From Geminicoccaceae bacterium (GTDB taxonomy: Bacteria > Pseudomonadota > Alphaproteobacteria > Geminicoccales > Geminicoccaceae), in the NCBI GenBank assembly GCA_020445645.1, contig JAGRGG010000019.1, forward strand, positions 1 to 64,000: 64,000 bases of DNA, read 5' to 3'. A program made the position numbers and the translations under genes. This document shows positions 1-64,000 of the stretch, one piece after another. The notes beneath the pieces are model-generated. The model saw only the letters and a list, made by a program, of their open reading frames with translations. It did not search any database and was not told the origin of the DNA. Numbering within the stretch: the stretch's first letter is position 1; every line of letters starts with the position of its first letter.

Positions 1-20
1 CCCCGGACCCGATCCGGGGC
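1..20. repeat. Palindromic repeat, copy 1 of 3
   Basis: A near-palindrome of 20 bases (ccccggacccgatccggggc) at the very start of the window. It differs by one base from the repeats at 7141-7160 and, inverted, 7219-7238. It lies in the intergenic space before the BrkB-like gene. All three copies are outside coding sequence, which fits a REP-like dispersed element or transcript-end hairpin. Confidence 0.6.
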
Positions 21-234
21 CTGCCTGTCCCCCGCCCCGAAGCCCCCCCTTGGACATGTGGCCGCCCACGGGCGTATGAACGCCCGGCAACCGCGCCTTT
101 GGAAAACGCCCCGACGTGTCCTCCCTCCCTCGCCCGACGCCGCCATGCGCCCCCTGACCCGCGATCCCTCGCGGGGGACGGCGCGCGTGCTGCGGCGGCG
201 GGGGCATAAAGCCTACCGGATCCGCCTCGACCCG

Positions 235-1155
235 ATGGAACCGTTCGCGTCGGGGGGGCTGGAGGCGCGGGGGAGCCCGGTGCGGACGCGGCGGATCCGG
301 CCGCCGGACATCGGGTGGTACCGGCGGGTGCTCTGGCCCGCCTTCGACCACTTCATCAGCGACCAGGGGGTCGTGCTCGCGGGGTACATCGCGTTCACCT
401 CGGTCTTCGCCATGTTCCCGTTCCTGGTCTTCCTCCTCTCCTTCGCGGGGTTCGTCGGGCAGGGGGCGGCGGCGGCGGAGTCGATCCGGATCGCGCTCGA
501 CCTCCTCCCCCCCGAGGTCGCGGGGGTGCTCTCGCCCGTCGTCGACGAGATCCGGCGGGGGCCGCACGGCACGCTCATCACCTTCTCGATCCTGCTCACC
601 CTTTGGTTCTCGTCGTCGGGCCTCGAGAGCCTGCGCCACGCGCTCAACCTCGCCTTCAACGCCGAGGGGCACGGGTCGTTCTGGGGCAACCGGCTGAAGT
701 CGATCGGGATCACGATCGCCTCGGCGATGCTGATCCTGGCGGCGATGACGGTGCTGATCGGCCTGCCCGTCGCGCAGGACCTGCTCGCGTGGCTGGCGCA
801 GAAGGACGTGTTCACGCTCAACCTCTCGAACGTGCTGCGCTACCTGATCGGCACGGGCATCCTCCTCTTCCTCACCCTGTCGCTCTACATCCTCCTGCCC
901 AAGGTGAGCCTCGGCCTCCTCGACGTGCTGCCGGGGGCGATCGTCTCCGTCGCCGTCTGGGCCGGCGCCACCTCGCTCTACTCGGTCTATCTCCGCAGCT
1001 TCGGCCGCTACAGCATCCTGTACGGCAGCCTCGGCGGGGTGATCTTCACCCTCTTCTACTTCTACATCTCGGCGATCATCTTCATCTTCGGCGCCCAGCT
1101 CAACGCCGCGATCCTGCGGGAAGCGGCGCGGCCGCCGGGCGAGCCGCCCGTCTAG
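235..1155 (+). CDS. YihY/BrkB family inner-membrane protein
   Basis: A polytopic membrane protein of 306 residues from the chosen ATG. Six hydrophobic stretches lie at about residues 47-74, 112-128, 155-180, 200-222, 230-252 and 264-290. The last carries the family-typical run YGSLGGVIFTLFYFY followed by FGAQLNA, characteristic of the YihY/BrkB (formerly RNase BN) family. The molecular role of the family is not settled; RNase activity was a misassignment. In-frame upstream starts exist (GTG at 58, ATG at 145), but that extension is Arg/Pro-rich and unlike the family N-terminus. No clear ribosome site supports any of the three, so the start is uncertain. It reads toward fabI, about 115 bases away, past a hairpin. 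Confidence 0.85.
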   Translation: MEPFASGGLEARGSPVRTRRIRPPDIGWYRRVLWPAFDHFISDQGVVLAGYIAFTSVFAMFPFLVFLLSFAGFVGQGAAAAESIRIALDLLPPEVAGVLSPVVDEIRRGPHGTLITFSILLTLWFSSSGLESLRHALNLAFNAEGHGSFWGNRLKSIGITIASAMLILAAMTVLIGLPVAQDLLAWLAQKDVFTLNLSNVLRYLIGTGILLFLTLSLYILLPKVSLGLLDVLPGAIVSVAVWAGATSLYSVYLRSFGRYSILYGSLGGVIFTLFYFYISAIIFIFGAQLNAAILREAARPPGEPPV

Positions 1156-1195
1156 GCGCCGAACCAAGCCTTTCCAGCCGGCGACGGCGTCCCTA

Positions 1196-1235
1196 TAGGG
1201 TGCATCCGGTAGGGTGCATCCGCGAGGATGCACCC
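1196..1235 (+). promoter_or_regulatory. Leader hairpin with duplicated arm before fabI
   Basis: Two direct copies of tagggtgcatccg (1196-1208 and 1210-1222) are followed by an inverted copy, ggatgcaccc, at 1226-1235. The second copy forms a perfect 10-bp stem with a 4-base gcga loop (1212-1221 with 1226-1235). The first copy could pair with the same strand instead, giving two mutually exclusive hairpins. The element ends 34 bases before the fabI start and has no T-run. It may end BrkB transcription, be an operator, or control fabI; the function is inferred only from shape and position. Confidence 0.5.
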
Positions 1236-1269
1236 GCCGCTTCGAGAACGATTTGGGAGATCCGGACGC

Positions 1270-2091
1270 ATGACCGACGCCCCGCGACTGATGGCGGGCA
1301 AGAAGGGCCTCGTCATGGGCATCGCCAACGACCGCTCGCTCGCCTGGGGCGCCGCGCGCAGCCTCGCGGCGCACGGCGCCGGGCTTGCGGTGACGTGGCA
1401 GGGCGACGCCCTGAAGAAGCGGGTCCTGCCGCTGGCCGAGCAGGTCGGTGCCTCGATCACCGCCCCCGCCGACGTCACCGACGACGCCAGCATGGACGCG
1501 CTGTTCGCCACCATCGAGCGCGAATGGGGCCGGCTCGACTTCCTCGTCCACGCGATCGCCTTTTCCGACAAGGAGGAATTGAAGGGCCGCTACCTCGACA
1601 CCAGCCGGGAGAACTTCGAGCGCACCATGCGCATCTCCTGCTACGCCTTCACCGACGCGGCGCGCCGCGCGGCGCCCTTGATGACCGGGGGCGGCAGCCT
1701 GCTCACCCTCACCTACTACGGCGCCGAGAAGGTCGTGCCGCACTACAACGTCATGGGGGTGGCGAAGGCGGCGCTCGAAGCGTCCATCCGCTACCTCGCC
1801 GTCGACCTGGGCAACCAGAACGTCCGCGTCAACGCGATCTCGGCGGGCCCCGTCCGCACGCTCGCGGCCTCGGGCATCGGCGACTTCCGCTACATCCTGA
1901 AGTGGAACGAGTACAACGCGCCCCTGAAGCGCAACACGACGCTCGATGACGTGGGCGGCGGCGCGCTCTACCTCCTCTCCGACCTCGGCGCGGGCACGAC
2001 CGGCGAGGTGCTCCACGTCGACAGCGGCTACCACGTCGTCGGCATGAAGGCGGTCGACGCCCCCGACATCAGCGTCGTCAAGGGCGACTGA
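1270..2091 (+). CDS. fabI: Enoyl-[acyl-carrier-protein] reductase (FabI type)
   Basis: A 273-residue SDR-superfamily protein that reduces trans-2-enoyl-ACP with NADH in the last step of each type II fatty-acid elongation cycle, in the cytosol. The FabI-type nucleotide motif GIANDRSLAWG is near the N-terminus. The catalytic Tyr-x6-Lys pair occurs in YNVMGVAKAAL, and the length matches proteobacterial FabI. The ATG at 1270 was preferred over an in-frame ATG at 1228 because it follows a GGGAGA ribosome site and gives the normal N-terminus. aroC begins three bases after the stop codon, so the two are probably cotranscribed. Confidence 0.96.
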   Translation: MTDAPRLMAGKKGLVMGIANDRSLAWGAARSLAAHGAGLAVTWQGDALKKRVLPLAEQVGASITAPADVTDDASMDALFATIEREWGRLDFLVHAIAFSDKEELKGRYLDTSRENFERTMRISCYAFTDAARRAAPLMTGGGSLLTLTYYGAEKVVPHYNVMGVAKAALEASIRYLAVDLGNQNVRVNAISAGPVRTLAASGIGDFRYILKWNEYNAPLKRNTTLDDVGGGALYLLSDLGAGTTGEVLHVDSGYHVVGMKAVDAPDISVVKGD

Positions 2092-2094
2092 GGG

Positions 2095-3177
2095 GTGTCC
2101 GGCAACGGCTTCGGCCACCTCTTCCGCTTCACCACCTGGGGCGAGAGCCACGGGGCCGCCATCGGCGCCGTCGTCGACGGCGTGCCGCCGCGCCTGAAGC
2201 TGACGGAGGCCGACATCCAGCCCTGGCTCGACCGCCGCCGCCCCGGCCAGAGCCGCTTCACGACTCAGCGGCAGGAGAAGGACCGGGTCGAGATCCTGTC
2301 CGGCACCTTCGAGGGGCTGACGACGGGAACGCCCGTCAGCCTCCTGATCCGCAACGAGGACCAGCGTTCCAGGGACTACGGCGAGATCAGGGACAAATAC
2401 CGCCCCGGCCACGCCGATATCGCCTACGACATGAAGTACGGCATCCGCGACTACCGGGGCGGCGGGCGTTCGTCGGCCCGCGAAACCGCCTGCCGGGTCG
2501 CGGCGGGCGCCGTCGCCCGGAAGATCCTGGGCGACGGGGTCCGCATCCGTGGCAGCCTCGTCCGGATGGGCGCCGACCGCATCGACCCCGCCGCCTTCGA
2601 CGACGCCGAGATCGACGGGAACCCCTTCTTCTGCGCCGACGCGGCGGCGGCGGCGCGCTGGGAGGACCTGCTGGGGCGCGTCCGCAAGGCGGGATCCTCC
2701 GTCGGCGCCGTCGTCGAGGTCCGGGCCTCCGGCGTCCCCCCCGGCCTCGGCGCCCCCGCCTACGACAGGCTCGACGCCGACCTCGCCAAGGCGATGATGG
2801 GGATCAACGCCGTCAAGGGCGTCGAGATCGGCGACGGCTTCGCCGCGGCCGCCCTCTCCGGCGAGGCGAACGCCGACGAGATCCGCATGGAAAACGGCCG
2901 CCCCCGCTTTCTTTCCAACCACGCGGGCGGGGTCCTGGGCGGCATCTCGACCGGCCAGGACCTCGTCGTCCGCTTCGCCGTCAAGCCCACCTCCTCGATC
3001 CTCACGCCCCGCCGCACGATCACCCGAAGCGGCGAGGAAACCGAGATCCGCACCAGGGGCCGCCACGATCCCTGCGTCGGCATCCGCGCCGTCCCCGTCG
3101 GCGAAGCGATGATGGCCTGCGTGCTGGCCGACCACCTGCTGCGGCACCGAGGGATCGACAGCGCGCGGGGCGGCTGA
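2095..3177 (+). CDS. aroC: Chorismate synthase
   Basis: A 360-residue enzyme of the shikimate pathway that converts 5-enolpyruvylshikimate-3-phosphate to chorismate, using reduced FMN. The family start [14 protein letters not shown], the block [14 protein letters not shown] followed by [11 protein letters not shown], and the C-terminal [15 protein letters not shown] segment are all present. Translation starts at a GTG three bases after the fabI stop, which suggests coupled expression. The length is normal and nothing appears missing. Confidence 0.97.
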
Positions 3178-3249
3178 TCCCCTCAAGGGCCGGTGCGCGG
3201 ACCGCCCGCCCCCCGCCGTCCGGGGAGCGGGCTCGCCGTCGCGGACCCG

Positions 3250-4755
3250 TCAGACGACGGTGATCGCGGCCTGCGCCGTGAGCGGGCAGGGCAGCGACGG
3301 GTCGAAGGTCAGCTCGATCGCGCTGGCGACGAAGAAGCCGCCGATGTGCTGGGCCGCGATTTCGGGCGGCGTGCCGGGCTCGGTCAGGTTCACGTCCTGG
3401 GCGAAGACGAAGACGCGCCACACGCCGTAAGGCTCCTGGTTCTCCTTCAGGAGCACCCGGTAGGCGCGCTCGAGATCGAGGCTGCCGGCGTAGACGCCGT
3501 CGCCGGGCGCGTCGTCGAAGCCGAGGCCGTCGTCGGCGAGGTCGACCACGAAGAACAGGCCCTGCGGCGCCTGGAACAGCGCGAAGGCGTAAAGCTCGGC
3601 GGCGCGGAAGAGGCCGCCGTCGGTCCTGGCGAAGCGGGCCTTCACCCAGAGCGGGTCGAAGGCGGCGACCTTCGGCGGCGTCTCGACCGTCACCCCGCCC
3701 GCGACGTGGATGTTGGTCTGGGTCTCGGTGACGCCGTGGTCGTAGGCGGCGCCGGTCGTGACGCGCTCGTAGGCCCAGGACACGTCGGCCGTGTACGCCT
3801 TCCCGGCGTTGGGCGCCTGCGGCAGGGACCACTTGGCGGTGACGCGCTCGGCGACCGTGACCTCGCCGGCCGCCGGCGGGGTCGCCTCCTGGCCGCGCCA
3901 GAACGGGTCCGCCGCGTCCGAGCACGCGACGACGATGGCGCCCGAGGCGATGAGCGAGGCGACGCCCGCGACCGTGGCCTCGGGGTCGCCCGAACCGGCG
4001 GCGCCTTTCGGCGTGCAGCAGCTCACGCTGGGATCGGTCTCCTCGAACGTTCCGCCGACGCTGAAGTTGGCCTTCCCGGCCCCCGCGACCTCGGCGATGA
4101 TGGCGACCAGGGCGGCGACGGCGGCGACGATGATCGCCAGGATCTTCCACCACGGGTCGGCGAAGGGCAGCTCGCCGTGAACGCCGTCATAGGCCGGGTC
4201 CGCCACCCACGCCATGGTGAGGCCGGTGGGGACCCAAGGGCCGAGAACCGCCGGCGGGCAGCGCGGCGCCTTCGGGTCGCAGCGCCACCATTCCTTCGAC
4301 GACGGGCCGATGGCCTGAAGACCCGAGACCTTCAGGGTCCCCTCGCCCACCGTGCAGGCGTAGGTGTTGGTGCCCGGATCGAACCGGGTCTGCGACACGA
4401 AGATCCGCTGGATCGAGCGGCGCGAGGCGAACCCGTCGCCCCGCGCCACGAAGCTCACGAGGGGCTTGCCGGGCGTGGCGTGCTGGAAATCGGCCTGCCA
4501 CCACACCCGGACCGAAGACCCCGCGGGGATCGTCGGGAACGTCCAGGTGCGGGCGACCGGGGCGATGCCGGGGTCGCCGACGCCTTCGAGGTAGATCCGC
4601 ACGTTGCTCAAGGGGACCGGGCCCGTGTTCGTGTAGTGACAGGCGATCCGCAGGCCGTAGATCGCGTTGTCGAAGATGCCGTCCGGCAGCATGACGTTGG
4701 TGATCGGCTCGACCGCGAACGGCCGGGTCAGCACCTGCATGGGGGTCGCCGTCAT
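3250..4755 (-). CDS. Unknown protein with Ig-like N-terminus, central membrane segment and anchor-X-like C-terminus
   Basis: A 501-residue protein that I cannot assign to a known function. Residues 15-125 look like a beta-rich Ig or CARDB-like fold (ACHYTNTGPVPLSNVRIYLEG). One strongly hydrophobic helix lies at about 205-222, just after a Trp-rich stretch. Cysteine pairs occur around 159-166 and 246-247. The C-terminal half is beta-rich and includes DLADDGLGFDDAPGDGVYAG (about 405-424), an Asp/Gly-rich loop like those in choice-of-anchor type domains. There is no N-terminal signal peptide. Its ATG overlaps the stop of the upstream gene (ATGA), so both are made from one transcript. Its 3' end converges on aroC. 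Confidence 0.75.
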   Translation of the reverse strand: MTATPMQVLTRPFAVEPITNVMLPDGIFDNAIYGLRIACHYTNTGPVPLSNVRIYLEGVGDPGIAPVARTWTFPTIPAGSSVRVWWQADFQHATPGKPLVSFVARGDGFASRRSIQRIFVSQTRFDPGTNTYACTVGEGTLKVSGLQAIGPSSKEWWRCDPKAPRCPPAVLGPWVPTGLTMAWVADPAYDGVHGELPFADPWWKILAIIVAAVAALVAIIAEVAGAGKANFSVGGTFEETDPSVSCCTPKGAAGSGDPEATVAGVASLIASGAIVVACSDAADPFWRGQEATPPAAGEVTVAERVTAKWSLPQAPNAGKAYTADVSWAYERVTTGAAYDHGVTETQTNIHVAGGVTVETPPKVAAFDPLWVKARFARTDGGLFRAAELYAFALFQAPQGLFFVVDLADDGLGFDDAPGDGVYAGSLDLERAYRVLLKENQEPYGVWRVFVFAQDVNLTEPGTPPEIAAQHIGGFFVASAIELTFDPSLPCPLTAQAAITVV

Positions 4756-5606
4756 CGGTCGTCCTCCTTGCCCTGCCGAACCACGACGTAGCCGTAGCCG
4801 CCGACCGGCCGGTCGTCGGCGCCGTGCTCGACCACGTTCACCAGCACGTATTCGTCCGGGGCCGGATCGCGCGCCCGGACGGCGACGTGCACCGCCCTGC
4901 GCGTGCCGCGCGGCACGTCGAGCGCGAGCTTTTGCCCGCCGAGCGGACCCTTCTCGGGCACGCAGCCGGCGGCCGGGGCGAGCCCGACCTCCACGCCTTC
5001 GCCCTTGCCCGGGCGCAGCCCCTTCAGGCCGAGGTGCCCCAGCGTCCGCCCGTCGAGCCTGCCGCCGACCTCGACCGTGACCACCGCGCGCTTGTCGGCG
5101 CGCGGACCGGCGGCGATCGTCAGCATCCGCGTCGGCGCCCCCGCCATCGGCGCCAGCACGGTGAGGTTCCTTTGCGCGATCTCGATGAAAGAAGGCGGGT
5201 TGAAGGCGTCGGGCGGCGGGAACGGCACCGAGCTGCCGGCATGGATCGCCTCGGCGACGAGGCATTCGTGCCCGCCATTGACCAGCGTCACGGGCCACGG
5301 CACCAGACAGAGCACGTCCTGGGCGCTGCCCGGCTGCCCGTCGGGCGCGAGATCGGCGAACGCCGAGCCGATCGGGTGGGCGTTGCCGCGCAGGACCTGC
5401 CCGCTGGGGTCGGCCCACCAGAAGTTCACCCGCACGCCGTTGGCGGCCCCGGAGCCCCGGTTGACGACGTGCGCCCAGACGAAAGCCGATCGCCCCGCGA
5501 TCGGCGTGCCGGGCGCCCCGTTCGGGTCGTCGCCCGGCACGACCCAGACGTCCGGGCTCAGGTACCAGTACGGGTCCCCATCCCGGATCTCGACTCGGAT
5601 CGTCAT
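4752..5606 (-). CDS. Unknown CARDB/Ig-like beta-sandwich protein
   Basis: A 284-residue protein of unknown function. Residues 1-75 contain DGDPYWYLSPDVWV, then VWAHVVNRGSGAANGVRVNF, the pattern of a CARDB/Ig-like module. The C-terminal part (about 165-280) looks like a second beta-sandwich. No signal peptide or membrane segment is visible. The ATG at 5606 follows a good purine-rich site (GGGAAGGAAGG); longer in-frame extensions upstream look non-coding. It is the first gene of a two-gene unit with the membrane-segment protein encoded by 3250-4755, joined by a 4-base ATGA overlap. That suggests the two act together, possibly at the cell surface (inference). Confidence 0.75.
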   Translation of the reverse strand: MTIRVEIRDGDPYWYLSPDVWVVPGDDPNGAPGTPIAGRSAFVWAHVVNRGSGAANGVRVNFWWADPSGQVLRGNAHPIGSAFADLAPDGQPGSAQDVLCLVPWPVTLVNGGHECLVAEAIHAGSSVPFPPPDAFNPPSFIEIAQRNLTVLAPMAGAPTRMLTIAAGPRADKRAVVTVEVGGRLDGRTLGHLGLKGLRPGKGEGVEVGLAPAAGCVPEKGPLGGQKLALDVPRGTRRAVHVAVRARDPAPDEYVLVNVVEHGADDRPVGGYGYVVVRQGKEDDR

Positions 5607-6045
5607 CCTGCCTTCCTTCCCTCGCGCCGGCGGACCTGGGCCGGCGAGGCTCCCGACACTGCGACCGAGGCGGCGGCCCGTCCGTGCGAAAGGCCACGAA
5701 CCGGCGTTTTCCCGTCGGGTCCGGTCGGTACCCAAGTCACCCGAAGCCGAGCGTGGGCCTCGTCGTAGAAGATCGACGGGGATGCACGGCTTCCTCCCAA
5801 GGCTTCTGGCCGTCGTCAGGATCAACGCCTCGCGGCCGGCGTCTCTTCGGCAGGCCGGACCCCGCCCTTGCCCGAAAGGGCTCAAGCACCACCCGGTACG
5901 CCCTCAAGCGGCGACTTTATCCGGCCATTTTTACCCATCCTTCAGCCTGAACCGGCAATATCTGCCCCGGTGCGGCATTCCTTCACAGGGCGGGACAGGA
6001 GGTCCTTCCCGGAGCGCCGCTTAAGCCTCAGGTAGAGAAAATGTC
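5607..6045. other. Intergenic region between divergent genes, no gene seen
   Basis: A stretch of 439 bases between the unknown minus-strand pair and the plus-strand PAS-type gene. ORFs here are shadow frames without family features. The AT-richer part around 5910-5945 is the likeliest place for promoters. I found no convincing -35/-10 pair or palindrome. Confidence 0.5.
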
Positions 6046-6534
6046 ATGTTCTGGCTCGCCATACGCGTTCTCCCCATCCCCGCCCTCGTCGCCGCCGACC
6101 CCGCGATCCTGTTCGCCTACCGCTACTGGCACAACCTGAAGGAAGGCGGCTGGCTGCCGCCGCGCTGCCGGGTCGACACGCCGCAGTTCCGCCTCATCGT
6201 GCCGGGCGCCCAATGGATCGACCTACGCGCCCGCGGCGGCGTCCCCGACCTCGGCCCGCTCGAGCCGCTGGCGTCGGTCCGCCACGCCGACGGGGGCGAA
6301 GTCGACGGGGGGCCGAGGCTCGGCGACGAGCTGGCGGCGGCGCTGGGGGTCGCCGCCGCCACCGGCACGCCGCTCTTCCAGACGATCGAGCTGCGCTGCC
6401 GGACCCGGCCGGTCGCCTACCAGCAGCTCGTCCTGCCCGTCGCCGACGACGGCAGCCGCCCGACGGAGCTGCTCCACCTCTGCCACCGGGGGGAACTGAA
6501 CCTCCAGTCGAGCCTGCTCCGCGACCCCGCCTGA
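6046..6534 (+). CDS. PAS_5-like domain protein
   Basis: A 162-residue protein of unknown specific role. The segment YRYWHNLKEGGWLPPRCRVD followed by a hydrophobic VPGAQWIDLRA resembles the opening of the PAS_5 family, small stand-alone PAS-like proteins common in Rhodospirillales, where a YW-x-L-x-x-G-x-x-P-x-R-x-D-x-D motif leads into the fold. No kinase, cyclase or DNA-binding domain is attached. The start is the ATG at 6046; the sequence just upstream is A-rich (GAGAAAATGTC). It ends shortly before a Rho-independent terminator. The assignment rests on a short pattern match and is moderately certain. Confidence 0.65.
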   Translation: MFWLAIRVLPIPALVAADPAILFAYRYWHNLKEGGWLPPRCRVDTPQFRLIVPGAQWIDLRARGGVPDLGPLEPLASVRHADGGEVDGGPRLGDELAAALGVAAATGTPLFQTIELRCRTRPVAYQQLVLPVADDGSRPTELLHLCHRGELNLQSSLLRDPA

Positions 6535-6616
6535 GGAAACCGCCAAACGTGCGAAAAGTCACATCGACTATACGTGATTCATGGCATCAAAGACGCGCTG
6601 AGGGCTGATTTACCAA

Positions 6617-6654
6617 CCTGCGGGGCGGCCCAAGGGCCGACCCGCAGGCTTTTT
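6617..6654 (+). terminator. Rho-independent terminator after the PAS-type gene
   Basis: The arms cctgcggg (6617-6624) and cccgcagg (6641-6648) pair perfectly. The loop between them contains a second small stem (ggccc/gggcc). A run of five T follows at 6650-6654. It lies about 80 bases after the stop codon at 6534, in the right orientation. Confidence 0.8.
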
Positions 6655-6968
6655 CTCCCCCCAGCAACGTCGGCCTGCATTCGTCCGAATTCCCGTCGGA
6701 ACGTCAGCCGCTTCAAGGGGAGGGTCCCGTGCCCTTCCCTTTTTTTTCGAGGCGCCCGCACCGACGCCGACTCGCGGAAGGAAGCGGCCCAGGCCAGACC
6801 CGCGTTGCGGGCGGACGCACCACGGTCTCGTTCGCGTCCACGCCGCCCGGCCGCCCGATCGCGCACCGGATCGCGCGGCCGATCGTGTCGGGCCGAATCG
6901 CCGTCTCGCGCCCCGTCGGAAAAACGGGGCCGCCCGGCTTGTCGATTCGATGCCCAGGAGGGCTGAGA
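6655..6968. other. Intergenic region, no supported gene
   Basis: GC-rich sequence between the terminator at 6654 and the inverted repeat that starts at 6969. Open frames here are short, Arg/Pro/Gly-rich and without any family signature on either strand. I see no RNA gene. With the repeats that follow, the whole non-coding stretch runs from 6535 to 7355. Confidence 0.5.
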
Positions 6969-7090
6969 CACCCTCACCCCGACCCTCTCCCCGAGGGAGA
7001 GAGGGCACGAGGCGGAAGCTTTGGCGACACCGCTCCAACCGCGACTCACACCCCCTCTCCCGCCCGCGGGAGAGGGTCGGGGTGAGGGTG
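6969..7090. repeat. Element bounded by perfect 23-bp inverted repeats
   Basis: The 23 bases at 6969-6991 (beginning caccctcaccccgaccctct) recur as the exact reverse complement at 7068-7090. Each end also contains a smaller internal hairpin. It has no coding capacity. The shape fits a non-autonomous repeat or paired REP-like sequence. Confidence 0.75.
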
Positions 7091-7139
7091 CTTGGCACAG
7101 CACGCACCGCCGAGGAAGCGCCACCCTCCCCCGCCCCGT

Positions 7140-7238
7140 GCCCCGGACCGGATCCGGGGCCCAACCCTCAACGCTTCAAAGCCGCCCGGCAGACGGCTTG
7201 GCGGTTGGAACCGTCAGGCCCCGGATCCGGTCCGGGGC
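7140..7238. repeat. Inverted pair of 22-bp palindromic repeats (copies 2 and 3)
   Basis: The 22 bases at 7140-7161 (core ccggaccggatccgg) recur as the exact reverse complement at 7217-7238. Each is itself nearly palindromic. A third copy with one mismatch is at 1-20. The pair lies in the same non-coding stretch as the 6969-7090 element. Confidence 0.7.
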
Positions 7239-7355
7239 GGGGGTTGGGGCATCGTGCACAGCGTCGCGCACGGTCTCGTCCAAGCCGAGAAATATGCTTT
7301 TATTCTTACGTCCGTGCTACCCTCCCGGCACCACCCCTGCCAGGAGCCGAACCCC

Positions 7356-8153
7356 GTGCCCAGCCTCGCCGCCCTCGTCTCCAACACCGCGCCCGCCGCC
7401 CTTGCCACGCTCGGCACGAGCGAACCCAGGCCCCGCAGCGACGCGCAGCGGCAGGCCAGCCGCACCAACGGCGCCCGCTCGCGCGGCCCCCTCAGCGAGG
7501 CGGGGAGGCGGCGCAGTTCGCAGAACGCCGTCCGGCACGGCCTGCGGAGCAAGGCGCCGGTGCTGGGCGCAGAAGACGCCCGCCACCTCGCCGCCCTGCG
7601 CTCGGACCTCCTGCGCCGCTGGCCGGTGGCGACGCCGATGGAGCGGCACTGGCTGGAGCGCCTCGTCGCCTGCCACCTGCGGCAGGAGAAGCTGGAGGCG
7701 ATCGAGTTCCTGGCGATGGACCGGTTCCTGTTCGACACGGACGAACCCGGCGCCCCCCAGGCGGGACAACGCCTGCCGTCGCTCGCTACCCTCCTTCGCT
7801 ACCGCAGGCAGAACGCCCGCGACATGGAAGAAGCGGGGCGCAACCTGCGAAGCCTCATCGACGGCAGGCTGCACCACGCGGGCGGCACGGACGGATGGGA
7901 GGACGAGGACGACGCGGACGCCTGGAACGAAGGCGAAGGCGGTACCGTCGATCGGGATGACGATGCCGGCCCTTGCACGGACGAACCCGAGGCGACCCCC
8001 ACCGCGTCACCCTCGGGCTTGGCCGGAGGATCCACGGGCGGGGCGTCGCGCTCGGCCTGGGGGCCACGACAGGTCCAAGGGCGCGGCGGCGTGCGGCCGT
8101 GGGTTGGAAGCGGCGCTTCCAACCGGGTCAAGCCCGGGCAAGCCCGAGGGTGA
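7356..8153 (+). CDS. Hypothetical protein with NAxRHGLRSK motif
   Basis: 265 residues from a GTG preceded by AGGAG. Function unknown. Residues about 28-66 hold the pattern SRTNGARSRGPLSEAG followed by SSQNAVRHGLRSK, recurrent in small uncharacterised bacterial proteins. It is followed by a helical stretch (residues 67-160) rich in Arg, Leu and Glu. From about residue 165 the protein becomes acidic and low-complexity, then Gly/Ser-rich. That tail is encoded by one arm of an inverted repeat (8000-8160) that reaches past the stop codon. The tail is therefore probably not conserved, and the ancestral stop may have been earlier. There are no neighbours in the same direction. Confidence 0.65.
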   Translation: MPSLAALVSNTAPAALATLGTSEPRPRSDAQRQASRTNGARSRGPLSEAGRRRSSQNAVRHGLRSKAPVLGAEDARHLAALRSDLLRRWPVATPMERHWLERLVACHLRQEKLEAIEFLAMDRFLFDTDEPGAPQAGQRLPSLATLLRYRRQNARDMEEAGRNLRSLIDGRLHHAGGTDGWEDEDDADAWNEGEGGTVDRDDDAGPCTDEPEATPTASPSGLAGGSTGGASRSAWGPRQVQGRGGVRPWVGSGASNRVKPGQARG

Positions 8154-8160
8154 CGCGGTG
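8000..8160. repeat. Perfect 22-bp inverted repeat overlapping the 3' end of a gene
   Basis: The arm at 8000-8021 (beginning caccgcgtcaccctcgggct) is the exact reverse complement of 8139-8160. Inside lies a perfect 10-bp hairpin, ggttggaagc/gcttccaacc, at 8102-8124. The left arm is inside the hypothetical gene at 7356-8153 and the right arm covers its stop codon. It looks like a dispersed intergenic element that has been incorporated into the reading frame. Confidence 0.7.
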
Positions 8161-8270
8161 GGGACGGCTTGGCTTGCTCCCCGGCACCGTCGCCGAAACC
8201 CGTGTTGCGGCCAGACTTGCAGAAAAAGCGAAAAGTGGACCCCGCACCGGCGGACGCGGGGCGCGCCGCC

Positions 8271-9092
8271 CTAGTCGGCGAACAGGGTCAGCTTGTCGGC
8301 CGGCAGGGGGCTGACGACGGCGTAGCTGAACCGCCCGTCGGTCCAGCGCGCCTCGTTCAGCCCGGCGTCGAGGGCGTCGACGGCGGCGGGCTCCGCCACC
8401 TGCCCCGCCTTCGCCACGCCGATGCGCAGCAGGGCCGGCGTGCCCTTCACGTCGTAGAGGAGGAGGGCGGCGCCCTTGGGGTCCTCCCGGTCGACGCTCG
8501 CGCCGACGAGGCGGGCGCCGGCGGGCTGCGGCAGGGCCGGAGGCGCGGTACCGAGGCGGCCCCTGAACCAGCCGTCGAGCCGCCCCGCGTCGGCGGTGCG
8601 GATGTCGAGGTCCTGGGCGTGGTCGGCGAGGGTGCGGTAGGCGGCAAGGGTCGCGTGCGACTCGTTGTCCCCGCCGAGGCCGAGGTCGAGGAGGGCGGCG
8701 AGGCCGACGAAGACGACGCCGAAGCCGACGAAGCGCCGCCACAGCCCGACCGGGCTCCGCCCCTTCACCGCCCCGCCGGCCGGCGGGGCCACCGCCGGGG
8801 GCGGGAAGCGGCCCGTCGGGACGGCGCGCGGCAGGAACAGGGACGGGGGGCGCTCGTCGATGACGAGGCCGGGCTCGACGAGGCTCATCTCGAGCGGGGT
8901 CCAAAAGGACGCCGACTGCTCCATGCAGCGAAAGCGCCGGTGGAGGTCGCGCTCGAACCGGCAGAGGCGCTCGATGCGGCCCCGGCAGGCCCTGCAGCCG
9001 GCGACGTGGCGCTTGAGCAGCGCGAGCCGGCCGCGCCCGAGGCCCCCGTCGAGGCAGGCTTCCAGGTACCGCTCCAAGTCAGAGCAGTTCAT
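8271..9092 (-). CDS. Anti-sigma factor-like zinc-finger membrane protein
   Basis: 273 residues. The N-terminus holds a putative zinc-binding anti-sigma motif, H-x3-C-x2-C (HVAGCRAC, about residues 25-32), preceded by MNCSDLERYLEACLDGGL, the usual layout of ZAS-type anti-sigma factors. A single membrane helix follows at about 127-145 (FVGFGVVFVGLAALLDLGL), and the rest would be periplasmic. The expected role is to hold an ECF sigma factor inactive until a signal is sensed. No sigma factor gene is adjacent, which is unusual. The ATG at 9092 was chosen because it starts just before the finger and follows GGGGGCGAG; a longer in-frame extension upstream looks non-coding. Confidence 0.65.
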   Translation of the reverse strand: MNCSDLERYLEACLDGGLGRGRLALLKRHVAGCRACRGRIERLCRFERDLHRRFRCMEQSASFWTPLEMSLVEPGLVIDERPPSLFLPRAVPTGRFPPPAVAPPAGGAVKGRSPVGLWRRFVGFGVVFVGLAALLDLGLGGDNESHATLAAYRTLADHAQDLDIRTADAGRLDGWFRGRLGTAPPALPQPAGARLVGASVDREDPKGAALLLYDVKGTPALLRIGVAKAGQVAEPAAVDALDAGLNEARWTDGRFSYAVVSPLPADKLTLFAD

Positions 9093-9275
9093 CTCGCCCC
9101 CGTCGCTTTGCTTTCCCGTCGTCACCGCCCAGGCCCGCATCCTCCGCACGCCATCGACATTCCTCCAAAGGCCCGACCGATGCAACGACATAAAATCGCC
9201 CCGCCCGCTTGGCTTGTTTCCCCGGCGACGGCCGGCCTATACCGGAAGGGTTCACGGCAAACGGGAGGCAGGACG

Positions 9276-11318
9276 ATGGCGGAACCCGTCAACAACGCCG
9301 GCACGTGGCGCAGCGTGGGGCTGGTCGGCCCGATGGGCGCCGGCAAGACCACGCTGCTCGAGAGCCTGCTCCACGTCGCGGGCAGGACGACCCGCAAGGG
9401 TCGCGTCGCCGACGGCACCACGGTCGGCGACGCCAGCCCCGAGGCGCGCGCCCGCCAGATGGGCACCGAGGTCACGGCGGCTTGGCTGGAGGGGGGGCCG
9501 GAAGGGGACGGCGGACGCCTCACTTTGCTCGACTGCCCGGGCTCGGTCGAGCTGTCCTCGGAGACGCGCCACGCGCTCGCCGGCCTCGACCTCGCCGCCG
9601 TCGTCGTCGAGCCGGTCGCAGAGCGCATCGCCGTCGTCGCCCCGCTCCTCCAGTTCCTCGACGCCAACGACATCCCGCACGTCGTGTTCATCAACAAGAT
9701 GGACCGCTCGGAGGCGCGCTTTCGGGACCTGATCGACGCCCTGCGCCGGGCGAGCGGCCGCCCCGTCGTGCCCCACCAGTACGCGATCGGCCGCGGCGAC
9801 GACCTCCTCGGCTACATCGACCTCGTGACCGAGAACGCCTACGGCTACAACGCGAACGCCCCGTCCGCGCCGATCCCCCTTCCCGCCGACTACGAGGAGC
9901 GCGAGCGGGCGGCGCGGGCGGAGATGCTCGAAACCCTCGCCGACTTCGACGACGAGCTGTTGGAGGAGCTGCTCGAGGACCGCACGCCCTCGGAGGACGT
10001 GATCCGCAAGGACCTCCAGAAGACGCTGGGCGCGGACCAGGTGGTGCCGGTCTTCATCGGCGTCGCCGAGAAGGACATGGGGGTGAGGCGCTTCCTCGAC
10101 TGCCTCCTGCGGGAAACCCCGCCGCCCGACGTTCGGGCCGGGGCGCTGGGCCTCGCCGGCGAGGGGCCGGCCCTCGCCGGCGTCCTCAAGACCTACCACC
10201 AGCACCACGCCGGCAAGCTGTCGCTGGTACGGGTGTGGCGGGGGCGGATCAGGGACGGGATGCCGCTCGGCGGGATGCGGATCGGCGGCATCGTCAGGCT
10301 GTTCGGGGGGCAGCAGGAGGCGGTCGGCGAGGCGGGTCCCGGCGAGATCGTGGCGCTGGCCCGCATGGACGAGGCGCGCACCGGCCAGATGCTGGAGGAG
10401 AACGGCCCCGCCAGGCCCGGTCCGGACTCCCCCTTGCAGCCCATGTTCGGCTACGCGGTCCGCGCCCTCAATCGGGGCGACGACGTGAAGCTCTCCGGCG
10501 CGTTCGCCAAGCTCGTCGACGAGGATCCCGGCCTCTCCGTGGTCCAGGACCCCGGCACGGGCGAGATGGTGCTCTGGGGCCAGGGCGAGATGCACCTGAA
10601 GATCGCCCTCGACCGCCTGCGGACGAAGCACCACGTCGAGCTGGAGACCCGCCCGCCCGGCACCCCCTACCGCGAGACGATAAGAAAGGGCGCCGCGGCG
10701 CACGGAAGGCACAAGAAGCAGAGCGGCGGGCACGGCCAGTTCGGCGACGTGAAGATCGAGATCGCCCCCCTCCCCCGCGGCCAGGGCTTCGCCTTCGAGA
10801 GCCGGGTCGTCGGCGGCTCGGTGCCCCGCCAGTACGTCCCGGCGGTCGAGGCCGGCGCGCGCGAGCACCTGCAAAAGGGACCCTTGGGGTTTCCCGTCGT
10901 CGACGTCGGCGTCGCCCTGATCGACGGGCAGTTCCACTCGGTCGACAGCAACGAACTGTCGTTCAAGATGGCGACCGGCCTCGCGCTCAAGGAGGGCCTG
11001 CCGGAATGCGGCCCCGTCCTCCTCGAGCCCATCCTCAAGGTGACGGTGTCGGTGCCGGCCGAACAGACCTCGCGGGCCTTGCAGATCCTGACGCAAAAGC
11101 GCGGGCAGATCCTCGGCTACGAGGCGAAGGACGGCTGGAACGGCTGGGACCAGATCGAGGCCTTCCTGCCGCAGGCGGAGATGCACGACCTCGTCGTGCT
11201 CCTGCGCTCCGCGACGCAGGGGGTCGGCTTCTTCGCCTGGGGCTTCGACCATATGGACGAGGTGCCGGACCGGCTGGTCCAGGACGTCGTCGGCAAGCAG
11301 AGCAGCCACGCCGCCTGA
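9276..11318 (+). CDS. Elongation factor G-like GTPase (EF-G paralogue)
   Basis: 680 residues with the domain order of EF-G. The P-loop is GPMGAGKTT (about residue 19), the G3 region LLDCPG, and the guanine-specificity motif NKMD. Domains II-V follow, ending in the EF-G C-terminal fold (GYEAKDGWNGWDQIEAFLP). True EF-G has P-loop AHIDAGKTT-type sequence and lies in the str operon with tufA. This one stands alone and diverges in the P-loop, so it fits the EF-G-like protein subfamily, whose physiological role is unclear. The ATG at 9276 follows GGGAGGCAGGA. A strong bidirectional terminator separates it from flhB. Confidence 0.88.
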   Translation: MAEPVNNAGTWRSVGLVGPMGAGKTTLLESLLHVAGRTTRKGRVADGTTVGDASPEARARQMGTEVTAAWLEGGPEGDGGRLTLLDCPGSVELSSETRHALAGLDLAAVVVEPVAERIAVVAPLLQFLDANDIPHVVFINKMDRSEARFRDLIDALRRASGRPVVPHQYAIGRGDDLLGYIDLVTENAYGYNANAPSAPIPLPADYEERERAARAEMLETLADFDDELLEELLEDRTPSEDVIRKDLQKTLGADQVVPVFIGVAEKDMGVRRFLDCLLRETPPPDVRAGALGLAGEGPALAGVLKTYHQHHAGKLSLVRVWRGRIRDGMPLGGMRIGGIVRLFGGQQEAVGEAGPGEIVALARMDEARTGQMLEENGPARPGPDSPLQPMFGYAVRALNRGDDVKLSGAFAKLVDEDPGLSVVQDPGTGEMVLWGQGEMHLKIALDRLRTKHHVELETRPPGTPYRETIRKGAAAHGRHKKQSGGHGQFGDVKIEIAPLPRGQGFAFESRVVGGSVPRQYVPAVEAGAREHLQKGPLGFPVVDVGVALIDGQFHSVDSNELSFKMATGLALKEGLPECGPVLLEPILKVTVSVPAEQTSRALQILTQKRGQILGYEAKDGWNGWDQIEAFLPQAEMHDLVVLLRSATQGVGFFAWGFDHMDEVPDRLVQDVVGKQSSHAA

Positions 11319-11323
11319 AGTGC

Positions 11324-11368
11324 TACGCTTCGCGTCCGCTGGCCCCGCGCCAGCGGACGCGAAGCGTA
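11324..11368. terminator. Bidirectional terminator-type hairpin between the EF-G-like gene and flhB
   Basis: A perfect 19-bp inverted repeat: tacgcttcgcgtccgctgg at 11324-11342, its complement at 11350-11368, and a 7-base loop. It begins 5 bases after the EF-G-like stop (11318) and ends just before the flhB stop (11371) on the other strand. Only two T follow on either side, so it may act as a symmetrical end for both converging transcripts rather than a classic T-run terminator. Confidence 0.7.
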
Positions 11369-11370
11369 TT

Positions 11371-12435
11371 CTACCGCTGACGCAGCCGCATGATGTACCC
11401 GATGATCTCGGCCACCGCCTTGTAGTGCTGTTCCGGGATCGTCTGCCCAACCTCGACGCTCTTGTGGAGCGCCCTTGCGAGCGGCGGGCTTTCCATGAGC
11501 GGAACGCCGCTCGCCTTGGCGACCTCGCGGATCTTCAGGGCCAAGTGGTCGACGCCCTTGGCGACGACGACGGGGACGGCTTCCTTCTTCGGGTCGTAGC
11601 GCAGCGCGACGCTGACGTGGGTGGGGTTCGTGATGACGACGGTGGCCTTCGGCACGTCGGCCATCATCCGCTGCCGCGCCCGCTCCATCCGCATCTGGCG
11701 GAGCCGGGCCTTGATGTGCGGGTCGCCGTCGCTCTGCTTCTGCTCGTCCTGGATGTCCTGGCGCGACATCCGCATCTGCTTCATGAAGTCGAAGCGCTGC
11801 CAAGCGTAGTCGAGCCCGGCGAGGAACGCCATGATCGCGGCGGCGACGACGAGGAGGCGGAGGCAAAGGGTGGTCATGTAGCCGGCGAGCGGCGAGGCCT
11901 GGAGTTCCGCCGACATCAGGAGGCGGGGCGTCTCGGGCCACAGGACCGCCATGCCGGCGACGGCGACGAGCAGGATCTTGCCGATGTTCTTCAGGAACTC
12001 GACCAGGGTCTTGGTCGAGAACAGCCGCTTGAAGCCCGCCATCGGCGACAGGCGCTCGGCCTTGGGCTTCAGCGATTCGGCGCTCCAGACGATGCCGTTC
12101 TGCAAGGCGGCCGCCGCGATCGCCGCCGCCGCGAAGCCCAGGAACGGCACGAGCATCAGCTTGCCCGTCGCGGCGAACGCGCCGGTGAACGCCCGGCCCA
12201 GCGCCGCCGGGTCGGTCGGCAGGGTCGCGGCGTTGGCGAGGAACCCCCGCAGGAGGGTCGTGAGCCCGAGCGCGATGCCGGGCGCCGCCGTCATGACGAG
12301 GAGGGCGGCCGTCGTGAACAGAAGAAAGCTGCCGACCTCGCGCGAGGCGACGAGCTGGCCCTTCTCGCGGGCGTCGTCGAGCCGCTTTTGCGTCGGCTGC
12401 TCGGTCTTCTGCGATTGGTCCTGCTCTTCGGCCAT
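11371..12435 (-). CDS. flhB: Flagellar type III export protein FlhB
   Basis: 354 residues. It is the inner-membrane component of the flagellar export gate that switches substrate class from rod/hook to filament. The N-terminus QKTEQPTQKRLDDAREKGQ is the FlhB/YscU start. Four hydrophobic spans lie between about 35 and 210. The autocleavage site NPTH is at residues 270-273 (VVITNPTHVSVALRYDPK). It is the last gene of the flgB-flgC-fliE-fliQ-fliR-flhB operon and starts 17 bases after fliR. The cytoplasmic domain is complete. Confidence 0.96.
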   Translation of the reverse strand: MAEEQDQSQKTEQPTQKRLDDAREKGQLVASREVGSFLLFTTAALLVMTAAPGIALGLTTLLRGFLANAATLPTDPAALGRAFTGAFAATGKLMLVPFLGFAAAAIAAAALQNGIVWSAESLKPKAERLSPMAGFKRLFSTKTLVEFLKNIGKILLVAVAGMAVLWPETPRLLMSAELQASPLAGYMTTLCLRLLVVAAAIMAFLAGLDYAWQRFDFMKQMRMSRQDIQDEQKQSDGDPHIKARLRQMRMERARQRMMADVPKATVVITNPTHVSVALRYDPKKEAVPVVVAKGVDHLALKIREVAKASGVPLMESPPLARALHKSVEVGQTIPEQHYKAVAEIIGYIMRLRQR

Positions 12436-12452
12436 CCGTCCCTAGCTTCCCG

Positions 12453-13241
12453 TCAAGCCTTGTCGAGCCAGAGGAGCGCCTGCTCCAGGGTGTCGAGGAA
12501 GAGGCGTCCCGCCATGCCGACCGAGAACAGGATGACGACGAGGGCGGTCGTGATCTGGAGGGGCATGACGACGAACAGCACCTGGAGCGACGGCATGAGC
12601 CGGTTGAGGATGCCCATGAGCAGGTAGAGGCCGAAGCCGACGACGACGAGCGGCGCCGAGAGCCGGAGCCCGGCCGCGACCGCGAGGCCGAGGAGCCGGA
12701 GGATGGCCTCGGCCATGTCGCCGAGCGGCAGGTCCGCCCCCGGCGCCAGCGGCGCGTAGCTGGCCGCGAGGCCCTTGAGGATCAGGAGGTGCGTGTCGGT
12801 GGCGACGATGAGGACGAGCCCCAGCGTGGTCAGCAGGTTGCCGAAGATCGTGCCCTGCGCGCCCTCGTTGGGGTCGAACATGGACGCCGCCGAGAGGCCG
12901 GACTGCATGGCGAGCACGGCGCCGCCGAAATGCATGACGGTGAGCGCCAGCTTCAGGGTTCCGCCGAGGAACAGGCCGGTCAGCACCTCGACCCCGACGA
13001 GGCCGGCGAGCGCGCCGACCCCTTCCGGCATCGGGGGGAGCACGGGCGCCAGGGGGACGCTGAGCAGCAGGCTGACGACGAAGGCGAGGAGCAGGCGGAG
13101 CCGGCCCAGCACGTAGCTCTCGCCGATCGCCGGCATCACGGTGAAGGCGGCGCCGATGCGGCAGAAGACGAGCAGGATCCCGAAGGTCTCCTGGCTCAAA
13201 AGGCCGGCGAGGCCCGTCATCCCCCCCATCGGCCCCATCAT
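12453..13241 (-). CDS. fliR: Flagellar biosynthetic protein FliR
   Basis: 262 residues and almost entirely hydrophobic. It is a core subunit of the FliP-FliQ-FliR export gate in the basal body. The segment FCRIGAAFTVMPAIGESYVLGRLRLLLAF near the N-terminus is typical, with a conserved early Arg. Downstream segments match the FliR pattern of membrane hairpins (for example GVEVLTGLFLGGTLKLAL). The start lies one base after the fliQ stop. The partner genes fliP and flhA are not in this window. Confidence 0.94.
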   Translation of the reverse strand: MMGPMGGMTGLAGLLSQETFGILLVFCRIGAAFTVMPAIGESYVLGRLRLLLAFVVSLLLSVPLAPVLPPMPEGVGALAGLVGVEVLTGLFLGGTLKLALTVMHFGGAVLAMQSGLSAASMFDPNEGAQGTIFGNLLTTLGLVLIVATDTHLLILKGLAASYAPLAPGADLPLGDMAEAILRLLGLAVAAGLRLSAPLVVVGFGLYLLMGILNRLMPSLQVLFVVMPLQITTALVVILFSVGMAGRLFLDTLEQALLWLDKA

Positions 13242-13242
13242 C

Positions 13243-13515
13243 CTAGCCGATCCCGATCGTGGCGATGCGCATGAACAGGTGCTCGGTGAAGTCCTTCAGG
13301 GTCGCCAGCATGAACGGCACGGTGAGGACCAGGACGCCGAACAGCGCCAGCACCTTCGGCACGAAAGTGAGCGTCATCTCCTGGATCTGGGTGAGCGCCT
13401 GGAGAAGGGAGATGACGAGGCCGACGGCGAGCGCCGTGAGCATGACGGGGGCGCCGACCTGGACCATCACCCAGAGGGTCTCGCGGGTCAGTTCGATGAA
13501 GGTTTCTTCGTTCAA
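13243..13515 (-). CDS. fliQ: Flagellar biosynthetic protein FliQ
   Basis: 90 residues, the normal FliQ size, with two membrane helices (about 15-38 and 52-75). It is a small subunit of the flagellar export gate. The segments VISLLQALTQIQEMTLTFVPK and ETLWVMVQVGAPVML are strongly family-like. It sits between fliE and fliR in the order usual for alphaproteobacteria. Confidence 0.95.
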   Translation of the reverse strand: MNEETFIELTRETLWVMVQVGAPVMLTALAVGLVISLLQALTQIQEMTLTFVPKVLALFGVLVLTVPFMLATLKDFTEHLFMRIATIGIG

Positions 13516-13539
13516 CGCCCATGTCCCTTACGCTTCGCC

Positions 13540-13851
13540 TCAGACCGGCATCCGGATGATTTCCTGGTACGCCGTCAGCACGCGGTCCCGGATGGCCGTC
13601 ACCTTCTGCAAGGAGAGTTCGGCGGCGCTGATGGCTTCCACGAGGGCCTGCACGTCGGCCTGCCCGACGAGGGCCTTGAGCGAGGTTTCCTCGCTGTGGC
13701 GAAGCGCCGTGACGCCCTCGCCGATCTCGTTCTTGAGCAGCGCCTGGAAGCTGGGCGCCGGGGCGGCCTCGGTGCCGTTCTTCTCGGTCGCGGCGGTGGC
13801 GGAGCGGTAGGCGCCGAGGGCCTGCTGGATGCCGGCCTGCTGGATCGTCAT
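13540..13851 (-). CDS. fliE: Flagellar hook-basal body complex protein FliE
   Basis: 103 residues. FliE links the MS ring or export gate to the proximal rod. The C-terminal half has the family pattern LVEAISAAELSLQKVTAIRDRVLTAYQEIIRMPV, and the N-terminal half is variable, as expected. It is encoded between flgC and fliQ. It contains no signal peptide, consistent with export through the flagellar apparatus. Confidence 0.93.
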   Translation of the reverse strand: MTIQQAGIQQALGAYRSATAATEKNGTEAAPAPSFQALLKNEIGEGVTALRHSEETSLKALVGQADVQALVEAISAAELSLQKVTAIRDRVLTAYQEIIRMPV

Positions 13852-13886
13852 GTCGTGGTTCCTTTGGCTGGACGGGGGGGGCTGCC

Positions 13887-14294
13887 CTAGCGCAGCACGT
13901 CGATGAGCTTTTGCAGCATCGAGCGCGCCTGCTGCATGGCGCTCAGGTTCGCCTCGTAGGAGCGCTGCGCTTCCCGCATGTCCATGAGCTCGACGAGCGG
14001 GTTGACGTTCGGGTAGAGCACGTAGCCCTCGCCGTCGGCCGCCGGATGGTTCGGCTCGAAGCGCCGGTCCATCGGGCTCTTGTCGACGTCGTAGCGCCGC
14101 ACCTCGACGAGTTCCGCCTGGGTCTCGCGGTCGAGTTCGCCCTTGAAGGTGAGGGTCTTGCGGCGGTAGCCCTCGCCGCCCGGCGCCTCGGCGGTCGATT
14201 CCGCGTTGGCGAGGTTCTCCGAGACGACCCGCATCCGGGCGGACTGCGCCTTCATGCCGGAGGCGGCGATGCGCATCGAAGCCGAAAGGTCCAT
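13887..14294 (-). CDS. flgC: Flagellar proximal rod protein FlgC
   Basis: 135 residues. It is a rod subunit of the basal body. The N-terminus (SMRIAASGMKAQSARMRVVSENLANAEST) carries the flagellar rod/hook consensus with the ANAxT segment. The C-terminal MREAQRSYEANLSAMQQARSMLQKLIDVLR is the usual closing helix. It starts 17 bases after flgB. Confidence 0.96.
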   Translation of the reverse strand: MDLSASMRIAASGMKAQSARMRVVSENLANAESTAEAPGGEGYRRKTLTFKGELDRETQAELVEVRRYDVDKSPMDRRFEPNHPAADGEGYVLYPNVNPLVELMDMREAQRSYEANLSAMQQARSMLQKLIDVLR

Positions 14295-14311
14295 GACTCG
14301 TATCCCCAGAC

Positions 14312-14716
14312 TTAAGAGGACGCGCCGCCGATCGCGGTGCGCAGGAGGCCCAGGTACTTCTTGTAGACGTTCGTCGTCGTCTCGTAGTCGAGGCGGGTCT
14401 GCATGAGCTTTTCCGACTGCTCTTCCAAGAGCACCTCGTTGCCCGCGGGTGAGGTCTCGTAGCCGTGGACGGCCCGGCCGTCGGTCCGCAGCGGCGTCAG
14501 GGCGACGGCCTCGATGTGCCGGGCGTCGGTTGCCTTGAGGCTCAAGCCTCGATCGTTGCTTCGTGCCCGGGCCAGAAGATCCTCGAAGCCGGCCGCCTTC
14601 AGGTCGCGCGGCGCGTAGCCCGGCGTGTCGGCGTTGGCGAGGTTCTGCGTCACGACGGCGTGTCGCGCCTGGAGCCAGCCACCCTTGGCCGAAAGCAGCG
14701 AGAACAGGACGGACAA
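14312..14716 (-). CDS. flgB: Flagellar proximal rod protein FlgB
   Basis: 134 residues. It is a proximal rod subunit and the first gene of the operon. The conserved segment RHAVVTQNLANADTPGYAPRDL lies near the N-terminus, with a helical C-terminus (RLDYETTTNVYKKYLGLLRTAIG). The first codon is preceded by AGAGTCCCC, a modest ribosome site. A perfect CtrA box about 70-85 bases upstream suggests cell-cycle control of the whole operon. Confidence 0.95.
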   Translation of the reverse strand: MSVLFSLLSAKGGWLQARHAVVTQNLANADTPGYAPRDLKAAGFEDLLARARSNDRGLSLKATDARHIEAVALTPLRTDGRAVHGYETSPAGNEVLLEEQSEKLMQTRLDYETTTNVYKKYLGLLRTAIGGASS

Positions 14717-14782
14717 GGGGACTCTCCCATCGTAAGCGGGACCGGCTGGCCGCCGGGGCGATTGCAGAAATATCTTGTTAGG

Positions 14783-14798
14783 GTTAACAACCGCTTAA
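14783..14798 (-). promoter_or_regulatory. CtrA-binding site between flgB and csrA
   Basis: Read on the minus strand this is TTAAGCGGTTGTTAAC, an exact match to the TTAA-N7-TTAAC consensus for the alphaproteobacterial response regulator CtrA, which controls early flagellar operons. It lies 67 bases upstream of the flgB start and 54 bases from csrA on the other strand, in an AT-rich spot within very GC-rich DNA. Binding is inferred from the consensus. Confidence 0.75.
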
Positions 14799-14851
14799 TC
14801 CTCCAAGGGTATCGTGCCCGTCGAAGAGGCACGATCGACCAGGAGAGACGG

Positions 14852-15076
14852 ATGCTCTATCTGACCCGGCGCAGCGGCGAGGCCGTGATCATCAACAACC
14901 AGATCGAGGTGCGCGTCGTCGAGGTGAAGGGGCGCAGCGTGAAGCTGGGCTTCAACTTCCCGAGTTCGGCCAGCGTGCTGCGGGAGGAGATCTACCTCCA
15001 GGTCAAGGCCGAGAACGAGGCGGCGGCGAAGGCGTCGCTGCCGATCGGAGAACTGCTGAAGGCCCGCAAGGCGTGA
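14852..15076 (+). CDS. csrA: Carbon storage regulator CsrA family protein
   Basis: 74 residues. It is a small dimeric RNA-binding protein that represses or activates translation by binding GGA motifs in mRNA leaders. The start [22 protein letters not shown] matches the CsrA beta-strand pattern, although canonical CsrA has MLILTRKxGE and DDI. The C-terminal extension after residue 55 is longer than in enterobacterial CsrA (61 residues). The ATG follows AGGAGA. It is divergent from the flagellar operon, fitting the known role of CsrA in flagellin and motility control. purE overlaps its stop codon (GTGA). Confidence 0.88.
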
Positions 15077-15564
15077 CGGCCGAGGTGGCGATCGTCATGG
15101 GCAGCCAGTCCGACTGGCCCGTACTGCGCCACGGCGCCGACGTGCTGCGCGCGCTGGGGGTTGCCTACGACGCCCGGATCGTCTCCGCGCACCGCACGCC
15201 TGAGCGCCTGTTCGCGTTCGCGCGCGGCGCCGCCGCCGAGGGGTTCAAGGTGATCGTCGCCGGCGCCGGGGGTGCCGCGCACCTGCCCGGCATGGTGGCG
15301 GCGCTGACCCCCCTTCCCGTCCTGGGCGTGCCGGTCGAGAGCCGGGCCTTGAGCGGCCTCGACAGCCTGCTCTCGATCGTCCAGATGCCGGCCGGGGTCC
15401 CCGTCGGCACGCTAGCGATCGGCAAGGCGGGGGCGGTCAACGCCGCGCTGCTCGCGGCCTCGATCTTGGCGCTCGCCGACCCCGCCCTCGCCGAGCGGCT
15501 GGGCGCGTGGCGCCGGCGGCAGACCGAGGCCGTCGCCCCCGCCCCGGCGGACGACGACGCATGA
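15073..15564 (+). CDS. purE: 5-(carboxyamino)imidazole ribonucleotide mutase (class I PurE)
   Basis: 163 residues. It converts N5-CAIR to CAIR in de novo purine synthesis. The signature [17 protein letters not shown] is at the N-terminus, then SAHRTPERL, then [17 protein letters not shown]; these form the substrate site. The GTG start overlaps the csrA stop by four bases, and the stop overlaps the purK start (ATGA), so csrA-purE-purK is one coupled unit. Coupling of csrA to purine genes is uncommon. Confidence 0.96.
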
Positions 15565-16631
15565 CCCTCGCCCCCGGCGGCACGATCGGCATCCTCGGCG
15601 GCGGCCAGCTGGGGCGGATGACGGCCCTGGCGGCGGCCCGCCTCGGCTACCGCTGCCGGGTTCTCGCCCCCGAGGCCGACGCCCCGGCGGCGGACGTGGC
15701 GCCCTACGTCCGGGCCGCCTACGACGACGGGGCGGCGCTGGAGCGCTTCGCCGCCGCCGTCGACGTGGTCACGCTCGAATTCGAGAACGTCCCCGTCGCC
15801 GCGCTCGAACGGCTGGCCGCGCGTGTCCCCGTCCGTCCGGGCGCTTCCGTCCTCGCCGTCACCCAGGACCGGCTGCGGGAAAAGGCCTTCGTCAACGCGC
15901 AGGGCGTCGCCACCGCCCCCTGGGCGCCGGTGACGGGCGGGGCCGACATCGAGGCGGCACGCCGGCGGATCCCGGGTGCCGCCGTCCTGAAGACGGCGCG
16001 GCTCGGCTACGACGGCAGGGGGCAGGCGCGGCTCGCGGCCGGCGAGCCGCTCGGCCCCGCCTGGGAAGGTCTCGGCGGCGGGGACTGCATCATCGAGGGG
16101 CTCGTCCGCTTTCAAGGCGAGGTCTCCGTCATCGTCGCCCGGAACGCCGCGGGCGACGCCGTCGCCTACCCCCCCGTCGCCAACCGGCACGAGGACGGGA
16201 TCCTGCGCGAAACCTCCGTTCCCTCCGGCCTGGACGCGGCCCAGGCCGAGGCGGCGGTGGCGATCGCCCTCCGCCTCGCGGGCGCGCTCGACGTGGTCGG
16301 CCTGCTCGCGGTCGAGATGTTCCTGGACGAGGACGGTACCCCGCTCGTCAACGAGCTTGCGCCAAGGCCGCACAATTCCGGCCACTGGAGCCTCGACGCG
16401 GCGCCCGTCAGCCAGTTCGAGCAGTTGGTCCGGGCCGTGGCCGGGCTGCCCTTCGGCGACCCGGCGCCGTTCGCGGCGGCCAGGATGGTCAACCTGCTGG
16501 GCGACGAGGCCGGGGGATGGCAGGGGATCCTCGCCGACCCCACCGCCCGGCTCCACCTCTACGGCAAGCGGGAAGCACGCCCCGGCCGCAAGATGGGGCA
16601 CGTCACCTACGTCGGGCAGGCGGGCGGCTGA
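15561..16631 (+). CDS. purK: 5-(carboxyamino)imidazole ribonucleotide synthase PurK
   Basis: 356 residues. It is an ATP-grasp enzyme that carboxylates aminoimidazole ribonucleotide with bicarbonate and ATP to give N5-CAIR, the substrate of PurE. The N-terminal [11 protein letters not shown] motif, the central LEFENVP and [11 protein letters not shown] segments, and [14 protein letters not shown] are all diagnostic. The ATG at 15561 overlaps the purE stop, which fixes the start. Complete. Confidence 0.96.
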
Positions 16632-16668
16632 AGCCTTTCCCCAGGATGCCTTCCTTTGCCGGGCGTTG

Positions 16669-16717
16669 TTGCATTGCATAAATTCTTATTGCAACGCACA
16701 AAAAACTATCCTATATC
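16669..16717 (+). promoter_or_regulatory. Phasin gene promoter with two operator-like direct repeats
   Basis: TTGCAA (16689-16694) and TATATC (16712-16717) are spaced by exactly 17 bases, a good sigma-70 promoter. Two related 13-mers, TTGCATTGCATAA (16669-16681) and TTGCAACGCACAA (16689-16701), lie 20 bases apart, on the same face of the helix. The second covers the -35 element. This fits repression by a PHB-responsive regulator such as PhaR, which is not encoded in this window (inference). Confidence 0.6.
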
Positions 16718-16782
16718 AACATCGAGCCCAATCCGAAGTTGTGTATGATCCTATGACACTCCAAGCGCCAGGAGGAGCCCTC

Positions 16783-17193
16783 ATGAGCACGAAGTCCGAA
16801 ACCGTTCGCAGGCCCGAGGACACGTTCCGCGACATGTACGACAACGCGCCGAAGTTCGACCTCGACTCCTATGTCGGGATGCACCGCACGAACCTCGAAA
16901 CCTTCGCGGAGGCGCAGCGCGTCATGCTCGACTTCGCGCAGACCATGACCCGCCGTCAGGCCGACCTGATGAAGGACATGCTCGACCGCATGGGCGGCTT
17001 CGCCAGGAACGCCGACGCCAAGGACAGGCCGCAGGCCTACGTCGACGAATTCAAGTCGGCGCTGGAAAGGACGGTCGCCGACATGAAGGAGACGATGGAC
17101 CTCGGCCTCAAGGCGCAGAACGAGGTCGTCGACCTGTTCGTCAAGCAGGCCGGCAGGAATTTCGACGAGGTCAAGGGCCGCTTGGCCGCCTGA
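16783..17193 (+). CDS. Phasin family protein
   Basis: 136 residues. It is expected to coat polyhydroxyalkanoate granules in the cytosol. The middle (residues about 35-125) is a continuous amphipathic helix with the phasin pattern (NLETFAEAQRVMLDFAQTMTRRQADLM, and DLFVKQAGRNFDEV near the end). There is no signal peptide. The ATG at 16783 was taken because it is preceded by GGAGGAG. It is monocistronic, between its own promoter and a Rho-independent terminator. Presence of a phasin implies the strain stores PHA. Confidence 0.85.
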   Translation: MSTKSETVRRPEDTFRDMYDNAPKFDLDSYVGMHRTNLETFAEAQRVMLDFAQTMTRRQADLMKDMLDRMGGFARNADAKDRPQAYVDEFKSALERTVADMKETMDLGLKAQNEVVDLFVKQAGRNFDEVKGRLAA

Positions 17194-17217
17194 CCTTCTC
17201 GGCATCACCGACGCGAG

Positions 17218-17248
17218 GACCCCGGCCGGCGGCGGCCGGGGTCTTTTT
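17218..17248 (+). terminator. Rho-independent terminator after the phasin gene
   Basis: The arms gaccccggccg (17218-17228) and cggccggggtc (17233-17243) form a perfect 11-bp stem with a 4-base loop. Five T follow at 17244-17248. It starts 24 bases after the phasin stop codon. Confidence 0.9.
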
Positions 17249-17382
17249 GCTCGCGGGACAGGGCGGCGTAGCAAGGGATGGTCTTCGGCCACGGGCGGCT
17301 TGGAAAGCGGCCGGACGGCGTACTAGGTAGGGGTCTCCCGCGGGGCCGTCCGGCCCGATGGACGACGGCAGAAGGGGATTCC

Positions 17383-18279
17383 ATGCAGCGAGCCGACGGC
17401 GAGCACGTCAACCTCCCGAGCGCCAGGGAAGACCTCGAGCGGCAGGCGCCCGTGCCGGACACCCCGCAGACGCGCTCGCCCAGCTTCAGGCTCGCCTTCT
17501 CCGACCAGGACTTCCTCCTCCACCGCGACACCCGCCCGGTGCGGCTTCAGCTCGAACTGATGAAGCCCGAGCTGAAGCTGCGGGAAGCCGGGATCGAGTC
17601 GACCGTCGTCGTCTTCGGCAGCGCCCGCGTTCCCTCGCCCGAGGAGGCCGAAGAGGGCCTCGCCGCCGCCGAGGCGGCGTACCGGCAGGCACCGGGGGAC
17701 CACGACGCCGGGCTCGGCCTCGCGCGGGCGCGGCGGATCCTGGAGCGCTCCCGCTACTACGAGGAGGCGCGGCGCTTCGCCCGGATCGTCTCGAAGGCGG
17801 GGCAGGACGGCGGCGGCAAGCGGCGCTTCGTCATCGTCACCGGCGGCGGCCCCGGGATCATGGAGGCGGCGAACCGGGGTGCCGCCGAGGTCGGGGCCTT
17901 GAGCATCGGCCACAACATCGTCCTGCCGCACGAGCAGGCGCCGAACCCCTACATCACCCCGGAACTCTGCTTTCGCTTCCACTACTTCGCCGTGCGCAAG
18001 ATGCACCTCTTGATGCGCGCCCGGGCGCTCGCCGTCTTCCCCGGCGGCTACGGCACGATGGACGAGCTGTTCGAGACGCTCTGCCTCATGCAGACCGGCA
18101 AGATCAAGCGGCGGATGCCCGTCCTGCTGTTCAACGAGGCCTACTGGCGACGGCTCGTCGACTTCGAGGCGATGGTCGAGGAGGGCGTCATCGACCGGGG
18201 CGACCTCGACCTCCTCACCTTCGTCGAGACGGCGGAAGGGGCCTGGGACGCGATCCGCCGCCACTACGGGATGTCCTAG
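17383..18279 (+). CDS. LOG family protein (TIGR00730-like)
   Basis: 298 residues. It is a Rossmann-fold protein of the LOG/lysine decarboxylase-like family, whose studied members are cytokinin riboside 5'-monophosphate phosphoribohydrolases or nucleotide 5'-monophosphate nucleosidases. The diagnostic motif PGGYGTMDELFETL is present, with GGGPGIMEAANRGA forming the nucleotide loop. It is longer than the basic LOG proteins (about 180-200), with an N-terminal extension of about 60 residues seen in the larger subfamily. The ATG at 17383 follows GAAGGGGA. Its stop codon shares bases with that of the converging SDR gene (CTAG at 18276-18279). Confidence 0.85.
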   Translation: MQRADGEHVNLPSAREDLERQAPVPDTPQTRSPSFRLAFSDQDFLLHRDTRPVRLQLELMKPELKLREAGIESTVVVFGSARVPSPEEAEEGLAAAEAAYRQAPGDHDAGLGLARARRILERSRYYEEARRFARIVSKAGQDGGGKRRFVIVTGGGPGIMEAANRGAAEVGALSIGHNIVLPHEQAPNPYITPELCFRFHYFAVRKMHLLMRARALAVFPGGYGTMDELFETLCLMQTGKIKRRMPVLLFNEAYWRRLVDFEAMVEEGVIDRGDLDLLTFVETAEGAWDAIRRHYGMS

Positions 18280-19046
18280 CGGCTTTGGCGTCGCGCGCTT
18301 CGCGCTTCCTGATCGCGCAGGCAACGGCCGAGGGCTTCGGCTTCGGCGAGGATCGCGACCCCGTTCGGCGGTTCGATGCCGAGCGCGCGGAGGGGGTCCG
18401 GGTCGAGGACGAAGCCGTCGCGCTCATCCGGGCTTTCGCAGACGAGGCGGCCCCGCCCGAAGCCCCGGATGACGGCGAGCGCGAGGCGGCCGCAGTCGAG
18501 GGCGACGCCGGAGCCGAGGGGGAAGGTGCCGGAGGGTGCCACCGCCGCGACGGCGAGGATCATCCTGGCCGCGTCGGATACCGGCAGGAAATCGCGGCGG
18601 GTGAAGGGGCTCATGTCGAAGCGGATGGTGCCGTCGCGGCGGAGCCCGTCCAGCATCGCCCCCATGAAGCTGCGCCGGCCCGGCTCGAAGCCGAACACGT
18701 TGCCGAGGCGGAGCACGGTGAGGCGGAGGTCGGGGACGGCGCGCAGGCGCGCCTCGATCGCCGCCTTCTGGTACCCGTAAGCGTCGGCGGGCGTCGTCGC
18801 CTTGCGGCTGCCCAGGCTGACAAAGGGCACGCCCGCCCGCGCGCAGGCGAGGGCGAGGCGGGGCTCCACGTCGTCCTCGATCCGCCACGCCGGCGTGCCG
18901 AGCGAGGGGTGGCGCCCGGCGTGGACGAGGCAGGCGGTGCCGCTTGGCGGGTCCGCCAGCCCGTGCGGAGCGCCCCCGGCGCCCGCGCGGACGAGGGCTT
19001 GGCCGATGAAGCCGCCGGCGCCGGTGACGAGGACGCCGTCCCTCAC
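18276..19046 (-). CDS. NAD-dependent epimerase/dehydratase family (extended-SDR-like) protein
   Basis: 256 residues. The N-terminal dinucleotide motif is LVTGAGGFIGQALV. The catalytic-type YxxxK is in YGYQKAAIEARL, and RLGNVFGFEPGRRSF resembles the sugar-nucleotide SDR fold. It is shorter than typical epimerases (300-340), and the region between strand 1 and the active site is compressed. The substrate cannot be told. It starts at a GTG that overlaps the rnd stop codon (GTGA), so it is translated with rnd. Function beyond NAD(P)-dependent oxidoreductase or epimerase is unknown. Confidence 0.75.
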   Translation of the reverse strand: MRDGVLVTGAGGFIGQALVRAGAGGAPHGLADPPSGTACLVHAGRHPSLGTPAWRIEDDVEPRLALACARAGVPFVSLGSRKATTPADAYGYQKAAIEARLRAVPDLRLTVLRLGNVFGFEPGRRSFMGAMLDGLRRDGTIRFDMSPFTRRDFLPVSDAARMILAVAAVAPSGTFPLGSGVALDCGRLALAVIRGFGRGRLVCESPDERDGFVLDPDPLRALGIEPPNGVAILAEAEALGRCLRDQEARSARRQSR

Positions 19047-20194
19047 CCCTCCAGCTCGATGAGCCGCACCCCTTGCCTGCCGTCGACGGCGAGCGCCAAG
19101 CGTCCCGCCTTCAGCTTCAGCGCCTGCTCGCCGAACGTCCGCCGCCGCCAGCCCTTGAGCGCCGGCACGGGCGCCTCGTCGTCCTGGGCCAGGGCTTCGA
19201 GGTCGGCGGTGCTGGCGATCAGACGCTGCGCCACGTCGCTCGCCTCGGCGCAGTGCTTCAGGAGCACGCGCAGGAGGTCGACCGTGGGGCCGATCCCCTT
19301 CGGCGGCGGCTCCGGCGCGTCGAGGCGGGGCAGTTCGGCCTCGGGCCGGGCGAGGACGCCGGCCACGAGATCGACGACCTCGCGCGTGCTCTCGCGGTCG
19401 AGGCTGATCCGGGGCAGATCCTTCAACTGCTCGACCGAGCGGGGCCGGTTCGCCGCCAGCTCCATGAGCAGGTCGTCGCGCAAGATGCGCTGGCGCGGCA
19501 CGTCCTTCGCCCGCGCCTTCAGCTCGCGCCAGCGGGCGAGGGCCCGGACGATGGCGACGAAGCGGGGTTCCTTGGAGCGCACCTTGAGCCGCTGCCACGA
19601 CGTTTCCGGGTCCTGGACGTAGAGGGCGGAGTCCTGGAGGTTCTCGAACTCGGCCTCGATCCAGGCGGTGCGCCCGGCCTTCTCGATCCGCTGCGCCAGC
19701 TTCTCGTAGACGACGCGCAGGTGGGTCACGTCGCCCAGCGCGTAGCGCAATTGCGCGTCGGTGAGCGGCCGCTTCGACCAATCGGTGAAGCGCGACGACT
19801 TGTCGAGCCTACCCTTGGTCAGCTTGGTGACGAGGGTCTCGTAGGCCACCTCCTCCCCGAAGCCGCAGACCTGCGCCGCCACCTGGGTGTCGAAGACGGG
19901 GCGGGGCAGCCGCCCGCCGCAGAGGTGGTAGAAGATCTCCATGTCCTGACGGGACGCGTGCAGCACCTTCAAGACCCGTTCGTCGAGGAGCAATTCCACG
20001 AACGGCGCCATGTCGAGCCCACTTGCGAGCGGGTCGACGGCAACCGCCTCCGCCGCGCCCGCTATCTGCACGAGGCAGAGCTTCGGGTAGTAGGTGCGGT
20101 CGCGCATGAACTCGGTGTCGATGGTGACGTAAGCTTCTTGCCGCAGGCGCGAGCAGAGGTCGGCGAGGTCGGCGGTGGCGGTGATCGGCTGCAT
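19043..20194 (-). CDS. rnd: Ribonuclease D
   Basis: 383 residues. It is a 3'-5' exoribonuclease that trims tRNA 3' ends. The DEDD exonuclease motifs are visible: VTIDTEFMRDRTYYPKLCLVQIA (Exo I), FVELLLDERVLKVLHASRQDMEIF (Exo II) and YALGDVTHLRVVYEKL (Exo III). They are followed by an HRDC domain (ALARWRELKARAKDVPRQRILRDDLLMELA). It is divergent from aspS, a common arrangement in alphaproteobacteria, and is followed by an overlapping SDR gene. Confidence 0.94.
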   Translation of the reverse strand: MQPITATADLADLCSRLRQEAYVTIDTEFMRDRTYYPKLCLVQIAGAAEAVAVDPLASGLDMAPFVELLLDERVLKVLHASRQDMEIFYHLCGGRLPRPVFDTQVAAQVCGFGEEVAYETLVTKLTKGRLDKSSRFTDWSKRPLTDAQLRYALGDVTHLRVVYEKLAQRIEKAGRTAWIEAEFENLQDSALYVQDPETSWQRLKVRSKEPRFVAIVRALARWRELKARAKDVPRQRILRDDLLMELAANRPRSVEQLKDLPRISLDRESTREVVDLVAGVLARPEAELPRLDAPEPPPKGIGPTVDLLRVLLKHCAEASDVAQRLIASTADLEALAQDDEAPVPALKGWRRRTFGEQALKLKAGRLALAVDGRQGVRLIELEG

Positions 20195-20319
20195 GTCGTT
20201 CCCAAATGGACGCGGCCGAAAGCCGCCGGGGCGGCGCTTGACAGGCAGGGCCGCTTCATGACCTTTACGGCGCGACTTTAAGGCCCCCCGGCCCCGACCT
20301 TCAAGCGATCGAGACCTTC

Positions 20320-22170
20320 ATGCACCGTTACCGGACGCACCGTCTAGGAGAGCTTCGCCCCGGCCACGTCGGCGGCCGCGCGCGCCTGAGCGGATGGGTA
20401 CACCGAAAGCGGGACCACGGCCAGTTGCTGTTTTTGGACCTGCGCGACCACACCGGCGTCACCCAGATCGTCGTCCAGCCCGAATCCCCCTTCTTCGACG
20501 AGGCCTCGCACCTCCGCCTGGAGAGCGTCGTCACCGTGGAGGGTGGGGTCGTCGCCAGGGCGCCCGAGACGGTGAACCCCGACATCCCGACCGGCGAGGT
20601 CGAACTCGTCGCCGAGCGCCTGGAGGTCCAGTCGGCCGCCGAGACGCCCCTGCCGCTTCAGGTCAACGCCGAGCGCGAGCAGCCGGAAGAGACCCGCCTC
20701 CGCTACCGCTTCCTCGACCTGCGCCGGGAGCAGATGCAAAGGAACATCCGCCTGCGCTCGGGCGTGATCCAGAGCATCCGCCGCCGGATGCTCGACCAGG
20801 GCTTCCTGGAGCTTCAGACGCCGATCCTCACCGCCTCCAGCCCCGAGGGTGCCCGCGACTTCCTCGTCCCCGCCCGCCAGCACCCCGGCCGCTTCTACGC
20901 CCTCCCCCAGGCGCCGCAGCAGTACAAGCAGCTCTACATGATGAGCGGCTTCGACCGCTACTTCCAGATCGCCCCGTGCTTTCGCGACGAGGACGCCCGC
21001 GCCGACCGCAGCCCCGGCGAGTTCTACCAGCTCGACGTGGAAATGGCGTTCGTGACCCAGGACGAGGTCTTCGCCGCGATCGAGCCCGTCATGCACGGCG
21101 TCTTCGAGGAATTCTCCGACAGGAAGGTGAGCGAACGCCCCTTCCCGCACATCCCCTTCCGGGAGGCGATGCGCAAGTACGGCTCCGACAAGCCGGATCT
21201 GCGCAACCCCATCGAGATGGACGACGTTTCCGAGCACTTCCGGGGTTCCGGCTTCAAGGTGTTTGCCGGCATCCTGGAGCGCGATCCCAAGGCCGAGATC
21301 TGGGCGATCCCGGCGCCCAAGGGCGGCAGCCGCGCGTTCTGCGACCGGATGAACGCCTGGGCGCAGGGGGAAGGGCAGCCCGGCCTCGGCTACATCTTCT
21401 TCAAGGACGGCGAAGGCTCCGGTCCCGTCGCCAAGAACATCGGACCCGAGCGCACGGCGGCGATCCGCGGCCAGCTCGGCCTCGGCGACGGTGACGCCGT
21501 CTTCTTCGTCGCGGGCGTCCCGTCCAAGTTCGTCAAGTTCGCGGGTGCCGCCCGCGACCGGATCGGCCACGACCTCGACCTCCTCGAAAAGGACGTGTTC
21601 CGCTTCTGCTGGATCGTCGACTTTCCGATGTACGAACGGGACGAGGAGACGAAGGGCATCGTCTTCTCGCACAACCCCTTCTCGATGCCCCAGGGCGGGC
21701 TCGAAGCCCTGGAAACCAAGGACCCGCTCGACGTCCTGGCCTACCAGTACGACATCGTCTGCAACGGGGTCGAACTGTCGTCGGGCGCCATCCGCAACCA
21801 CCGCCCCGACGTCATGGAAAAGGCCTTCGCCATCGCCGGCTACGGCCGGGACGTGCTGGAGGAACGCTTCGGCGGCATGTTCCGCGCCCTGCGCTACGGC
21901 GCACCCCCGCACGGCGGCATCGCCCCCGGCATCGACCGCATCGTCATGCTCCTCGCCGACACCGCCAACATCCGCGAAGTCACCGCCTTCCCCCTCAACC
22001 AGCGCGCCGAGGAACTGCTCCTGGGGGCGCCGTCGACCGCGAGCGAAGCGCAGTTGCGCGAGTTAAACCTGCAACTCTCGCTGAAGGCGAGGGAGGCGCT
22101 CAAGGGCGAAGCGAAGGCACCGCCGGCGCAGGACATGGCGACCCTGGCCACGCCGACGGATCGGATCTAG
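20320..22170 (+). CDS. aspS: Aspartate--tRNA ligase
   Basis: 616 residues. It is a class IIb aminoacyl-tRNA synthetase. The N-terminal OB-fold anticodon domain begins at [25 protein letters not shown]. Motif 2 ([22 protein letters not shown]) and motif 3 ([17 protein letters not shown]) are complete, as is the bacterial GAD insertion (about 300-420). The size matches bacterial AspRS (590-610). Whether it also charges tRNA-Asn, as in many alphaproteobacteria with GatCAB, cannot be read from sequence here. Confidence 0.97.
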
Positions 22171-22261
22171 CACCTCACCGCGACGCCGAACGCCTTATCG
22201 ACTCGTTAAGGGGGCTCATGGCATACTGCCCCAGGGTGAGGCTGGCGAAAGCGCCTTTAAG

Positions 22262-22594
22262 ATGTGGAAGAGACGACTCTTCACCATCTCTGGTTGGATG
22301 ATCGTCCTGATCGGCATCGTCTGGACGATCGCGCCGCCGCCGGGCGGCTGCCTCGTCGTCGCCGCCGGGCTCGGCATGGCCTGCATGAATTCGCTGGCCT
22401 CGCGGATCTTCCTCAAGCGCGTCGTCAACCGTTACCCGAGGCTGCGCCATCCCCTGAAGCGCCTGCCCGGCATCGCCGGCCGCATCTGGCTCGTCGGCAA
22501 AGAACGCCAGCTCGTCCGCGAGGAGCGCCGCCGCCTCAAGGCCATCGCCAAGGCGAGGGAGGACGCGGCACGCTCGAACGGGGTGAAGCCCTGA
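22262..22594 (+). CDS. Small membrane protein, PGPGW-like
   Basis: 110 residues. Two hydrophobic segments (about 8-25 and 29-46) flank APPPGGCLVVAAGLGMA, which resembles the PGPGW small membrane family although the exact motif is PPPGG. A basic, charged C-terminal tail (YPRLRHPLKRLPG and KERQLVREERRRLKAIAK) would face the cytoplasm. Function unknown. It begins 91 bases after aspS and could be read from the same transcript. Confidence 0.6.
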   Translation: MWKRRLFTISGWMIVLIGIVWTIAPPPGGCLVVAAGLGMACMNSLASRIFLKRVVNRYPRLRHPLKRLPGIAGRIWLVGKERQLVREERRRLKAIAKAREDAARSNGVKP

Positions 22595-22613
22595 CGCGAA
22601 ACGTAATCCTACC

Positions 22614-23117
22614 CTAGTGGCAGTTGTCGTTCGCCATCCCGAAGACGCAGGGGCCACCCCCGCTGTTGGCCCGCCGCTGCGCGCGCTCGCGGCGCACCTC
22701 GCGCTGGTCGCCGACGTCGCGCCGTCCCCGGAAGACGGGTGCCGCCTCGTGGCGCGGCACGACGTAGACGGGCGCGCTGTCCCGCCGCTCCTCGCGCACC
22801 TCGCGCTGTTCGTCGATCCGGCCCCGGCGGTAGGCCTCGTTCACCGCCCTCTGACGCCGGCGCTGCTCCCAGATGTTGTCGATCGGTCGGTTGTAGTCGT
22901 CGTCGTAGTAGCCGCCCCAAAAGCCGCCGTAATACGGACGCGAGCGGTAGACGGTGGCGGGGCGGCGGGTGACGTAGGCACCGCCGACCGACGCCTCAGG
23001 CACGCTCAGGTAGTCGTCGCCCCTGAGCCGCGCCCAACTGTCGTCCTCCTCGACCGGCACGACGCAGGCGCCGAGCACGAGCGGGGCCAGGAGGCAGAGC
23101 CAGACCGGGGTTCGCAT
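22614..23117 (-). CDS. Putative lipoprotein, Arg/Tyr-rich
   Basis: 167 residues. The N-terminus MRTPVWLCLLAPLVLGACVV is a type II signal peptide with lipobox LGAC (Cys18), so the protein is probably lipid-anchored. The mature part is of low complexity: a Tyr/Gly stretch (YYGGFWGGYYDDDYN, about 61-75) and an Arg/Glu-rich helix with repeats of EQREVREER type (about 85-150). A C-terminal GGGPCVFGMANDNCH holds two cysteines. No known family is recognised. Confidence 0.7.
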   Translation of the reverse strand: MRTPVWLCLLAPLVLGACVVPVEEDDSWARLRGDDYLSVPEASVGGAYVTRRPATVYRSRPYYGGFWGGYYDDDYNRPIDNIWEQRRRQRAVNEAYRRGRIDEQREVREERRDSAPVYVVPRHEAAPVFRGRRDVGDQREVRRERAQRRANSGGGPCVFGMANDNCH

Positions 23118-23220
23118 CGCGTTGTCTCCCTACCGTCCCCACCTTCAAGGCGGGGGTTTGATAAGGGAAGATAGTGCGTGGAACCCCCGCCCGCCACCGG
23201 GAACGGATGTCGACCGCCCT

Positions 23221-25755
23221 TCAGCGCACGATCGAGGGCGGGGTCGCCATGACGGGGAAGACCTTCGTGAAGGTCCCCCAGCCGGTGCCGACCTCGACCG
23301 GGCCTTCCCACCGTGGCGCGTCCGTCAGGACACGGATGTCGGCATGGCGGGCGTCCGGCCTGATCCCGCCCTCGGTCCGCCCGACGACGCGGGCATTGCC
23401 CCCGCGCACGCGGTCGAGGACGCCGCCCACGCTCGGCCCCCCGGCCACGCGCACGTCGGTCTCGCGCACGCGATCGGCGACGCCGCCGACGCCGGGTGCG
23501 GGCGGGTGTGGCTTGCCGTAGCGGTACCAGAGCAGCTTGCCGTCGGGCTGGATCGCGTAGATCACCCCGTCGAGGGCGGCGAAGACCTGTTTGAAACCGG
23601 CCCAGCCCGTACCGATCTCCTGCGGTCCCTCCCAGGTCGCGTCGCCCGTGAGGTAGCCCTTGTGGACGTAGCGGAGGAGCCTGCCGTCGGGCTGGATCGC
23701 GTAGATCACGCCGTCACCGCCGGAGAACACGGATTTGAAGTTCTGCCAGCCGGTGCCGACCTGCCGGGGGCCGACCCAGTTCGCCGCGCCGGCGGGGGCG
23801 CCGTCGTTGCGGTACCAAAGGAGCGCGCCGTCCGGCCGGATGCCGTACATCACGTACTCGCCCGCCGGCACGATCTGCCTGAAGCCGGCCCAGCCGCTGC
23901 CGACGGTGGTGGGGCTACCCGTCCGCCAGTTGGCGCCGCCGTCGACGAAGCCGTCGTGTCCGTACCAGAGCAGGGTGCCGTCCGGCTGCACGGCGTAGAC
24001 CACGGGGCCGCCGTCCGAGACCACGTCCTTGAAGCCCCCCCAGCCGTTGCCGACCTTGCGCGGCCCGAGCCAGTCGCGCGAGCCGCCGGGCCGGGAAGAA
24101 TTCGCGTTCTGGTACCAGAGCAGGTCGCCGTTCGCGGCGACGGCGTAGACCGTCGCCGGGGGGTAGGCGACGGCGCTGGTGTCGAAGCGGTCGTCCGGGT
24201 TCGAGGTGCGGGGACCCACGCAGATCGTGCCGCGCTTCTGGTCCAGCTGGTGACCGTTGAGGAAGCCGCCGTTTGGGTAGCCCCGGCCGACGCACCAAGC
24301 ACTCGCGGCCCGCGCGGCGCCGGCCCAGTTGGTCGCGTTCAGGTCGCCGACGGGCTCGCCGTAGGCGCTCAGGTCCGGCGTGAGCGCGTCGGCCCACTGC
24401 CCGCCCGTGGCGTTGAGGCAGAACACGCCCATCACCTGCCCGCTTCCGTAGTCGGCCGTGAAGCCCGTGAACTTCCCGCCGGGGCTGCCCGGCACGAGGC
24501 CCTGGCATACCCCGTTCGCGGCCCGCGCCGCCTGCGCCCAGCCGACGGCGTTGATGTCGGCGAAGCCGTCGCCGCTCGCGTTCACCTGCGCCTGCGTCGC
24601 GTCGAACCACTGCCCGGTTGTCTCGTTCAGGCAGACGATGCCGTAGCCGTCGTTCGGCGCGGCGTTGGCCTGGACAGGGTACTCGTCGCGGCGGCCGGTG
24701 GCGAACCCGGCGGCGAAGCCCCGGTTCGCGCACATCCGGGACGCCGCGCGCTGCACCTCGGCCCAGCCGCGCCGGTCGAGCCCGTCGAGGGCGAAGCCCG
24801 CGCCCACGTAGCGCTCGCTGTCGCGGACATCGAGCGCCGCCACGGTCCGCGCCGGATCCCAGTCTTGACGCATCAGGTCCTCGATCGCCCAGGCGACCCG
24901 CCCGCCCACCGGCGCGTCGCCACAGCGGTCGATGGAGGTGACCCAGTTCCAATCGTTCGCGTTCCCGCAATTGCAGGCACCTGTTGCGGGGTCGGTGCAA
25001 GACGACCCGGGCAGGCACATGAGGCCCCGGCACAAGGCGTGGACGCCCACGAGGCGCATCGCGCCGTCAGTGCCGCGGACGAAGCTTGGCCCGCCGCTGT
25101 CGCCCCCGGCGACGATCTGGCCCGCGGCGTTGCGCCGGTACCAAAAGCGAACGGCGTCGGTCTGATCGACGGTGAACGTGCCCTTGCGGAACAGGTCGTC
25201 GCTCAAGGACATCTGCGGGTTGCCGTTGACGTCGGTGAAGGCGTACCCGCTGATGCCGCGCCCGTAGACCTGGACGGTCTCGTTTTTCATGTCGGCCAAG
25301 TCGCGGGTGTCGATCGCCCGCGCGTAGCCCCGGTCGCTGCCGTTCACGGTGAACGGCGTCGGCACGTGCAAGAGGGCCACGTCCAAGTTGGGACCGGCGG
25401 CGTCGGTGCCCCAGAAGCGGTAGATCCGGTCGGGGTTCCGGACCTGCTCCGGCGCGCCCCACCGCGCCCTAAGGGTCACCGTGGCCGGCTGGCGCACGTT
25501 GTTCACGGAGAGGCAGTGCGAGGCCGTCACCGCCCAGTCGTTGGCGAGCAGCGACGCGCTGCAGTTGCCCGTGCCGGGGCCGAGGGTGAGGAGCCCCAGG
25601 CCCTCGCGCTCGGCGTCGTCGACCAGCGTACCGGCGACGAGCGGCTCACGGACTTGGCCGATGGGGCCGTCGGCGGGCTGGGCCTGGAGCGGCTGGGACC
25701 AGAGGAAGGCGACGAACGAAAGCGCGACCGCGCGCGGGAATGCACGCCCGACCAT
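23221..25755 (-). CDS. Secreted trypsin-like serine protease with tachylectin-type beta-propeller
   Basis: 844 residues with a signal peptide (residues about 1-26, ending PLQAQPA). Residues 35-290 are an S1 protease with a complete triad: His80 (TASHC), Asp125 (NLDVALLH), Ser220 (GGDSGGP). Residues about 325-545 contain three loosely repeated units of W-x-x-A-x-R-A-A-x-x-x-C with a downstream Gly-x-x-C-L. Residues about 552 to the end form five blades (YAVQPDGTLLWYGHDG followed by VGxGWxxF), as in five-bladed tachylectin-2 propellers that bind amino sugars. Blade 5 is split by an insertion of about 60 residues rich in Gly, Arg and Val (about 753-810). It probably cleaves or processes targets at glycosylated surfaces (inference). 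Monocistronic. Confidence 0.88.
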   Translation of the reverse strand: MVGRAFPRAVALSFVAFLWSQPLQAQPADGPIGQVREPLVAGTLVDDAEREGLGLLTLGPGTGNCSASLLANDWAVTASHCLSVNNVRQPATVTLRARWGAPEQVRNPDRIYRFWGTDAAGPNLDVALLHVPTPFTVNGSDRGYARAIDTRDLADMKNETVQVYGRGISGYAFTDVNGNPQMSLSDDLFRKGTFTVDQTDAVRFWYRRNAAGQIVAGGDSGGPSFVRGTDGAMRLVGVHALCRGLMCLPGSSCTDPATGACNCGNANDWNWVTSIDRCGDAPVGGRVAWAIEDLMRQDWDPARTVAALDVRDSERYVGAGFALDGLDRRGWAEVQRAASRMCANRGFAAGFATGRRDEYPVQANAAPNDGYGIVCLNETTGQWFDATQAQVNASGDGFADINAVGWAQAARAANGVCQGLVPGSPGGKFTGFTADYGSGQVMGVFCLNATGGQWADALTPDLSAYGEPVGDLNATNWAGAARAASAWCVGRGYPNGGFLNGHQLDQKRGTICVGPRTSNPDDRFDTSAVAYPPATVYAVAANGDLLWYQNANSSRPGGSRDWLGPRKVGNGWGGFKDVVSDGGPVVYAVQPDGTLLWYGHDGFVDGGANWRTGSPTTVGSGWAGFRQIVPAGEYVMYGIRPDGALLWYRNDGAPAGAANWVGPRQVGTGWQNFKSVFSGGDGVIYAIQPDGRLLRYVHKGYLTGDATWEGPQEIGTGWAGFKQVFAALDGVIYAIQPDGKLLWYRYGKPHPPAPGVGGVADRVRETDVRVAGGPSVGGVLDRVRGGNARVVGRTEGGIRPDARHADIRVLTDAPRWEGPVEVGTGWGTFTKVFPVMATPPSIVR

Positions 25756-25873
25756 CTCGTTTTCCTCCCGGCGGCGCCCCGGTTCCAGAGCCGGACGGGG
25801 CGGGCCTGGATAAGATCATACGCCTATCGGCTCCCGTCGGCAATCGGGTACCCACGAACCGTCCCCGCCCTTC

Positions 25874-26641
25874 CTAGTCCCCCGGCCCCGGCACCAGGGG
25901 TGCTGCGCCGGCAAGATCCCCGAACCCCTTCGGAACGGCCCCGCGGCGGCAGAGATAGGTATCGCCGGCCCGGCATTCTTGGATGGAAAAGCCGGCGCTC
26001 CGCAGCATCGCCTCGGCGCAGGCCCGGTTCGGGATCCACCAGTTGGTAGGGTCGCCGGCGTAGCGGTGCTCGACGAAGTGCAGGACCGGGTAGCCTTCCC
26101 GCCCGAAGACCGCCGTCTCCTCGAAGCCGTGATCGTCCGCGACCGGAAGCACCCCCTCCTCGCCCCGCAGGAGCGACTGGAAGACGAGGAGGTCGGACGT
26201 CGCGTGGGCGTGGATCAGGTCGAGGGCGAGGAGCGGGTGGCGCAGGTGGTAGAGCACCCCCATGAACAGCACGAGGTCGAAGCGTTCCCCCATCTTGTCC
26301 ACCTCGTAGACCGACAGCTCGCGGAACTCCACGTCGAGCCCGAGCGCGTCGGCGGCGAACGCCGCCTGCCGCAGGTAGCGCCCGTCCCCGTCGATGCCGA
26401 CGACCCGTTCGGCGCCGCGCCGCTTCATTTCAAAGGCGTAGAAGCCGGCGTTGCAGCCGATGTCGAGGACGGTACGGCCCTTGAGGTCCGCCGGGATCAG
26501 GTCGGCGAACCGCCGCCACTTGAAAGCGGGGTAGTCGCCCAAGGGGTGGTACGGCGCCGTCCGCACGCCCTCGATGTCGAGGTTGTGGAACCAGGGGCCG
26601 AGGTCCTCGATCCGCCCCCGCAGCCCTTCGTCGCCGCTCAC
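25874..26641 (-). CDS. SAM-dependent methyltransferase, TIGR04290-like
   Basis: 255 residues. The methyltransferase motif I is VLDIGCNAGFYAFEMKRRGA (about 58-77), with post-I VGIDGDGRYLRQA and motif LVLFMGVLYHLRHPLLAL. The overall length and NLDIEGVRTAPYHPLGDYP N-terminus resemble TIGR04290, a family found with B12-binding radical SAM and glycosyltransferase genes. The last gene of the eight-gene operon; its start overlaps the stop of the upstream glycosyltransferase (ATGA). It probably methylates the glycan or its carrier. The TIGR number is recalled, not searched. Confidence 0.8.
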   Translation of the reverse strand: MSGDEGLRGRIEDLGPWFHNLDIEGVRTAPYHPLGDYPAFKWRRFADLIPADLKGRTVLDIGCNAGFYAFEMKRRGAERVVGIDGDGRYLRQAAFAADALGLDVEFRELSVYEVDKMGERFDLVLFMGVLYHLRHPLLALDLIHAHATSDLLVFQSLLRGEEGVLPVADDHGFEETAVFGREGYPVLHFVEHRYAGDPTNWWIPNRACAEAMLRSAGFSIQECRAGDTYLCRRGAVPKGFGDLAGAAPLVPGPGD

Positions 26642-27696
26642 GCCGCTTCCTTTAGATAAGTCTCAAGCTCACCGGCCCGCACGGCCGCCGTGTGCCGTTC
26701 CAGGACCAGCCTGCGGGCGTTGGTGGCGATCCGCCGCCGCTCCGCCTCGCCCGTCTCCGTCAGGACGCGGACCACGTCGTCGGTGCCCCCCGCGATCAGG
26801 ATCGCCTCGCCCGGCGGGAACAGTTCGGCGAGGCCCGGCCAGTCGTCGCTGACGACGGGCACGCCCGTGGCCATCGCCTCGAACAGCCGCACCGAGGGCG
26901 ACCAGCCGGCCCGCACCATGTCGGCCCGGGTCACGTTGAGGGTGAAGCGCTGCGCCGCGTAGAACGGCGCGTGCTCCGAAGGCGGGAGGTGGTCGATCCG
27001 GCGGACGTTCGCGGGCCAGTCGATCCCGTCCGGGTATTGCGGCCCGGCGACGGCGAAGCCCCGCCCCGGCAGGCGGCGGGCGGGTTCCAGCAGCAGCGCC
27101 TCCACCTTCGTCTGCCGGTCGGGGCTGTAGGTGCCGAGATAGCCGAGGTCGATGGAGGGCTCCAGGTCAAGCGGACGGTAGGCTTCAGGGTCGACGGCGC
27201 AGTAGAGGGCGCGGGCCATTCTCGCCCCGTGCCCCCCTTCCAGCCAGTCCAGCGTCGGGCCGCCGGTGAAGGAGAAGTAGAGGTCGAAGCGGCGGATCAG
27301 GTCGGGATCCAGGTACTCGAAGTCGCCGCGCGCCAGCTTCGCCAGGGTCACGGGCGTGTCGATGTCGTAGAAGGCGCGCACCCCCCGCGCCGTATCGCAG
27401 GCCCACGTCCCGACCGCGACCCCGTCCGGGACGTAGGAGCCGACCACGACCGCGTCGGCCGAGCGCACGAGCCCCGCGTGGTCGCGGGCGAGGTCGACCA
27501 AACCGTCGTAGAGGCGAAGCTCGCAGAAATCGGGGTCCGGCAGGTCGCGGTGCGCCGCGTACCACGGCCGGTCGCACTCCAGGAACACGACCTCGTGCCC
27601 CCGCGCCGCGAACGCCTTCAGGAGCGCCCGGTAGGTGGTGGCGTGACCGTTGCCCCAGGAGGAGGACAGGCTGAGGCCGAGAACGACGAGCCTCAA
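26638..27696 (-). CDS. CgeB-like glycosyltransferase
   Basis: 352 residues from a TTG that overlaps the previous stop (TTGA), matching the junction style of this operon. The N-terminus LRLVVLGLSLSSSWGNGHATTYRALLKAFAARGHEVVFLE is a GT-B Rossmann start. The C-terminal part RADMVRAGWSPSVRLFEAMATGVPVVSDDWPGLAELF matches the CgeB/Glyco_trans_1_2 family. The donor and acceptor sugars are unknown. It is one of three consecutive related enzymes here, which may have arisen by duplication. Confidence 0.8.
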   Translation of the reverse strand: MRLVVLGLSLSSSWGNGHATTYRALLKAFAARGHEVVFLECDRPWYAAHRDLPDPDFCELRLYDGLVDLARDHAGLVRSADAVVVGSYVPDGVAVGTWACDTARGVRAFYDIDTPVTLAKLARGDFEYLDPDLIRRFDLYFSFTGGPTLDWLEGGHGARMARALYCAVDPEAYRPLDLEPSIDLGYLGTYSPDRQTKVEALLLEPARRLPGRGFAVAGPQYPDGIDWPANVRRIDHLPPSEHAPFYAAQRFTLNVTRADMVRAGWSPSVRLFEAMATGVPVVSDDWPGLAELFPPGEAILIAGGTDDVVRVLTETGEAERRRIATNARRLVLERHTAAVRAGELETYLKEAA

Positions 27697-28769
27697 GAGA
27701 CTGCCTCGCCGCGTTCCAGTGCTCCTTCGACGAGGAGCGCCCGGCGGTCGTAGGTGTGCTCGGCCAGCAGTCGCCGCCGGGCGGCCTCCCCGATCGACCG
27801 GGCGCGCGCCTCGTCCAGCCCCGCCAGATGCGCGACGACCTCCTCGCCGTCCCCCGCCACCAGCACCTCCTCCCCCGGCGTCAGGAACGCCTCGATTCCC
27901 TCCCAGGCGTCGGTGACGAGGCAGGCGCCGGCGCCCGCGACCTCGAACAGCCGGGTCGGCGGCGAGAAGCCGTAGGCCGCCATGCTGGCCCGGTTGACGT
28001 TGAGCACCGCCCTCATGCCGCAGTTGAAGGCGTTGTGGTCGTTCGTCCCGACGTGGCCGAGGTGGCGGACGTTCGCCGGCATGTCCCTGCCCTCCCACCC
28101 GGCCCCGCCGAGGAGGAAGGCCTCGTCCGGCAGGCGGGCGGCGGGCTTGAGGAAAAATTCCTCCACCCTCGCCTCGCGGTCGGGCAGTCGGTTGCCGAGG
28201 AAGCCGAGCGTGCCGGCAAAGCGCCCGTCCGCCGGCACCGAATGATGGGTCAGGGGGTCGAGCGCATTGTAGACCGGCACGCAGGCTTGGGCGCCGAGCG
28301 CCGTGTAGGCCCGGCGCACGGCCTCGCCGCCGCCGTAGGTGAAGACCATGTCGAAGCGGGGAACGAGCGCCCGGAACGGGTCCGCAGGGTCGTTCGCCAC
28401 CCTGTCGAGCGTCGCCGGCGCGTCCACGTCCCAGAAAACCACCGTGTTGGCGGGCCGCTTCAGCGACAGGACGCCCACCTCAAGCTCGGCGTCGAACACG
28501 CCGACGCCGCTCGCCTTGACGATCAGGTCGGCGTCCCCCGCCCCCGCCAGCGCCGCCGCCATCCCGGCTTCCGTCGCCGGCCAGACCGTGACGCGGGCGT
28601 AGGGGGGGTCGGCGATGTCGCGGCGCTCCTGGCGGCCGAAGGCGTCGGGCTCGAAGAACGCGACCTCGTGCCCGCGCCCGGCCAGCGCCCGGAGCAGCCC
28701 CCGGTAGTAGGTGGCGGCACCGTTCCAGTAGGACGAGACCAGGGACGAGCCGATGAAGGCGATCCGCAT
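27693..28769 (-). CDS. CgeB-like glycosyltransferase
   Basis: 358 residues. It starts MRIAFIGSSLVSSYWNGAATYYRGLLRALAGRGHEVAFFEPD, a GT-B N-terminus very similar to the next gene. The C-terminal block RASMAAYGFSPPTRLFEVAGAGACLVTDAWEGIEAFL is the CgeB-type donor site with an acidic EV/EG pair. The start codon shares one base with the upstream stop (TGATG). It probably adds one residue to the operon's glycan. Confidence 0.82.
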   Translation of the reverse strand: MRIAFIGSSLVSSYWNGAATYYRGLLRALAGRGHEVAFFEPDAFGRQERRDIADPPYARVTVWPATEAGMAAALAGAGDADLIVKASGVGVFDAELEVGVLSLKRPANTVVFWDVDAPATLDRVANDPADPFRALVPRFDMVFTYGGGEAVRRAYTALGAQACVPVYNALDPLTHHSVPADGRFAGTLGFLGNRLPDREARVEEFFLKPAARLPDEAFLLGGAGWEGRDMPANVRHLGHVGTNDHNAFNCGMRAVLNVNRASMAAYGFSPPTRLFEVAGAGACLVTDAWEGIEAFLTPGEEVLVAGDGEEVVAHLAGLDEARARSIGEAARRRLLAEHTYDRRALLVEGALERGEAVS

Positions 28770-29866
28770 CAGGCCCCCTCTCCCCGGAGGCCGTCCACGA
28801 TCGCCAGCAGCTCGTCGACCCGGTGGCGGCAGGTGTGACGGGCGTGGATCGCCTTGAGCCCCGTGTCGATCAGGTGGCGGCGGAGGCCCCCGTCGCGGAG
28901 GACGGCCTTCAGGTGGCCTTCCATCGCCTCTCCGTCCTCGGCCATCAGGAACGCGCCCTTCGGAAACAGCCCCTCCGCATCGTCCCAGGGGCCGGAGACA
29001 AGGGGGATGCCGCAGGCCAGCGCCTCGAAGACGCGGATCGTCGGGATGCCGGGCAGGGCCTTTGCGTAGGGCCGGCGCGGGACGTGGACGGTGACGCGGT
29101 GGCGGGCGAAGACGGCGGGCGCTTCGACGTTGGGCAGCCAGCCGTGGTAGGCGATGCCGGCGCCTTCGAGCGCCGCGAGCGCGTCTTCTGGGTAGCGCAC
29201 CCCCCAGACGTTGGCGGCGAGGCCGAGGCGCCGGACGGGCTCGAAGAGAAACGCCCGCAGCTCGGCCGAGCGCTCGCCGTCGCCCCAGTTGCCGATCCAG
29301 GCGAGATCCGCCTCGGGCTCGATTTCGGGCAAAGGCCGGAACAGGGTCGCGTCCGCCGCCTCGTGCCAGACCCGGACCCGGTCGCCGCCCCAGCCGGCTC
29401 GCAGGTAGCGCTCCCGCAGGCTGGCGCCGAAGGCGAGCACGCCGTCGTAGCCGTCGAGGTCGAGCCCCCACAGAAAGCCTGCCTCGGTCGCGGCCCGATG
29501 GTGGGTGTCGTGGAACAGGAGGGTAAAGCGCGCCCCGGACTTGCGCCGCATGCCCAGCGCCGCGACCACCTCCGGCGCCGTCCACTCGTGGACGAGGACG
29601 AGGCCAGCCCCGTCCAGCGCCGCGTCGAGGTCGGGCAGGCCCCGGTAGGTCTCGCTCGCCAGTTCCGGATAGACCGCCCGCCACGCCGCCAGGGCATCGG
29701 CGCCGTGGTCGCGGACCAAGTTCTCCCGGCTCCAGCCGTCCGCCGGCTCGAACGCGCGCACCTCGTGCCCGCGCCGCGCCAAATCGCGGGCGACGCCGCG
29801 TAGGAAGTGCGCGTTGCCGTGGTTCCAGCAGGACGCCAGCGTATGGCAGAAGAGAGCGACCCTCAC
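28769..29866 (-). CDS. CgeB-like glycosyltransferase
   Basis: 365 residues from a GTG that overlaps the previous stop (GTGA); a longer in-frame ATG exists at 29902 but the overlap is the rule in this operon. It begins VRVALFCHTLASCWNHGNAHFLRGVARDLARRGHEVRAFEP. The C-terminal segment PYAKALPGIPTIRVFEALACGIPLVSGPWDDAEGLF fits the same GT-B family as its two downstream neighbours. The linker HDTHHRAATEAGFLWGLDLDGYDGVLAF is typical. Acceptor unknown. Confidence 0.8.
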   Translation of the reverse strand: MRVALFCHTLASCWNHGNAHFLRGVARDLARRGHEVRAFEPADGWSRENLVRDHGADALAAWRAVYPELASETYRGLPDLDAALDGAGLVLVHEWTAPEVVAALGMRRKSGARFTLLFHDTHHRAATEAGFLWGLDLDGYDGVLAFGASLRERYLRAGWGGDRVRVWHEAADATLFRPLPEIEPEADLAWIGNWGDGERSAELRAFLFEPVRRLGLAANVWGVRYPEDALAALEGAGIAYHGWLPNVEAPAVFARHRVTVHVPRRPYAKALPGIPTIRVFEALACGIPLVSGPWDDAEGLFPKGAFLMAEDGEAMEGHLKAVLRDGGLRRHLIDTGLKAIHARHTCRHRVDELLAIVDGLRGEGA

Positions 29867-30924
29867 GCGGCCGCCTCCCGAGGGTGTTGCGCAACGAGGC
29901 ACCGGTAGAGGTCGAGGTAGGATTGGGCCATCCGTCCGGCATCGTACCGTCCCGCCCTGACCAGGGCCGCCCGTTGCAGGCGCTCGCGTTCGGCGTCGCC
30001 GGCGATCACGTCCCGCAGGCCGCGGCGCAGGCCATCCGCATCGTCAGGCGGCACGAAGCGGGCGGCGCCGTCCCAAAGCTCGCGGAAGCCGGGGATGTCA
30101 GAGAGGACGAGGGCGCAGCCCTTGGCCGCCGCCTCCAGCACGGCGAGGCCGAACGGCTCGTAGCGGGCGGGGGCGGCGAAGATCGCGGCACCCGCCATCT
30201 CGTCCAGCAGGTCCCCGTGCGCCAGCCGGCCGAGCCGGACTGTCCCGGTCCCCTCCCCGCCGTCCCCGGCGAGCCGCACGGGCCAGGGCAGATCGGGGGC
30301 CACGGCCTCCAGAAGGGCGATGCCCTTCGCCTCGTCCCAAAGGCGTCCGGCGGCGAGCACGACCGGGCGCTTTGGCGGCGGGACCGAGAATGCCGGCGAC
30401 GCGGCGCCGTTCGGAATGACGGCGGTTTCCGGCAACGCCCCCCAGGCGTCACGGAAGGCGGCGAGGAAGGCGCGGCTCGGCGCCACGAGAACGCGGGCGC
30501 GACGCAAGCCCGCCACGACGCCGGCATCGTAGGCCCCCCAGTCGGCGGGCGGGTTCCCGCCCCGGCAGGCCCGCCACCACGTCCGCACGCAGGAGTGCGC
30601 GCCGATCAGCACGGGCGCCGCGAACCCCGCCGCCGCCTCGCGGTAGCCGTTGACGTGGACCACGTCGGGCGCGAAGTCCGTCGCCGCCCGACGCAGGAGC
30701 CGCGCGGCGTGGTCCGGGAACAACCCCGCCTTGTCCCGCCATTCGAGGTCGAGGGAAACGGGTACCACATCGAGCCCGGCGGCATCGGCCATCCGCGCCG
30801 CGTCCGGCGGCGGGCCGGGGACGAGCAGGCGGACGGCGGCGCCGCGCGCGGTGAGGCCCCTGGCGAGCGTGAGCGCGTGCGACCAGACTCCGCCGACGGC
30901 GTCGGCGGTCATGAGCACCCTCAT
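29863..30924 (-). CDS. Glycosyltransferase family 4
   Basis: 353 residues with the GT4 layout. The N-terminal Rossmann half begins MRVLMTADAVGGVWSHALTLARGLTARGAAVRLLVPG. The C-terminal half carries FAAPARYEPFGLAVLEAAAKGCALVLSDIPGFRELW, the EX7E donor-site region of GT4 retaining enzymes. Its ATG overlaps the stop of the radical SAM gene (ATGA). It would transfer a nucleotide-activated sugar to the growing oligosaccharide. Confidence 0.88.
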   Translation of the reverse strand: MRVLMTADAVGGVWSHALTLARGLTARGAAVRLLVPGPPPDAARMADAAGLDVVPVSLDLEWRDKAGLFPDHAARLLRRAATDFAPDVVHVNGYREAAAGFAAPVLIGAHSCVRTWWRACRGGNPPADWGAYDAGVVAGLRRARVLVAPSRAFLAAFRDAWGALPETAVIPNGAASPAFSVPPPKRPVVLAAGRLWDEAKGIALLEAVAPDLPWPVRLAGDGGEGTGTVRLGRLAHGDLLDEMAGAAIFAAPARYEPFGLAVLEAAAKGCALVLSDIPGFRELWDGAARFVPPDDADGLRRGLRDVIAGDAERERLQRAALVRAGRYDAGRMAQSYLDLYRCLVAQHPREAAA

Positions 30925-32204
30925 GCTGCAAGTGCTTCAAGCTGGTCCAGCGGCAAAGGCCGCGCCTCCTGGAGGTCGCTGAAGGCGTCGAAGGTGCCCA
31001 AGTAGTAATCGACCGCCCGCTCCCAGGCCCGGTCGTCCGGCAGCCCCCAGAGGCGGCGGTAGTCGGGCGAGCCGGGGTAGGGGAACAGGGGCACGGGGTC
31101 GTTCGCCCAGACCCCGGCACCGCGCAGCCGCTCCCGCCACGACGCGATCAGGTCCGGGTCGTCGTGCGGCATCTCCAGAAGGTTCGCCTGGACGAACGGG
31201 ACGTGGCGCTTGGCCAGCACCAGCCGGTCGGCCAGATCCTCGGTCGAGAGCTTGCAGTTTTTCGCCAGCTCCGCCCGGCCCTCCACCGTCAGGCTCTCGA
31301 CCCCGGCCTCGATCGAGACGCAGCCGGCCCGGCCCAGAAGCTCCAGCATGTCGGGCTTCCACAGGTCGATCCTGGTCTGCACCCCGAAGCGCAACCCCCG
31401 CCCGACCAGGGCTTCGAGGAGCGGGCGGTTGGGAAGGAAGATCTCGTCGATGAAGTAGACGTACTCGACCCCCTGCGCCCGCAGCCCCGCGACCTCGTCG
31501 GCGACCGAATCCGGCGAGCGGCGGCGGTAGGCGTCGCGGAAGTTCTCCTTGGCGCAGAAGGTGCAGCTGTAGGGGCAGCCGCGCGAAGCCTCGACCTCGG
31601 CCCCCGGCCCCGTGGGCGCCGCGTCGAAGCGGTGGTGGTGGTGGCGGTGGCGGCGCACCCACTCGTCCGACCACGCGAGCGGCGGCGCGTCGACGAAGCG
31701 GGCCGAGCGCGGCCCGCCGTTGACCCGGATCCCGTCGCCGTCGTGGTGGGCGAGGCCAGGGAGACCCTCCCAGGCACCGCCCGCGATCCTCGCCACCGTC
31801 TCCTCGCACTCGCCCATGACGACGCCCTCGACGCCGAGCTTGCGAAGTGCTGCCCTCGGCGTCGTCGAGCCGTGCGGCCCCACGGCGACGAGGCGCCCCG
31901 CGATCCCCTCGACCGCTCGGACCAGCGCCATCGGCGCCCGGAGTTCCGGGGGCGCGCAACGCCAGAACAGGTAGCTCGGCGCCGTCGTCACCACGGTGAG
32001 GTCGGGACGGAACGCCCGCAGTTCCGCCGCGAAGTCGGCGTGGGAGAGCCCGAACAGGTGCCCGTCCAGGAGAAGGACCGAATGCCCCTCCCCCTCCAAC
32101 ATCTGCCGGCACCAGCCGAGTTCGAGCGGCAGATGCGGCTCGCGGCAGCCGAAATAGACGCTGTGCTCGAAGCTCCAGTTCGGGTTGAGCAGCGCCACCC
32201 TCAT
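30921..32204 (-). CDS. B12-binding radical SAM protein, TIGR04295-like
   Basis: 427 residues. Residues about 1-140 are a cobalamin-binding-like fold (MRVALLNPNWSFEH, with LLLDGHLFGLSHADFAAELRAFRPDLTVVTT). The radical SAM cluster is C210, C214, C217 (RGCPYSCTFCAKENF), typical CxxxCxxC spacing. The rest is the TIM-barrel part, for example YFIDEIFLPNRPLLEALV. Such class B enzymes catalyse methylation or other C-centred radical chemistry. In glycan clusters they may methylate or rearrange a sugar. The segment HRHHHHRF near 187 is His-rich. Family number from memory. Confidence 0.85.
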   Translation of the reverse strand: MRVALLNPNWSFEHSVYFGCREPHLPLELGWCRQMLEGEGHSVLLLDGHLFGLSHADFAAELRAFRPDLTVVTTAPSYLFWRCAPPELRAPMALVRAVEGIAGRLVAVGPHGSTTPRAALRKLGVEGVVMGECEETVARIAGGAWEGLPGLAHHDGDGIRVNGGPRSARFVDAPPLAWSDEWVRRHRHHHHRFDAAPTGPGAEVEASRGCPYSCTFCAKENFRDAYRRRSPDSVADEVAGLRAQGVEYVYFIDEIFLPNRPLLEALVGRGLRFGVQTRIDLWKPDMLELLGRAGCVSIEAGVESLTVEGRAELAKNCKLSTEDLADRLVLAKRHVPFVQANLLEMPHDDPDLIASWRERLRGAGVWANDPVPLFPYPGSPDYRRLWGLPDDRAWERAVDYYLGTFDAFSDLQEARPLPLDQLEALAA

Positions 32205-34252
32205 GCTGGCACCCCCAGGGCGGGGCTCGCGGGCGCCTCGGCCTTGCCTTCCCGCGCGCGCAGCCAGGAACAGAGCCGGGCGAGCCCGTCCCCCAGCCCT
32301 ACTTTCGGACGCCAGCCCGCCGCTTCGGCGAAGGCGGAGGTGTCGGAGACGTACCAGAGCTGGTCGCCCGGTCGCCAGTCGCCGAACGCCGCCCGCATCC
32401 GCCCGCCCGTCAGCCGCTCGACGTGGTCGAGCATTTCCAGGAGCGAGAGCGTGTTGTTCGGCCCGCCCCCCAGGTTGAAGGCACGGCCGGAGAGGCCGTC
32501 GATCCCGGCCAGCGCCGCGAGCCAAGCGTCGACGGCGTCGTCGACGTAGAGCGCGTCGCGGACCTGCCTGCCGTCGCCGTAGATCGTCACGGGCTCGCCC
32601 CTCAAGGCCTTGATGAGGAAGTGCGCCACCCAGCCCTGGTCCTCGGTGCCGAACTGGCGGGGGCCGTAGAGGCAGCTCATCCGGAACACCGCCGTCCTCA
32701 GGCCGAAGACGCGGGCGTAGTCGAGCACGTACTGGTCGGCGACCCCCTTGGAGCAGCCATAGGGGCTGTAGAGGTCGAGCGGCTGCGCCTCGTCCACCCC
32801 CCGGCGACGCGCCGGGTCGCCAGGCTGCCAGCGCCGGCCGGCGATTTCGAGCCGAGAGTCCTCGCCCCCGAGCTTGCCGTAGACCTTGTTGGTCGACGCG
32901 AACAGGAGCGGCGGCGGCGCGGGCTGCGCACGCAGCGCCTCCAGCAGGTTGAGCGTGCCCCGCGCGTTGACCTCGAAGTCGCCCACTGGGTCGTCGAGAC
33001 TCGTCGTCACCGCCACCTGGGCCGCCAAGTGGAACACGGCATCCGCCCCCCGCACGGCGTCCCGCAGCGCGTAGGCGTCGCGGATGTCGGCGACGGCCGG
33101 GACGATCCGCTCCCCGTGCCGCTCTTGCAGCCAGCCGAGGTTGGTCTCGACCCCCGGCCGCTCCAGGGCGTCGTAGACCAGCACCCGGCGCCCCTCGCCC
33201 GCGAGCCGGTCGGCGAGGTTGCAGCCGAGAAAGCCGGCGCCGCCCGTGATCAGCACGTGCGGGCCGGGCGGGCGCGACGCCTTCGGCTTCAGCCGGCGCA
33301 GCGCCGGCCCGACCCCCTCGACCCCCTCGCTCCGCAGCAGCCGGGCCAGCAGCTTCGGCGTCCCGTCGGACTTGTGGATGCCGCAGTGGTAGTGGCGCTC
33401 GTCGACGTGCAGCCCCTCCTGCGAGGGCCGCGCCGGGTCCAGATCCTCGCCCGCGTACCAGTAGAGGCGGGACGCGGGCGCCCCCAGCGCCTCGGCGAAG
33501 GCTTCGGCCTGCCTCAGCCCGTCGTGCCGCCACGTCGAATAGCCCGCCTCGGTGATCCAGACCTCGGGGGGCGTGGCGCAGAGGTCCAGCACCTCGCGCA
33601 CCGGCGCGATCTCTGCCTCCCAGCCCCGCCAGTGGTGGCTCCAGGTGCCGGGAAAGGCGTGGACCCCCACGGCGTCGAACAGGTCGAGGACGCCGCGCCC
33701 GTGGAAAAGTCGGAGCAGCGCCGGGTCGGTGGGGCAGCAGCCGCCGAGCACGGTCTTCTTGCCCAGACGCCGCATCCAATGCGCGGCACCCCCGATCATG
33801 GCGCAAAGGCGCCCCCAGCCCTGGTCGAGGCGGAAATCCCAGTCGTTGCGGTTGTTGGGCTCGTTCCAGAGTTCGACCCACTCGAAGCGCCCCCCGTGCT
33901 CGCCGACGAAGGCGTCGAGGAAGTCGGCGTAGGCCTTGGGATCCCGTGGCGGCGACGCCGTCGTTGGCTCGATGCCCAGGGACGGCGGGGTGTAGTGGAA
34001 GCAGGGCAGGATCTCGGCCACGCCCGCGAGGCGCTCCAGCACGCCCCCGTACCACGCCCGCCCGCCCGGCCGCTCGCAGTCGGCCCAGGAGATGCCGAAG
34101 CGAAGGCGATGGAGACCCGTCTCCTTCAGTTGCCGTACCAGCCGTTCGACGAAGGCGTCGTCGCCGAAATGCGGCCACGCGACGAGGCCGACCCTGTGAT
34201 CCACGGTGGGAGGCACCTCCGCCGAACGGCCCGTCGCCGCGCCGCCCCTCAC
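32201..34252 (-). CDS. Fusion of clan-A glycosidase-like domain and NAD-dependent epimerase/dehydratase
   Basis: 683 residues in two parts. Residues about 17-320 resemble a clan GH-A (beta/alpha)8 barrel, with a proposed acid/base Glu131 in WVELWNEPNN and a nucleophile Glu235 in VWITEAGYST. Residues about 330-665 are an extended SDR with ITGGAGFLG (NAD motif), STNKVYG, YSPYGCSKG (catalytic YxxxK) and RMSCLYGPRQFG, as in dTDP-glucose or CDP-paratose type epimerases. The GTG at 34252 overlaps the upstream stop; a second GTG at 34204 lies closer to the conserved region. The barrel may act on glycan rather than degrade it (inference). Confidence 0.82.
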   Translation of the reverse strand: MRGGAATGRSAEVPPTVDHRVGLVAWPHFGDDAFVERLVRQLKETGLHRLRFGISWADCERPGGRAWYGGVLERLAGVAEILPCFHYTPPSLGIEPTTASPPRDPKAYADFLDAFVGEHGGRFEWVELWNEPNNRNDWDFRLDQGWGRLCAMIGGAAHWMRRLGKKTVLGGCCPTDPALLRLFHGRGVLDLFDAVGVHAFPGTWSHHWRGWEAEIAPVREVLDLCATPPEVWITEAGYSTWRHDGLRQAEAFAEALGAPASRLYWYAGEDLDPARPSQEGLHVDERHYHCGIHKSDGTPKLLARLLRSEGVEGVGPALRRLKPKASRPPGPHVLITGGAGFLGCNLADRLAGEGRRVLVYDALERPGVETNLGWLQERHGERIVPAVADIRDAYALRDAVRGADAVFHLAAQVAVTTSLDDPVGDFEVNARGTLNLLEALRAQPAPPPLLFASTNKVYGKLGGEDSRLEIAGRRWQPGDPARRRGVDEAQPLDLYSPYGCSKGVADQYVLDYARVFGLRTAVFRMSCLYGPRQFGTEDQGWVAHFLIKALRGEPVTIYGDGRQVRDALYVDDAVDAWLAALAGIDGLSGRAFNLGGGPNNTLSLLEMLDHVERLTGGRMRAAFGDWRPGDQLWYVSDTSAFAEAAGWRPKVGLGDGLARLCSWLRAREGKAEAPASPALGVPA

Positions 34253-35361
34253 GCGACCAGCCCCCGGGCGCGCAGCTCGTCGGTAGCAGCGTCGACCCGG
34301 TCGACCGCGACCTCGCCCTCCAGCCAGTTTGCCAGCTCCTCCAGCCCCGCCTGGAAGTCCTCGCGCGGTTCCCAGCCCAAGACCTCGCGGGCGAGGCCGA
34401 CGTCGCCGAAGCAGTGGCGGATGTCGCCCGCCCGGTACTTGCCCGTGACCTCCGGCGCGAGGTCCGCCCGCCCCACGGCGGCGGCGAGGCGCCCCGCCAC
34501 CTCGTTGATCGTCCGGCTCTCGCCGCTGCCGATGTTGACCGCGAGCCCCGCCGCTTCCGACCGCGTCAGGGCCGCCAAGCAGGCCCGGGCCACGTCGTGG
34601 ACGTGGACGAAGTCGCGCCGCTGCAACCCGTCCTCGAAGACCATCGGCGCCCTGCCGTTGAGGAGCCGGGACGCGAAGATGGCGAGCACGCCCGTGTAGG
34701 GATTGGAAAGGGCCTGCCTCGTGCCGTAGACGTTGAAGAAGCGCAGCGCCGTCACCGGCACCCCGTAGGTCCGGCCCCAGATCAGCGCCATCCGCTCCTG
34801 CGCGTACTTGCCAAGGGCGTAGATCGAACTGAGGTCCGGCCGCTTGCCCTCGGGCGTCGGCACGGGCGAGAGGTCCTCGCCCCCTTCGCCCACGAGTTCC
34901 CATTCCCCCCGCCGCAGGCGTTCCGCCGACCGCTCGACCGGCGCCACGACCCGGCCGTCCCGATCCTTCGCCAACCCTTCGCCGTAGACGCTCATCGAGG
35001 ACGCGACGACGACGCGCTCCACCGGGCGCTCGGCCAGCGCCTCCAGGAGCACGGCCGTACCGACCTCGTTGACGGTGGTGTAGTCGACGATCCGGTACAT
35101 GCTCTGCCCGACGCCGACGGCGGCGGCGAGGTGGACGACGGCGTCGACACCCGTGAGCGCGCGGCTTACCGCGTCGACGTCGCGCACGTCGCCTTGGACC
35201 AGCTCGACCTCGGGCGCCAAGTAGGAAGGACGCCCGGCAACGCTGTGGACCTGCTCGGCCAGCGCGTCGAGCACCCGCACGTCGTGGCCCTCGGCCAGCA
35301 GGAGGTCCGCCACATGCGAGCCGATGAACCCGGCACCGCCCGTCAGGAGCACACGCCGCAT
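34249..35361 (-). CDS. NAD-dependent epimerase/dehydratase (SDR)
   Basis: 370 residues. It is the first gene of the glycan operon. The N-terminus MRRVLLTGGAGFIGSHVADLLLAEGHDVRVLD holds the NAD motif. The catalytic tyrosine and lysine are in SIYALGKYAQERM, and LRFFNVYGTRQALSNPYTGVLAIF is typical of UDP-glucose 4-epimerase/dTDP-glucose 4,6-dehydratase-like SDRs. It likely supplies a nucleotide sugar. The ATG at 35361 is the start just before the motif; a longer in-frame ATG upstream is not supported. The promoter must lie in 35362-35530, where the DUF892 gene upstream ends. Confidence 0.85.
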   Translation of the reverse strand: MRRVLLTGGAGFIGSHVADLLLAEGHDVRVLDALAEQVHSVAGRPSYLAPEVELVQGDVRDVDAVSRALTGVDAVVHLAAAVGVGQSMYRIVDYTTVNEVGTAVLLEALAERPVERVVVASSMSVYGEGLAKDRDGRVVAPVERSAERLRRGEWELVGEGGEDLSPVPTPEGKRPDLSSIYALGKYAQERMALIWGRTYGVPVTALRFFNVYGTRQALSNPYTGVLAIFASRLLNGRAPMVFEDGLQRRDFVHVHDVARACLAALTRSEAAGLAVNIGSGESRTINEVAGRLAAAVGRADLAPEVTGKYRAGDIRHCFGDVGLAREVLGWEPREDFQAGLEELANWLEGEVAVDRVDAATDELRARGLVA

Positions 35362-35530
35362 GGGCAAATTCCCGTTTCCCGTCGCCGTCGAGCGCGACCC
35401 TGTTGCTTGATTGTTCGGTGGCTTAAATCGTCGGAATCGAGCGTGCAACCTTCTTTGGCACCGCGCTTTCGTCCGGGTAAGGCGACGGCCGCCGCGGATG
35501 CGGCGGCCGTCGCGCGAAGTGGCGCCCGGT

Positions 35531-36007
35531 TCAGGCGGAAGGGTTGACGTTTTCCTCGGCGATCGTCGTGAAGGTCTCGTCGCCCTCGGCGGCGCGCGCG
35601 ACGCACTGCGCGAGGTCGGAATCGTCGCCCGTGCCGAGCTGCTTGGCGAGCGCCTTGCAGGTGCCGTAACCGGCGATGGCGTAGTGCGAGATGCGCTGCA
35701 TCGAAGCGATGATGACGGCGTCGCGCACCGGCCCTTCCTTCGCCTCGCCGGTGTCGTCCTTGGCCTCGTTCACGAGACCCTGCGTGCCCTTGCAGAACTC
35801 GCCCTTCGGGTCGGCGCCGTGCTTCTTGACGATGGCGGCGATGGCTTCGTTCTGCTGCCTGACGATCGACGTGGTCTTGTCGAGCGCCTTCTTCAGCCTG
35901 TCGTCGCTCGCCAGCTTCTGCATCTCCGGCACGAGCGCCAGCGTCTGCTCGTTGGAGCTGTAGATGTCACGCAACTGCTGGGTGTAGACGTCTTTCAGCG
36001 TATCCAT
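35531..36007 (-). CDS. DUF892 ferritin-like protein (YciE/YciF family)
   Basis: 158 residues of all-helical sequence. It starts MDTLKDVYTQQLRDIYSSNEQTLALVPEMQ, and has EFCKGTQGLVNEAKD and ISHYAIAGYGTCKALAKQLG, the pattern of the YciE/YciF stress family. Conserved Glu and His residues would form a ferritin-like di-iron site. These proteins are induced under osmotic or envelope stress in other bacteria. The start follows a strong AAGGAGGATCG site. It ends about 170 bases before the glycan operon. Confidence 0.88.
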   Translation of the reverse strand: MDTLKDVYTQQLRDIYSSNEQTLALVPEMQKLASDDRLKKALDKTTSIVRQQNEAIAAIVKKHGADPKGEFCKGTQGLVNEAKDDTGEAKEGPVRDAVIIASMQRISHYAIAGYGTCKALAKQLGTGDDSDLAQCVARAAEGDETFTTIAEENVNPSA

Positions 36008-36386
36008 GAGGCGATCCTCCTTGTCAAACCCACGTCGGGAAAAGTCCGAAAAGCAGGCAAGGTTCCAGCAAGGGATGTTTTCCTTACGAGGAAGAAAGGC
36101 TTTCCCCCTTCTCCGGGCTCCTGCCTGCCCTGCCGGAGAAACACGCACGACGGAGGGAGGACCACGCGTTGCCAAGCACGAAGGCAGGGCAAACCGTTGC
36201 AAGAATGGCCCCGTGCGTGGTGCGATCACCGGGGGCGATGCTCCCTTTCGGCATCGTGTGGATGCACCGTGATCGACGGGCGGCAGGAAGGCGCTCGGGA
36301 CGATGTCGACCCCCATCGTCCTGAGGCGCTCGATCTGCGCCGGGAGGTCGCCGGCGGGCGGGCCGTGTCGGCGGCAGGCATCGGGG
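36008..36386. other. Intergenic region with decayed coding-like sequence
   Basis: No intact gene. On the minus strand, bases about 36260-36360 read PAGDLPAQIERLRTMGVDIV and SAFLPPVDHG, a stretch that looks like former protein sequence, but it is not joined in frame to the LivK remnant next to it. The rest (36008-36250) shows no gene, RNA or clear promoter, and some of it must hold the DUF892 promoter. Confidence 0.5.
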
Positions 36387-36605
36387 GTCGACCTCGCCCT
36401 TCGGAATCAGTTGCGGGGCGACATCGGCGGCGCGGTTCGGGTTCGATTGGCTGTCCTCGACGACGATGGTGACGGAATGCATCTCGCCCGCGACCTCGAT
36501 GCCGTCGCCGATCGCGGCGTGAACGTTCTTCAGGATGCAGTCGTCCGAGGCGCCGAACGCGGCGATCGGCCCCGTCTGCAGGCCGACGAAGCCGATCTCG
36601 ACTTC
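36387..36605 (-). pseudogene. Remnant of LivK-type ABC substrate-binding protein gene
   Basis: A run of about 73 codons reads EIGFVGLQTGPIAAFGASDD, then ILKNVHAAIGDGIEVAGEMH, then VVEDSQSNPNRAADVAPQLI. These match the first domain of the branched-chain amino acid/aromatic substrate-binding proteins (Peripla_BP_6). The signal peptide and everything after about the first 75 mature residues are missing, and the reading frame runs on into unrelated Arg/Pro-rich sequence. It is downstream of the FAD monooxygenase and in the same direction, where an aromatic-acid ABC uptake gene would be expected. A broken gene rather than a small protein. Confidence 0.7.
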
Positions 36606-36646
36606 CCAGTCGGCCACGCGCGCCGAACGCCTCCAGACCGCCCGGC

Positions 36647-38281
36647 TCAAGCGGGGACGGCTTCCCCCGTGCCGCTTTCCCGCATGAACCCAAGGTCGCG
36701 CGTCTGCCGGTCCAGATCGGCCACCAGGGCATTCAGCGCCGCCGGATCCGCGGCGCCGCCGAACAGGTAGAGATCGGGCCGTACCAGCATTGCGCGGACG
36801 CCCTTGTCCCTCATGAACGGAAGGATCTGCTCCTGCGTGTCGGCGATGTCCCGATCCATCGCCTTGCGGCGGTCGGCGACGGTGACGGTCTGGACCTTGA
36901 GGTCGGCGAGGATCGTCCGCGCGTCCCGGCTCAGGTCGTCCAGCGTCAGCCCGTCGGTCAGGATCAGGTTCAGGCCCGGCGACACGACGCTGTCGAACCG
37001 CGCCGTTCGGCCGCGATGGCGCACCGTGCCGTGCGGGGACAACTCGCCGGCGGGCGCGACGACCTCGCCCGCGCCGTCACGGTGCAGGAACCCGTCGGTC
37101 AGTTTGGGAAAGGGCGCCGGCGGCGGGGCGTTCTCGCTCAGGAACATCGCGTCGCGCTCGGCCGCCTTTTGCTCGTCGGGGATGCAGATGATCGAGCCCA
37201 GGAAGATCGAGATGTCGATTACGTCGGAGACGTGCGGCAGGCGCTCGGGCTGATAGGTGTCGAGCAGGGCCGGGTCGGCGGTGCCCCTCATGACCCGGTC
37301 CAGCTTCCAGGCCATGTTCCAGGCGTCGCGCAGGCCCGCGCACATCCCCTGCCCCATGAACGGCGGCATCAGGTGCGCGGCGTCGCCGGCGAGCAGGATG
37401 CGCCCCTCGCGCCACTTGTCGGCCAGCAGCGAGCGGAAGGTGTAGAGCGCGTGCCGCACCAGCGTGCCCTGGTCGGGCTTGATCCAGTCGCCCAGCAGCT
37501 CCTGCACCTTCTCTTCCTTGACCATCTCCTCGCGGGTTTCGTGCGGCAGGCGCATGAACTCCCAGCGGCGCAGGACGCGGCCGTTCTCGGTTCCGCCCGG
37601 CACGATCGTCGTCGGCCGCTTCGGGTTGCAGTATTGCCCGCACTCGATCAGGCCGAGATCCTTGGCCGTCAGCCCCTCCTTCAGGATGAAGTCGACCACC
37701 AGCCAGTCGGCCTCGAATCCCTTGTCGCTGCGTTTGATGCCGAGGCTCTCGCGCACGATGCTGTTGGCGCCGTCAATGCCGATAAGGTAGCGGGCAGTGT
37801 AGTCCCGCTCTTCCCTGGTCTTGGTGTCGCGGATGCGGACCGTCACCATCTCGTCGGTCTGGCTGATCCCGACGCATTCCGTCTCGAGGTTGAGCGCGAT
37901 GTTGCCGCGCCGCATCACCTCGGCGTCGAGCGCGCGCTCGAAGCTGGGCTGATGGACGAAATTGACCTCGGGCTTGCCCGAAACCGATCCCGCCGTCCAG
38001 TCGATCGCCAGCAGCTCCTTCCATTCCGCGTTGAACCAGCGGTAGACCGGCGCCGGCTCCGTCACCCTGTCGACGATCGGCCCCAAGCCGGCGGCGTGCA
38101 GCACGCGGTAGATCTCATGGTCGATGCAGACCGCGCGCGGCAGCGGGTAGACCTCCGTCCACCGCTCGAAGACGCCGACGCTCCACCCCATCCGGTCGAG
38201 CAGCAGCGCCGACACCTTGCTGACCGGCCCGTAGCCGACCTGGATGACGTCGAAGTCGAATCCAGTGTCCGATGGCGACAT
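36647..38281 (-). CDS. FAD-dependent aromatic monooxygenase (MhpA-like)
   Basis: 544 residues of the PF01494 family, which hydroxylate phenolic rings with NAD(P)H and O2. The N-terminal FAD fold is VIQVGYGPVSKVSALLLDRMGW; the third Gly of GxGxxG is Ser. The second motif, GRILLAGDAAHLMPPFMGQG followed by MCAGLRDAWNMAWKLD, is intact, as is the DG motif IGIDGANSIVR. It resembles 3-(3-hydroxyphenyl)propionate hydroxylase. The ATG follows GGGGGAGCTTGGG. Its promoter carries the operator at 38352-38371. Probably one step before ring cleavage by the dioxygenase-like gene at 40524. Confidence 0.88.
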   Translation of the reverse strand: MSPSDTGFDFDVIQVGYGPVSKVSALLLDRMGWSVGVFERWTEVYPLPRAVCIDHEIYRVLHAAGLGPIVDRVTEPAPVYRWFNAEWKELLAIDWTAGSVSGKPEVNFVHQPSFERALDAEVMRRGNIALNLETECVGISQTDEMVTVRIRDTKTREERDYTARYLIGIDGANSIVRESLGIKRSDKGFEADWLVVDFILKEGLTAKDLGLIECGQYCNPKRPTTIVPGGTENGRVLRRWEFMRLPHETREEMVKEEKVQELLGDWIKPDQGTLVRHALYTFRSLLADKWREGRILLAGDAAHLMPPFMGQGMCAGLRDAWNMAWKLDRVMRGTADPALLDTYQPERLPHVSDVIDISIFLGSIICIPDEQKAAERDAMFLSENAPPPAPFPKLTDGFLHRDGAGEVVAPAGELSPHGTVRHRGRTARFDSVVSPGLNLILTDGLTLDDLSRDARTILADLKVQTVTVADRRKAMDRDIADTQEQILPFMRDKGVRAMLVRPDLYLFGGAADPAALNALVADLDRQTRDLGFMRESGTGEAVPA

Positions 38282-38351
38282 CCCAAGCTCCCCCCAGCGA
38301 CGGCCACGTGTCCTGGCCATGGCCGCCCACAAAGCACGGGATCGGCCCGGC

Positions 38352-38371
38352 GTCAACAAGAAATATATTTT
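38352..38371 (-). promoter_or_regulatory. Operator with -35 element of the FAD monooxygenase promoter
   Basis: On the minus strand this reads AAAATATATTTCTTGTTGAC: a palindromic AT core followed at once by the -35 hexamer TTGAC(G). It differs at only two of 20 positions from the element at 39551-39570 in front of the FAH gene. Probably the binding site of the GntR regulator encoded between them. Confidence 0.65.
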
Positions 38372-38440
38372 TCTGCTTTCCATTTATTTTATGGTAGGCA
38401 GGCCCCCGGAGGCGGAGACTTCCCTAAGGAGGCGTCGGCC

Positions 38441-38719
38441 TTGGCGAACCGCGAAACGATCCTGGAGGTGTCGGGCTTGGCCCTCTTCGTCGCCGCGGTG
38501 TTCCCGGGCTTGAGCCCCCTCGTCGTCATTCCCTTTGCCGTCGTCGGCACCGTCGTGTTCTTCGTCCCGCGCGAGCGGCTCGCCGACCGGGGTACCGTCC
38601 ACCTCGTGGTGCCGGGCCTGCCCGCCAGCGTGACGATGATGCCGGCACGGCGCGGCCTTTGGGGCACGCCGGCCGGGCGCCTCGCGTGGGCGGTCTTCCC
38701 GGTCGCCCGCAAGTCCTGA
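38441..38719 (+). CDS. Possible small membrane protein (TTG start)
   Basis: 92 residues from a TTG placed nine bases after AAGGAGG. A hydrophobic region spans about residues 9-42 (VSGLALFVAAVFPGLSPLVVIPFAVVGTVVFFV), probably two membrane helices, followed by a soluble or basic tail. It lies between two minus-strand genes and runs toward the GntR gene end (14-base gap). No family is recognised. The strong ribosome site and hydrophobic pattern favour a real gene, but there is no independent support. Confidence 0.45.
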   Translation: MANRETILEVSGLALFVAAVFPGLSPLVVIPFAVVGTVVFFVPRERLADRGTVHLVVPGLPASVTMMPARRGLWGTPAGRLAWAVFPVARKS

Positions 38720-38732
38720 CAAGGGCAGCCGG

Positions 38733-39506
38733 TCAGGCGTCGACCGCCGCCGCGCGCGGCGGCTTTCCCGCCCGCGCCCGCCCCCTCGCCTGGGGCATGG
38801 GCGCGGCCTTCCGCGGCGCGACGGCGGCCCCGGCCGGCTCGACCACCTTCGCCTCGATGAGGATCCGCATCGTCTTGAGCATGTGGTCCTTCGAGAGCCC
38901 CTTCGCGCGCGGGGCCTCCCGCGCCAGGACGGCGTCGGCGATCGCGCGGTGCTCGGCGTCCACGTCGCGGTGGTGCTGATCGAGGGGCACCGAGAGTTGG
39001 CGGTAGCGTTCGGACTGGGCGTAGAGGATCTCGCGCAGGCGAAGGAGCCACGGGCTGTCACAGGCGGCGACGAGCGCCGCGTGGAACCGGGCGTGCGCCT
39101 GCGTCCAGGCGTCGTTGATCCGTTCGGGGTCGGCCGCGTCCCGCAGCGGGATCCGGGAAAGCTCGTGGAGCGCCGAGACGATGCCGGCCTCCCACTTCAC
39201 GTCGCCCGCCCCGATCGCGCGGTCGAGGCAGCTTTCCTCGATGAGGGCGCGCGCCTGCGTCAGGTCCTGAAGCTCCGCCTCGCTGATCGGCGCGACGCGG
39301 AACCCCTTTTGCGGCTCGGCGGTGACGAGCCCCTCGGTGGCGAGGCGGGAAAGGGCTTCGCGCACCGCCCCAAGGCTGACGCCCAGGGCTTTGCAGAGGT
39401 CCGAGATGACCAGTTTTTCGCCGGGCCTGAACCGGCAGGAGATGATCGCCGAGCGCAGGTTGCGGTAGGCGCCAACCGTCAGGTTGCCGCTCGTTTCCTT
39501 GATCAT
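38733..39506 (-). CDS. GntR family transcriptional regulator (FadR/FCD type)
   Basis: 257 residues. The N-terminal winged helix-turn-helix spans about residues 10-75 (LRSAIISCRFRPGEKLVISDLCKALGVSLGAVREALSRLATEGLV). An all-helical FCD effector domain follows, to about 220, with conserved His/Asp metal-binding type residues in NDAWTQAHARFHAALVAACDSPWL. The C-terminal 35 residues are Ala/Pro/Arg-rich and probably disordered. It most likely senses an aromatic intermediate and controls the FAD monooxygenase and FAH-dioxygenase promoters that flank it. Confidence 0.9.
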   Translation of the reverse strand: MIKETSGNLTVGAYRNLRSAIISCRFRPGEKLVISDLCKALGVSLGAVREALSRLATEGLVTAEPQKGFRVAPISEAELQDLTQARALIEESCLDRAIGAGDVKWEAGIVSALHELSRIPLRDAADPERINDAWTQAHARFHAALVAACDSPWLLRLREILYAQSERYRQLSVPLDQHHRDVDAEHRAIADAVLAREAPRAKGLSKDHMLKTMRILIEAKVVEPAGAAVAPRKAAPMPQARGRARAGKPPRAAAVDA

Positions 39507-39550
39507 GGCTCGCTTCCCGCCAATTGGCCGTGCCGCCTAGGAACGGTCGT

Positions 39551-39571
39551 AAAATATATTTTCTGTTGACA
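39551..39571 (+). promoter_or_regulatory. Operator with -35 element of the FAH gene promoter
   Basis: AAAATATATTTTCTGTTGAC at 39551-39570 contains the perfect 12-bp palindrome aaaatatatttt and runs directly into the -35 hexamer TTGACA (39566-39571). A weak -10 (CTAGGA, 39589-39594) follows after 17 bases. It is between the GntR gene and the FAH gene. Only two of 20 positions differ from the site at 38352-38371. Confidence 0.7.
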
Positions 39572-39630
39572 CATGTATCGCTTCCAGCCTAGGAGGGCAA
39601 GAAGATTCGGGAGAAGGGGGTCAAGCGCCA

Positions 39631-40497
39631 ATGAAGTTCGTGTCCTTCGCGCTGCAGGGTAAGGCGGGGCTGGCGGTGGAGGCCGGCGACGGCTTTCGCG
39701 GCCGCATGGCCGGCGACGACGGCTATCCAGGCGATCTCGAAAGCCTCATTGCCAAGGGCGACGCGGCGCTCAAGGCGGCGGGGGGAGTCCTCGCCAAGGC
39801 CGACCGGGTCGACATGGAACGGGTCCAGTACCTGCCGCCGTTGCGCCATTCGGGCAAGCTGATCTGCGTCGGCCTGAACTATCACGACCACTCCAAGGAA
39901 AGCGGCTTCGAGACCCCGTCCTACCCCGCGATCTTCGGCCGGTTCAATTCGAGCCTCATCGGCCACGGGCAGCCGATCGTCCGCCCGCAGGTGTCGGTCC
40001 AGCTCGACTACGAGGGCGAACTCGCCGCCGTCATCGGCGTCGGCGGGCGCAACATAAGCGAGGATGAGGCGCTCGACCACGTCGCCGGCTACTCCATCTT
40101 CAACGACGGGTCGATCCGCGACTACCAGTTCAAGTCGCCGCAGTGGACGATGGGCAAGAACTTCGACGACACCGGCCCGTTTGGCCCCTGCTTCGTCACG
40201 GCGGACGCCCTGCCGCCCGGCTGCAAGGGCCTCCAGCTGGAGACCCGCCTCAACGGCCGGACGGTCCAGAGCGCCAACATCGACGACATGGTGTTCTCGG
40301 TGGCGCGGCTCGTCTCGATCCTGAGCGAGGCCCTGACGCTGGCGCCCGGCGACGTGATCGTCACGGGCACGCCGTCCGGCGTCGGCCTCGCCCGCAAGCC
40401 GCAGCTCTTCATGAAGGACGGCGACGTCTGCGAGGTCGAGATCGAGGGGCTCGGGATCCTGCGCAACCCGATCGTCGACGGATCGAAGGCCGCCTGA
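39631..40497 (+). CDS. Fumarylacetoacetate hydrolase family protein
   Basis: 288 residues. It cleaves or decarboxylates beta-keto acids such as fumarylpyruvate, acylpyruvate or 2-hydroxyhepta-2,4-dienedioate in aromatic catabolism. The FAH core is visible: KLICVGLNYHDHSKES, YEGELAAVIG (metal-binding Glu), FNDGSIRDYQFKSPQWTMGKNFDDTGPFGP and PGDVIVTGTPSGVGLARKP. The substrate cannot be fixed from sequence. It is the first gene after the GntR-type operator, followed 26 bases later by the dioxygenase-like gene. Confidence 0.92.
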   Translation: MKFVSFALQGKAGLAVEAGDGFRGRMAGDDGYPGDLESLIAKGDAALKAAGGVLAKADRVDMERVQYLPPLRHSGKLICVGLNYHDHSKESGFETPSYPAIFGRFNSSLIGHGQPIVRPQVSVQLDYEGELAAVIGVGGRNISEDEALDHVAGYSIFNDGSIRDYQFKSPQWTMGKNFDDTGPFGPCFVTADALPPGCKGLQLETRLNGRTVQSANIDDMVFSVARLVSILSEALTLAPGDVIVTGTPSGVGLARKPQLFMKDGDVCEVEIEGLGILRNPIVDGSKAA

Positions 40498-40523
40498 ACG
40501 CGCTTTTGAGGGAGGTAAAGACC

Positions 40524-41531
40524 ATGACCGCGATCACCGGCAAGATCGGCGTCACCAAGCGCCCCGGCGAGCTTGGCATCCACTCGATGGACACCTTCAA
40601 CATGGTGGTCCCCGACCTGAAGCAGGCGGAGGACTTCTACAAGCCCTTCGGCCTCGACGTGCGCGAGGAGGGCAACACCCTCGGGCTCTACACCTTCGGC
40701 TCGCCGCACCGCTGGGCGACCCTGGGCGAGGGTCCGGGGAAGAAGCTCAACTTCCTGTCCTTCGGCCTGTTCGAGGAAGACTTCGAGGCGATGAAGCGGC
40801 GGATCGAGGGGCAGGGCATCAGGCTCCTGAACCCGCCCAAGGGGTTCGATTCCAACGGCCTCTGGTTCTACGACCCGTTCGGCGTCCTGATCGAGGTGAA
40901 GGTGGCCGAGAAGACTTCGCCCAACGAGAAGATGGGCTTCACGACGGCCTCGGTCCCGGGCGGCAGGATGGGGTCGATGCAGCGCAGCAAGGCGCCCGCC
41001 GTGCGCCCGCGCCGCCTCGCCCACCTCCTGGTCTTCACCCCCGACGTGCCGAAGGCGATCGCGTTCTACGGCCGCGTCCTGGGGCTGCGCCTGAGCGACC
41101 GCTCGGGCGACGGCATCTGCTTCATGCACGGCATCCACGGCTCGGACCACCACCTGATCGCGTTCGCCAAGTCGAGCGCCCCCGGCCTGCACCACTGCTC
41201 CTGGGACGTAGGCGGGGTCAACGAGATCGGCGTCGGCGCGATGCAGATGGCCGACAAGGGGTTCACCAGGGGCTGGGGCGTGGGCCGGCACGTGCTGGGC
41301 TCGAACTACTTCCACTACGTCCGCGACCCCTGGGGCAGCTACAGCGAGTACTCGGCCGACATCGACTACATCCCCGTCGACCACGACTGGGACGCCGGCG
41401 ACTATCCGCCCGAGGACTCGATCTACCTCTGGGGTCCGGAGATGCCCAAGGACTTCGTCCACAACTACGAGGCCGCCGACTGGGCGACGGAGGAGCGGGT
41501 CTCCCCCGGCGCGGCGTCGGGCGCCGTCTGA
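40524..41531 (+). CDS. Two-domain VOC (vicinal oxygen chelate) extradiol dioxygenase-like protein
   Basis: 335 residues with two glyoxalase-fold modules (about 18-140 and 160-310). Candidate metal ligands of the active second module are His in RLAHLLVF (about 168), His in GSDHHLIAF (about 210) and Glu in YSEYSADIDY (about 280), the 2-His-1-Glu pattern of catechol 2,3-dioxygenase-like enzymes. It probably cleaves a catecholic or hydroxylated ring produced by the FAD monooxygenase. The ATG follows GGGAGG. It is cotranscribed with the FAH gene. Confidence 0.85.
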   Translation: MTAITGKIGVTKRPGELGIHSMDTFNMVVPDLKQAEDFYKPFGLDVREEGNTLGLYTFGSPHRWATLGEGPGKKLNFLSFGLFEEDFEAMKRRIEGQGIRLLNPPKGFDSNGLWFYDPFGVLIEVKVAEKTSPNEKMGFTTASVPGGRMGSMQRSKAPAVRPRRLAHLLVFTPDVPKAIAFYGRVLGLRLSDRSGDGICFMHGIHGSDHHLIAFAKSSAPGLHHCSWDVGGVNEIGVGAMQMADKGFTRGWGVGRHVLGSNYFHYVRDPWGSYSEYSADIDYIPVDHDWDAGDYPPEDSIYLWGPEMPKDFVHNYEAADWATEERVSPGAASGAV

Positions 41532-41753
41532 GCATCATGGGGCGGCGCGGGCGGGGTGAGGGTCCGCCTGCCACGACTGAATGGACTCCGTCCACGTCGA
41601 CTTGGCGGTCTGCGTTCGTCCGCCCTCTTGCCGGGGCGGCGGCAACGCTGCGAGGCGAAAACGGCCCAGGCAGGGGACGGCAGCGGGTGCGGCCCTGCAG
41701 GTTGCCGACGCGACTGCCCTTGCGGCAAGGCTTGCCCACGCCATCCGCGGCGT

Positions 41754-41779
41754 GGCCCCGCCCCAAAGGGGCAGGGTCC
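41754..41779 (-). terminator. Possible terminator hairpin after the dehydrogenase gene
   Basis: The imperfect inverted repeat ggccccgcccc/ggggcagggtcc flanks a three-base aaa loop. It is just past the 3' end (41801) of the minus-strand dehydrogenase gene. No T-run follows, so the call is weak. The rest of 41532-41800 shows no gene. Confidence 0.35.
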
Positions 41780-41800
41780 GTGCAAGCGGTTGCAGGATGA

Positions 41801-42820
41801 TCAGGTTGACAGGTCCAGCTGGACCTTCATCGCTTGGCCACGGTCGGCGGCGAGGACGAAGGCGTCCAGGGCGTCCGTCAGGGGCAAGGCGTGGGTGATC
41901 AGGGGCGACGGGTCGACCCGGCCGCTCGAGATCAGCCGGGCGGCGAGCGCGAACTCGTCGTCGAAGCGGAAGCTGCCGACGATCTCGACCTCGCGCGGCA
42001 CGACAGCGGCGATCGGCAGCGGCACCTCACCGCCGAGGCCGACGAGGACGAGGCGCCCGCCGGGTCCGAGCGCCCCGATCGCGCCCAGGAGTGCCCCGGC
42101 GTTGCCCGAGCACTCGAAGCCCACGTCGAAGCCGCCCGCGCCGTCGAGGCCGCCGGGGCCGGCGACGTTGATCGCCCGGTCGGCGCCCAGGCTGCTGGCG
42201 ACCCGCAAGGGGGCGTCGGCCACGTCGGTGACGACGACCTCCGAAGCCCCCGCGAGCCGGGCCGCCAGCACGGTGAGGCAGCCGATCGGGCCGCTGCCCG
42301 CGACGAGCACGCGGGCGCCCAGGAGGGGGCCGGCGCGTTTTGCCGCGTGGAGGCAGACGGCGAAGGGCTCGCACAAGGCGGCGAGGTCGGGGCCGCAGGC
42401 GACCGGGACCGCGCGTTCGGCCGGGACGACGACCTTCCCGCGGAACAGGCCCTGGACGTGGGGAAAGCGCATCGCGCTGCCGTTGAAGCGCATGTCGGTG
42501 CAGAGGTTGGCCCTGCCGCGCCGGCACTGGGCGCAGACGCGGCAGGGCATCGAGGGGTCGACCGCGACGGTCTGACCGACATCGAGCCCGGCGACGCCGG
42601 GTCCGACGGCGGCGATCACCCCGGCCGCCTCGTGGCCGAGCACCATCGGCTCCTTCAGCCGGTTCGCGCCGACGCCGCCGTGGTTGAAGTAGTGCAGGTC
42701 GGAGCCGCAGATGCCGCCGACTCGCATGTCCACGGCCACCTCGCCGGGGCCGGGGGCGGGGGGCGCGTCCATGTCCTCGACCCGAAGGTCCCTGGCGGCG
42801 TGGGCGACGACTGAAAGCAC
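41801..42820 (-). CDS. L-idonate 5-dehydrogenase-like zinc alcohol dehydrogenase
   Basis: 339 residues of the zinc-dependent MDR superfamily. The catalytic zinc ligands are in GGICGSDLHYF, GHEAAGVIAAVGPGV and the later CEPFAV; the structural zinc site is CRVCAQCRRGRANLC. The Rossmann motif is VLVAGSGPIGCLTV. The segment RFNGSAMRFPHVQGLFRGK is characteristic of L-idonate 5-dehydrogenase. It probably oxidises a hexonate at C5, paired with the SDR encoded just upstream. It is the last gene of the sugar-acid operon. Confidence 0.85.
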   Translation of the reverse strand: MLSVVAHAARDLRVEDMDAPPAPGPGEVAVDMRVGGICGSDLHYFNHGGVGANRLKEPMVLGHEAAGVIAAVGPGVAGLDVGQTVAVDPSMPCRVCAQCRRGRANLCTDMRFNGSAMRFPHVQGLFRGKVVVPAERAVPVACGPDLAALCEPFAVCLHAAKRAGPLLGARVLVAGSGPIGCLTVLAARLAGASEVVVTDVADAPLRVASSLGADRAINVAGPGGLDGAGGFDVGFECSGNAGALLGAIGALGPGGRLVLVGLGGEVPLPIAAVVPREVEIVGSFRFDDEFALAARLISSGRVDPSPLITHALPLTDALDAFVLAADRGQAMKVQLDLST

Positions 42821-42835
42821 GGGGGTTCTCCCTTC

Positions 42836-43615
42836 CTAGAGCACCGAGATCATGCCGCCGTCGACGTAGATGATCTGGCCGTTGACGTAGTCGGAGGCGG
42901 GCGAGGCGAGGAACACGACGGCGCCCGCCAGTTCGTCGGGGCGGCCCCAGCGGCGGGCGGGGGTGCGGCCCTTGACCCAGGCGTCGAAGGCGGGGTCATT
43001 GATCAGGGCCTCGTTCATGTCGGTCAGCATGTAGCCGGGGCCGATGGCGTTGGCCTGGACGTTGCGCGCGCCCCACTCCGCCGCCATGCCGCGGGTCAGC
43101 ATCTTGATGCCGCCCTTGGCCACCGTGTAGGGCGTGACCGTCGCCCGCGCCAGCTCGCTCGTGAGCGAGCCCACGTTGACGATCTTGCCCCGCCCGCGCC
43201 CGATCATGCGCTTCGCCGCCTCGCGGCCGACGACGAAGGCGCTGGTGAGGTTGGTTTCGATCACGCGGCGCCAGTCGGCCGTCGCCAAGTCGACCATCGG
43301 CTTGCGGAACTGGATGCCGGCGTTGTTGACCAGGATGTCGACGGCGAGCCCCTCCGCGTCGAATCCCTCGAACGCCGCGACGACGGCGGCCTCGTCGCAG
43401 ACGTCGAACCGGGCATCCCGCACGTCGAATCCTTCCGCCCGCATTTCGCCCGCGGCGGCGGCGAGGCGGCCGGGGTCGACGCCGTTCAGGACGATCCGGG
43501 CACCCGCCGCCGCCAGCCCTTCCGCCATCGCGCGGCCGAGCCCGCGCGACGAGCCGGTGACGAGCGCCGTCCGGCCGGAAAGGTCGAAGGGGTTCGGCCT
43601 CGGCGTTCCGGTCAT
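42836..43615 (-). CDS. SDR oxidoreductase, gluconate 5-dehydrogenase-like
   Basis: 259 residues of a classical SDR. The cofactor motif is TGSSRGLG, followed by NNAGIQ, the catalytic Ser in VGSLTSELARATVTPYTVAKGG and the YxxxK (YTVAK). The ending WGRPDELAGAVVFLASPASDYVNGQIIYVDGGM is typical of IdnO/gluconate 5-dehydrogenase. Its ATG overlaps the upstream dehydratase stop (ATGA). IdnD plus IdnO in E. coli convert L-idonate via 5-ketogluconate to gluconate, but here the enolase-superfamily enzyme implies a different acid sugar. Confidence 0.82.
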   Translation of the reverse strand: MTGTPRPNPFDLSGRTALVTGSSRGLGRAMAEGLAAAGARIVLNGVDPGRLAAAAGEMRAEGFDVRDARFDVCDEAAVVAAFEGFDAEGLAVDILVNNAGIQFRKPMVDLATADWRRVIETNLTSAFVVGREAAKRMIGRGRGKIVNVGSLTSELARATVTPYTVAKGGIKMLTRGMAAEWGARNVQANAIGPGYMLTDMNEALINDPAFDAWVKGRTPARRWGRPDELAGAVVFLASPASDYVNGQIIYVDGGMISVL

Positions 43616-44817
43616 GCCCGAAGCTCCGACGTGCGGACGGTGAGGTCGGCGCGATCGTACACGGCCGGCAGGAGGTCGGTGCCGAGGCCGGGGCCTTCCA
43701 TCGGCAGGACGTGCCCGTCCTCGATCTTCGGCACCACGGTGACGAGTTCCTTGTACCAGCCCGTGTAGAACGCGCGCACCGATTCCTGGATCAGCGTGTT
43801 CGGCTGGCTGAACGACGTATGGACGGATGCCGCGAATCCGACGGGGCCGGTGCAGTCGTGCGGCGCGAACGGGCGGTGGTAGGTGTCGGCGAGGGAAGCG
43901 ATCTTGCGCCCCTCGGTAAGGCCCCCGGTCCAGCACAAATCGACCATGCAGACCGAAAGGGCGTCACGCTCCAGCATGTCCTTGTAGGGGAAGCGCGAGC
44001 CCAGCGTCTCGCTCGCGCAGACCCACACGTCGGTGGAGGCCGTGTACTCGGCGAGCGCCTGGGGAGAGGTCATGCGGATCGGGTCCTCGAACCACGTCGG
44101 GGCATAGGGTTCGAGGGCCTGAGCGATCCGCTTCGCCGTCGGCAGGTTCCACAAGGCGTGGAACTCGACCATGATCTCCATCCGGTCGCCGACGCGCTTT
44201 CTGATCTTCTCGAACGGTTCGAGCGCCGTTTTCATCTGCGCCGCCGTGATGAACAGGCCCCGGTTCTCCTGGGCCGGCGGGTCGAAGGGCCAGATCTTCA
44301 TGGCGGCGATGCCGCTCTCCAGCAGGTTCTCGGCGAGCGCGCCGGCGTCGCCCATGAAGGCGGCCAAGTCCTCGTGCGGCCCCCCCGAACTGCCGATGTT
44401 CCAGGTGTCGACGGGCCGGATGTTGTGGCCGCGCACGTAGCCGTAACCGGCGCAGGTGTTGTAGACGCGCAAGCGGTCGCACGTCAGGCCGCCCAGCATC
44501 TGGTGGACGGGCTGGCCGCACACCTTGCCGAACAAGTCCCAAAGGGCGATGTCGATCGCCGACGCGGCGCGGTACTCGACCCCCGTCGACGCCTGCGCCA
44601 TCGGCAAATCGACCATGACCCGGTTCAGCGCCTCGATCCGCAAGGGGTCTTGCCCGAGGAGGCGGGGGGCCAGCGTGTCGTGGACGTGCGCCTCGACCGC
44701 GCCGGCGCCGTAGAAGGTCTCGCCGAGGCCGATCGTGCCCGCGTCGGTGTGGACCCGCACCCAGAGGACGTTCGAGAATTCCTCCGTCCGCAGGGTTTCG
44801 AGCGCGGTGATCTTCAT
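43612..44817 (-). CDS. Enolase-superfamily sugar-acid dehydratase (mandelate racemase/muconate lactonizing family)
   Basis: 401 residues. The N-terminal capping domain (1-130) precedes a TIM barrel. Metal-binding and catalytic candidates are Lys in AMKIWPFDPP, Glu in MVEFHALWN, Glu in WFEDPIRM, Glu in CASETLGSRFP and His in PFAPHDCTGPVGF. The KIWPFDPPA form marks a subgroup of acid-sugar dehydratases; the exact substrate is not predictable. It is the first gene of the minus-strand operon and is divergent from a TRAP uptake system. It probably performs the first catabolic step on the imported acid. Confidence 0.85.
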   Translation of the reverse strand: MKITALETLRTEEFSNVLWVRVHTDAGTIGLGETFYGAGAVEAHVHDTLAPRLLGQDPLRIEALNRVMVDLPMAQASTGVEYRAASAIDIALWDLFGKVCGQPVHQMLGGLTCDRLRVYNTCAGYGYVRGHNIRPVDTWNIGSSGGPHEDLAAFMGDAGALAENLLESGIAAMKIWPFDPPAQENRGLFITAAQMKTALEPFEKIRKRVGDRMEIMVEFHALWNLPTAKRIAQALEPYAPTWFEDPIRMTSPQALAEYTASTDVWVCASETLGSRFPYKDMLERDALSVCMVDLCWTGGLTEGRKIASLADTYHRPFAPHDCTGPVGFAASVHTSFSQPNTLIQESVRAFYTGWYKELVTVVPKIEDGHVLPMEGPGLGTDLLPAVYDRADLTVRTSELRA

Positions 44818-45007
44818 GTCCTGGTCCCTCTTCCCGGCGTCGCGTCGTGGCCCCGCGCCCTTATAGCAACCCGGGACCGAGCTTGACACCGGCCAATCTT
44901 TCGTCCGACATCGCCCTCAACCCGGCCGGTACGGAACGCGCCAACGAGAACGCCTTCGCTGTCGCGTGGCGGACCCCGCCACCAACGCATCACAGGGAGA
45001 CGACCCA

Positions 45008-46030
45008 ATGAAACGACTTCTCTTGACCGGCGCCTGCGCCGCGCTGCTGGGCCTGGGCGGCCCGTTCACCGCCTCGGCCCAGGACTACAGCTACCGCTTC
45101 CAGTCGTCGGACCCCGCCGGCAACCCGAACTTCGAGTACCAGCAGGGCTGGACCAAGCTCGTCGCCGAGAAGACGGGCGGGAAGGTCCAGATCGAGCTTC
45201 TGCCCGTGGGCTCGGTGGTCGAGTACAACGAGACGCTCGACGCCGTCGCCGCCGGCATCCTGGACGGCCAGATCTGCGACAGCTCGTACTGGGCCGGCAA
45301 GGACCCCGCCTTCGGCCTCATCTCCAACCCCGTCGGCGCGTGGTCGGACCCGGCGCAGATGATCGACTTCGTCGAGAACGGCGGCGGCAAGGAGTTGATG
45401 AACGAGCTGCTCGAATCCTACGGGCTGCACTTTATCGGCGTCTCGACCCCCGGCCTCGAGTCCCTCGTGTCCCGCGTGCCGATGGACGGCGTCGACGACC
45501 TGAAGGGCGTGAAGATGCGCACGCCCGAGGGGCCGATCGCCAACACGTTCGCCGCCGCGGGCGCCGCCCCCGTCAACCTCCCGTCGTCGGAGGTCTACAC
45601 CTCGCTCGACAAGGGCGTCGTCGATGCCGCCGACTACTCGGTGTTCTCGGTCAACCAGCAGCAGGGCCTGAACGACATCGCCCCGAACCCGATCTATCCG
45701 GGCTTCCACTCGCTGCCGCTCGTCGAGGTGTCGCTGAACAAGGCGAAGTGGGACGAGCTGCCCGACGACCTCAAGGCGACGCTGGAGGAGACCGTGAAGG
45801 AGTTCCAGCAGACCCAGCTCGCGGGCAACAAGGCGGCCGACCTGAAGGCCGTCGAGGAAGCCAAGGCATCCGGCAAGATCACCATCCACGACTGGCCCGA
45901 CGAGGAGCGCGCCAAGTTCCGCAAGATCGCCGTGGCGGAGTGGGAGCGCATCGCCAAGACCTCGCCGATGGCGCAGAAGGTCTACGACACCCTCACGGCC
46001 TACCTGAAGAGCAAGAACCTCCTCCAGTAG
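45008..46030 (+). CDS. dctP: TRAP transporter substrate-binding protein DctP
   Basis: 340 residues with a signal peptide (about 1-24, ALLGLGGPFTASAQ). It is the periplasmic binding subunit of a tripartite ATP-independent transporter. The carboxylate-binding region VKMRTPEGPIANTFAAAGAAPVNL with the conserved Arg is present, followed by EVYTSLDKGVVDAADYS. The ATG at 45008 follows AGGGAGACGACC and was preferred over an upstream in-frame start. It probably delivers a sugar acid for the divergent dehydratase and dehydrogenases. Confidence 0.92.
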   Translation: MKRLLLTGACAALLGLGGPFTASAQDYSYRFQSSDPAGNPNFEYQQGWTKLVAEKTGGKVQIELLPVGSVVEYNETLDAVAAGILDGQICDSSYWAGKDPAFGLISNPVGAWSDPAQMIDFVENGGGKELMNELLESYGLHFIGVSTPGLESLVSRVPMDGVDDLKGVKMRTPEGPIANTFAAAGAAPVNLPSSEVYTSLDKGVVDAADYSVFSVNQQQGLNDIAPNPIYPGFHSLPLVEVSLNKAKWDELPDDLKATLEETVKEFQQTQLAGNKAADLKAVEEAKASGKITIHDWPDEERAKFRKIAVAEWERIAKTSPMAQKVYDTLTAYLKSKNLLQ

Positions 46031-46094
46031 AACCGACGGCGGCCGCCTAGCGCGGCCGCCGCTTCACACGGGAGCGGTGAGGGGGAGGCAGACA

Positions 46095-46679
46095 ATGAAC
46101 GAGCACGTGCGCACGCCCGAGGAGATCGACCTCGCGGCGACGAGCGAGGGGACGGGCGCCACGGCGCCGGAGGCCGGCGCCATGGGCCGGATCGTCGACA
46201 AATGCGGCTACGTCTTCGCGCTCGGCATCGTCGTCGCGGCGGCGATCCTCCTGATGGAAGTCTTCCTGCGCTACTTCCTCAACAGCCCGACGATCTGGGC
46301 GCACGAGACGACGGTGTTCCTCTGCGCCGCCGCCTTCGTCTTCGGCGGGCTCTACTGCACCTGCCGCAACAGCCACATCCGCGTCGTGCTGGTCTACGAC
46401 CACCTGCCGCCGAAGGCCCGGCGCGTCGCCGACATCGGCATCTCGCTCGTCTCGGCGGTCGCCGCCGCCTTCTTCGCCTACGCCTCGTACCACATGGTCA
46501 AACGGGCCGTGATCACCCCGGCCGGCACGGTGCGGCTGGAGACGACGGGCAGCGCCTGGAGCCCGCCGACGCCGGCCTTCATCAAGATCTTCATCCTCTT
46601 CATCATGGTACTCCTGGTCGTGCAGTTCCTGATCCTCGCGGTGAACTACGCCCGCGGCGGACGGAACATCGAGCGATGA
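46095..46679 (+). CDS. dctQ: TRAP transporter small permease DctQ
   Basis: 194 residues with four membrane helices (about 35-58, 71-90, 113-135 and 155-185). The motif FLRYFLNSPTIWAHETTVFL is the DctQ core, with the conserved Trp and Glu. A roughly 30-residue charged N-terminal extension precedes the first helix. The ATG follows GGGGGAGGCAGAC. It overlaps dctM by four bases (ATGA). Confidence 0.92.
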   Translation: MNEHVRTPEEIDLAATSEGTGATAPEAGAMGRIVDKCGYVFALGIVVAAAILLMEVFLRYFLNSPTIWAHETTVFLCAAAFVFGGLYCTCRNSHIRVVLVYDHLPPKARRVADIGISLVSAVAAAFFAYASYHMVKRAVITPAGTVRLETTGSAWSPPTPAFIKIFILFIMVLLVVQFLILAVNYARGGRNIER

Positions 46680-48004
46680 GCGGCCTCCTCGACCTCGGCA
46701 TCAACCTCCAGGGCCTCGGCATCGGCTGGGGCACGGGCGTGATGTTCCTGATGCTGGTCGGGCTCCTCCTCACCGGGATGCCGCTCGCCTTCGTGACCCT
46801 GCTCGTCGCCCTGATCTTCGCGCTCGGCTGGTTCGGGCCGATGTCGATCCCGCTCATCACGAGCCGCGTCTTCTCCTTCGTGATGAACTTCGTCTTCGTC
46901 TCGGTGCCGATGTTCGTCCTCATGGCGGCGATCCTCGATCGCTCCGGCATCGCCCGCGACCTGTTCGACGCGATGAAGCTGTTCGCGGGGCGCATCAGGG
47001 GCGGCGTCGCCGTGCAGACGGTGTTCGTCTCGATCATCCTGGCCGCGATGAGCGGCATCATCGGCGGCGAGATCGTGCTGCTCGGGCTCATCGCCTTGCC
47101 GCAGATGATCAGGCTCGGCTACGACCGCAGCCTCGCCATCGGCGTCGTCTGCGCGGGCGGCTCGCTCGGTACGATGATCCCCCCCTCCATCGTCCTCATC
47201 ATCTACGGGCTCACGGCGAACGTCTCGATCGGCGAGCTGTTCACCGCCGCGTTCCTGCCCGGCTTCATGCTGGCGATGTTCTACGTCGGCTACATCCTGT
47301 TCCTTGCCTACTTCACGAAGGGCAACGTGCCGCCGGTCGACCCGGCGCCGATCCCCACGGCGGAGAAGCTGCGCTTGCTCAAGGGGCTGGCGCTGCCCGT
47401 GTTCGTCGTCTTCGTCGTCCTGGGCTCGATCTACGGCGGCATCGCTTCGGTGACGGAGGCGTCCGCGATCGGCGTCGGCGGCGTCGTGCTGTCCACGATC
47501 CTGCGCGGCGAGTTCTCCTACGCCCTTGTCCGCGACGCGGCCCTTCAGACGCTGGCCACGGTCGGCATGATCGTCTGGATCGGCATCGGCGCCACCGCGA
47601 TCGTCGGCGTCTACAACCTGATGGGCGGGGTGAAGTTCGTCTCCGACATGATCACCGGCGTCTCGGCCAACCCGACCGTCATCGTGCTCTTGATGATGGC
47701 GATCCTGTTCGTGCTCGGCGCCTTCCTCGACTGGGTCGGGATCGCGCTCCTGACGATGCCGATCTTCGTGCCGATCATCAAGTCGCTCGGCATGGACCCC
47801 GTCTGGTTCGGCGTGCTCTTCTGCATGAACATGCAGGTGTCGTTCCTCTCGCCCCCCTTCGGCCCCGCCGCCTTCTACCTGAAAAGCGTGGCGCCGCCCG
47901 AGATCTCGCTCGGCGTCATCTTCAGGTCGCTCCTGCCGTTCATCTGCCTGCAGATCCTGGCGGTGGCCCTCCTGGTCGCGTTCCCAGGCATCACCGGCCG
48001 CTGA
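46676..48004 (+). CDS. dctM: TRAP transporter large permease DctM
   Basis: 442 residues and about 12 membrane segments. The DctM core is clear: SVPMFVLMAAILDRSGIARDLFD, GEIVLLGLIALPQMIRLGYDRSLAIGVV, GSLGTMIPPSIVLIIYG and the late SFLSPPFGPAAFYLKSVAPP. It forms the sodium-driven transport channel with DctQ. The stop is followed by a perfect hairpin, the likely transcription end. Confidence 0.95.
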   Translation: MSGLLDLGINLQGLGIGWGTGVMFLMLVGLLLTGMPLAFVTLLVALIFALGWFGPMSIPLITSRVFSFVMNFVFVSVPMFVLMAAILDRSGIARDLFDAMKLFAGRIRGGVAVQTVFVSIILAAMSGIIGGEIVLLGLIALPQMIRLGYDRSLAIGVVCAGGSLGTMIPPSIVLIIYGLTANVSIGELFTAAFLPGFMLAMFYVGYILFLAYFTKGNVPPVDPAPIPTAEKLRLLKGLALPVFVVFVVLGSIYGGIASVTEASAIGVGGVVLSTILRGEFSYALVRDAALQTLATVGMIVWIGIGATAIVGVYNLMGGVKFVSDMITGVSANPTVIVLLMMAILFVLGAFLDWVGIALLTMPIFVPIIKSLGMDPVWFGVLFCMNMQVSFLSPPFGPAAFYLKSVAPPEISLGVIFRSLLPFICLQILAVALLVAFPGITGR

Positions 48005-48070
48005 CCGCGCCCCCCGGACGAGAGGGCCGCTTTGGGGTGGCCGGTCCGGCGATCGGCAACGCCTCAAGAT

Positions 48071-48101
48071 CGCGGGTCACGCGCCGCCGGCGCGTGACCC
48101 G
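48071..48101. terminator. Hairpin between dctM and hutU
   Basis: The arms gcgggtcacgcgcc (48071-48084) and ggcgcgtgacccgc (48088-48101) make a perfect 14-bp stem with a three-base loop. An outer ctcaag/cttgag pair (48062-48067 with 48108-48113) extends it. It lies between converging dctM and hutU, so it may end both transcripts, although there is no long T-run. Confidence 0.65.
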
Positions 48102-48138
48102 CCCGGTCCTTGAGCTTGGAGGATGATCGCCGACGCCG

Positions 48139-49809
48139 TCAGTCGCCCAGGATCGTCGGCAGGCGCAGGCCCTTCTCGCGGGCGCAGGCGACGGCGTCCT
48201 CGTAGCCCGCGTCGGCGTGGCGCCAGACGCCGGACGCCGGGTCGTTCCACAGGACCCGCGCCAGACGCCGCGCCGCGGCCTCGGTGCCGTCGGCGACGAC
48301 GACCATGCCCGCGTGCTGGGAAAAGCCCATGCCGACGCCGCCGCCGTGGTGGAGGGAGACCCAGGTGGCGCCGGAGGCCGTGTTGACGAGCGCGTTGAGC
48401 AGCGGCCAGTCGGAGACGGCGTCGGAGCCGTCCCGCATCGCCTCGGTCTCGCGGTTGGGCGACGCGACGGAGCCTGAGTCCAGGTGGTCGCGGCCGATGA
48501 CGACGGGGGCCTTGAGTTCGCCCGACGCCACCATCGCGTTGAAGGCGAGGCCGAGGCGGTGGCGGTCGCCCAACCCCACCCAGCAGATGCGGGCGGGCAG
48601 GCCCTGGAAGCTGATGCGTTCGCGCGCCATGTCGAGCCAGTTGTGCAGGTGCGCGTCGTCGGGCATCAGCTCCTTGACCTTGGCGTCCGTCTTATAGATG
48701 TCCTCCGGGTCGCCGGACAGGGCGCACCAGCGGAACGGGCCGATGCCGCGGCAGAACAGGGGGCGGATGTAGGCGGGGACGAAGCCGGGGAAGGCGAAGG
48801 CGTTCTCCAGGCCCTCTTCCTTGGCGACCTGCCGGATGTTGTTGCCGTAGTCGAGGGTGGGCACGCCCCGGTTCCAGAACGCGACCATCGCCTCGACGTG
48901 GACCTTCATGCTGGCGCGCGCGGCCTTCTCCACCGCCTTCGGGTCGCTCTCGCGCTTGGCCCGCCATTCGCCGACGCTCCAGCCCCGCGGCAGGTAGCCG
49001 TTGATCGGGTCGTGGGCGCTGGTCTGGTCGGTGACCATGTCGGGGCGCACGCCGCGCCGGACGAGTTCGGGGTACACGTCGGCGGCGTTGCCGAGGAGCG
49101 CCACCGACTTCGCCTCGCCGGCCTTCGTCCAGCGGTCGATGATCGCCAGCGCCTCGTCGAGGCCCTCGGCGCGCTCGTCGACGTAGCGGGTGCGGAGGCG
49201 AAAGTCGATCCGGTCGGAATCGCACTCGACGGCGAGGCAGCAGGCCCCCGCCATCACGGCGGCGAGCGGCTGGGCGCCGCCCATGCCGCCCAGGCCCGCC
49301 GTGAGGATCCAGCGGCCCTTGAGGTCGCCGCCGTAGTGCTGGCGCCCGGCCTCGACGAAGGTCTCGTAGGTGCCCTGCACGATGCCTTGGGAGCCGATGT
49401 AGATCCAGGAGCCGGCCGTCATCTGGCCGTACATCATCAGGCCCTTGCGGTCCAACTCGTGGAAGTGGTCCCAGGTGGCCCAGTGCGGCACCAGGTTCGA
49501 GTTGGCGATCAGGACGCGCGGCGCGTCGCTGTGGGTCCGCACCACGGCGACCGGGCGGCCGGACTGCACCACCAGCGTCTCGTCATCCTCCAGGCCCTTC
49601 AGGGCGGCGACGATGCGGTCGAAGTCGCCCCAGCTGCGCGCGGCCCGGCCGATGCCGCCGTAGACGACGAGCTCGTGCGGGCTCTCGGCCACGTCGGGGT
49701 GCAGGTTGTTCATGAGCATCCGCAAGGGGGCCTCGGTGAGCCAGGACTTGGCGTTCAGCTCGGTGCCGGTGGGCGGGTAAACGTCGCGGGCGTTCTTGCG
49801 GTCGAGCAT
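48139..49809 (-). CDS. hutU: Urocanate hydratase
   Basis: 556 residues. It is a NAD-dependent enzyme that hydrates urocanate to 4-imidazolone-5-propionate, the second step of histidine breakdown. The segment [15 protein letters not shown] holds the NAD site and [27 protein letters not shown] the catalytic-region Cys. The length is as in other bacterial HutU (555-560). The ATG at 49809 follows AAGGAACC. It is the last gene of the operon, separated from its hut partners by the acyl-CoA dehydrogenase and CoA-transferase genes. Confidence 0.97.
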
Positions 49810-49819
49810 CGGGGTTCCT

Positions 49820-50965
49820 TCAGGCGAAGAGGTGGGCGGCGACGATGTTGCGCTGGATCTCGGAGGAGCCCTCGTAGATGCGCATGATGCGGGCGTCGCG
49901 GACGAGGCGTTCGAGGGCGAAATCACGGGTGTAGCCGTAGCCGCCGTGGATCTGGAGCGCCTTGTCGGTCACGCGCCCGGCCATCTCGGAGGCGGCGAGC
50001 TTGGCGAGCGCCGCCGCCTCGCCGAAGCGCCCGCCGAGGTCGCGCCGGCGGGCGGCCTCGAGCGCCAGCAGGCGGGCGGCCTCGAAATCGAGCGCCATGT
50101 CGGCCAGCATCCAGCGGATGCCCTGCCGCGCCGCCAGCGGCTCGCCGCCGATCGTCCGGTCCCTGGCGTAGGCGACCGCGAGGCGGAGCGCCGCGCCCGC
50201 GAGGCCGAGGCACATGGCGGCGACCTCGACGCGGCCGTTGTCGAGCGTGCGCATCGCCGTCTTGAACCCCTGCCCCGCGACGCCGCCCAGGAGCGCGTCC
50301 GGGGGCAGGTCGCAGTCGAGGTCGAGCGTGACGACGTGCCCGCCGCGCAGGCCCATCGTCCGCTCCGGGCGACCGGCGACTAGCCCAGGCGTACCCTTCT
50401 CGACCAGGAAGGCGCCGATCCCGCGGTGGCCGGCGTCGGGATCGGTGACGGCGAAGACGACGAGCAGATCGGCCTCGCCGCCGTTCGAGATGAAGCACTT
50501 GGCACCCTTGAGACGCCACCCGCGCCCGGCGCGCCGGGCGCGGGTGCGCATGTCGGCGGGATCCGAGCCGGCGCCCGGCTCGGTCAGCGCGAAGGCGCCC
50601 AGGACCTCGCCCGTCGCGGCCTTCGGCAGCCAGTGGCCGCGCTGGTCGTCGGTGCCGCCGATCAGGATCGCGTCGGTGGCGAGGTAGTGCGCCGTCAGCG
50701 CCGAGACGGTCGAGCCGCAGCCGGACGCGACCAGTTCGACCGCGCGCAGGAGGCCCGGCGCCGAGATGCCGGGGCCGCCCCAGCGCTCGGGCAGGTTGGC
50801 GCCCATGAGGCCGAGTTCGGCCAGCCTGTCGAGCTGTGCCCTGGGAAACGTCGCGGTTTCGTCCGTGGCGGCGGCGGCGGGCGCCAGCTCCTCGGCGACG
50901 AAGCGCTCCAGGAGATCGGCGAAGGCGCGCTCCTCCGGGGATAGCATGTGGTACGGGTCGTTCAT
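49820..50965 (-). CDS. Acyl-CoA dehydrogenase family protein
   Basis: 381 residues of the FAD-dependent ACAD family. The signature [21 protein letters not shown] is present, as are the C-terminal Gly-rich region [37 protein letters not shown] and the helix bundle. The catalytic base is probably the Glu of RIYEGSSE. The start overlaps the stop of the CoA-transferase gene (ATGA), and hutU begins ten bases after the stop, so it is expressed with the hut genes. It would oxidise an alpha,beta-saturated acyl-CoA; substrate not predictable. Confidence 0.9.
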
Positions 50966-52122
50966 GTCACAGCCTTCCCACTGATCGCCCCCAGCACCGC
51001 GTCGGCGTCGGCGCCGAGGCGCGGCGCCGCGCGGTCGCTCTGCCACTTCTCGCCGTCGAAGCGCACCGGCTGGCCGACGACCGGCACGGGCCCGAGCGTG
51101 GGGTGCACGACCTCGCCGACGAGGCCGCGCGCCTGGGTCTGCGGGCTGTGAACGGCCTCGGCGACGCTTCGGATCGGGGCGCAGGGGATGTGCGCGGCGC
51201 TCAGGGCCGCGACGAGGTCCCCGGTGGCGCGCGTCCCGGTCCAGGCCTCGATCATCCGACGCAGGGCGGGCTCGTTCAGGGTGCGCGCGGCGTCGGTGGC
51301 AAAGCGCGCGTCCGCCTCGATGCCGGCGGCGCCGATGAGGGCGGCGAAAGCGGCGAACTGGCGGTCGTTCAGCACCGCGACCGCGACCAGCCCGTCCGCT
51401 GCGCGGTAGCAGCCGAAAGGGGTGGAGAGCGGGTGGCGGTTGCCGACGCGGCGGGGCTCCTGGCCCGCGTAGAGGTACTGCGCGTGCGCCGTCGGCAGGA
51501 GCGCGAAGAGGGCGTCGTGCATCGCCACGTCGATCACCGCACCCTCCCCCGTCCGCGCCCGGCGCAGCAACGCCGCGAGGATCGCCCAGCTGGCGAACAG
51601 CCCGGCCACGAGGTCGCCGAAGGACTCGCCCACCTTGAGGGGCTGGCCGCCTTCCTCGCCCGTCACCGCCATCAGGCCGGACAGGGCCTGGACGACGAGG
51701 TCGTAGGCGGGCAGGCCGGTCCAGGGTCCCGTCTGGCCGAAGCCCGAGATCGAGGCGTAGACCGTGTCGGGGCGCCGCGAGCGCAGGTCGTCCGGCCCGA
51801 GGCCGAGCTTCGCCGCGACGCCGGGGCGGAAGTTCTCGACGGCCACGTCGCAGGTGGCGGCGACGTCCTGGGCGAGCTTCCGGCCGGCCTCCCGCTTCAG
51901 GTCGACGGCGATCGACTGCTTGCCCCGGTTCGTGAGCAGGAACAGGGCGCTCTCGCCGTCCCTGAACGGGCCGACGTGGCGGTAGTCGTCGCCCCCCGGC
52001 GGTTCGAGCTTGATCACCTCGGCGCCGAGGTCGGCCAGGAGCGCCGTGCAGTAGGGGCCGGCGAGGACGCGGGTCATGTCGAAGACCCGGATCCCTTCCA
52101 ACGGCCTGTTGCCCTCAGCCAC
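50962..52122 (-). CDS. CaiB/BaiF-family CoA-transferase (class III)
   Basis: 386 residues. The family start [46 protein letters not shown] includes the region around the active-site Asp. Downstream segments such as [19 protein letters not shown] are typical. These enzymes transfer CoA between carboxylates (for example carnitine/crotonobetaine) without ATP. The gene starts at a GTG overlapping hutG by eight bases, and the dehydrogenase follows with an overlap. The pair may make and oxidise a CoA ester of an imidazole acid (inference). Confidence 0.9.
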
Positions 52123-52915
52123 GCCGCATTCCCTCCACGGTTTCGGCCAATGCGTTCAGCACCCTGCCCAGCACCGGCCGCAGCCGGTCGGCCCGGTCGG
52201 CGCGCCAGCCCCAGGGCGGGGCCTCGTCCATGTAGGCCCGTTGCGCGACCTCCATCTGGAGGGCGTGGACCCTAGCCTCGGGGCGGCCGTAGTGCCGGGT
52301 GGTCCAGCCGCCCTTGAAGCGTCCGTTCAGCACGCCGTCGAACCCTTCAGCGGTGGCGCAGACCTTCGCGGCCGCGGCCTCGATTTCCGGCGCGCAGGCG
52401 GCGCCGTCGTTGGTGCCGACGTTGAGGACCGGCAGGGTACCCTCGAACAGGAACGGGATCACGGAGCGGATCGAGTGGCAGTCGTAGAGGAGCGCCACCC
52501 CGTGCCGTGCCCGGACGCGCGCGACCTGTTCCGCCAGCGCCGCGTGGTAGGGCGCGTGGTACGCCTCGCGCCGCGCGTCGATCTCGTCCGCCGATGGCTC
52601 CCGACCCGGCTCCCAGATCAGGCGGCCGTCGAAGTCGGTGACGGGGCAGAGGCCGGTCGTGTTCTGACCCGGGTAGAGCGAGGCGCCGGCCGGGTCGCGG
52701 TTGGCGTCGACCGCGTAGCGGTGGACGTTGGAGCGCACCACCGTGGCGCCAGGCAGGAGCCCCTCGTAGAGCCGGTCGATGTGCCAGTCGGTGTCGGCCA
52801 ATCCGCGGCCGTTGGCGTTCAGCCGCGCGGCAAGGTCGTCCGGCAGCCACGTGCCGCCGTGGGGCTGGCCGAGGATGACGGGGCCGTCGCCCTCGATGAC
52901 CTCGAACGGGTTCAT
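52115..52915 (-). CDS. hutG: N-formylglutamate deformylase
   Basis: 266 residues of the N-formylglutamate amidohydrolase family. It hydrolyses N-formylglutamate to glutamate and formate in the five-step histidine route. The family blocks [39 protein letters not shown] and [18 protein letters not shown] are present, with His, Asp and Glu as zinc-site candidates. It is translationally coupled to hutH (ATGA). Confidence 0.95.
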
Positions 52916-54450
52916 GCCCCGACCTCCGGCAACGCCACGTCGGCGGCGGCGGTGATTTCGGTGCCGGCGACCAGCCTGGATGCCGCCTCGATGTCGGGGG
53001 CGAGGATGCGGTCCTTGCCCAGCGTCGCCACGTCCCGGCGCAGCCGGGCGAGGACCCGCCCCAAGGGCGGGCTCGTTTGAAGCGGCGCCCGGAACTCGAC
53101 GCCCTGCGCGGCGCAGAGCAGTTCGACGCCCAGGATCCGGTCCAGGTTCTCGACCATCCGCCCGAGCCGCCGGGCGCCGTGGGCGGCCATCGAGACATGG
53201 TCCTCCTGGTTGGCGGAGGTGGGGGTGGAGTCGGTCACACACGGCGTCGCCAGGTGCTTGTTCTCGCTCATCAGGGCGGCGGTCGTCACCTCGGCGATCA
53301 TGAAGCCGGAGTTCAGGCCGGGGTCGGGGGTGAGGAACGGCGGCAGGTCGAAGCTGAGGCCGGGGTCGACCATGAGCGCCACCCGCCGCTGGGCGATGGC
53401 GCCGAGTTCGGCCGTGGCAAGCGCGATCATGTCGGCGGCGAAGCCCACGGGCTCGGCGTGGAAGTTGCCGCCGGAGACGATCATGTCGGCCCCTGTCAGG
53501 ACCAGCGGGTTGTCGGTCGCGGCGTTTGCCTCGATCACGAGCGTGGATGCCGCCTGACGCAGCACGTCCATCGCGGCGCCCGCCACCTGCGGCTGGCAGC
53601 GGATGCAGTAGGGGTCCTGGACGCGGGTGTCGCCGGTCCTGTGGCTCTCGCGGATGGCGCTGCCGTCGAGGAGTGCCCGCATTGCTTCCGCCGCCTCGAT
53701 CTGGCCCCGGTGGCCGCGCAGGGCGTGGATCTCCGGCTGCAGGGGCGCGGTCGAGCCCATGATGGCGTCGGTCGAGAGCGCCGAGACGACGAGCGAGGAC
53801 CGCGCCGCGCGCCACGCCTCGAACAGTCCTGCGAGCGCGAAGGCGGTCGAGAACTGGGTGCCGTTGATGAAGGCGAGCCCCTCCTTGGGGCCGAGCGGGA
53901 TCGGGGACAGCCCGGCCCTGGCCAGCGCCTCGGCGCCCGGCAGCACCTCGCCCCGGTAGTCCGCCTCGCCCTCGCCGATGACGACGGCGGTCATGTGGGC
54001 GAGCGGGGCGAGGTCGCCCGAAGCGCCGACCGAGCCCTGCGCCGGGACGACCGGGGTGACGCCCTGCGCCAGCATCGCCTGCAGCAGCTCGATCAGCGCC
54101 CAGCGCACGCCGGACGCCCCCCGCCCAAGCGACAGGAGCTTCAGCGCCATCATCAGCCGGGCGTGGCGGCGCGGGATCGCCCCGCCGACGCCGCAGCAGT
54201 GGCTGAGGATGAGGTTGCGCTGGAGGGTCGCCGTGTCCTTCCGGGCGATCTTGACGCTGGCGAGCTTGCCGAACCCTGTGTTGACCCCGTAGACCGGCGC
54301 GTCGCCGGCGGCGGCGGCGGCGATCCGGCGCGCCGCCTCCTCGACGGCGGGGCGGCAGGCGGGATCGAGCGCCACCGGGGTCTCGTTCCAGTAGATGTCC
54401 GCCAGTTGGTCCAGCGTGACCGAGCCGGGGGCGAGCGTGAGGGCGCTCAT
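52912..54450 (-). CDS. hutH: Histidine ammonia-lyase
   Basis: 512 residues. It deaminates L-histidine to trans-urocanate. The MIO cofactor precursor is Ala143-Ser144-Gly145 in [13 protein letters not shown]. The active-site tyrosine region [15 protein letters not shown] is present, and later [20 protein letters not shown]. The length matches the family (509-515). It is coupled to hutI and hutG by 4-base overlaps. This is the committed step of the pathway. Confidence 0.98.
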
Positions 54451-55673
54451 GGCGAGCCTCCGTAAATGCGGGCGTGGAGCGGGTTGAAGCCGATGCGGTA
54501 GGCGAGTTCGGCCGGGTGGTCGACGTCCCAGACGGCGAGGTCGGCGCGCCTCCCCGGGGCGACGACGCCGCATTCGGCGAGCCCGAGCGCGCGGGCGGCC
54601 TCGCGGGTGATCCCGGCCAGCGCCTCCTCCGGGGTCAGGCGGAAGAGCGTGCAGGCCATGTTCATGGCGAGCAGGAGCGAGGTCAGCGGCGAGGAGCCGG
54701 GGTTGGCGTCGGTCGCCACCGCCATTCCTACCCCGTGCCGGCGCAGAAGGTCGATGGGCGGGGCCCGCGTCTCGCGGAGCGTGTAGTACGCGCCGGGCAG
54801 GATCACGGCGACCGTACCGGCCCCGGCCATCGCCCGCACGCCGTCCTCGTCGAGGTATTCGAGGTGGTCGGCCGAAAGGGCGCCGTAGGCGGCGGCGAGC
54901 CTGGCGCCGCCGAGGTTCGAGAGCTGCTCGGCGTGGAGCTTCACCGGGAGGCCGAGTTCCCGCGCCGCGTCGAACACGCGCTCGATCTGGGCAGGGGAGA
55001 AGGCGATCCCTTCGCAGAAGCCGTCGACCGCGTCGACCAGCCCCTCGGCGTGGGCGGCGTGCAGGGTCGGGATGCAGACCTCGTCGATATAGGCGTCGGC
55101 GCGGCCCTTGAACTCGGGCGGCACGGCGTGGGCGCCGAGATAGGTGGTCCTCACCCGCACCGGGCGCACCCCGGCGATGCGGCGGGCGGCGCGGAGCATC
55201 CTGAGTTCGGTCTCCGTGTCGAGGCCGTAGCCCGACTTCACCTCGATGGTGGCGACCCCCTCGGCGATCAGCGCGTCGGCGCGGCGAAGCGCGTCCGCCA
55301 GGAGCGCGTCCTCGGAGGCGGCGCGGGTGGCGGCGACGGTCGAGACGATCCCGCCTCCGGCGCGGGCGATCTCCTCGTAGGTGGCGCCTTCGAGGCGCAT
55401 CTCGAACTCGCGCGCCCGGTTGCCGCCGGCGACGAGGTGCGTGTGGCAGTCGATCGGCGCCGGCGTGACCAGCCGTCCGCCCATGTCCCGCGCTTCCAGG
55501 CGCCCGAATTCGCCCGGCAGGTCGGCGCTTTGTCCGACCCAGGCGACGGCGCCGTTCCGGACTGCCAGGGCAGCGTCCCCGATCAGGCCGTAGGGCGCTT
55601 CGCCCGGGGCGAGCGTCGCCACCCGCGCGTTGTTCAAAAGGAAGTCCCCCTCGCTCACGGCGCCCCCGCACAT
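54447..55673 (-). CDS. hutI: Imidazolonepropionase
   Basis: 408 residues of the amidohydrolase superfamily. It hydrolyses 4-imidazolone-5-propionate to N-formimidoyl-L-glutamate. Metal-binding His residues are in [13 protein letters not shown], with further ones in [12 protein letters not shown] and [14 protein letters not shown], and the Asp in [11 protein letters not shown]. First gene of the minus-strand hut operon. The ATG at 55673 is adopted; a GTG five codons downstream has a better-spaced G-rich site, so the start may be there. Confidence 0.94.
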
Positions 55674-55709
55674 TTCCGTTGCCGACCCATGAAGTACATG
55701 CTTTACGTC

Positions 55710-55727
55710 TTTATGTCTATACATAAA
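55710..55727. promoter_or_regulatory. HutC-like operator between hutI and hutF
   Basis: TTTATGTCTATACATAAA: perfect 7-bp arms with a four-base centre, containing TGT-N4-ACA, the pattern bound by HutC (GntR family). It is in the 63-base space between divergent hutI and hutF and ends nine bases before the hutF start. No hutC gene is present in the window, so the regulator must be elsewhere. The urocanate-responsive repressor HutC is the likely ligand (inference). Confidence 0.7.
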
Positions 55728-55736
55728 GGACACGCC

Positions 55737-57110
55737 ATGAGCACGATCTACGCGAACCGCGCCCGGCTCCCGGACGGCTGGGTGCGGGGCCTGCGCCTGA
55801 CGGTCGAGGGCGGCACGATCGCGGCGCTGGCGACGGACGCCGTGCCCGAAGCGGGCGACGTTCGGGTCGACACGCTGCTGCCGGCCCTCGGCAACCTGCA
55901 CAGCCACGCCTTCCAGCGGGCGATGGCCGGGATGACCGAGGTGCGCGCCGAGGGGCGGGACAGCTTCTGGACGTGGCGGGACCTCATGTACCGCTTCCTC
56001 GACCGGCTCACGCCCGAGCAGACGGAGGCCATCGCGGCGCTGGCGTTCATGGAGATGCAGGAGGCGGGCTTCGCCGCCGTGGGCGAGTTCCACTACGTCC
56101 ACCACCGGCCGGGCGGCGCGCCCTACGCCGACCCGGCCGAGCTGTCGAAGCGGATCTTCGCCGCCGCCGCCGCGACCGGGATCGGCCTCACCCATTTGCC
56201 GGTGCTCTACACCTACGGCGCGGCGGGGCGGGCGCCGCTCGCGGGCGGGCAGCTGCGCTTCGGCAACGACGTGACCGGGTTCCAGAGTCTCGTGGCCGCC
56301 GTGCGTGACGGGATCGGGACGCTGCCCCCGGACGCCCGCGTCGGCATCGCCCCCCACTCGCTGCGCGCCACGGCGCCCGCCGACCTGAAGGAGGTTCTCG
56401 CGGCCCACGCCGCCGGGGGCGGCGGGCCGGTCCACGTCCACGCGGCCGAGCAGCCGAAGGAGGTGGCGGACGTCGAGGCGTGGCTGGGGTCCCGGCCCGT
56501 GCAATGGCTGCTCGACGAGGCCGGGGCGGGCGCGGGCTGGTGCCTGATCCACGCGACGCACATGACGGCGGCGGAAACCGTCGCCCTGGCGCGGTCGGGG
56601 GCGGTCGCCGGGCTCTGCCCGATCACCGAGGCCAACCTGGGCGACGGGCCGTTCAACGGGCCGGGCTACCTCGCCGCCGGCGGGGCGTTCGGCGTCGGGT
56701 CGGACTCGAACGTGCGCGTCTCGCTCGTCGAGGAACTGCGGACGCTGGAATATTCGCAGCGCCTGCGCGACCTCGCGCGCAACGTGCTCCGCGTCGGCGA
56801 AGGGTCGGTGGGGGCGGCGCTCTACCTCGGCGCCGCGCAGGGCGGGGCGCGGGCGCTCGGGCGGGATTCCGGTGCCATCGCGCAAGGGCGTCTCGCCGAC
56901 CTCGTGGCGATCGACGGTACCGCCCCCGCGCTTTGCGCCCTCGACGGCGACCGGCTCCTCGACGGGCTGGTCTTCGCTTCGGGCGACGGGGCGGTCACGG
57001 ACCTGTGGTCGGCGGGCCGCCACGCCGTGCAAGGCGGGCGCCACGCGGCCCGCAACCGGATCGTCAGGGACTACCGCGCGGCGATGGCCTCGCTGCTGGC
57101 GTCGCTGTGA
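55737..57110 (+). CDS. hutF: Formimidoylglutamate deiminase
   Basis: 457 residues of the amidohydrolase superfamily. It converts N-formimidoyl-L-glutamate to N-formyl-L-glutamate and ammonia, the fourth step of the five-step pathway. The metal site [12 protein letters not shown] (H-x-H), [19 protein letters not shown] and FGVGSDSN segments are all HutF-like. The ATG at 55737 follows AAAGGA, just downstream of the HutC-like operator. Its end overlaps the converging hutD end by 40 bases. Confidence 0.94.
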
Positions 57111-57658
57111 AGGGGGGCGAGGTCGAGCCATAGCGCCCGCGCGTCCGGCGCCAGCCGGACCCGCGCCGGCCCGTCCCCGCAAAGCGCCACGGAGCCGGGC
57201 GGGACGGGGGCGCCGCCCGTGGCCGTCACCGTGCCCCCGAGCACGTAGAGGCCGGCGGTTCCCCCTTCCGCCGGATCGAGGTCGGTCTCGGCCCTGCCCG
57301 CCAGTCGACTTACGTTCGCGGCGAAACATACGGGATCGAAGATGAGGTTCAGGTTGCGCACGGACCCGACCGATAGCCGCCCGACGACCTCCAGGGCGCC
57401 CGAGAAGGCCAGCGGCGTTTCGGGAAGGGCTTGCAGCGGCCCCGCCCGCGTCTCCAGGACCATGCCGGCGCCCGCGACCACCGTGAGGATGCGTTCCATC
57501 CCGGGAAACGGCGAGAACGGGCCGTCCCGGTCCACGTCGGCGAGGCTCAGCCGCCAGACCGTTGCCTCCCCACGGTCCAAACGAGCGATCTCGCGGGTGA
57601 CGCCGCCGCCGTTCTTCCAGGCGACGGGCGCGAGGCCGCCGGGCCGGATCAGGCGCAA
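57071..57658 (-). CDS. hutD: HutD family protein
   Basis: 195 residues of the cupin-like HutD family, often found in hut loci. The core [36 protein letters not shown] and [11 protein letters not shown] blocks are present. It has no proven enzyme activity; a role in tuning histidine use is proposed for Pseudomonas. The TTG at 57658 was chosen because no ATG or GTG occurs nearby and it overlaps the hisC stop by ten bases. Last gene of the second minus-strand operon. Confidence 0.85.
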
Positions 57659-58770
57659 TCGTGCCGGTCCGAGGCGGCGAGTGCGACGATCAGGCGGTCG
57701 TTCTCGCTGGGCGTGCCGATGGTGGCCCGCATGTAAGTGGTGAAGCCGGGCTCGCGCCACGCCTTGACGATGATCCCTTCCTTGAGGAGCGCCGCGACGA
57801 AGTCGGCGCTGTCGCCGCCGCAGTCGAAGAACAGGAAGTTCGTCTGCGACGGCGCCACGCGAAAGCCCAGGCCTTCCAGCCCGTCCCGGACGCGCGCGCG
57901 CTCGTCCTTGAGGCGCTTGACCGAAGCCCGCATCCACGCCTTGTCGTCGAGCGCCGCGACGGCTGCGACCTGCGCCGCCGCGTTCACGTTGAACGGGGTC
58001 TTCGCCGCCGCGACGACGCGGGCGGTCTCCGCGTCCGAGCAGACGGCGTAGCCCGCGCGCAGGCCCGCGAGGCCGTAGGCCTTGGAGAAGGTGCGCAGGA
58101 CGGCGTGGGGGATGCCGGAGGCGCGCAGCACCTCGATACCATCGGGGCCGCCCTCGTCGGCGTACTCGAAATAGGCCTCGTCGAGGACGAAGAGCGTCCG
58201 GGGCGGGGTCGCGGCGATCAGGCGGCGAAGGCCGTCCCGGTCGAGCGCGGGGCCGACCGGGTTCCAGGGCGACGAGAGGAAGACGACGGCGGGCACTTTT
58301 GCCAGCGCCGCTTCGAGGGCGTCGAGGTCGAAGCCGAAGGCGGGGGTCATCGGCACCTTGACGACGCGGGCACCGGCGGCGAGCGGCTCGATCTCGTGCA
58401 GGCCGAAGCTGGGCACGACGGTGAGCGCCGTGCGCCCCGGCGTGAGCGTGGCGCGCGCGATCGCGGCGATCATCTCCTCGGAACCGTTGCCGCAGACGAT
58501 GGTCTCGATCGGCGCGCCCGTGTCCCGCGCGATGGCTTCCCGCAGCAGGGTGCAGGCGGGGTCGGCGTAGCGCGCGGGCTCAAAAGCGGCGGAGGCGAGC
58601 GCTTCCAGGACCTTGGGCGAGCAGCCGTCAGGGTTCTCGTTGCTGGCGAGGCGCGCGATGTCCTGCCTGCCGCTCAGCCGGCGCGCGACCTCGACGTTCA
58701 TGCCGGCGTTGTAGGGCGGAAGCGCCGCGACGCTGGGGTTGAAGTCGGGCCGGTCGCGCAAAGGGGTCAC
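57649..58770 (-). CDS. hisC: HisC-type class I/II aminotransferase
   Basis: 373 residues of the PLP-dependent histidinol-phosphate aminotransferase family. The family blocks [41 protein letters not shown] and [15 protein letters not shown] are present. The Schiff-base Lys is in [18 protein letters not shown]. It normally makes histidinol phosphate, but here it lies in a catabolic operon with a Rieske system and hutD. It could instead transaminate histidine or an analogue. GTG start. The symbol reflects sequence family, not proven role. Confidence 0.85.
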
Positions 58771-58786
58771 TCCGAACGCTGGGAAG

Positions 58787-59923
58787 TCAGAGGTCGAGCA
58801 CGACCGGCCCCTTGGGCCGCGAGCAGCAGATCAGCACCTCGCCCTCGGCAGGCGGATCGAGGGGTTCCTCGAAGTATTCGACTTCGCCGGACAGGAGGCG
58901 CGTCTTGCAGGTCGAGCAGATCCCGGCGCGGCAGCTGAACTCCGGCGTCAGGCCTTGGCTTTCGGCGAAATCGAGCAGCGACGGCGCCTTGTCCGTCCAG
59001 GAGGCCTGGATGCCGGAGCGGCGGAATTCCACCGCCGCCGCGTCGGTTATTCCATCGGTCGAGACGGAAGGTGCTTCCGGCACTGCCGCCGCGGGCAGGA
59101 TGACGGGCGCCGCCGCGTCCTCCTCCAGCAGGCTTGCAGGACCGAAGAACTCGTACTTGATCCGCTCGCGCGCGATTCCGAGGCCGCGCAGGATGCCGAA
59201 GACGCCCTTCATGAAGGGCGTCGGGCCGCAGAGGTAGACGTCGTAGTCGTCGAGCGGCAGCAGGCTTTGCAGAAGCTCGCGGGTGACGAGGCCGGTGCCG
59301 CGGTGACGCTTGCGGGCGAGGTCGCGCTCGGTGGGCTGCCGATAGCAGAAATGGGCGTGGATGCCGGGGCGGGAGCGGGCGACCGCCTCGACCTCGTCGC
59401 CGAGCGCGTGCAGGTCGCCGTTGTCGCAGGCGTGGATGAAGTGCACCGTGCGGTCGGTCTCGGTCGCCAGCGCGTGCAGCATCGAGACGAGCGGCGTGAG
59501 TCCGACGCCGCCGGCGAGCAGCACCACGGGGCGCGGGCTGGTGCGGTCGAGGGTAAAGGCGCCGCGCGGGCCTTCCGCCAGGATCTCGTCGCCGATGGCG
59601 ACCCTGTCGTGGAAGTGGCCCGACCCCAGCCCGGCGCCGCCCGCGCGCTCGGGCGCCGGTTCGCGTTTCACCGTGATCCGGTAACGACCGGGGCGGAGGG
59701 GGGACGACGAGACGCTGTAGTTGCGAACGACGCCCCCCTCCGTCCCGTCGCCCGGCAGGCGGAAGACCAGGAACTGGCCGGGCTCGAAGTCGCGCCAGCC
59801 GCCCACGTCCACGGGTTCCAGGTGGAAGGAGGTGATGGTGGCGCTCTCCGCCACCCGGTCGACCACCTTGAGCCGGCGGAACCCGGCCGCGATCGCGCCC
59901 ACGGTCGCGGGATCATCGTTCAT
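58787..59923 (-). CDS. Oxygenase reductase, FAD and 2Fe-2S ferredoxin domains (VanB-like)
   Basis: 378 residues. The FAD domain has RNYSVSSSPL, and the NAD domain has LLAGGVGLTPLVSMLHAL followed by YLCGPTPFMKGV. The C-terminal plant-type 2Fe-2S domain has CRAGICSTCKTRLLSG and a fourth Cys in VLICCSRPKG. It passes electrons from NAD(P)H to the Rieske oxygenase encoded just upstream, with which it shares an ATGA overlap. Interdomain order is FNR-type then ferredoxin, as in class IB reductases. Confidence 0.92.
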   Translation of the reverse strand: MNDDPATVGAIAAGFRRLKVVDRVAESATITSFHLEPVDVGGWRDFEPGQFLVFRLPGDGTEGGVVRNYSVSSSPLRPGRYRITVKREPAPERAGGAGLGSGHFHDRVAIGDEILAEGPRGAFTLDRTSPRPVVLLAGGVGLTPLVSMLHALATETDRTVHFIHACDNGDLHALGDEVEAVARSRPGIHAHFCYRQPTERDLARKRHRGTGLVTRELLQSLLPLDDYDVYLCGPTPFMKGVFGILRGLGIARERIKYEFFGPASLLEEDAAAPVILPAAAVPEAPSVSTDGITDAAAVEFRRSGIQASWTDKAPSLLDFAESQGLTPEFSCRAGICSTCKTRLLSGEVEYFEEPLDPPAEGEVLICCSRPKGPVVLDL

Positions 59924-60960
59924 TCGGCGGCGATCGCGGGCGCCTCGGCCTCGGCCTCGATGAGCTTCGCAAGCCCGCGGCGGAAGCGCAGCGGCCCGAC
60001 GTCGATCTTGAGGTCGAGGTTGGGCGTCCTCTTGTTCGCCATGCCCTGGTGGACGGCCTCGAGTACGGCGCGGTCCTCCTCGAAGGCGCCGCGCACCGAG
60101 GACGCGAAGCGCCTCGACACCTCGGAGTCGTCGGGGGCGAAGTTGCGCATCTGGAACCAATAATATTTGGTATGGTTCTCGTCGACCGGGGTCATGAAGT
60201 TGTAGCTGTCCATCAAGAACACGTCGTCGTGCAAGGGCCTGTCCTCGCCCCCGGTGTTGGCGGGTACGAAGATCGCCTTGATGATGGCGTTTGAGGGGTA
60301 GTGAACCTCGTAGTGCTGCTTGCGGTCGGCGTTGCCATCGAACTTCAAGAAAGACTTGTAGAAGGGTGCCGGCTCGGAATCGACCATCCACCGCCAGACG
60401 GTGACGCCGTTCGGATGCACCGTGGTCTGGAGCGGCGTCTCCTCGCAGGCGGCGCTGGCGAACGAGGTCTGATGCACCCACGCGACGTGGGAGGGGTCGA
60501 GCAGGTTGTCGGTCATGTAGAGGTAGTTGCAGGCGATGGTCATCGACTCGCCGCGGTTGACCCCCCACGCCGGGTCGTCGAAGTGCTCGACCGCGAAGAT
60601 CAGGTTGGGGTCAGCCTTCTCCGCCTCGCCCATCCAGATCCACAGGAGGCCGTAGCGCTCTTCGAGCGGGTAGGCGCGCACGCGGGCGACGTGCGGGACG
60701 CGCTCGGCGCCGGGGACGCGGGTGCAGGCGCCGGCGCAGTTGAAGGTGAGGCCGTGGTAGCCGCACTCCACGTCGTCGCCCTTGATCCGCCCCATCGAGA
60801 GCGGCAGCTTGCGGTGCGGGCAGGCATCCTCCAATGCTGCGGCCTTGCCGGAGGTGGTGCGGTAGAGGACGACGTTCTCGCCCAGCACCCGGACCGGGAC
60901 CAAACCGTCCGTGACCTCGTGGTCCCACGCGGCGACGTACCAGGCGTTGCGCAGAAACAT
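59920..60960 (-). CDS. Rieske non-heme iron oxygenase (VanA-like)
   Basis: 346 residues. The Rieske cluster is Cys47-x-His49 and Cys66-x2-His69 (CPHRKL and CGYHGLTF). The mononuclear iron ligands are in DNLLDPSHVAWVH (two His), with an acidic ligand later. It belongs to the vanillate demethylase-type group, which oxidatively demethylates or hydroxylates aromatic and heteroaromatic substrates. Position next to the hut genes suggests an imidazole substrate (inference). The ATG follows AAAGGAG. Confidence 0.9.
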   Translation of the reverse strand: MFLRNAWYVAAWDHEVTDGLVPVRVLGENVVLYRTTSGKAAALEDACPHRKLPLSMGRIKGDDVECGYHGLTFNCAGACTRVPGAERVPHVARVRAYPLEERYGLLWIWMGEAEKADPNLIFAVEHFDDPAWGVNRGESMTIACNYLYMTDNLLDPSHVAWVHQTSFASAACEETPLQTTVHPNGVTVWRWMVDSEPAPFYKSFLKFDGNADRKQHYEVHYPSNAIIKAIFVPANTGGEDRPLHDDVFLMDSYNFMTPVDENHTKYYWFQMRNFAPDDSEVSRRFASSVRGAFEEDRAVLEAVHQGMANKRTPNLDLKIDVGPLRFRRGLAKLIEAEAEAPAIAAE

Positions 60961-61053
60961 CGTCCTTGCTCCTTTCGACCGGGGCGGGGGTGCTTTGTCC
61001 GGAAGATATCGGGGCTTCCGGGGGCTGCGCAAGCGGGCTAGAACTGCGATCTG

Positions 61054-61071
61054 GTTTAGGAAAACTTAAAC
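61054..61071. promoter_or_regulatory. Possible LysR-type operator
   Basis: GTTTAGGAAAACTTAAAC: 5-bp outer arms GTTTA and TAAAC around an AT-rich centre, in the divergent space between the Rieske gene and lysR. It has the T-N11-A spacing usual for LysR regulators. Placement is suitable, but the sequence match is only to the general LysR-box shape. Confidence 0.4.
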
Positions 61072-61092
61072 GTTCCCGCCCGCGAGTGCCCG

Positions 61093-62031
61093 ATGCCCCT
61101 CCCCCGCCTGCGCGCGCTGCAAGCCTTCGAGGCCGTCGGCAGGCTGGGCAGCATCACGGGTGCCGCGGGCGAACTGGGCGTCTCGCCGAGCGCCGTCACC
61201 CAGCAGGTTCGGGCGCTGGAGACGCTCTTGGGCACCCCGCTCCTGGAACGGCGCGGCAAGGGGCTCGAACTGAACGCCCAGGGCCGGGTCTACCACGCCG
61301 GGATCAGCCTGGGCTTCCGCCAGTTGGAAGCCGCGCAGGACGCGCTCGTTCGGGCTCAGGGCGGCGCGCTCCGGGTCAGTTGTCTGCCCTCGGTCGCCGC
61401 GAAATGGCTCTCCCCCCTGCTCTTCGACTGGCAGGCGCGGCACGCGGACGCGGTGGTCCATCTGGTCGGCACCGAGGTCGAGCCCCGGCTCGGCGAGGAA
61501 GGGGTGGACTTCCGGGTCTCCTACGGCAGGGCTGCGGGAGATTACCGGCACCGCACCGAACTCTTCACCGACTGGGTGGCGCCGGCCTGCGCGCCGGCCT
61601 TCCTCGAACGGCATCCGGTGGAGACGCCCGAAGCGATCCTGCGCCGGCCGCTGCTCCGGATCGACTGGAGCATCGGCGGCGAGAGGCAGCGCGACTGGGA
61701 CGACTGGGCGGTGGCGGTCGGGGCGTCCCCGCCGACCGGCGGCGCCCTCAGCTTCTCCCTGTCGAGCGCCGCGATCGACGCCGCCGCCGCCGGGCGGGGC
61801 TTCGTGCTGGCGCCGCTGGCGATGATGGCGGGCGAAATCGCGGCGGGGCGCCTCGTCGTGCCGCACGACGTCCGCCTCCCTTTGCCGGAGGCATACTTCG
61901 TCGCCTGGGGCCAAGCCGCGCTCGCCAAGCCCTTCGCCGCCGCATTCCGCGACTGGCTGATCGCCGCCGCCCGCCGCCAGGGCCGCCTGTCGCGCCCGAA
62001 GGGCAGGGACGGAGACCGCAAAGGCGGTTGA
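61093..62031 (+). CDS. LysR family transcriptional regulator
   Basis: 312 residues. The N-terminal winged helix is LPRLRALQAFEAVGRLGSITGAAGELGVSPSAVTQQVRALE, followed by a LysR substrate-binding domain (about 90-300). The start and helix pattern resemble the GcvA-like subgroup. It is divergent from the Rieske oxygenase operon and is followed by the ABC transporter gene set, so it probably regulates either or both. Effector unknown. Confidence 0.92.
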   Translation: MPLPRLRALQAFEAVGRLGSITGAAGELGVSPSAVTQQVRALETLLGTPLLERRGKGLELNAQGRVYHAGISLGFRQLEAAQDALVRAQGGALRVSCLPSVAAKWLSPLLFDWQARHADAVVHLVGTEVEPRLGEEGVDFRVSYGRAAGDYRHRTELFTDWVAPACAPAFLERHPVETPEAILRRPLLRIDWSIGGERQRDWDDWAVAVGASPPTGGALSFSLSSAAIDAAAAGRGFVLAPLAMMAGEIAAGRLVVPHDVRLPLPEAYFVAWGQAALAKPFAAAFRDWLIAAARRQGRLSRPKGRDGDRKGG

Positions 62032-62057
62032 CAGACCGCCGCGGCGCGGAATATGTA
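62028..62057 (+). promoter_or_regulatory. Sigma-70 promoter for the amino acid ABC transporter
   Basis: TTGACA (62028-62033) and TATGTA (62052-62057) are 18 bases apart. The -35 overlaps the last codons of lysR. It is 79 bases upstream of the binding-protein gene, in an AT-rich patch (ATATGTATAGTC). Confidence 0.6.
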
Positions 62058-62135
62058 TAGTCTTAATAAGGCAACGACCGCCGTCGTGGCGGTCCGGCCG
62101 ACGGTCCGTCGGCCATCCAAGGGGAAGGTAACGGG

Positions 62136-62966
62136 ATGAAGAGACGCTCCGTCGTGCAGGCCCTCGTCGGCCTCGGCCTCGTGCTCGGCCTGCCGCTCGC
62201 CGCGCACGCCCAGGACGCGCTGGAGCGCGTCACGTCGGCGGGCGTCCTGAAGGTGGGCACGGAGACCGCCTTCGCGCCGTTCGACTTCATCGACGCCACC
62301 GGCGAGCACGCCGGGCTGAACGTCGACCTCTTCGGCGAGATCGGCAAGGAGATGGGCGTCGACATCGCGTGGGTGGAGCTGCCCTGGGACGGCGTGCTGC
62401 CGGCGCTCGAAGCCGGGCAGTTCGACATGGTCGGCGGGCCCGCCACCATCACCAAGGCCCGCGCGGAGCGCTACCGCTTCATGCCGCCCATCGCCGAGGC
62501 GACCGTGGCGCTGCTCAAGCGCGCGGACGACGACAGCATCCAAAAGCCCGAGGACATCGCCGGCAAGCTCGTCGGCGGCGGCAAATCCTCGGCGCAGCTC
62601 GCCCAGTTGAAGGCGTTCGGCGAGTCCCTGCCCGGCGGGGTCGAGGTGCGCGAGTACGTCGGCAACAACGAGGCCTACGCCGATCTGGCGGCGGGGCGCA
62701 TCGCGGCGGTCGGCAACTCGCTGCCGAACATCGCCTACGTCGCGAGCCAGCAGCCAGACGTGTTCGCGGTCGTCCAGCCGCCCTTCGGGACGAAGAGCTA
62801 CTTCGGCTACATCGGCACGAAGAAGCCGGAGGACCAGAAGCTGCTCGACGCCGTCGACGCCGCGATCCTGAAGATCAAGGCGGACGGGCGCTTGGCCGAG
62901 CTGCAGAAGAAGTGGTTCGGCACGGCGTTCGACACCCCCGATCACGTCACCGACCCGGCGCTCTGA
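62136..62966 (+). CDS. ABC transporter substrate-binding protein, amino acid type
   Basis: 276 residues with a signal peptide (about 1-25, ending AAHAQ). It is a family 3 solute-binding protein (SBP_bac_3). GVLKVGTETAFAPFDFIDATGEHAG is the family opening, and EAGQFDMVGGPATITKARAERY a mid-protein motif. The periplasmic receptor for the two permeases that follow. Its neighbours suggest histidine or a related compound as ligand. The ATG follows AAGGGGAAGGTAA. Confidence 0.9.
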   Translation: MKRRSVVQALVGLGLVLGLPLAAHAQDALERVTSAGVLKVGTETAFAPFDFIDATGEHAGLNVDLFGEIGKEMGVDIAWVELPWDGVLPALEAGQFDMVGGPATITKARAERYRFMPPIAEATVALLKRADDDSIQKPEDIAGKLVGGGKSSAQLAQLKAFGESLPGGVEVREYVGNNEAYADLAAGRIAAVGNSLPNIAYVASQQPDVFAVVQPPFGTKSYFGYIGTKKPEDQKLLDAVDAAILKIKADGRLAELQKKWFGTAFDTPDHVTDPAL

Positions 62967-63035
62967 GCCCCGGCCTCCGGATCGAGGACGGGCCGCGCGA
63001 CCCCCGCGCGGCCCGCTTGCCGAAAGGCCCGCCGC

Positions 63036-63677
63036 ATGACGCCTCGGCTGTTCGAACTGATGCTCTGGGCCGCCGGCGCCACGGTCCTGATCAGCGCGGT
63101 CTCGATCCTGATCGGGCTCGCGATCGGCTTTCTGGTCTGCGCCGCCCGGGTGTCGCGCACGCGCTGGCTCTCGACCCCGGCGGCGGTCTTCGTGAGCTTC
63201 TTCCGGGGCGTGCCGCTCCTCGTGCAGCTGCTCCTGATCTACAACCTGCTGCCCGGCTTCGGGCTCTACGTCCCGAGCGTCGTCGCCGCGATCGCCGGGC
63301 TCTCGCTGTGCACGGCGGCCTATCAGGCCGAGAACCTGCGCGGCGGCTTCATGAGCGTGCCGAAGGGGCTCCTCGAAGCCGCCGACATGGTGGGGCTCTC
63401 GCCATGGCAGCAGATGCGGCGCATCCGGGCACCCATCGCGCTTCGGCTGACCTTGCCGGCCCTGATCAACGAGGCGATCCTGATCCTGAAAGCCTCCTCG
63501 CTCATCTCCGTCGTCGGCGTCGTCGAGCTGACGCGGATGGCGCAGAACCTCGCCGCCAGCACCTACCGCCCGCTCCTGTTCTACTCGGTGGCGGGCGGGC
63601 TCTATTTGGTCATCAACTGGCTGGTCGCGGGCGGCGGGTCGCTTGCCGAGCGGATGCTGAAGAAGGAGCGTGCCTGA
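63036..63677 (+). CDS. Amino acid ABC transporter permease
   Basis: 213 residues of the HisM/GlnP-type permease family. Five membrane segments are visible. The motif FFRGVPLLVQLLLIYNLLPGFG and the EAA loop (PKGLLEAADMVGLSPWQQMRRIRAPIALRLTLPAL) contact the ATPase. Starts 69 bases after the binding-protein gene. Its stop overlaps the next gene's start by one base (TGATG). Confidence 0.92.
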   Translation: MTPRLFELMLWAAGATVLISAVSILIGLAIGFLVCAARVSRTRWLSTPAAVFVSFFRGVPLLVQLLLIYNLLPGFGLYVPSVVAAIAGLSLCTAAYQAENLRGGFMSVPKGLLEAADMVGLSPWQQMRRIRAPIALRLTLPALINEAILILKASSLISVVGVVELTRMAQNLAASTYRPLLFYSVAGGLYLVINWLVAGGGSLAERMLKKERA

Positions 63678-64000
63678 TGCTGGACTTCGGGCTGATCATC
63701 AAGCAGATGCCGGCGATCCTGGCGGCGTTCGGGGTGACGTTCGGCATCTGGATCGTCTCGATGCTCCTGGCGGCGGCGTTGGGCTTCCTCGTCGCCGTGG
63801 CCCGGCGGTTCGGCCCGAAGCCGCTCGACTGGCTGCTCCGGGCCTACGTCGAGGTCTTCCGCGGCACGCCGTTTCTGGTCCAGCTCTTCCTCCTCTACTT
63901 CGGCGGCCCCTATGTCGGCCTGTCGCTGGAGCCGATCCCGGTGGCGCTGCTGGCGATGACCGTCTACGGCGGCGCCTATTTCAGCGAGATCTTCAGGGCC
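63677..64000 (+). CDS. Amino acid ABC transporter permease, second subunit (partial, runs off the window)
   Basis: 108 codons are visible from an ATG at 63677 that overlaps the previous stop. The protein begins MLDFGLIIKQMPAILAAFGV. It has the permease motif EVFRGTPFLVQLFLLYFGG and ends at the window edge in AYFSEIFRA. It is the second transmembrane half of the same transporter. The ATPase gene would be expected beyond the window. Confidence 0.88.
   Translation, partial: MLDFGLIIKQMPAILAAFGVTFGIWIVSMLLAAALGFLVAVARRFGPKPLDWLLRAYVEVFRGTPFLVQLFLLYFGGPYVGLSLEPIPVALLAMTVYGGAYFSEIFRA

Follow-up and report, generated by a model that had tools for sequence, protein, structure and literature searches.

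A CoA-transferase and an acyl-CoA dehydrogenase within a hut operon as a probable imidazolepropionate-to-urocanate branch of histidine utilisation

Why would an operon for histidine utilisation (hut) carry genes for a CoA-transferase and an acyl-CoA dehydrogenase (ACAD)? The question is raised by a contig of a Geminicoccaceae bacterium (GenBank assembly GCA_020445645.1, contig JAGRGG010000019.1), of which the first 64,000 nucleotides, here called the window, were analysed as a whole. The canonical five-step pathway (Pseudomonas type) is matched in the window by hutH, hutU, hutI, hutF and hutG, all over curated models, by hutD, and by an adjoining HutC gene with an operator-like site, but the window operon has two extra CoA-dependent genes, proposed here as a second entry to urocanate. 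The original prediction was that these enzymes convert imidazolepropionate to its CoA ester, desaturate it and release urocanate. We consider it likely that the pair forms a branch of this kind, leading from imidazolepropionate to urocanate within histidine utilisation. Gene content, layout, conserved linkage, operator-like sites and orthology are observed here; the substrate, CoA donor, direction and regulation are proposed.

Layout of the operon and its surroundings

The genes hutI-hutH-hutG-CoA-transferase-ACAD-hutU form a single tight minus-strand unit with gaps of -4, -4, -8, -4 and +10 bp. The features of the region are as follows.

44966..48004, plus strand: TRAP transporter (DctP, DctQ, DctM), convergent with hutU; membership uncertain
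48139..49809, minus strand: hutU, urocanate hydratase (TIGR01228, 957.7 bits against a cut-off of 375)
49820..50965, minus strand: ACAD (Pfam N-terminal, middle and C-terminal domains), proposed imidazolepropionyl-CoA dehydrogenase
50962..52122, minus strand: family III CoA-transferase (PF02515, 436 bits), proposed to charge imidazolepropionate with CoA
52115..52915, minus strand: hutG, N-formylglutamate deformylase (TIGR02017, over cut-off)
52912..54450, minus strand: hutH, histidine ammonia-lyase (TIGR01225, over cut-off)
54447..55673, minus strand: hutI, imidazolonepropionase (TIGR01224, over cut-off)
55737..57110, plus strand: hutF, formimidoylglutamate deiminase (TIGR02022, over cut-off)
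57071..57652, minus strand: hutD (PF05962; start codon uncertain)
57649..58770, minus strand: HisC-like aminotransferase (Aminotran_1_2), possibly a histidine/imidazolepyruvate aminotransferase
58787..59923, minus strand: VanB-type reductase (FAD/NAD/2Fe-2S) by Pfam domains; neighbouring genes of Gemmobacter and Mesorhizobium are 54-58% identical
59920..60963, minus strand: VanA-type Rieske oxygenase (Rieske and VanA_C domains); 77-79% identical neighbours
61093..62031, plus strand: LysR regulator, 51% to a Mesorhizobium LysR that lies between the ACAD and Rieske genes
62136..63677, plus strand: binding-protein and first permease genes of an amino-acid-type ABC transporter; matched by tblastn to the transporter next to the operon of Paracoccus aminophilus

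HutH, HutU, HutI, HutF and HutG all exceed their curated NCBIfam cut-offs. As originally described, the pair (CoA-transferase 52122-50962, ACAD 50965-49820) is flanked by hutG and hutU, and 48139-55673 is correct as the span from hutU to hutI. The predicted joining to hutG by overlap is also found, with 8 bp shared by hutG and the CoA-transferase gene; the other overlaps in the unit, including that between CoA-transferase and ACAD, are 4 bp, and a 10-bp gap separates ACAD from hutU.

Outside this unit, the HisC-like aminotransferase is barely over the TIGR01141 hisC cut-off (282.8 against 276.55), and the pairs of Gemmobacter and Mesorhizobium have neighbouring genes that are 73% and 69% identical to it. 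The Rieske oxygenase is possibly an N-demethylase of methylated histidine; a literature search gave no methylhistidine Rieske demethylase among the matches listed. For the TRAP transporter, weak matches of 26-38% were found in 2 other pair loci. Past the window end, the first ABC permease is followed by a second permease, an ATPase and HutC.

The two proteins and their association with hut genes

By Pfam the CoA-transferase belongs to CoA_transf_3. Its Asp170 is the same in all 9 alignment rows, lines up with the LADL of YfdE and is presumably the active-site Asp of family III. The ACAD exceeds the Pfam cut-offs for PF02771, PF02770 and PF00441, and its AF2 model (pLDDT 94.4) has 4n5f as best PDB match with a TM of 0.95, indicating an ACAD fold. 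Glu365, in the motif IYEG, is invariant in 60 alignment rows and aligns with the IYEG of 5ol2 and 4m9a; we take it to be the catalytic Glu at the SCAD/MCAD position. The family-specific ACAD residues N57, S88, D98, G103, P136, R308, D334, R359 and R362 were found in 37/37, and S88 is assumed to occupy the pocket position of MCAD Thr96. Neither protein reaches any NCBIfam cut-off, the best ACAD score being 363.6 against a cut-off of 640. An acryloyl-CoA reductase is out as an identity for the ACAD, with scores far under the curated NCBIfam cut-offs.

The ACADs that stand with this CoA-transferase group in a single clade (support 100/100). Its members adjoin hut genes, with differing gene orders, in Brevibacterium as well as in alpha-, beta- and gammaproteobacteria, and hut linkage is present on both sides of the deepest split in the clade. 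The window's six-gene order recurs in 5 other Rhodobacterales loci (Roseovarius, Paracoccus sp. DMF-8, Pseudodonghicola and plasmids of P. alcaliphilus and P. aminophilus), which argues that the pair is not inside the hut operon by chance.

A genome scan retained 80 ACAD loci, 23 of them at an identity of at least 52% and 57 others. The CoA-transferase lies upstream of the ACAD in all 23 of the former. Eleven of these 23 pair loci have hutU, hutH or hutI, compared with none of the 57 others for hutU, hutH, hutI or hutG, a control set that is mostly Bacillota and not taxon-matched, with stretches of varying length. Within the stretch examined, no hut enzyme gene was found in the other 12 pair loci, 3 of which have a HutC-like gene. 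As a within-genome control, 25 pair-bearing genomes were compared: a urocanase is found within 20 kb for 12 of 25 pair ACADs and for 1 of 125 other ACADs among the matches listed. Urocanase is present in 25 of 27 pair-bearing genomes compared with 98 of 385 genomes of the class sample. Two pair-bearing assemblies run counter to this: the Zavarzinia MAG G417 lacks both urocanase and HutH, and P. lundensis G421 is without urocanase in its assembly, where a gap is likely, given that hutH lies at base 274 of its contig.

In Providencia the gene order is hutU-CoAT-ACAD-permease-EtfB-EtfA-EtfQO, and the pair ACAD is the only ACAD of the genome at E<=1e-40. An ACAD ortholog was found in 19 of 53 Comamonas genomes, and the pair, hutH and HutC-like genes occur together in 12 of 12 loci retrieved from these 19.

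Absence of the pair from the hut loci of relatives had been named beforehand as evidence against the route, and here the outcome is mixed. The ortholog is absent from 59 other genomes sampled (30 of the same family and 29 of the same class; best match 45% identity), while the pair is repeatedly present in more distant hut loci. In a sample spread evenly over the class, 5 of 385 genomes, the window's own among them, have the ACAD at E<=1e-100. The locus therefore looks acquired or often lost, and its absence from the 59 relatives neither proves nor disproves its function.

Proposed route and its control

In the proposed route the family III CoA-transferase would charge imidazolepropionate with CoA, and the ACAD would oxidise imidazolepropionyl-CoA at C2-C3 to urocanoyl-CoA, with electrons passing through ETF and ETF-QO to quinone. 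The CoA-transferase would then free urocanate, most economically by passing the CoA on to the next imidazolepropionate, and HutU, HutI, HutF and HutG would take the carbon of urocanate on to glutamate. An ETF-QO domain was found in the window's own genome. The imidazolepropionate route is the simplest reading of the pair, the dedicated Providencia hutU with ETF and ETF-QO, the HutC consensus sites before some stand-alone pairs and the recurrent hut linkage in two phyla; the original prediction thus gains support, with a putative substrate and activity.

HutC, which responds to urocanate, probably controls the window operon. A HutC-type gene lies 1.2 kb past the window end (contig 65168-65908, UTRA domain 65474-65878). 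The HutC operator consensus is given as TGTA-N2-TACA in PMC12977541, and by this consensus the window has 3 one-mismatch sites and 0 exact ones, including the following candidate.

55714..55723, no strand assigned: HutC-type operator candidate TGTCTATACA, hutI/hutF intergenic, one mismatch from TGTA-N2-TACA

This site is the window's only TGTNTANACA, and its decamer also occurs upstream of the CoA-transferase of a stand-alone Mesorhizobium pair (L037:10594) and between hutF and hutI of Roseovarius (L044:5240). Exact matches to the consensus were found in 4 of 30 regions scanned, as a single site per locus: 2 Pseudomonas, before a stand-alone pair, and 2 Providencia, approximately 330 bp before hutU-CoAT-ACAD. 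By the same consensus, the sequence immediately before the CoA-transferase gene has no site within one mismatch in the pair loci L040, L041, L060, L061, L062, L065, L066 and L129, the exact site of L066 (7562) is located away from the pair, and the Paracoccus and Sinorhizobium promoters have no site within one mismatch. Separately, a related GTNTAGACAT repeat was seen, by eye only, in both the Paracoccus and Sinorhizobium promoters.

Alternative readings and known systems

The true substrate might be a substituted imidazolepropionate (e.g. ring N-methylated) that gives a substituted urocanate, with plain imidazolepropionate minor, given that the pair has a VanA-type Rieske oxygenase and a reductase in its vicinity in the window, Gemmobacter and Mesorhizobium, and that genomes G072 and G456 have a Rieske gene close to hutH. 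We regard this as unlikely: most pair loci have no matching Rieske gene within the stretches examined, and the linked HutU proteins look ordinary. The window HutU, far above its urocanate hydratase cut-off, scores 690.5 against 930 for thiourocanate hydratase and 697.7 against 880 for the S-methyl form, and six other pair-linked HutU proteins score 643-720 on the thiourocanate models, under the cut-offs of 930 and 880. On these NCBIfam cut-offs, 7 of 7 tested HutU proteins linked to the pair rank as urocanate hydratases.

A general short-chain or glutarate-type pair, in the operon by happenstance, would fit the nearest solved relatives, which are short-chain ACADs and YfdE/SUGCT-like transferases, and the best NCBIfam model of the transferase, succinate-glutarate CoA-transferase. 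However, the scores of 325.2 against 750 for that model and 202.9 against 470 for glutaryl-CoA dehydrogenase put both identities out, hut linkage recurs in differing gene orders, and HutC consensus sites occur at some pairs, which makes happenstance quite improbable. It is very improbable that the pair runs in reverse, disposing of electrons by the reduction of urocanate to imidazolepropionate. Related ACADs can be reductases, and one of the solved relatives is the caffeyl-CoA reductase CarC, but the presence of ETF-QO in the Providencia operon suggests that quinone receives the electrons, HutU in the operon would compete, and NCS1-type permeases, seen in 10 of the 23 pair loci of the genome scan, fit uptake. 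That the cluster serves ergothioneine/thiourocanate breakdown is hardly credible: the cluster does include a protein of the urocanase family, and HutU is matched by thiourocanate hydratase models, but in all 7 loci HutU is over the hutU cut-off and under those for thiourocanate and S-methylthiourocanate hydratases, which largely refutes this reading.

Beyond the preferred imidazolepropionate branch, we tentatively consider a wider scheme, which we think somewhat doubtful as a whole. A self-priming two-enzyme CoA cycle with urocanoyl-CoA as donor, horizontally spread, would be the core of a HutC/LysR-controlled imidazole-salvage regulon in which the Rieske oxygenase demethylates methylhistidines, and the HisC-like aminotransferase and a GlcD-type FAD oxidase feed imidazolelactate into histidine.

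In CaiB/CaiA (carnitine) and other couples of CoA-transferase and ACAD, the family III transferase charges an acid and the ACAD works at C2-C3. Such couples and the aryl-acrylyl-CoA reductase CarC share the two protein families of the window pair, but the pair is proposed to be oxidative, is hut-linked and falls below the cut-offs for CaiA (PRK03354, 147.6 against 540) and CaiB (PRK03525, 132.1 against 413), so that both identities are out. Urocanate reductase UrdA acts on the same two metabolites as the proposed reaction, although in the opposite direction, as a flavin reductase of another family and with no CoA ester.

Coote and Hassall reportedly found in 1973 that Pseudomonas testosteroni degrades imidazolylpropionate through urocanate, and to our knowledge no genes have been assigned to this. 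The proposal shares the conversion to urocanate, and Comamonas genomes have the pair beside hutH. The original remark that no such described pathway was known may hold only in part. Among the matches listed from open-licence literature, no paper ties a CoA-transferase or ACAD to imidazolepropionate, and none gives a gene for imidazole propionate breakdown. The chemistry may thus have long been described, with only the genes being new.

Imidazole propionate, which microbes make from histidine, is being studied in type 2 diabetes, cardiovascular disease and heart failure. If the reading is true, the pair would be the first genes found for its breakdown, and may close the reported 1973 biochemical observation, seemingly without genes. 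It would also give a proposed substrate to an ACAD and a CoA-transferase outside every NCBIfam cut-off. With a defined gene pair, imidazole propionate degradation would become testable and metagenomes searchable for degraders, and the pair would supply candidate enzymes to measure or remove imidazole propionate.

The hut operon and its neighbourhood in the window

The original prediction placed a CoA-transferase and an acyl-CoA dehydrogenase (ACAD), here called the pair, between hutG and hutU, joined to hutG by overlapping codons. Gene coordinates, Pfam and NCBIfam confirm this, with successive gaps from hutI to hutU of -4, -4, -8, -4 and +10 bp.

Features of the window and its contig
55673 to 48139, minus strand: hutI, hutH, hutG, family III CoA-transferase, ACAD, hutU (Pfam and NCBIfam)
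55737-57110, divergent from hutI: hutF
Upstream of hutI, minus strand: hutD, HisC-like aminotransferase, VanB-type reductase, VanA-type Rieske oxygenase
Divergent start at 61 kb: LysR gene and amino-acid-type ABC transporter (transporter from 62136)
65168-65908 of contig C179, past the window end and downstream of the ABC transporter: HutC-type GntR/UTRA regulator

The ABC transporter and then the regulator, which is 62% identical to the one adjoining a Mesorhizobium pair, extend past the window end. The window's genome encodes a single full-length paralog of the CoA-transferase (44% identity). It also holds an ETF-QO domain match, so electrons from the ACAD can probably reach quinone. The genes of a TRAP transporter (44966-48004) are convergent with hutU. 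In Roseovarius and Pseudorhodobacter, too, hutU is followed by TRAP genes, with a similarity of just 26-38%.

The aminotransferase, reductase and Rieske oxygenase of the window (57649-60963) have counterparts, 54-79% identical, that adjoin the pair in Gemmobacter fulvus and Mesorhizobium AR02 together with a GlcD-type FAD oxidase; this set could possibly provide a methylhistidine demethylase and an imidazolelactate route. Rieske genes also occur near hutH in genome G072 (locus L129) and a Comamonas (L156). A second Rieske oxygenase in L129 (6025-7143), between hutH and the pair, resembles quaternary-amine demethylases by eye and may point to histidine betaine use.

Linkage of the pair to histidine degradation

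A tblastn search of plasmids with the ACAD gave a clear gap, with 14 records at 55-70% identity and the next at 46% and below. Twelve of the 14 were analysed; the CoA-transferase lies directly upstream of the ACAD in all 12, and hut enzyme genes are found in four. By annotation, the exact window gene order recurs on plasmids of Paracoccus alcaliphilus and P. aminophilus, and hutG was not found at the Pseudorhodobacter plasmid locus. The Thioclava nitratireducens plasmid (L039) also has the window order, with a hutU match split into two tblastn pieces (from about 15175, near the record start); given these pieces and the stops read in one frame, this hutU looks interrupted.

Scanning 84,980 species genomes gave at least 80 ACAD loci. 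Among the 80 listed, 23 had 52-71% identity, all with a CoA-transferase, and 57 had 48% or less. Among these listed matches, hutU, hutH or hutI occurs at 11 of the 23 pair loci versus hutU, hutH, hutI or hutG at none of the 57 others (Fisher p 1.3e-7), or 10/17 versus 0/36 when only stretches of 18 kb or more are compared. Because the 57 control loci are mostly Bacillota, a within-genome control was added, covering 25 pair-bearing genomes (the urocanase-free G417 and G421 omitted) and ACADs among the best 150 matches listed: urocanase lies within 20 kb of 12/25 pair ACADs versus 1/125 other listed ACADs (p 4e-10, rows not independent).

Urocanase is present in 25 of 27 pair-bearing genomes. 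The two others are P. lundensis, in which hutH begins at base 274 of its contig, so that hutU is probably in an assembly gap, and a Zavarzinia MAG, in which neither urocanase nor HutH was found. An even class sample of 385 genomes has urocanase over the family cut-off in 98 and the ACAD at E<=1e-100 in five, including the window's; all five carry urocanase (Fisher p 0.001), and the CoA-transferase adjoins the ACAD in the four besides the window's. The ACAD ortholog occurs in 19 of 53 Comamonas genomes. Twelve of these 19 loci were analysed, and each combines, within the same 20 kb, the CoA-transferase with hutH and one or more HutC-like genes.

A tree of 60 ACADs, of which 37 are pair-linked and 23 come from the 57 others, unites all pair-linked sequences in a single clade (100/100 support). 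Hut-linked ACADs lie on either side of its deepest split, and the hut label requires seven changes. The window ACAD clusters with hut-operon ACADs of Roseovarius and Paracoccus and a Sinorhizobium ACAD (99/95).

Gene orders and candidate HutC sites

The surroundings of the pair differ among taxa:
Rhodobacterales: hutI-H-G-CoA-transferase-ACAD-U
Alcaligenaceae bacterium (L056): ABC transporter, GlcD-type FAD oxidase, CoA-transferase, ACAD, hutU, hutH, with hutI and hutD adjoining
Providencia (L057, L059): hutU-CoA-transferase-ACAD-NCS1 permease-EtfB-EtfA-EtfQO, with a HutC-like gene (Pfam run on L059)
Brevibacterium sp. 239c (actinobacterium, L065): CoA-transferase-ACAD-NCS1 permease next to hutU, hutI and hutH
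Betaproteobacterial MAG (L062): CoA-transferase-ACAD, HutC, ABC transporter, hutH, FAD oxidase, aminotransferase
G072: pair within a large hut cluster, with a Rieske gene
Sinorhizobium plasmids (L040, L041): HutC-like gene, CoA-transferase, ACAD, ABC transporter; hut enzyme genes not found in the 29 kb examined

Such variety speaks for function and not for inheritance of a single operon. In B. oceani about 14 kb separate the urocanase from the pair. At the 23 genome-scan loci, tblastn found an NCS1-type permease at 10, EtfB at five and, again at 10, a divergently oriented LysR gene belonging to one family; Pfam checks covered three permeases and one Etf set. The two Providencia genomes each have two urocanases and one ACAD at E<=1e-40 (among the best 150 matches listed). 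In both, the genes for the second urocanase, EtfA, EtfB and ETF-QO stand in one row with that single ACAD, which makes this a self-contained oxidation unit of an enteric bacterium.

Pseudomonas HutC recognises TGTA-N2-TACA (PMC12977541) and binds when urocanate is absent (PMC8871633). A scan for this Pseudomonas consensus covered 30 upstream regions and, in full length, 15 loci. It occurs exactly in five of the 15, once each, and in four of the five before the pair or its operon: just ahead of the CoA-transferase in Pseudomonas (L051:8770, L054:8745) and about 330 bp ahead of hutU in Providencia (L057:6679, L059:6755). The fifth, in Comamonas (L066, 7562), lies between transporter and LysR genes, away from the pair. 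Directly upstream of the CoA-transferase, no site within one mismatch was found in L040, L041, L060, L061, L062, L065, L066 or L129. In the window the exact consensus is absent, and three sites differ from it by one mismatch; the candidate TGTCTATACA, between hutI and hutF, is one of them. Among 39 loci searched, this decamer or its complement recurs upstream of the stand-alone Mesorhizobium pair (L037:10594), in the hutF/hutI region of Roseovarius (L044:5240) and at five further loci. The title of a 1965 paper, cited in PMC12188710, describes imidazolepropionate as a 'nonmetabolizable inducer' of the hut enzymes of Aerobacter aerogenes, which fits HutC-type control sensing imidazolepropionate.

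Predicted role and previously reported chemistry

By curated cut-offs, all seven tested HutU proteins class as urocanate hydratases and not as thiourocanate hydratases. Since hutU also heads the Providencia operon, the pair is expected to make a compound that HutU accepts. Imidazolepropionate is an acid that the CoA-transferase could charge and the ACAD could desaturate, yielding urocanate. In the ACAD model (pLDDT 94.4) the fold is the standard one, with a TM of 0.95 against a solved ACAD, and the expected Glu is in place. The putative CoA donor may be urocanoyl-CoA, with which the cycle would sustain itself. The hut linkage and HutU identity support the proposal that imidazolepropionate feeds the hut pathway through these enzymes, and we consider conversion of imidazolepropionate to urocanate the likely role of the pair, an assessment that a second check of the counts left unchanged.

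The original prediction knew of no such pathway. For the genes, full-text literature searches returned, among the matches listed, no paper assigning them an imidazolepropionate-to-urocanate role. The statement may hold less well for the chemistry: Pseudomonas testosteroni is reported to use both imidazolyl-L-lactate and imidazolylpropionate by way of histidine and urocanate (Coote and Hassall, Biochem J 1973). The gene set of L062, with its FAD oxidase, aminotransferase, hutH and the pair, fits such a scheme. The chemistry may therefore have been described already, and what is new would be the genes, how widely they occur and how they are regulated.

Follow-up and report, generated by a model that had tools for sequence, protein, structure and literature searches.

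The stretch of DNA analysed (the window) covers 64,000 nucleotides of contig JAGRGG010000019.1 from a Geminicoccaceae bacterium. It includes four consecutive minus-strand genes for a Rieske non-haem iron oxygenase, its reductase, a HisC-like aminotransferase and HutD (Table 1), which the initial annotation had described as one operon and which were all located where it had placed them. The Rieske and reductase genes overlap by 4 nt, the HisC-like and HutD genes by a few nucleotides, and only 16 nt separate the reductase and HisC-like genes; hence the four are read as a single operon. The order Rieske-reductase-HisC recurs across dozens of genomes, and the arrangement in the window is therefore not due to chance.

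Table 1. Features in and around the Rieske operon (coordinates are those of the window).
Feature	Coordinates	Strand	Remarks
hutU, urocanase	48139..49809	-	TIGR01228, 958 bits
Acyl-CoA dehydrogenase	49820..50965	-	Paired with CoA-transferase; profile match
CoA-transferase family III (CaiB-like)	50962..52122	-	Within hut operon; PF02515, 1e-130
hutG, N-formylglutamate deformylase	52115..52915	-	TIGR02017
hutH, histidine ammonia-lyase	52912..54450	-	TIGR01225; proposed acceptor of demethylated product
hutI, imidazolonepropionase	54447..55673	-	TIGR01224
hutF, formimidoylglutamate deiminase	55737..57110	+	Convergent with hutD; TIGR02022, 557 bits (cut-off 413)
hutD, bicupin	about 57071..57658	-	Last gene of operon; PF05962; start codon uncertain (TTG or CTG)
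HisC-like PLP aminotransferase	57649..58770	-	373 aa; catabolic clade; profile, clade and residue test
Cognate reductase	58787..59923	-	378 aa; FAD, NAD and C-terminal plant-type [2Fe-2S] domains; Pfam
Rieske oxygenase, VanA/DdmC type	59920..60960	-	346 aa; Pfam, alignment, AlphaFold model
Palindrome TTTAG-N5-CTAAA, one mismatch	61055..61069	.	TTTAGGAAAACTTAA; about 95 bp upstream of Rieske start
LysR regulator, divergent	61093..62031	+	Proposed controller; Pfam
Family 3 substrate-binding protein (His/Lys/Arg/cystine type)	62136..62966	+	Profile
Amino-acid ABC permease	63036..63677	+	Same transporter as substrate-binding protein; ORF, synteny

The complete canonical five-step Hut pathway (HutH-HutU-HutI-HutF-HutG) is encoded beside the Rieske operon, and hutF, hutI, hutH, hutG and hutU all exceed their equivalog cut-offs. 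HutD (PF05962, 1.3e-35; 123.6 bits against a cut-off of 25) is thought to tune flux through this pathway. Compared with described hut operons, none of which to our knowledge has such an addition, the window carries an extra upstream oxygenase/aminotransferase module. On the other side of the LysR gene, a second permease gene begins at the 3' end of the first and extends beyond the window. In 8 loci, relatives of the substrate-binding protein (at least 60% identity) adjoin either the Rieske cassette or hut genes, and synteny revealed the CoA-transferase/acyl-CoA dehydrogenase pair again with the Rieske cassette in relatives.

The oxygenase contains a Rieske domain (PF00355, 2e-20) and a VanA_C domain (PF19112, 4e-47). 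Its [2Fe-2S] ligands are C47/H49 and C66/H69, its iron site is H158/H163/D296 and the bridging residue is D155; all are invariant or nearly so among 38 aligned homologues. The AlphaFold model (pLDDT 86) gave dicamba O-demethylase (TM 0.85-0.88) and guaiacol O-demethylase 7qwt as best PDB matches in Foldseek. By domain, ligands and fold, the protein is thus assigned to the VanA/DdmC-type monooxygenases and is predicted to be a demethylase. DdmC and the vanillate and guaiacol O-demethylases (VanA family; 3gke, 7qwt) share its fold (TM 0.84-0.88), VanA_C domain, Rieske and iron-site ligands and use of a separate reductase, but are only about 30% identical to it and act on aromatic ethers, whereas its own context is amino-acid/histidine catabolism. 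The methylxanthine N-demethylases NdmA and NdmB, with reductase NdmD, would be a functional parallel if an N-methyl azole is N-demethylated here by Rieske chemistry with release of formaldehyde; they differ in substrate, operon and subfamily and are about 22% identical in a structure alignment. The reductase combines FAD_binding_6, NAD_binding_1 and Fer2 domains and matches the GbcB/BenC-like NCBIfam profiles below cut-off.

Group V Rieske enzymes, the quaternary-ammonium monooxygenases, are marked by a bridging Glu followed by a Cys-X-X-Cys pair at the mononuclear iron, as in CntA (E205, C206/C209; PMC10952381). This signature was not found in the window protein, which has D155-P156-x-H158-V159 instead, with D155, P156, H158 and V159 invariant in the 38 homologues. 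The carnitine (CntA), stachydrine (Stc2) and glycine-betaine (GbcA) monooxygenases resemble the proposed system in the Rieske oxidation of N-methyl compounds and in their GbcB-like reductases, but differ in this signature and in the family of the catalytic domain.

The aminotransferase matches Aminotran_1_2 (3e-55) and has K230 for PLP and R348. It shares with biosynthetic HisC the PLP lysine, the C-terminal Arg and a score above the TIGR01141 (hisC) cut-off (282.8 against 276.6 bits). However, the Arg of the C-terminal GI..R motif is replaced by K336, as in 54 of 54 cassette HisC-like proteins, whereas both other HisC-type genes of the genome keep Arg. The cassette proteins form a clade of their own (100% SH-aLRT) apart from HisC of tyrC and his loci. 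The initial annotation had held that a single hisC, needed for histidine synthesis, would count against its reading, but two further HisC-type genes are present: a canonical hisC adjoining tyrC (contig C3) and a third adjoining hisG/hisF/hisA/hisE (contig C282). Phylogeny, the Arg-to-Lys replacement and these additional copies rule out a biosynthetic HisC identity for the operon gene, which is also set apart by its catabolic operon and regulation. Its substrates could plausibly be histidine, imidazolepyruvate or methylated versions of these; if so, the enzyme would illustrate recruitment of a biosynthetic aminotransferase into catabolism.

The operon is one case of a widespread cassette, represented by 80 relatives with 66-83% identity, in which a LysR gene adjoins genes for Rieske oxygenase, reductase, HisC-like protein, GlcD-like oxidase, M14-like peptidase (DUF2817) and a HisJQM transporter. 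In the 80 loci, LysR (a relative of at least 40% identity, nearly always adjoining the Rieske gene) was found in 65, the reductase in 64 (it comes after the Rieske gene in most of the 80), HisC in 53, DUF2817 and its solute-binding protein in 46, and the GlcD-like oxidase in 45. HisC and the oxidase occur together in 44 loci and singly in 9 and 1, respectively; Pseudomonas, L087 and other loci have the Rieske and reductase genes without either. The formaldehyde-detoxification genes FrmA and/or Gfa are present in 14 of the 80 loci, and in L105 they are adjacent and on one strand. Next to the operon in the window, no gene for DUF2817, the GlcD-like oxidase or formaldehyde detoxification was found; the nearest homologues in the same genome are a 44% oxidase and a 76% FrmA, both on contig C71.

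Cassette transporters score as His/Arg-type or HisQ/HisP-like and are of HisJ type, not betaine type. DUF2817 is often fused to the HisP-type transporter ATPase, which places the peptidase in the cytoplasm. Its sequence shows the zinc motif of M14 peptidases, HxxE...H...E, together with DLNRN, the latter for the substrate carboxylate (Asn-Arg) (H67/E70, H222, E297 and DLNR invariant), and its fold matches carboxypeptidase A and aspartoacylases, remotely (TM about 0.45) and with weight only together with the motif. In one 61% relative, the place of DUF2817 is taken by a deacylase of AspA/AstE type together with an SBP_bac_5 (dipeptide-type) transporter, and another relative of this kind has hutU 9 kb away. 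Some relatives at 52-61% lie near sarcosine-oxidase genes.

A blind dyad search of 27 upstream regions, with no motif preselected, yielded the palindrome TTTAG-N5-CTAAA. There are 61 exact copies in the 80 loci, compared with 0 in Markov-simulated sequence (three simulations), and almost all are equally spaced from the Rieske gene, some 95 bp upstream of it. Where partner genes are split off, copies also stand in front of reductase-HisC-oxidase operons (L075, L109) and of transporter operons (L099, L107). It is proposed as a candidate operator of the divergent LysR.

Hut catabolic genes occur within 10 kb in 18 of the 80 loci, spread over at least 10 separate stretches of the Rieske tree (at least 10 forced label changes); in L091 the order is hutU-hutD-Rieske. 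All 50 cassette host genomes tested contain hutU (48 over cut-off), as compared with 34 of 142 genomes in the class. However, within Rhodobacteraceae hutU is present in 6 of 11 genomes with a relative of at least about 60% identity (4 of 5 where identity is at least 70%) and in 103 of 199 overall. Distant relatives therefore probably act on other substrates, and the 50/50 figure in part reflects lineage, so that, despite the strong class contrast, co-occurrence with hutU was not counted as proof.

The gene families, their linkage to one another and to hut, and the shared palindrome lead us to favour, with moderate confidence, a peripheral histidine-catabolic module, under the control of LysR, that imports an N-methylhistidine or an anserine-type conjugate, demethylates it and delivers histidine to Hut. 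Its substrate and chemistry are inferred from this context, and ring N-methylhistidine is our best guess for the former. The amino-acid ABC transporter would import tau- or pi-methylhistidine; in relatives with DUF2817, a conjugate such as anserine may be imported and then cleaved inside the cell. The reductase would pass electrons from NADH via FAD and [2Fe-2S] to the oxygenase, which would hydroxylate the N-methyl group, and collapse of the hemiaminal would give histidine and formaldehyde. The freed histidine would enter HutH-HutU-HutI-HutF-HutG, with HutD co-transcribed with the Rieske operon. The HisC-like protein, helped by the GlcD-like oxidase in loci that have one, may interconvert (methyl)imidazole-lactate, (methyl)imidazolepyruvate and (methyl)histidine, bringing these side forms to histidine as well. 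Against this reading, HutH can be used only after demethylation, and a role for the aminotransferase is thus not obvious.

The strong co-occurrence of HisC with the oxidase points to 2-hydroxy or 2-oxo acid forms of histidine, and Rieske enzymes catalyse many reactions (PMC12445004). The oxygenase could then hydroxylate or desaturate an unmethylated imidazole (imidazole-lactate, imidazolepropionate or a histamine-like compound) without demethylation, leaving the product to HisC and the oxidase. This is unlikely, as formaldehyde-detoxification genes accompany the cassette, the nearest solved structures are demethylases, and Pseudomonas, L087 and other loci lack both HisC and oxidase. The same pairing, with the shared palindrome and the linkage to hut, would also suit another methylated derivative, such as N-methylimidazole-lactate or N-methylimidazoleacetate, with oxidase and HisC as its principal pathway and not a side branch; the amino-acid transporters and peptidase, better suited to an amino acid or its conjugate, and the absence of HisC and oxidase from several lineages make it quite unlikely.

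The initial annotation had proposed a demethylase-like Rieske enzyme oxidising a methylated imidazole, for example methylhistidine or a betaine of histidine. Linkage, palindrome, formaldehyde genes and histidine-type transporters give good support to a demethylase-type system feeding hut; the betaine alternative fared less well. An N-alpha demethylase for hercynine (histidine betaine) or N-alpha-methylhistidines, resembling the stachydrine and carnitine demethylases, would likewise release histidine and formaldehyde, and the sarcosine-oxidase genes near some of the 52-61% relatives speak for it. It is very unlikely given the VanA_C domain, the HisJ-type rather than betaine-type transporters and the replacement of the group V signature in 38 of 38 aligned homologues. 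Most improbable is an operon unrelated to histidine, whose position next to hut reflects chance or a common control of nitrogen catabolism: 62 of the 80 loci have no nearby hut genes and hutU is not enriched within Rhodobacteraceae, but hut linkage arose repeatedly and independently on the Rieske tree, the hutU-hutD-Rieske order occurs elsewhere, HutD belongs to the window operon, and hutC and a hut-type transporter adjoin the Rieske operon.

Methylhistidines and anserine are plentiful in muscle, meat and animal waste, and are used as markers of diet and muscle turnover; we know of no described enzymes for their consumption by bacteria. A prior description of the Rieske/HisC/hut system was not found in the open-access literature under methylhistidine, hercynine, anserine, DUF2817, imidazole propionate or trigonelline N-demethylation. 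If methylhistidine demethylation is correct, a bacterium could use methyl-stripped methylhistidine as ordinary histidine, and automatic 'HisC' and 'ring-hydroxylating dioxygenase' annotations would be corrected in many rhizobia, rhodobacters and pseudomonads. A more extended scheme is offered tentatively, as a possibility that we regard as doubtful: a mobile, widespread anserine/methylhistidine pathway in which import through the peptidase-fused ATPase, imidazole N-demethylation, salvage of imidazole-lactate by the HisC-derived aminotransferase and 2-hydroxyacid oxidase, and conversion of imidazolepropionate to urocanate by the CoA-transferase/acyl-CoA dehydrogenase pair would all lead to Hut. 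Close homologues occur with HisJQMP and DUF2817 on mobilizable plasmids of meat-derived Pseudomonas fragi and of P. bubulae; with a demethylase, a peptidase, a transporter and a regulator all predicted, and present on the P. fragi plasmids too, the idea is directly testable.

The four genes assigned to one operon in the initial annotation, encoding a Rieske oxygenase, its reductase, a HisC-like aminotransferase and HutD, are present on the minus strand with overlaps or short gaps, and their family and domain scores in profile searches are unambiguous. They are read as a single operon. Downstream, hutF is convergent with hutD and is followed by hutI, hutH, hutG, genes for a CaiB-like CoA-transferase and an acyl-CoA dehydrogenase, and hutU, in that order. 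Thus, all five steps of histidine breakdown are encoded next to the Rieske operon. A LysR regulator gene lies upstream, divergent from the operon, and past it genes for a family 3 solute-binding protein and then its permeases extend beyond the window end.

Features of the Rieske operon and its surroundings
Feature	Position	Strand	Basis or remark
Rieske oxygenase	59920-60960	-	domain and family scores
Reductase	58787-59923	-	4-nt overlap with Rieske gene; domain and family scores
HisC-like aminotransferase	57649-58770	-	16-nt gap from reductase gene; domain and family scores
HutD	about 57071-57658	-	overlaps HisC stop; domain and family scores
CaiB-like CoA-transferase and acyl-CoA dehydrogenase	49820-52122	-	inside hut operon, between hutG and hutU
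Palindrome TTTAG-N5-CTAAA	61055-61069		one mismatch; ~95 bp upstream of Rieske gene

The Rieske protein consists of a Rieske domain and a VanA_C catalytic domain. The cluster ligands C47, H49, C66 and H69, the iron ligands H158, H163 and D296, and the bridging D155 are fully or almost fully conserved in an alignment of 38 homologues. The AlphaFold model (mean pLDDT 86, pTM 0.86) best matched dicamba O-demethylase (TM 0.85–0.88) and guaiacol O-demethylase, followed by saxitoxin-pathway hydroxylases and then the caffeine N-demethylases NdmA and NdmB. In the betaine demethylases CntA and Stc2 (group V), a bridging Glu and a Cys-X-X-Cys pair flank the iron site (PMC10952381). The window protein instead reads D155-P156-S-H158-V159 here, and none of the homologues deviates at D155, P156, H158 or V159. 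Hence, the enzyme does not belong to group V, which removes the strongest analogy for the suggestion of the initial annotation that the substrate may be a betaine of histidine.

When GTDB genomes were scanned with this protein alone, 80 loci with about 66–83% identity emerged, mainly in Rhizobiales and Rhodobacterales; the others come from Comamonadaceae, Pseudomonas and a small number of metagenome bins. Neighbour counts, which are lower bounds as contig ends interrupt some loci, were at least 65 for LysR, 64 for the reductase, 53 for HisC-like, 46 for a DUF2817 protein with its solute-binding protein, 45 for a GlcD-like FAD oxidase, 17 for hutH, 16 for hutU and 14 for FrmA and/or Gfa. The full order of this cassette is visible on annotated plasmids. 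It is LysR / Rieske-reductase-HisC-DUF2817(with HisP-type ATPase)-SBP-permease-permease-S-(hydroxymethyl)glutathione dehydrogenase-Gfa-FAD oxidase in Shinella zoogloeoides, and LysR / HisJ-HisQ-permease-ATPase-DUF2817-Rieske-reductase on mobilizable plasmids of Pseudomonas fragi NMC25 (from meat) and P. bubulae. Within the window's own order, the scan revealed no further Rieske protein at about 66–83% identity, the next being 57% identical (genome G026). The window protein clusters loosely with Aureimonas and Rhizobiaceae sequences in the Rieske tree; hence, this copy was probably acquired by transfer.

A blind dyad search of 27 upstream regions identified TTTAG-N5-CTAAA in 20. Exact copies number 61 across the 80 loci versus 0 in three Markov simulations, nearly all of them ~95 bp ahead of the Rieske start. 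With 1.3 sites of up to two mismatches expected in 64 kb, the lone window site could be due to chance; its position is the conserved one. The palindrome also precedes the separate reductase-HisC-oxidase operon in loci L075 and L109 and the transporter operon in L099 and L107. Its presence before split operons is independent evidence that the Rieske, reductase-HisC-oxidase and transporter genes act together. LysR is the putative binding protein. In three metagenome bins (L087 at 13992, L091 at 11108, L094 at 11126), the palindrome lies ahead of a run of secreted-protein genes downstream of the Rieske region, one product of which resembles DUF1552.

Of the 80 loci, 18 have a hut catabolic gene no more than 10 kb away. 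To explain this linkage, the Rieske tree needs 12 changes, of which well-supported branches force 10, and the association has therefore been made or kept many times. The HutD-Rieske pairing of the window is repeated in L091, where hutU, hutD and the Rieske gene are consecutive on one strand, and hutU directly adjoins the Rieske gene in two Rhodobacteraceae genomes. All 50 host genomes tested, which are related to one another, include hutU (48 above the curated cut-off), against a background of 34/142 across the class and 23/32 in the window's order. Among Rhodobacteraceae, hutU was found in 103 of 199 genomes overall, in 6 of 11 whose Rieske relative is at least about 60% identical, and in 4 of 5 at ≥70%. 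Given this lack of excess at ~60%, the substrate of distant relatives need not match that of the cassette.

The operon HisC-like protein scores slightly over the HisC profile cut-off. The initial annotation had raised the question of a second hisC, and such genes do occur outside the operon: a canonical hisC adjoining tyrC on contig C3 (39% identical to the operon protein) and, separately, a HisC-type gene with hisG, hisF, hisA and hisE on contig C282 (L125). In the HisC phylogeny, the cassette proteins fall into a single group with good support, to which the hisC-tyrC copies from the same genomes do not belong. Position 336 is Lys in 54/54 of the cassette proteins, whereas Arg is present in solved HisC chains and in the remaining HisC-type genes of the window's genome, presumably as one of the phosphate-binding residues of HisC; the PLP Lys 230 and C-terminal Arg 348 are common to both. 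The FAD oxidase and HisC co-occur in 44 loci, with HisC only in 9 and oxidase only in 1 (Fisher p 2e-12, loci treated as unrelated). Pairing of a 2-hydroxyacid oxidase with an aminotransferase suggests a lactate to pyruvate to amino acid route, i.e. (methyl)imidazole-lactate to (methyl)histidine, the reaction direction of the HisC-like enzyme being presumed. No GlcD-like oxidase gene was found near the window operon, and the nearest homologue in the genome is 44% identical.

The DUF2817 protein of the cassette retains the M14 zinc/catalytic pattern (H67xxE70, H222, E297) and a DLNRN stretch; its Pfam match to aspartoacylases is weak, and its fold resembles carboxypeptidase A/aspartoacylase only remotely. 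In L105, L045, L054 and other Rhizobiales and Rhodobacterales loci, it forms the N-terminal part of a fusion with a HisP-type ABC ATPase. The fusion would represent a transporter subunit that contains a peptidase, which implies a cytoplasmic enzyme predicted to act on an imported conjugate. Paracoccus methylovorus, which has a Rieske relative of 61% identity, encodes an enzyme of the AspA/AstE family and an SBP_bac_5 (dipeptide-type) transporter in place of DUF2817, adjoined by distantly related HisC and FAD-oxidase genes; the P. seriniphilus cluster is similar, with hutU 9 kb off. The peptidase and transporter evidence is consistent with a peptide or acyl conjugate of methylhistidine, e.g. 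anserine.

Most likely, N-methylhistidine (or its conjugate) would be imported and hydroxylated at the N-methyl group by the NADH-driven Rieske enzyme; formaldehyde would then be lost spontaneously and cleared by glutathione-dependent oxidation, and the resulting histidine would enter Hut. FrmA of this genome (contig C71) is 76% identical to cassette-linked FrmA. The oxidation of a methylated imidazole proposed in the initial annotation is thus partly supported: the genes and their order, the conserved upstream site, and the family and signature results are observed, whereas N-methylhistidine as the substrate, the position of its methyl group and a role for HutD are putative. All enzymes of the module can be assigned to known families by sequence. 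A literature search found no description of this combination as a histidine-derivative pathway, and we know of none; NCBIfam holds no equivalogs for the Rieske, reductase or DUF2817 proteins.

By analogy with carnitine CaiA/CaiB, the logic of which would run in reverse, the CoA-transferase and acyl-CoA dehydrogenase could convert imidazolepropionate to urocanate via CoA esters. In the window's order, 12 hut loci lack the CoA-transferase. The pair is found again alongside the Rieske cassette in L036, L044, L046, L078, L106 and L130, and in Mesorhizobium sp. AR02 it lies with hutC and a hut-type transporter across the LysR gene from the cassette.

Among distant relatives, a 43% identical Rieske protein on a Sulfitobacter pontiacus plasmid (L133) is encoded beside molybdopterin hydroxylase genes and a gene annotated as 6-hydroxynicotinate reductase; the latter neighbour suggests that it is possibly an N-methylnicotinate (trigonelline) demethylase. 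Relatives of 52–61% identity in L108 and L132 lie near genes for sarcosine-oxidase subunits and PhyH-type oxygenases, and the L108 neighbourhood also includes a gene of the trimethylamine-methyltransferase family; the substrates of these relatives are probably other N-methyl compounds.
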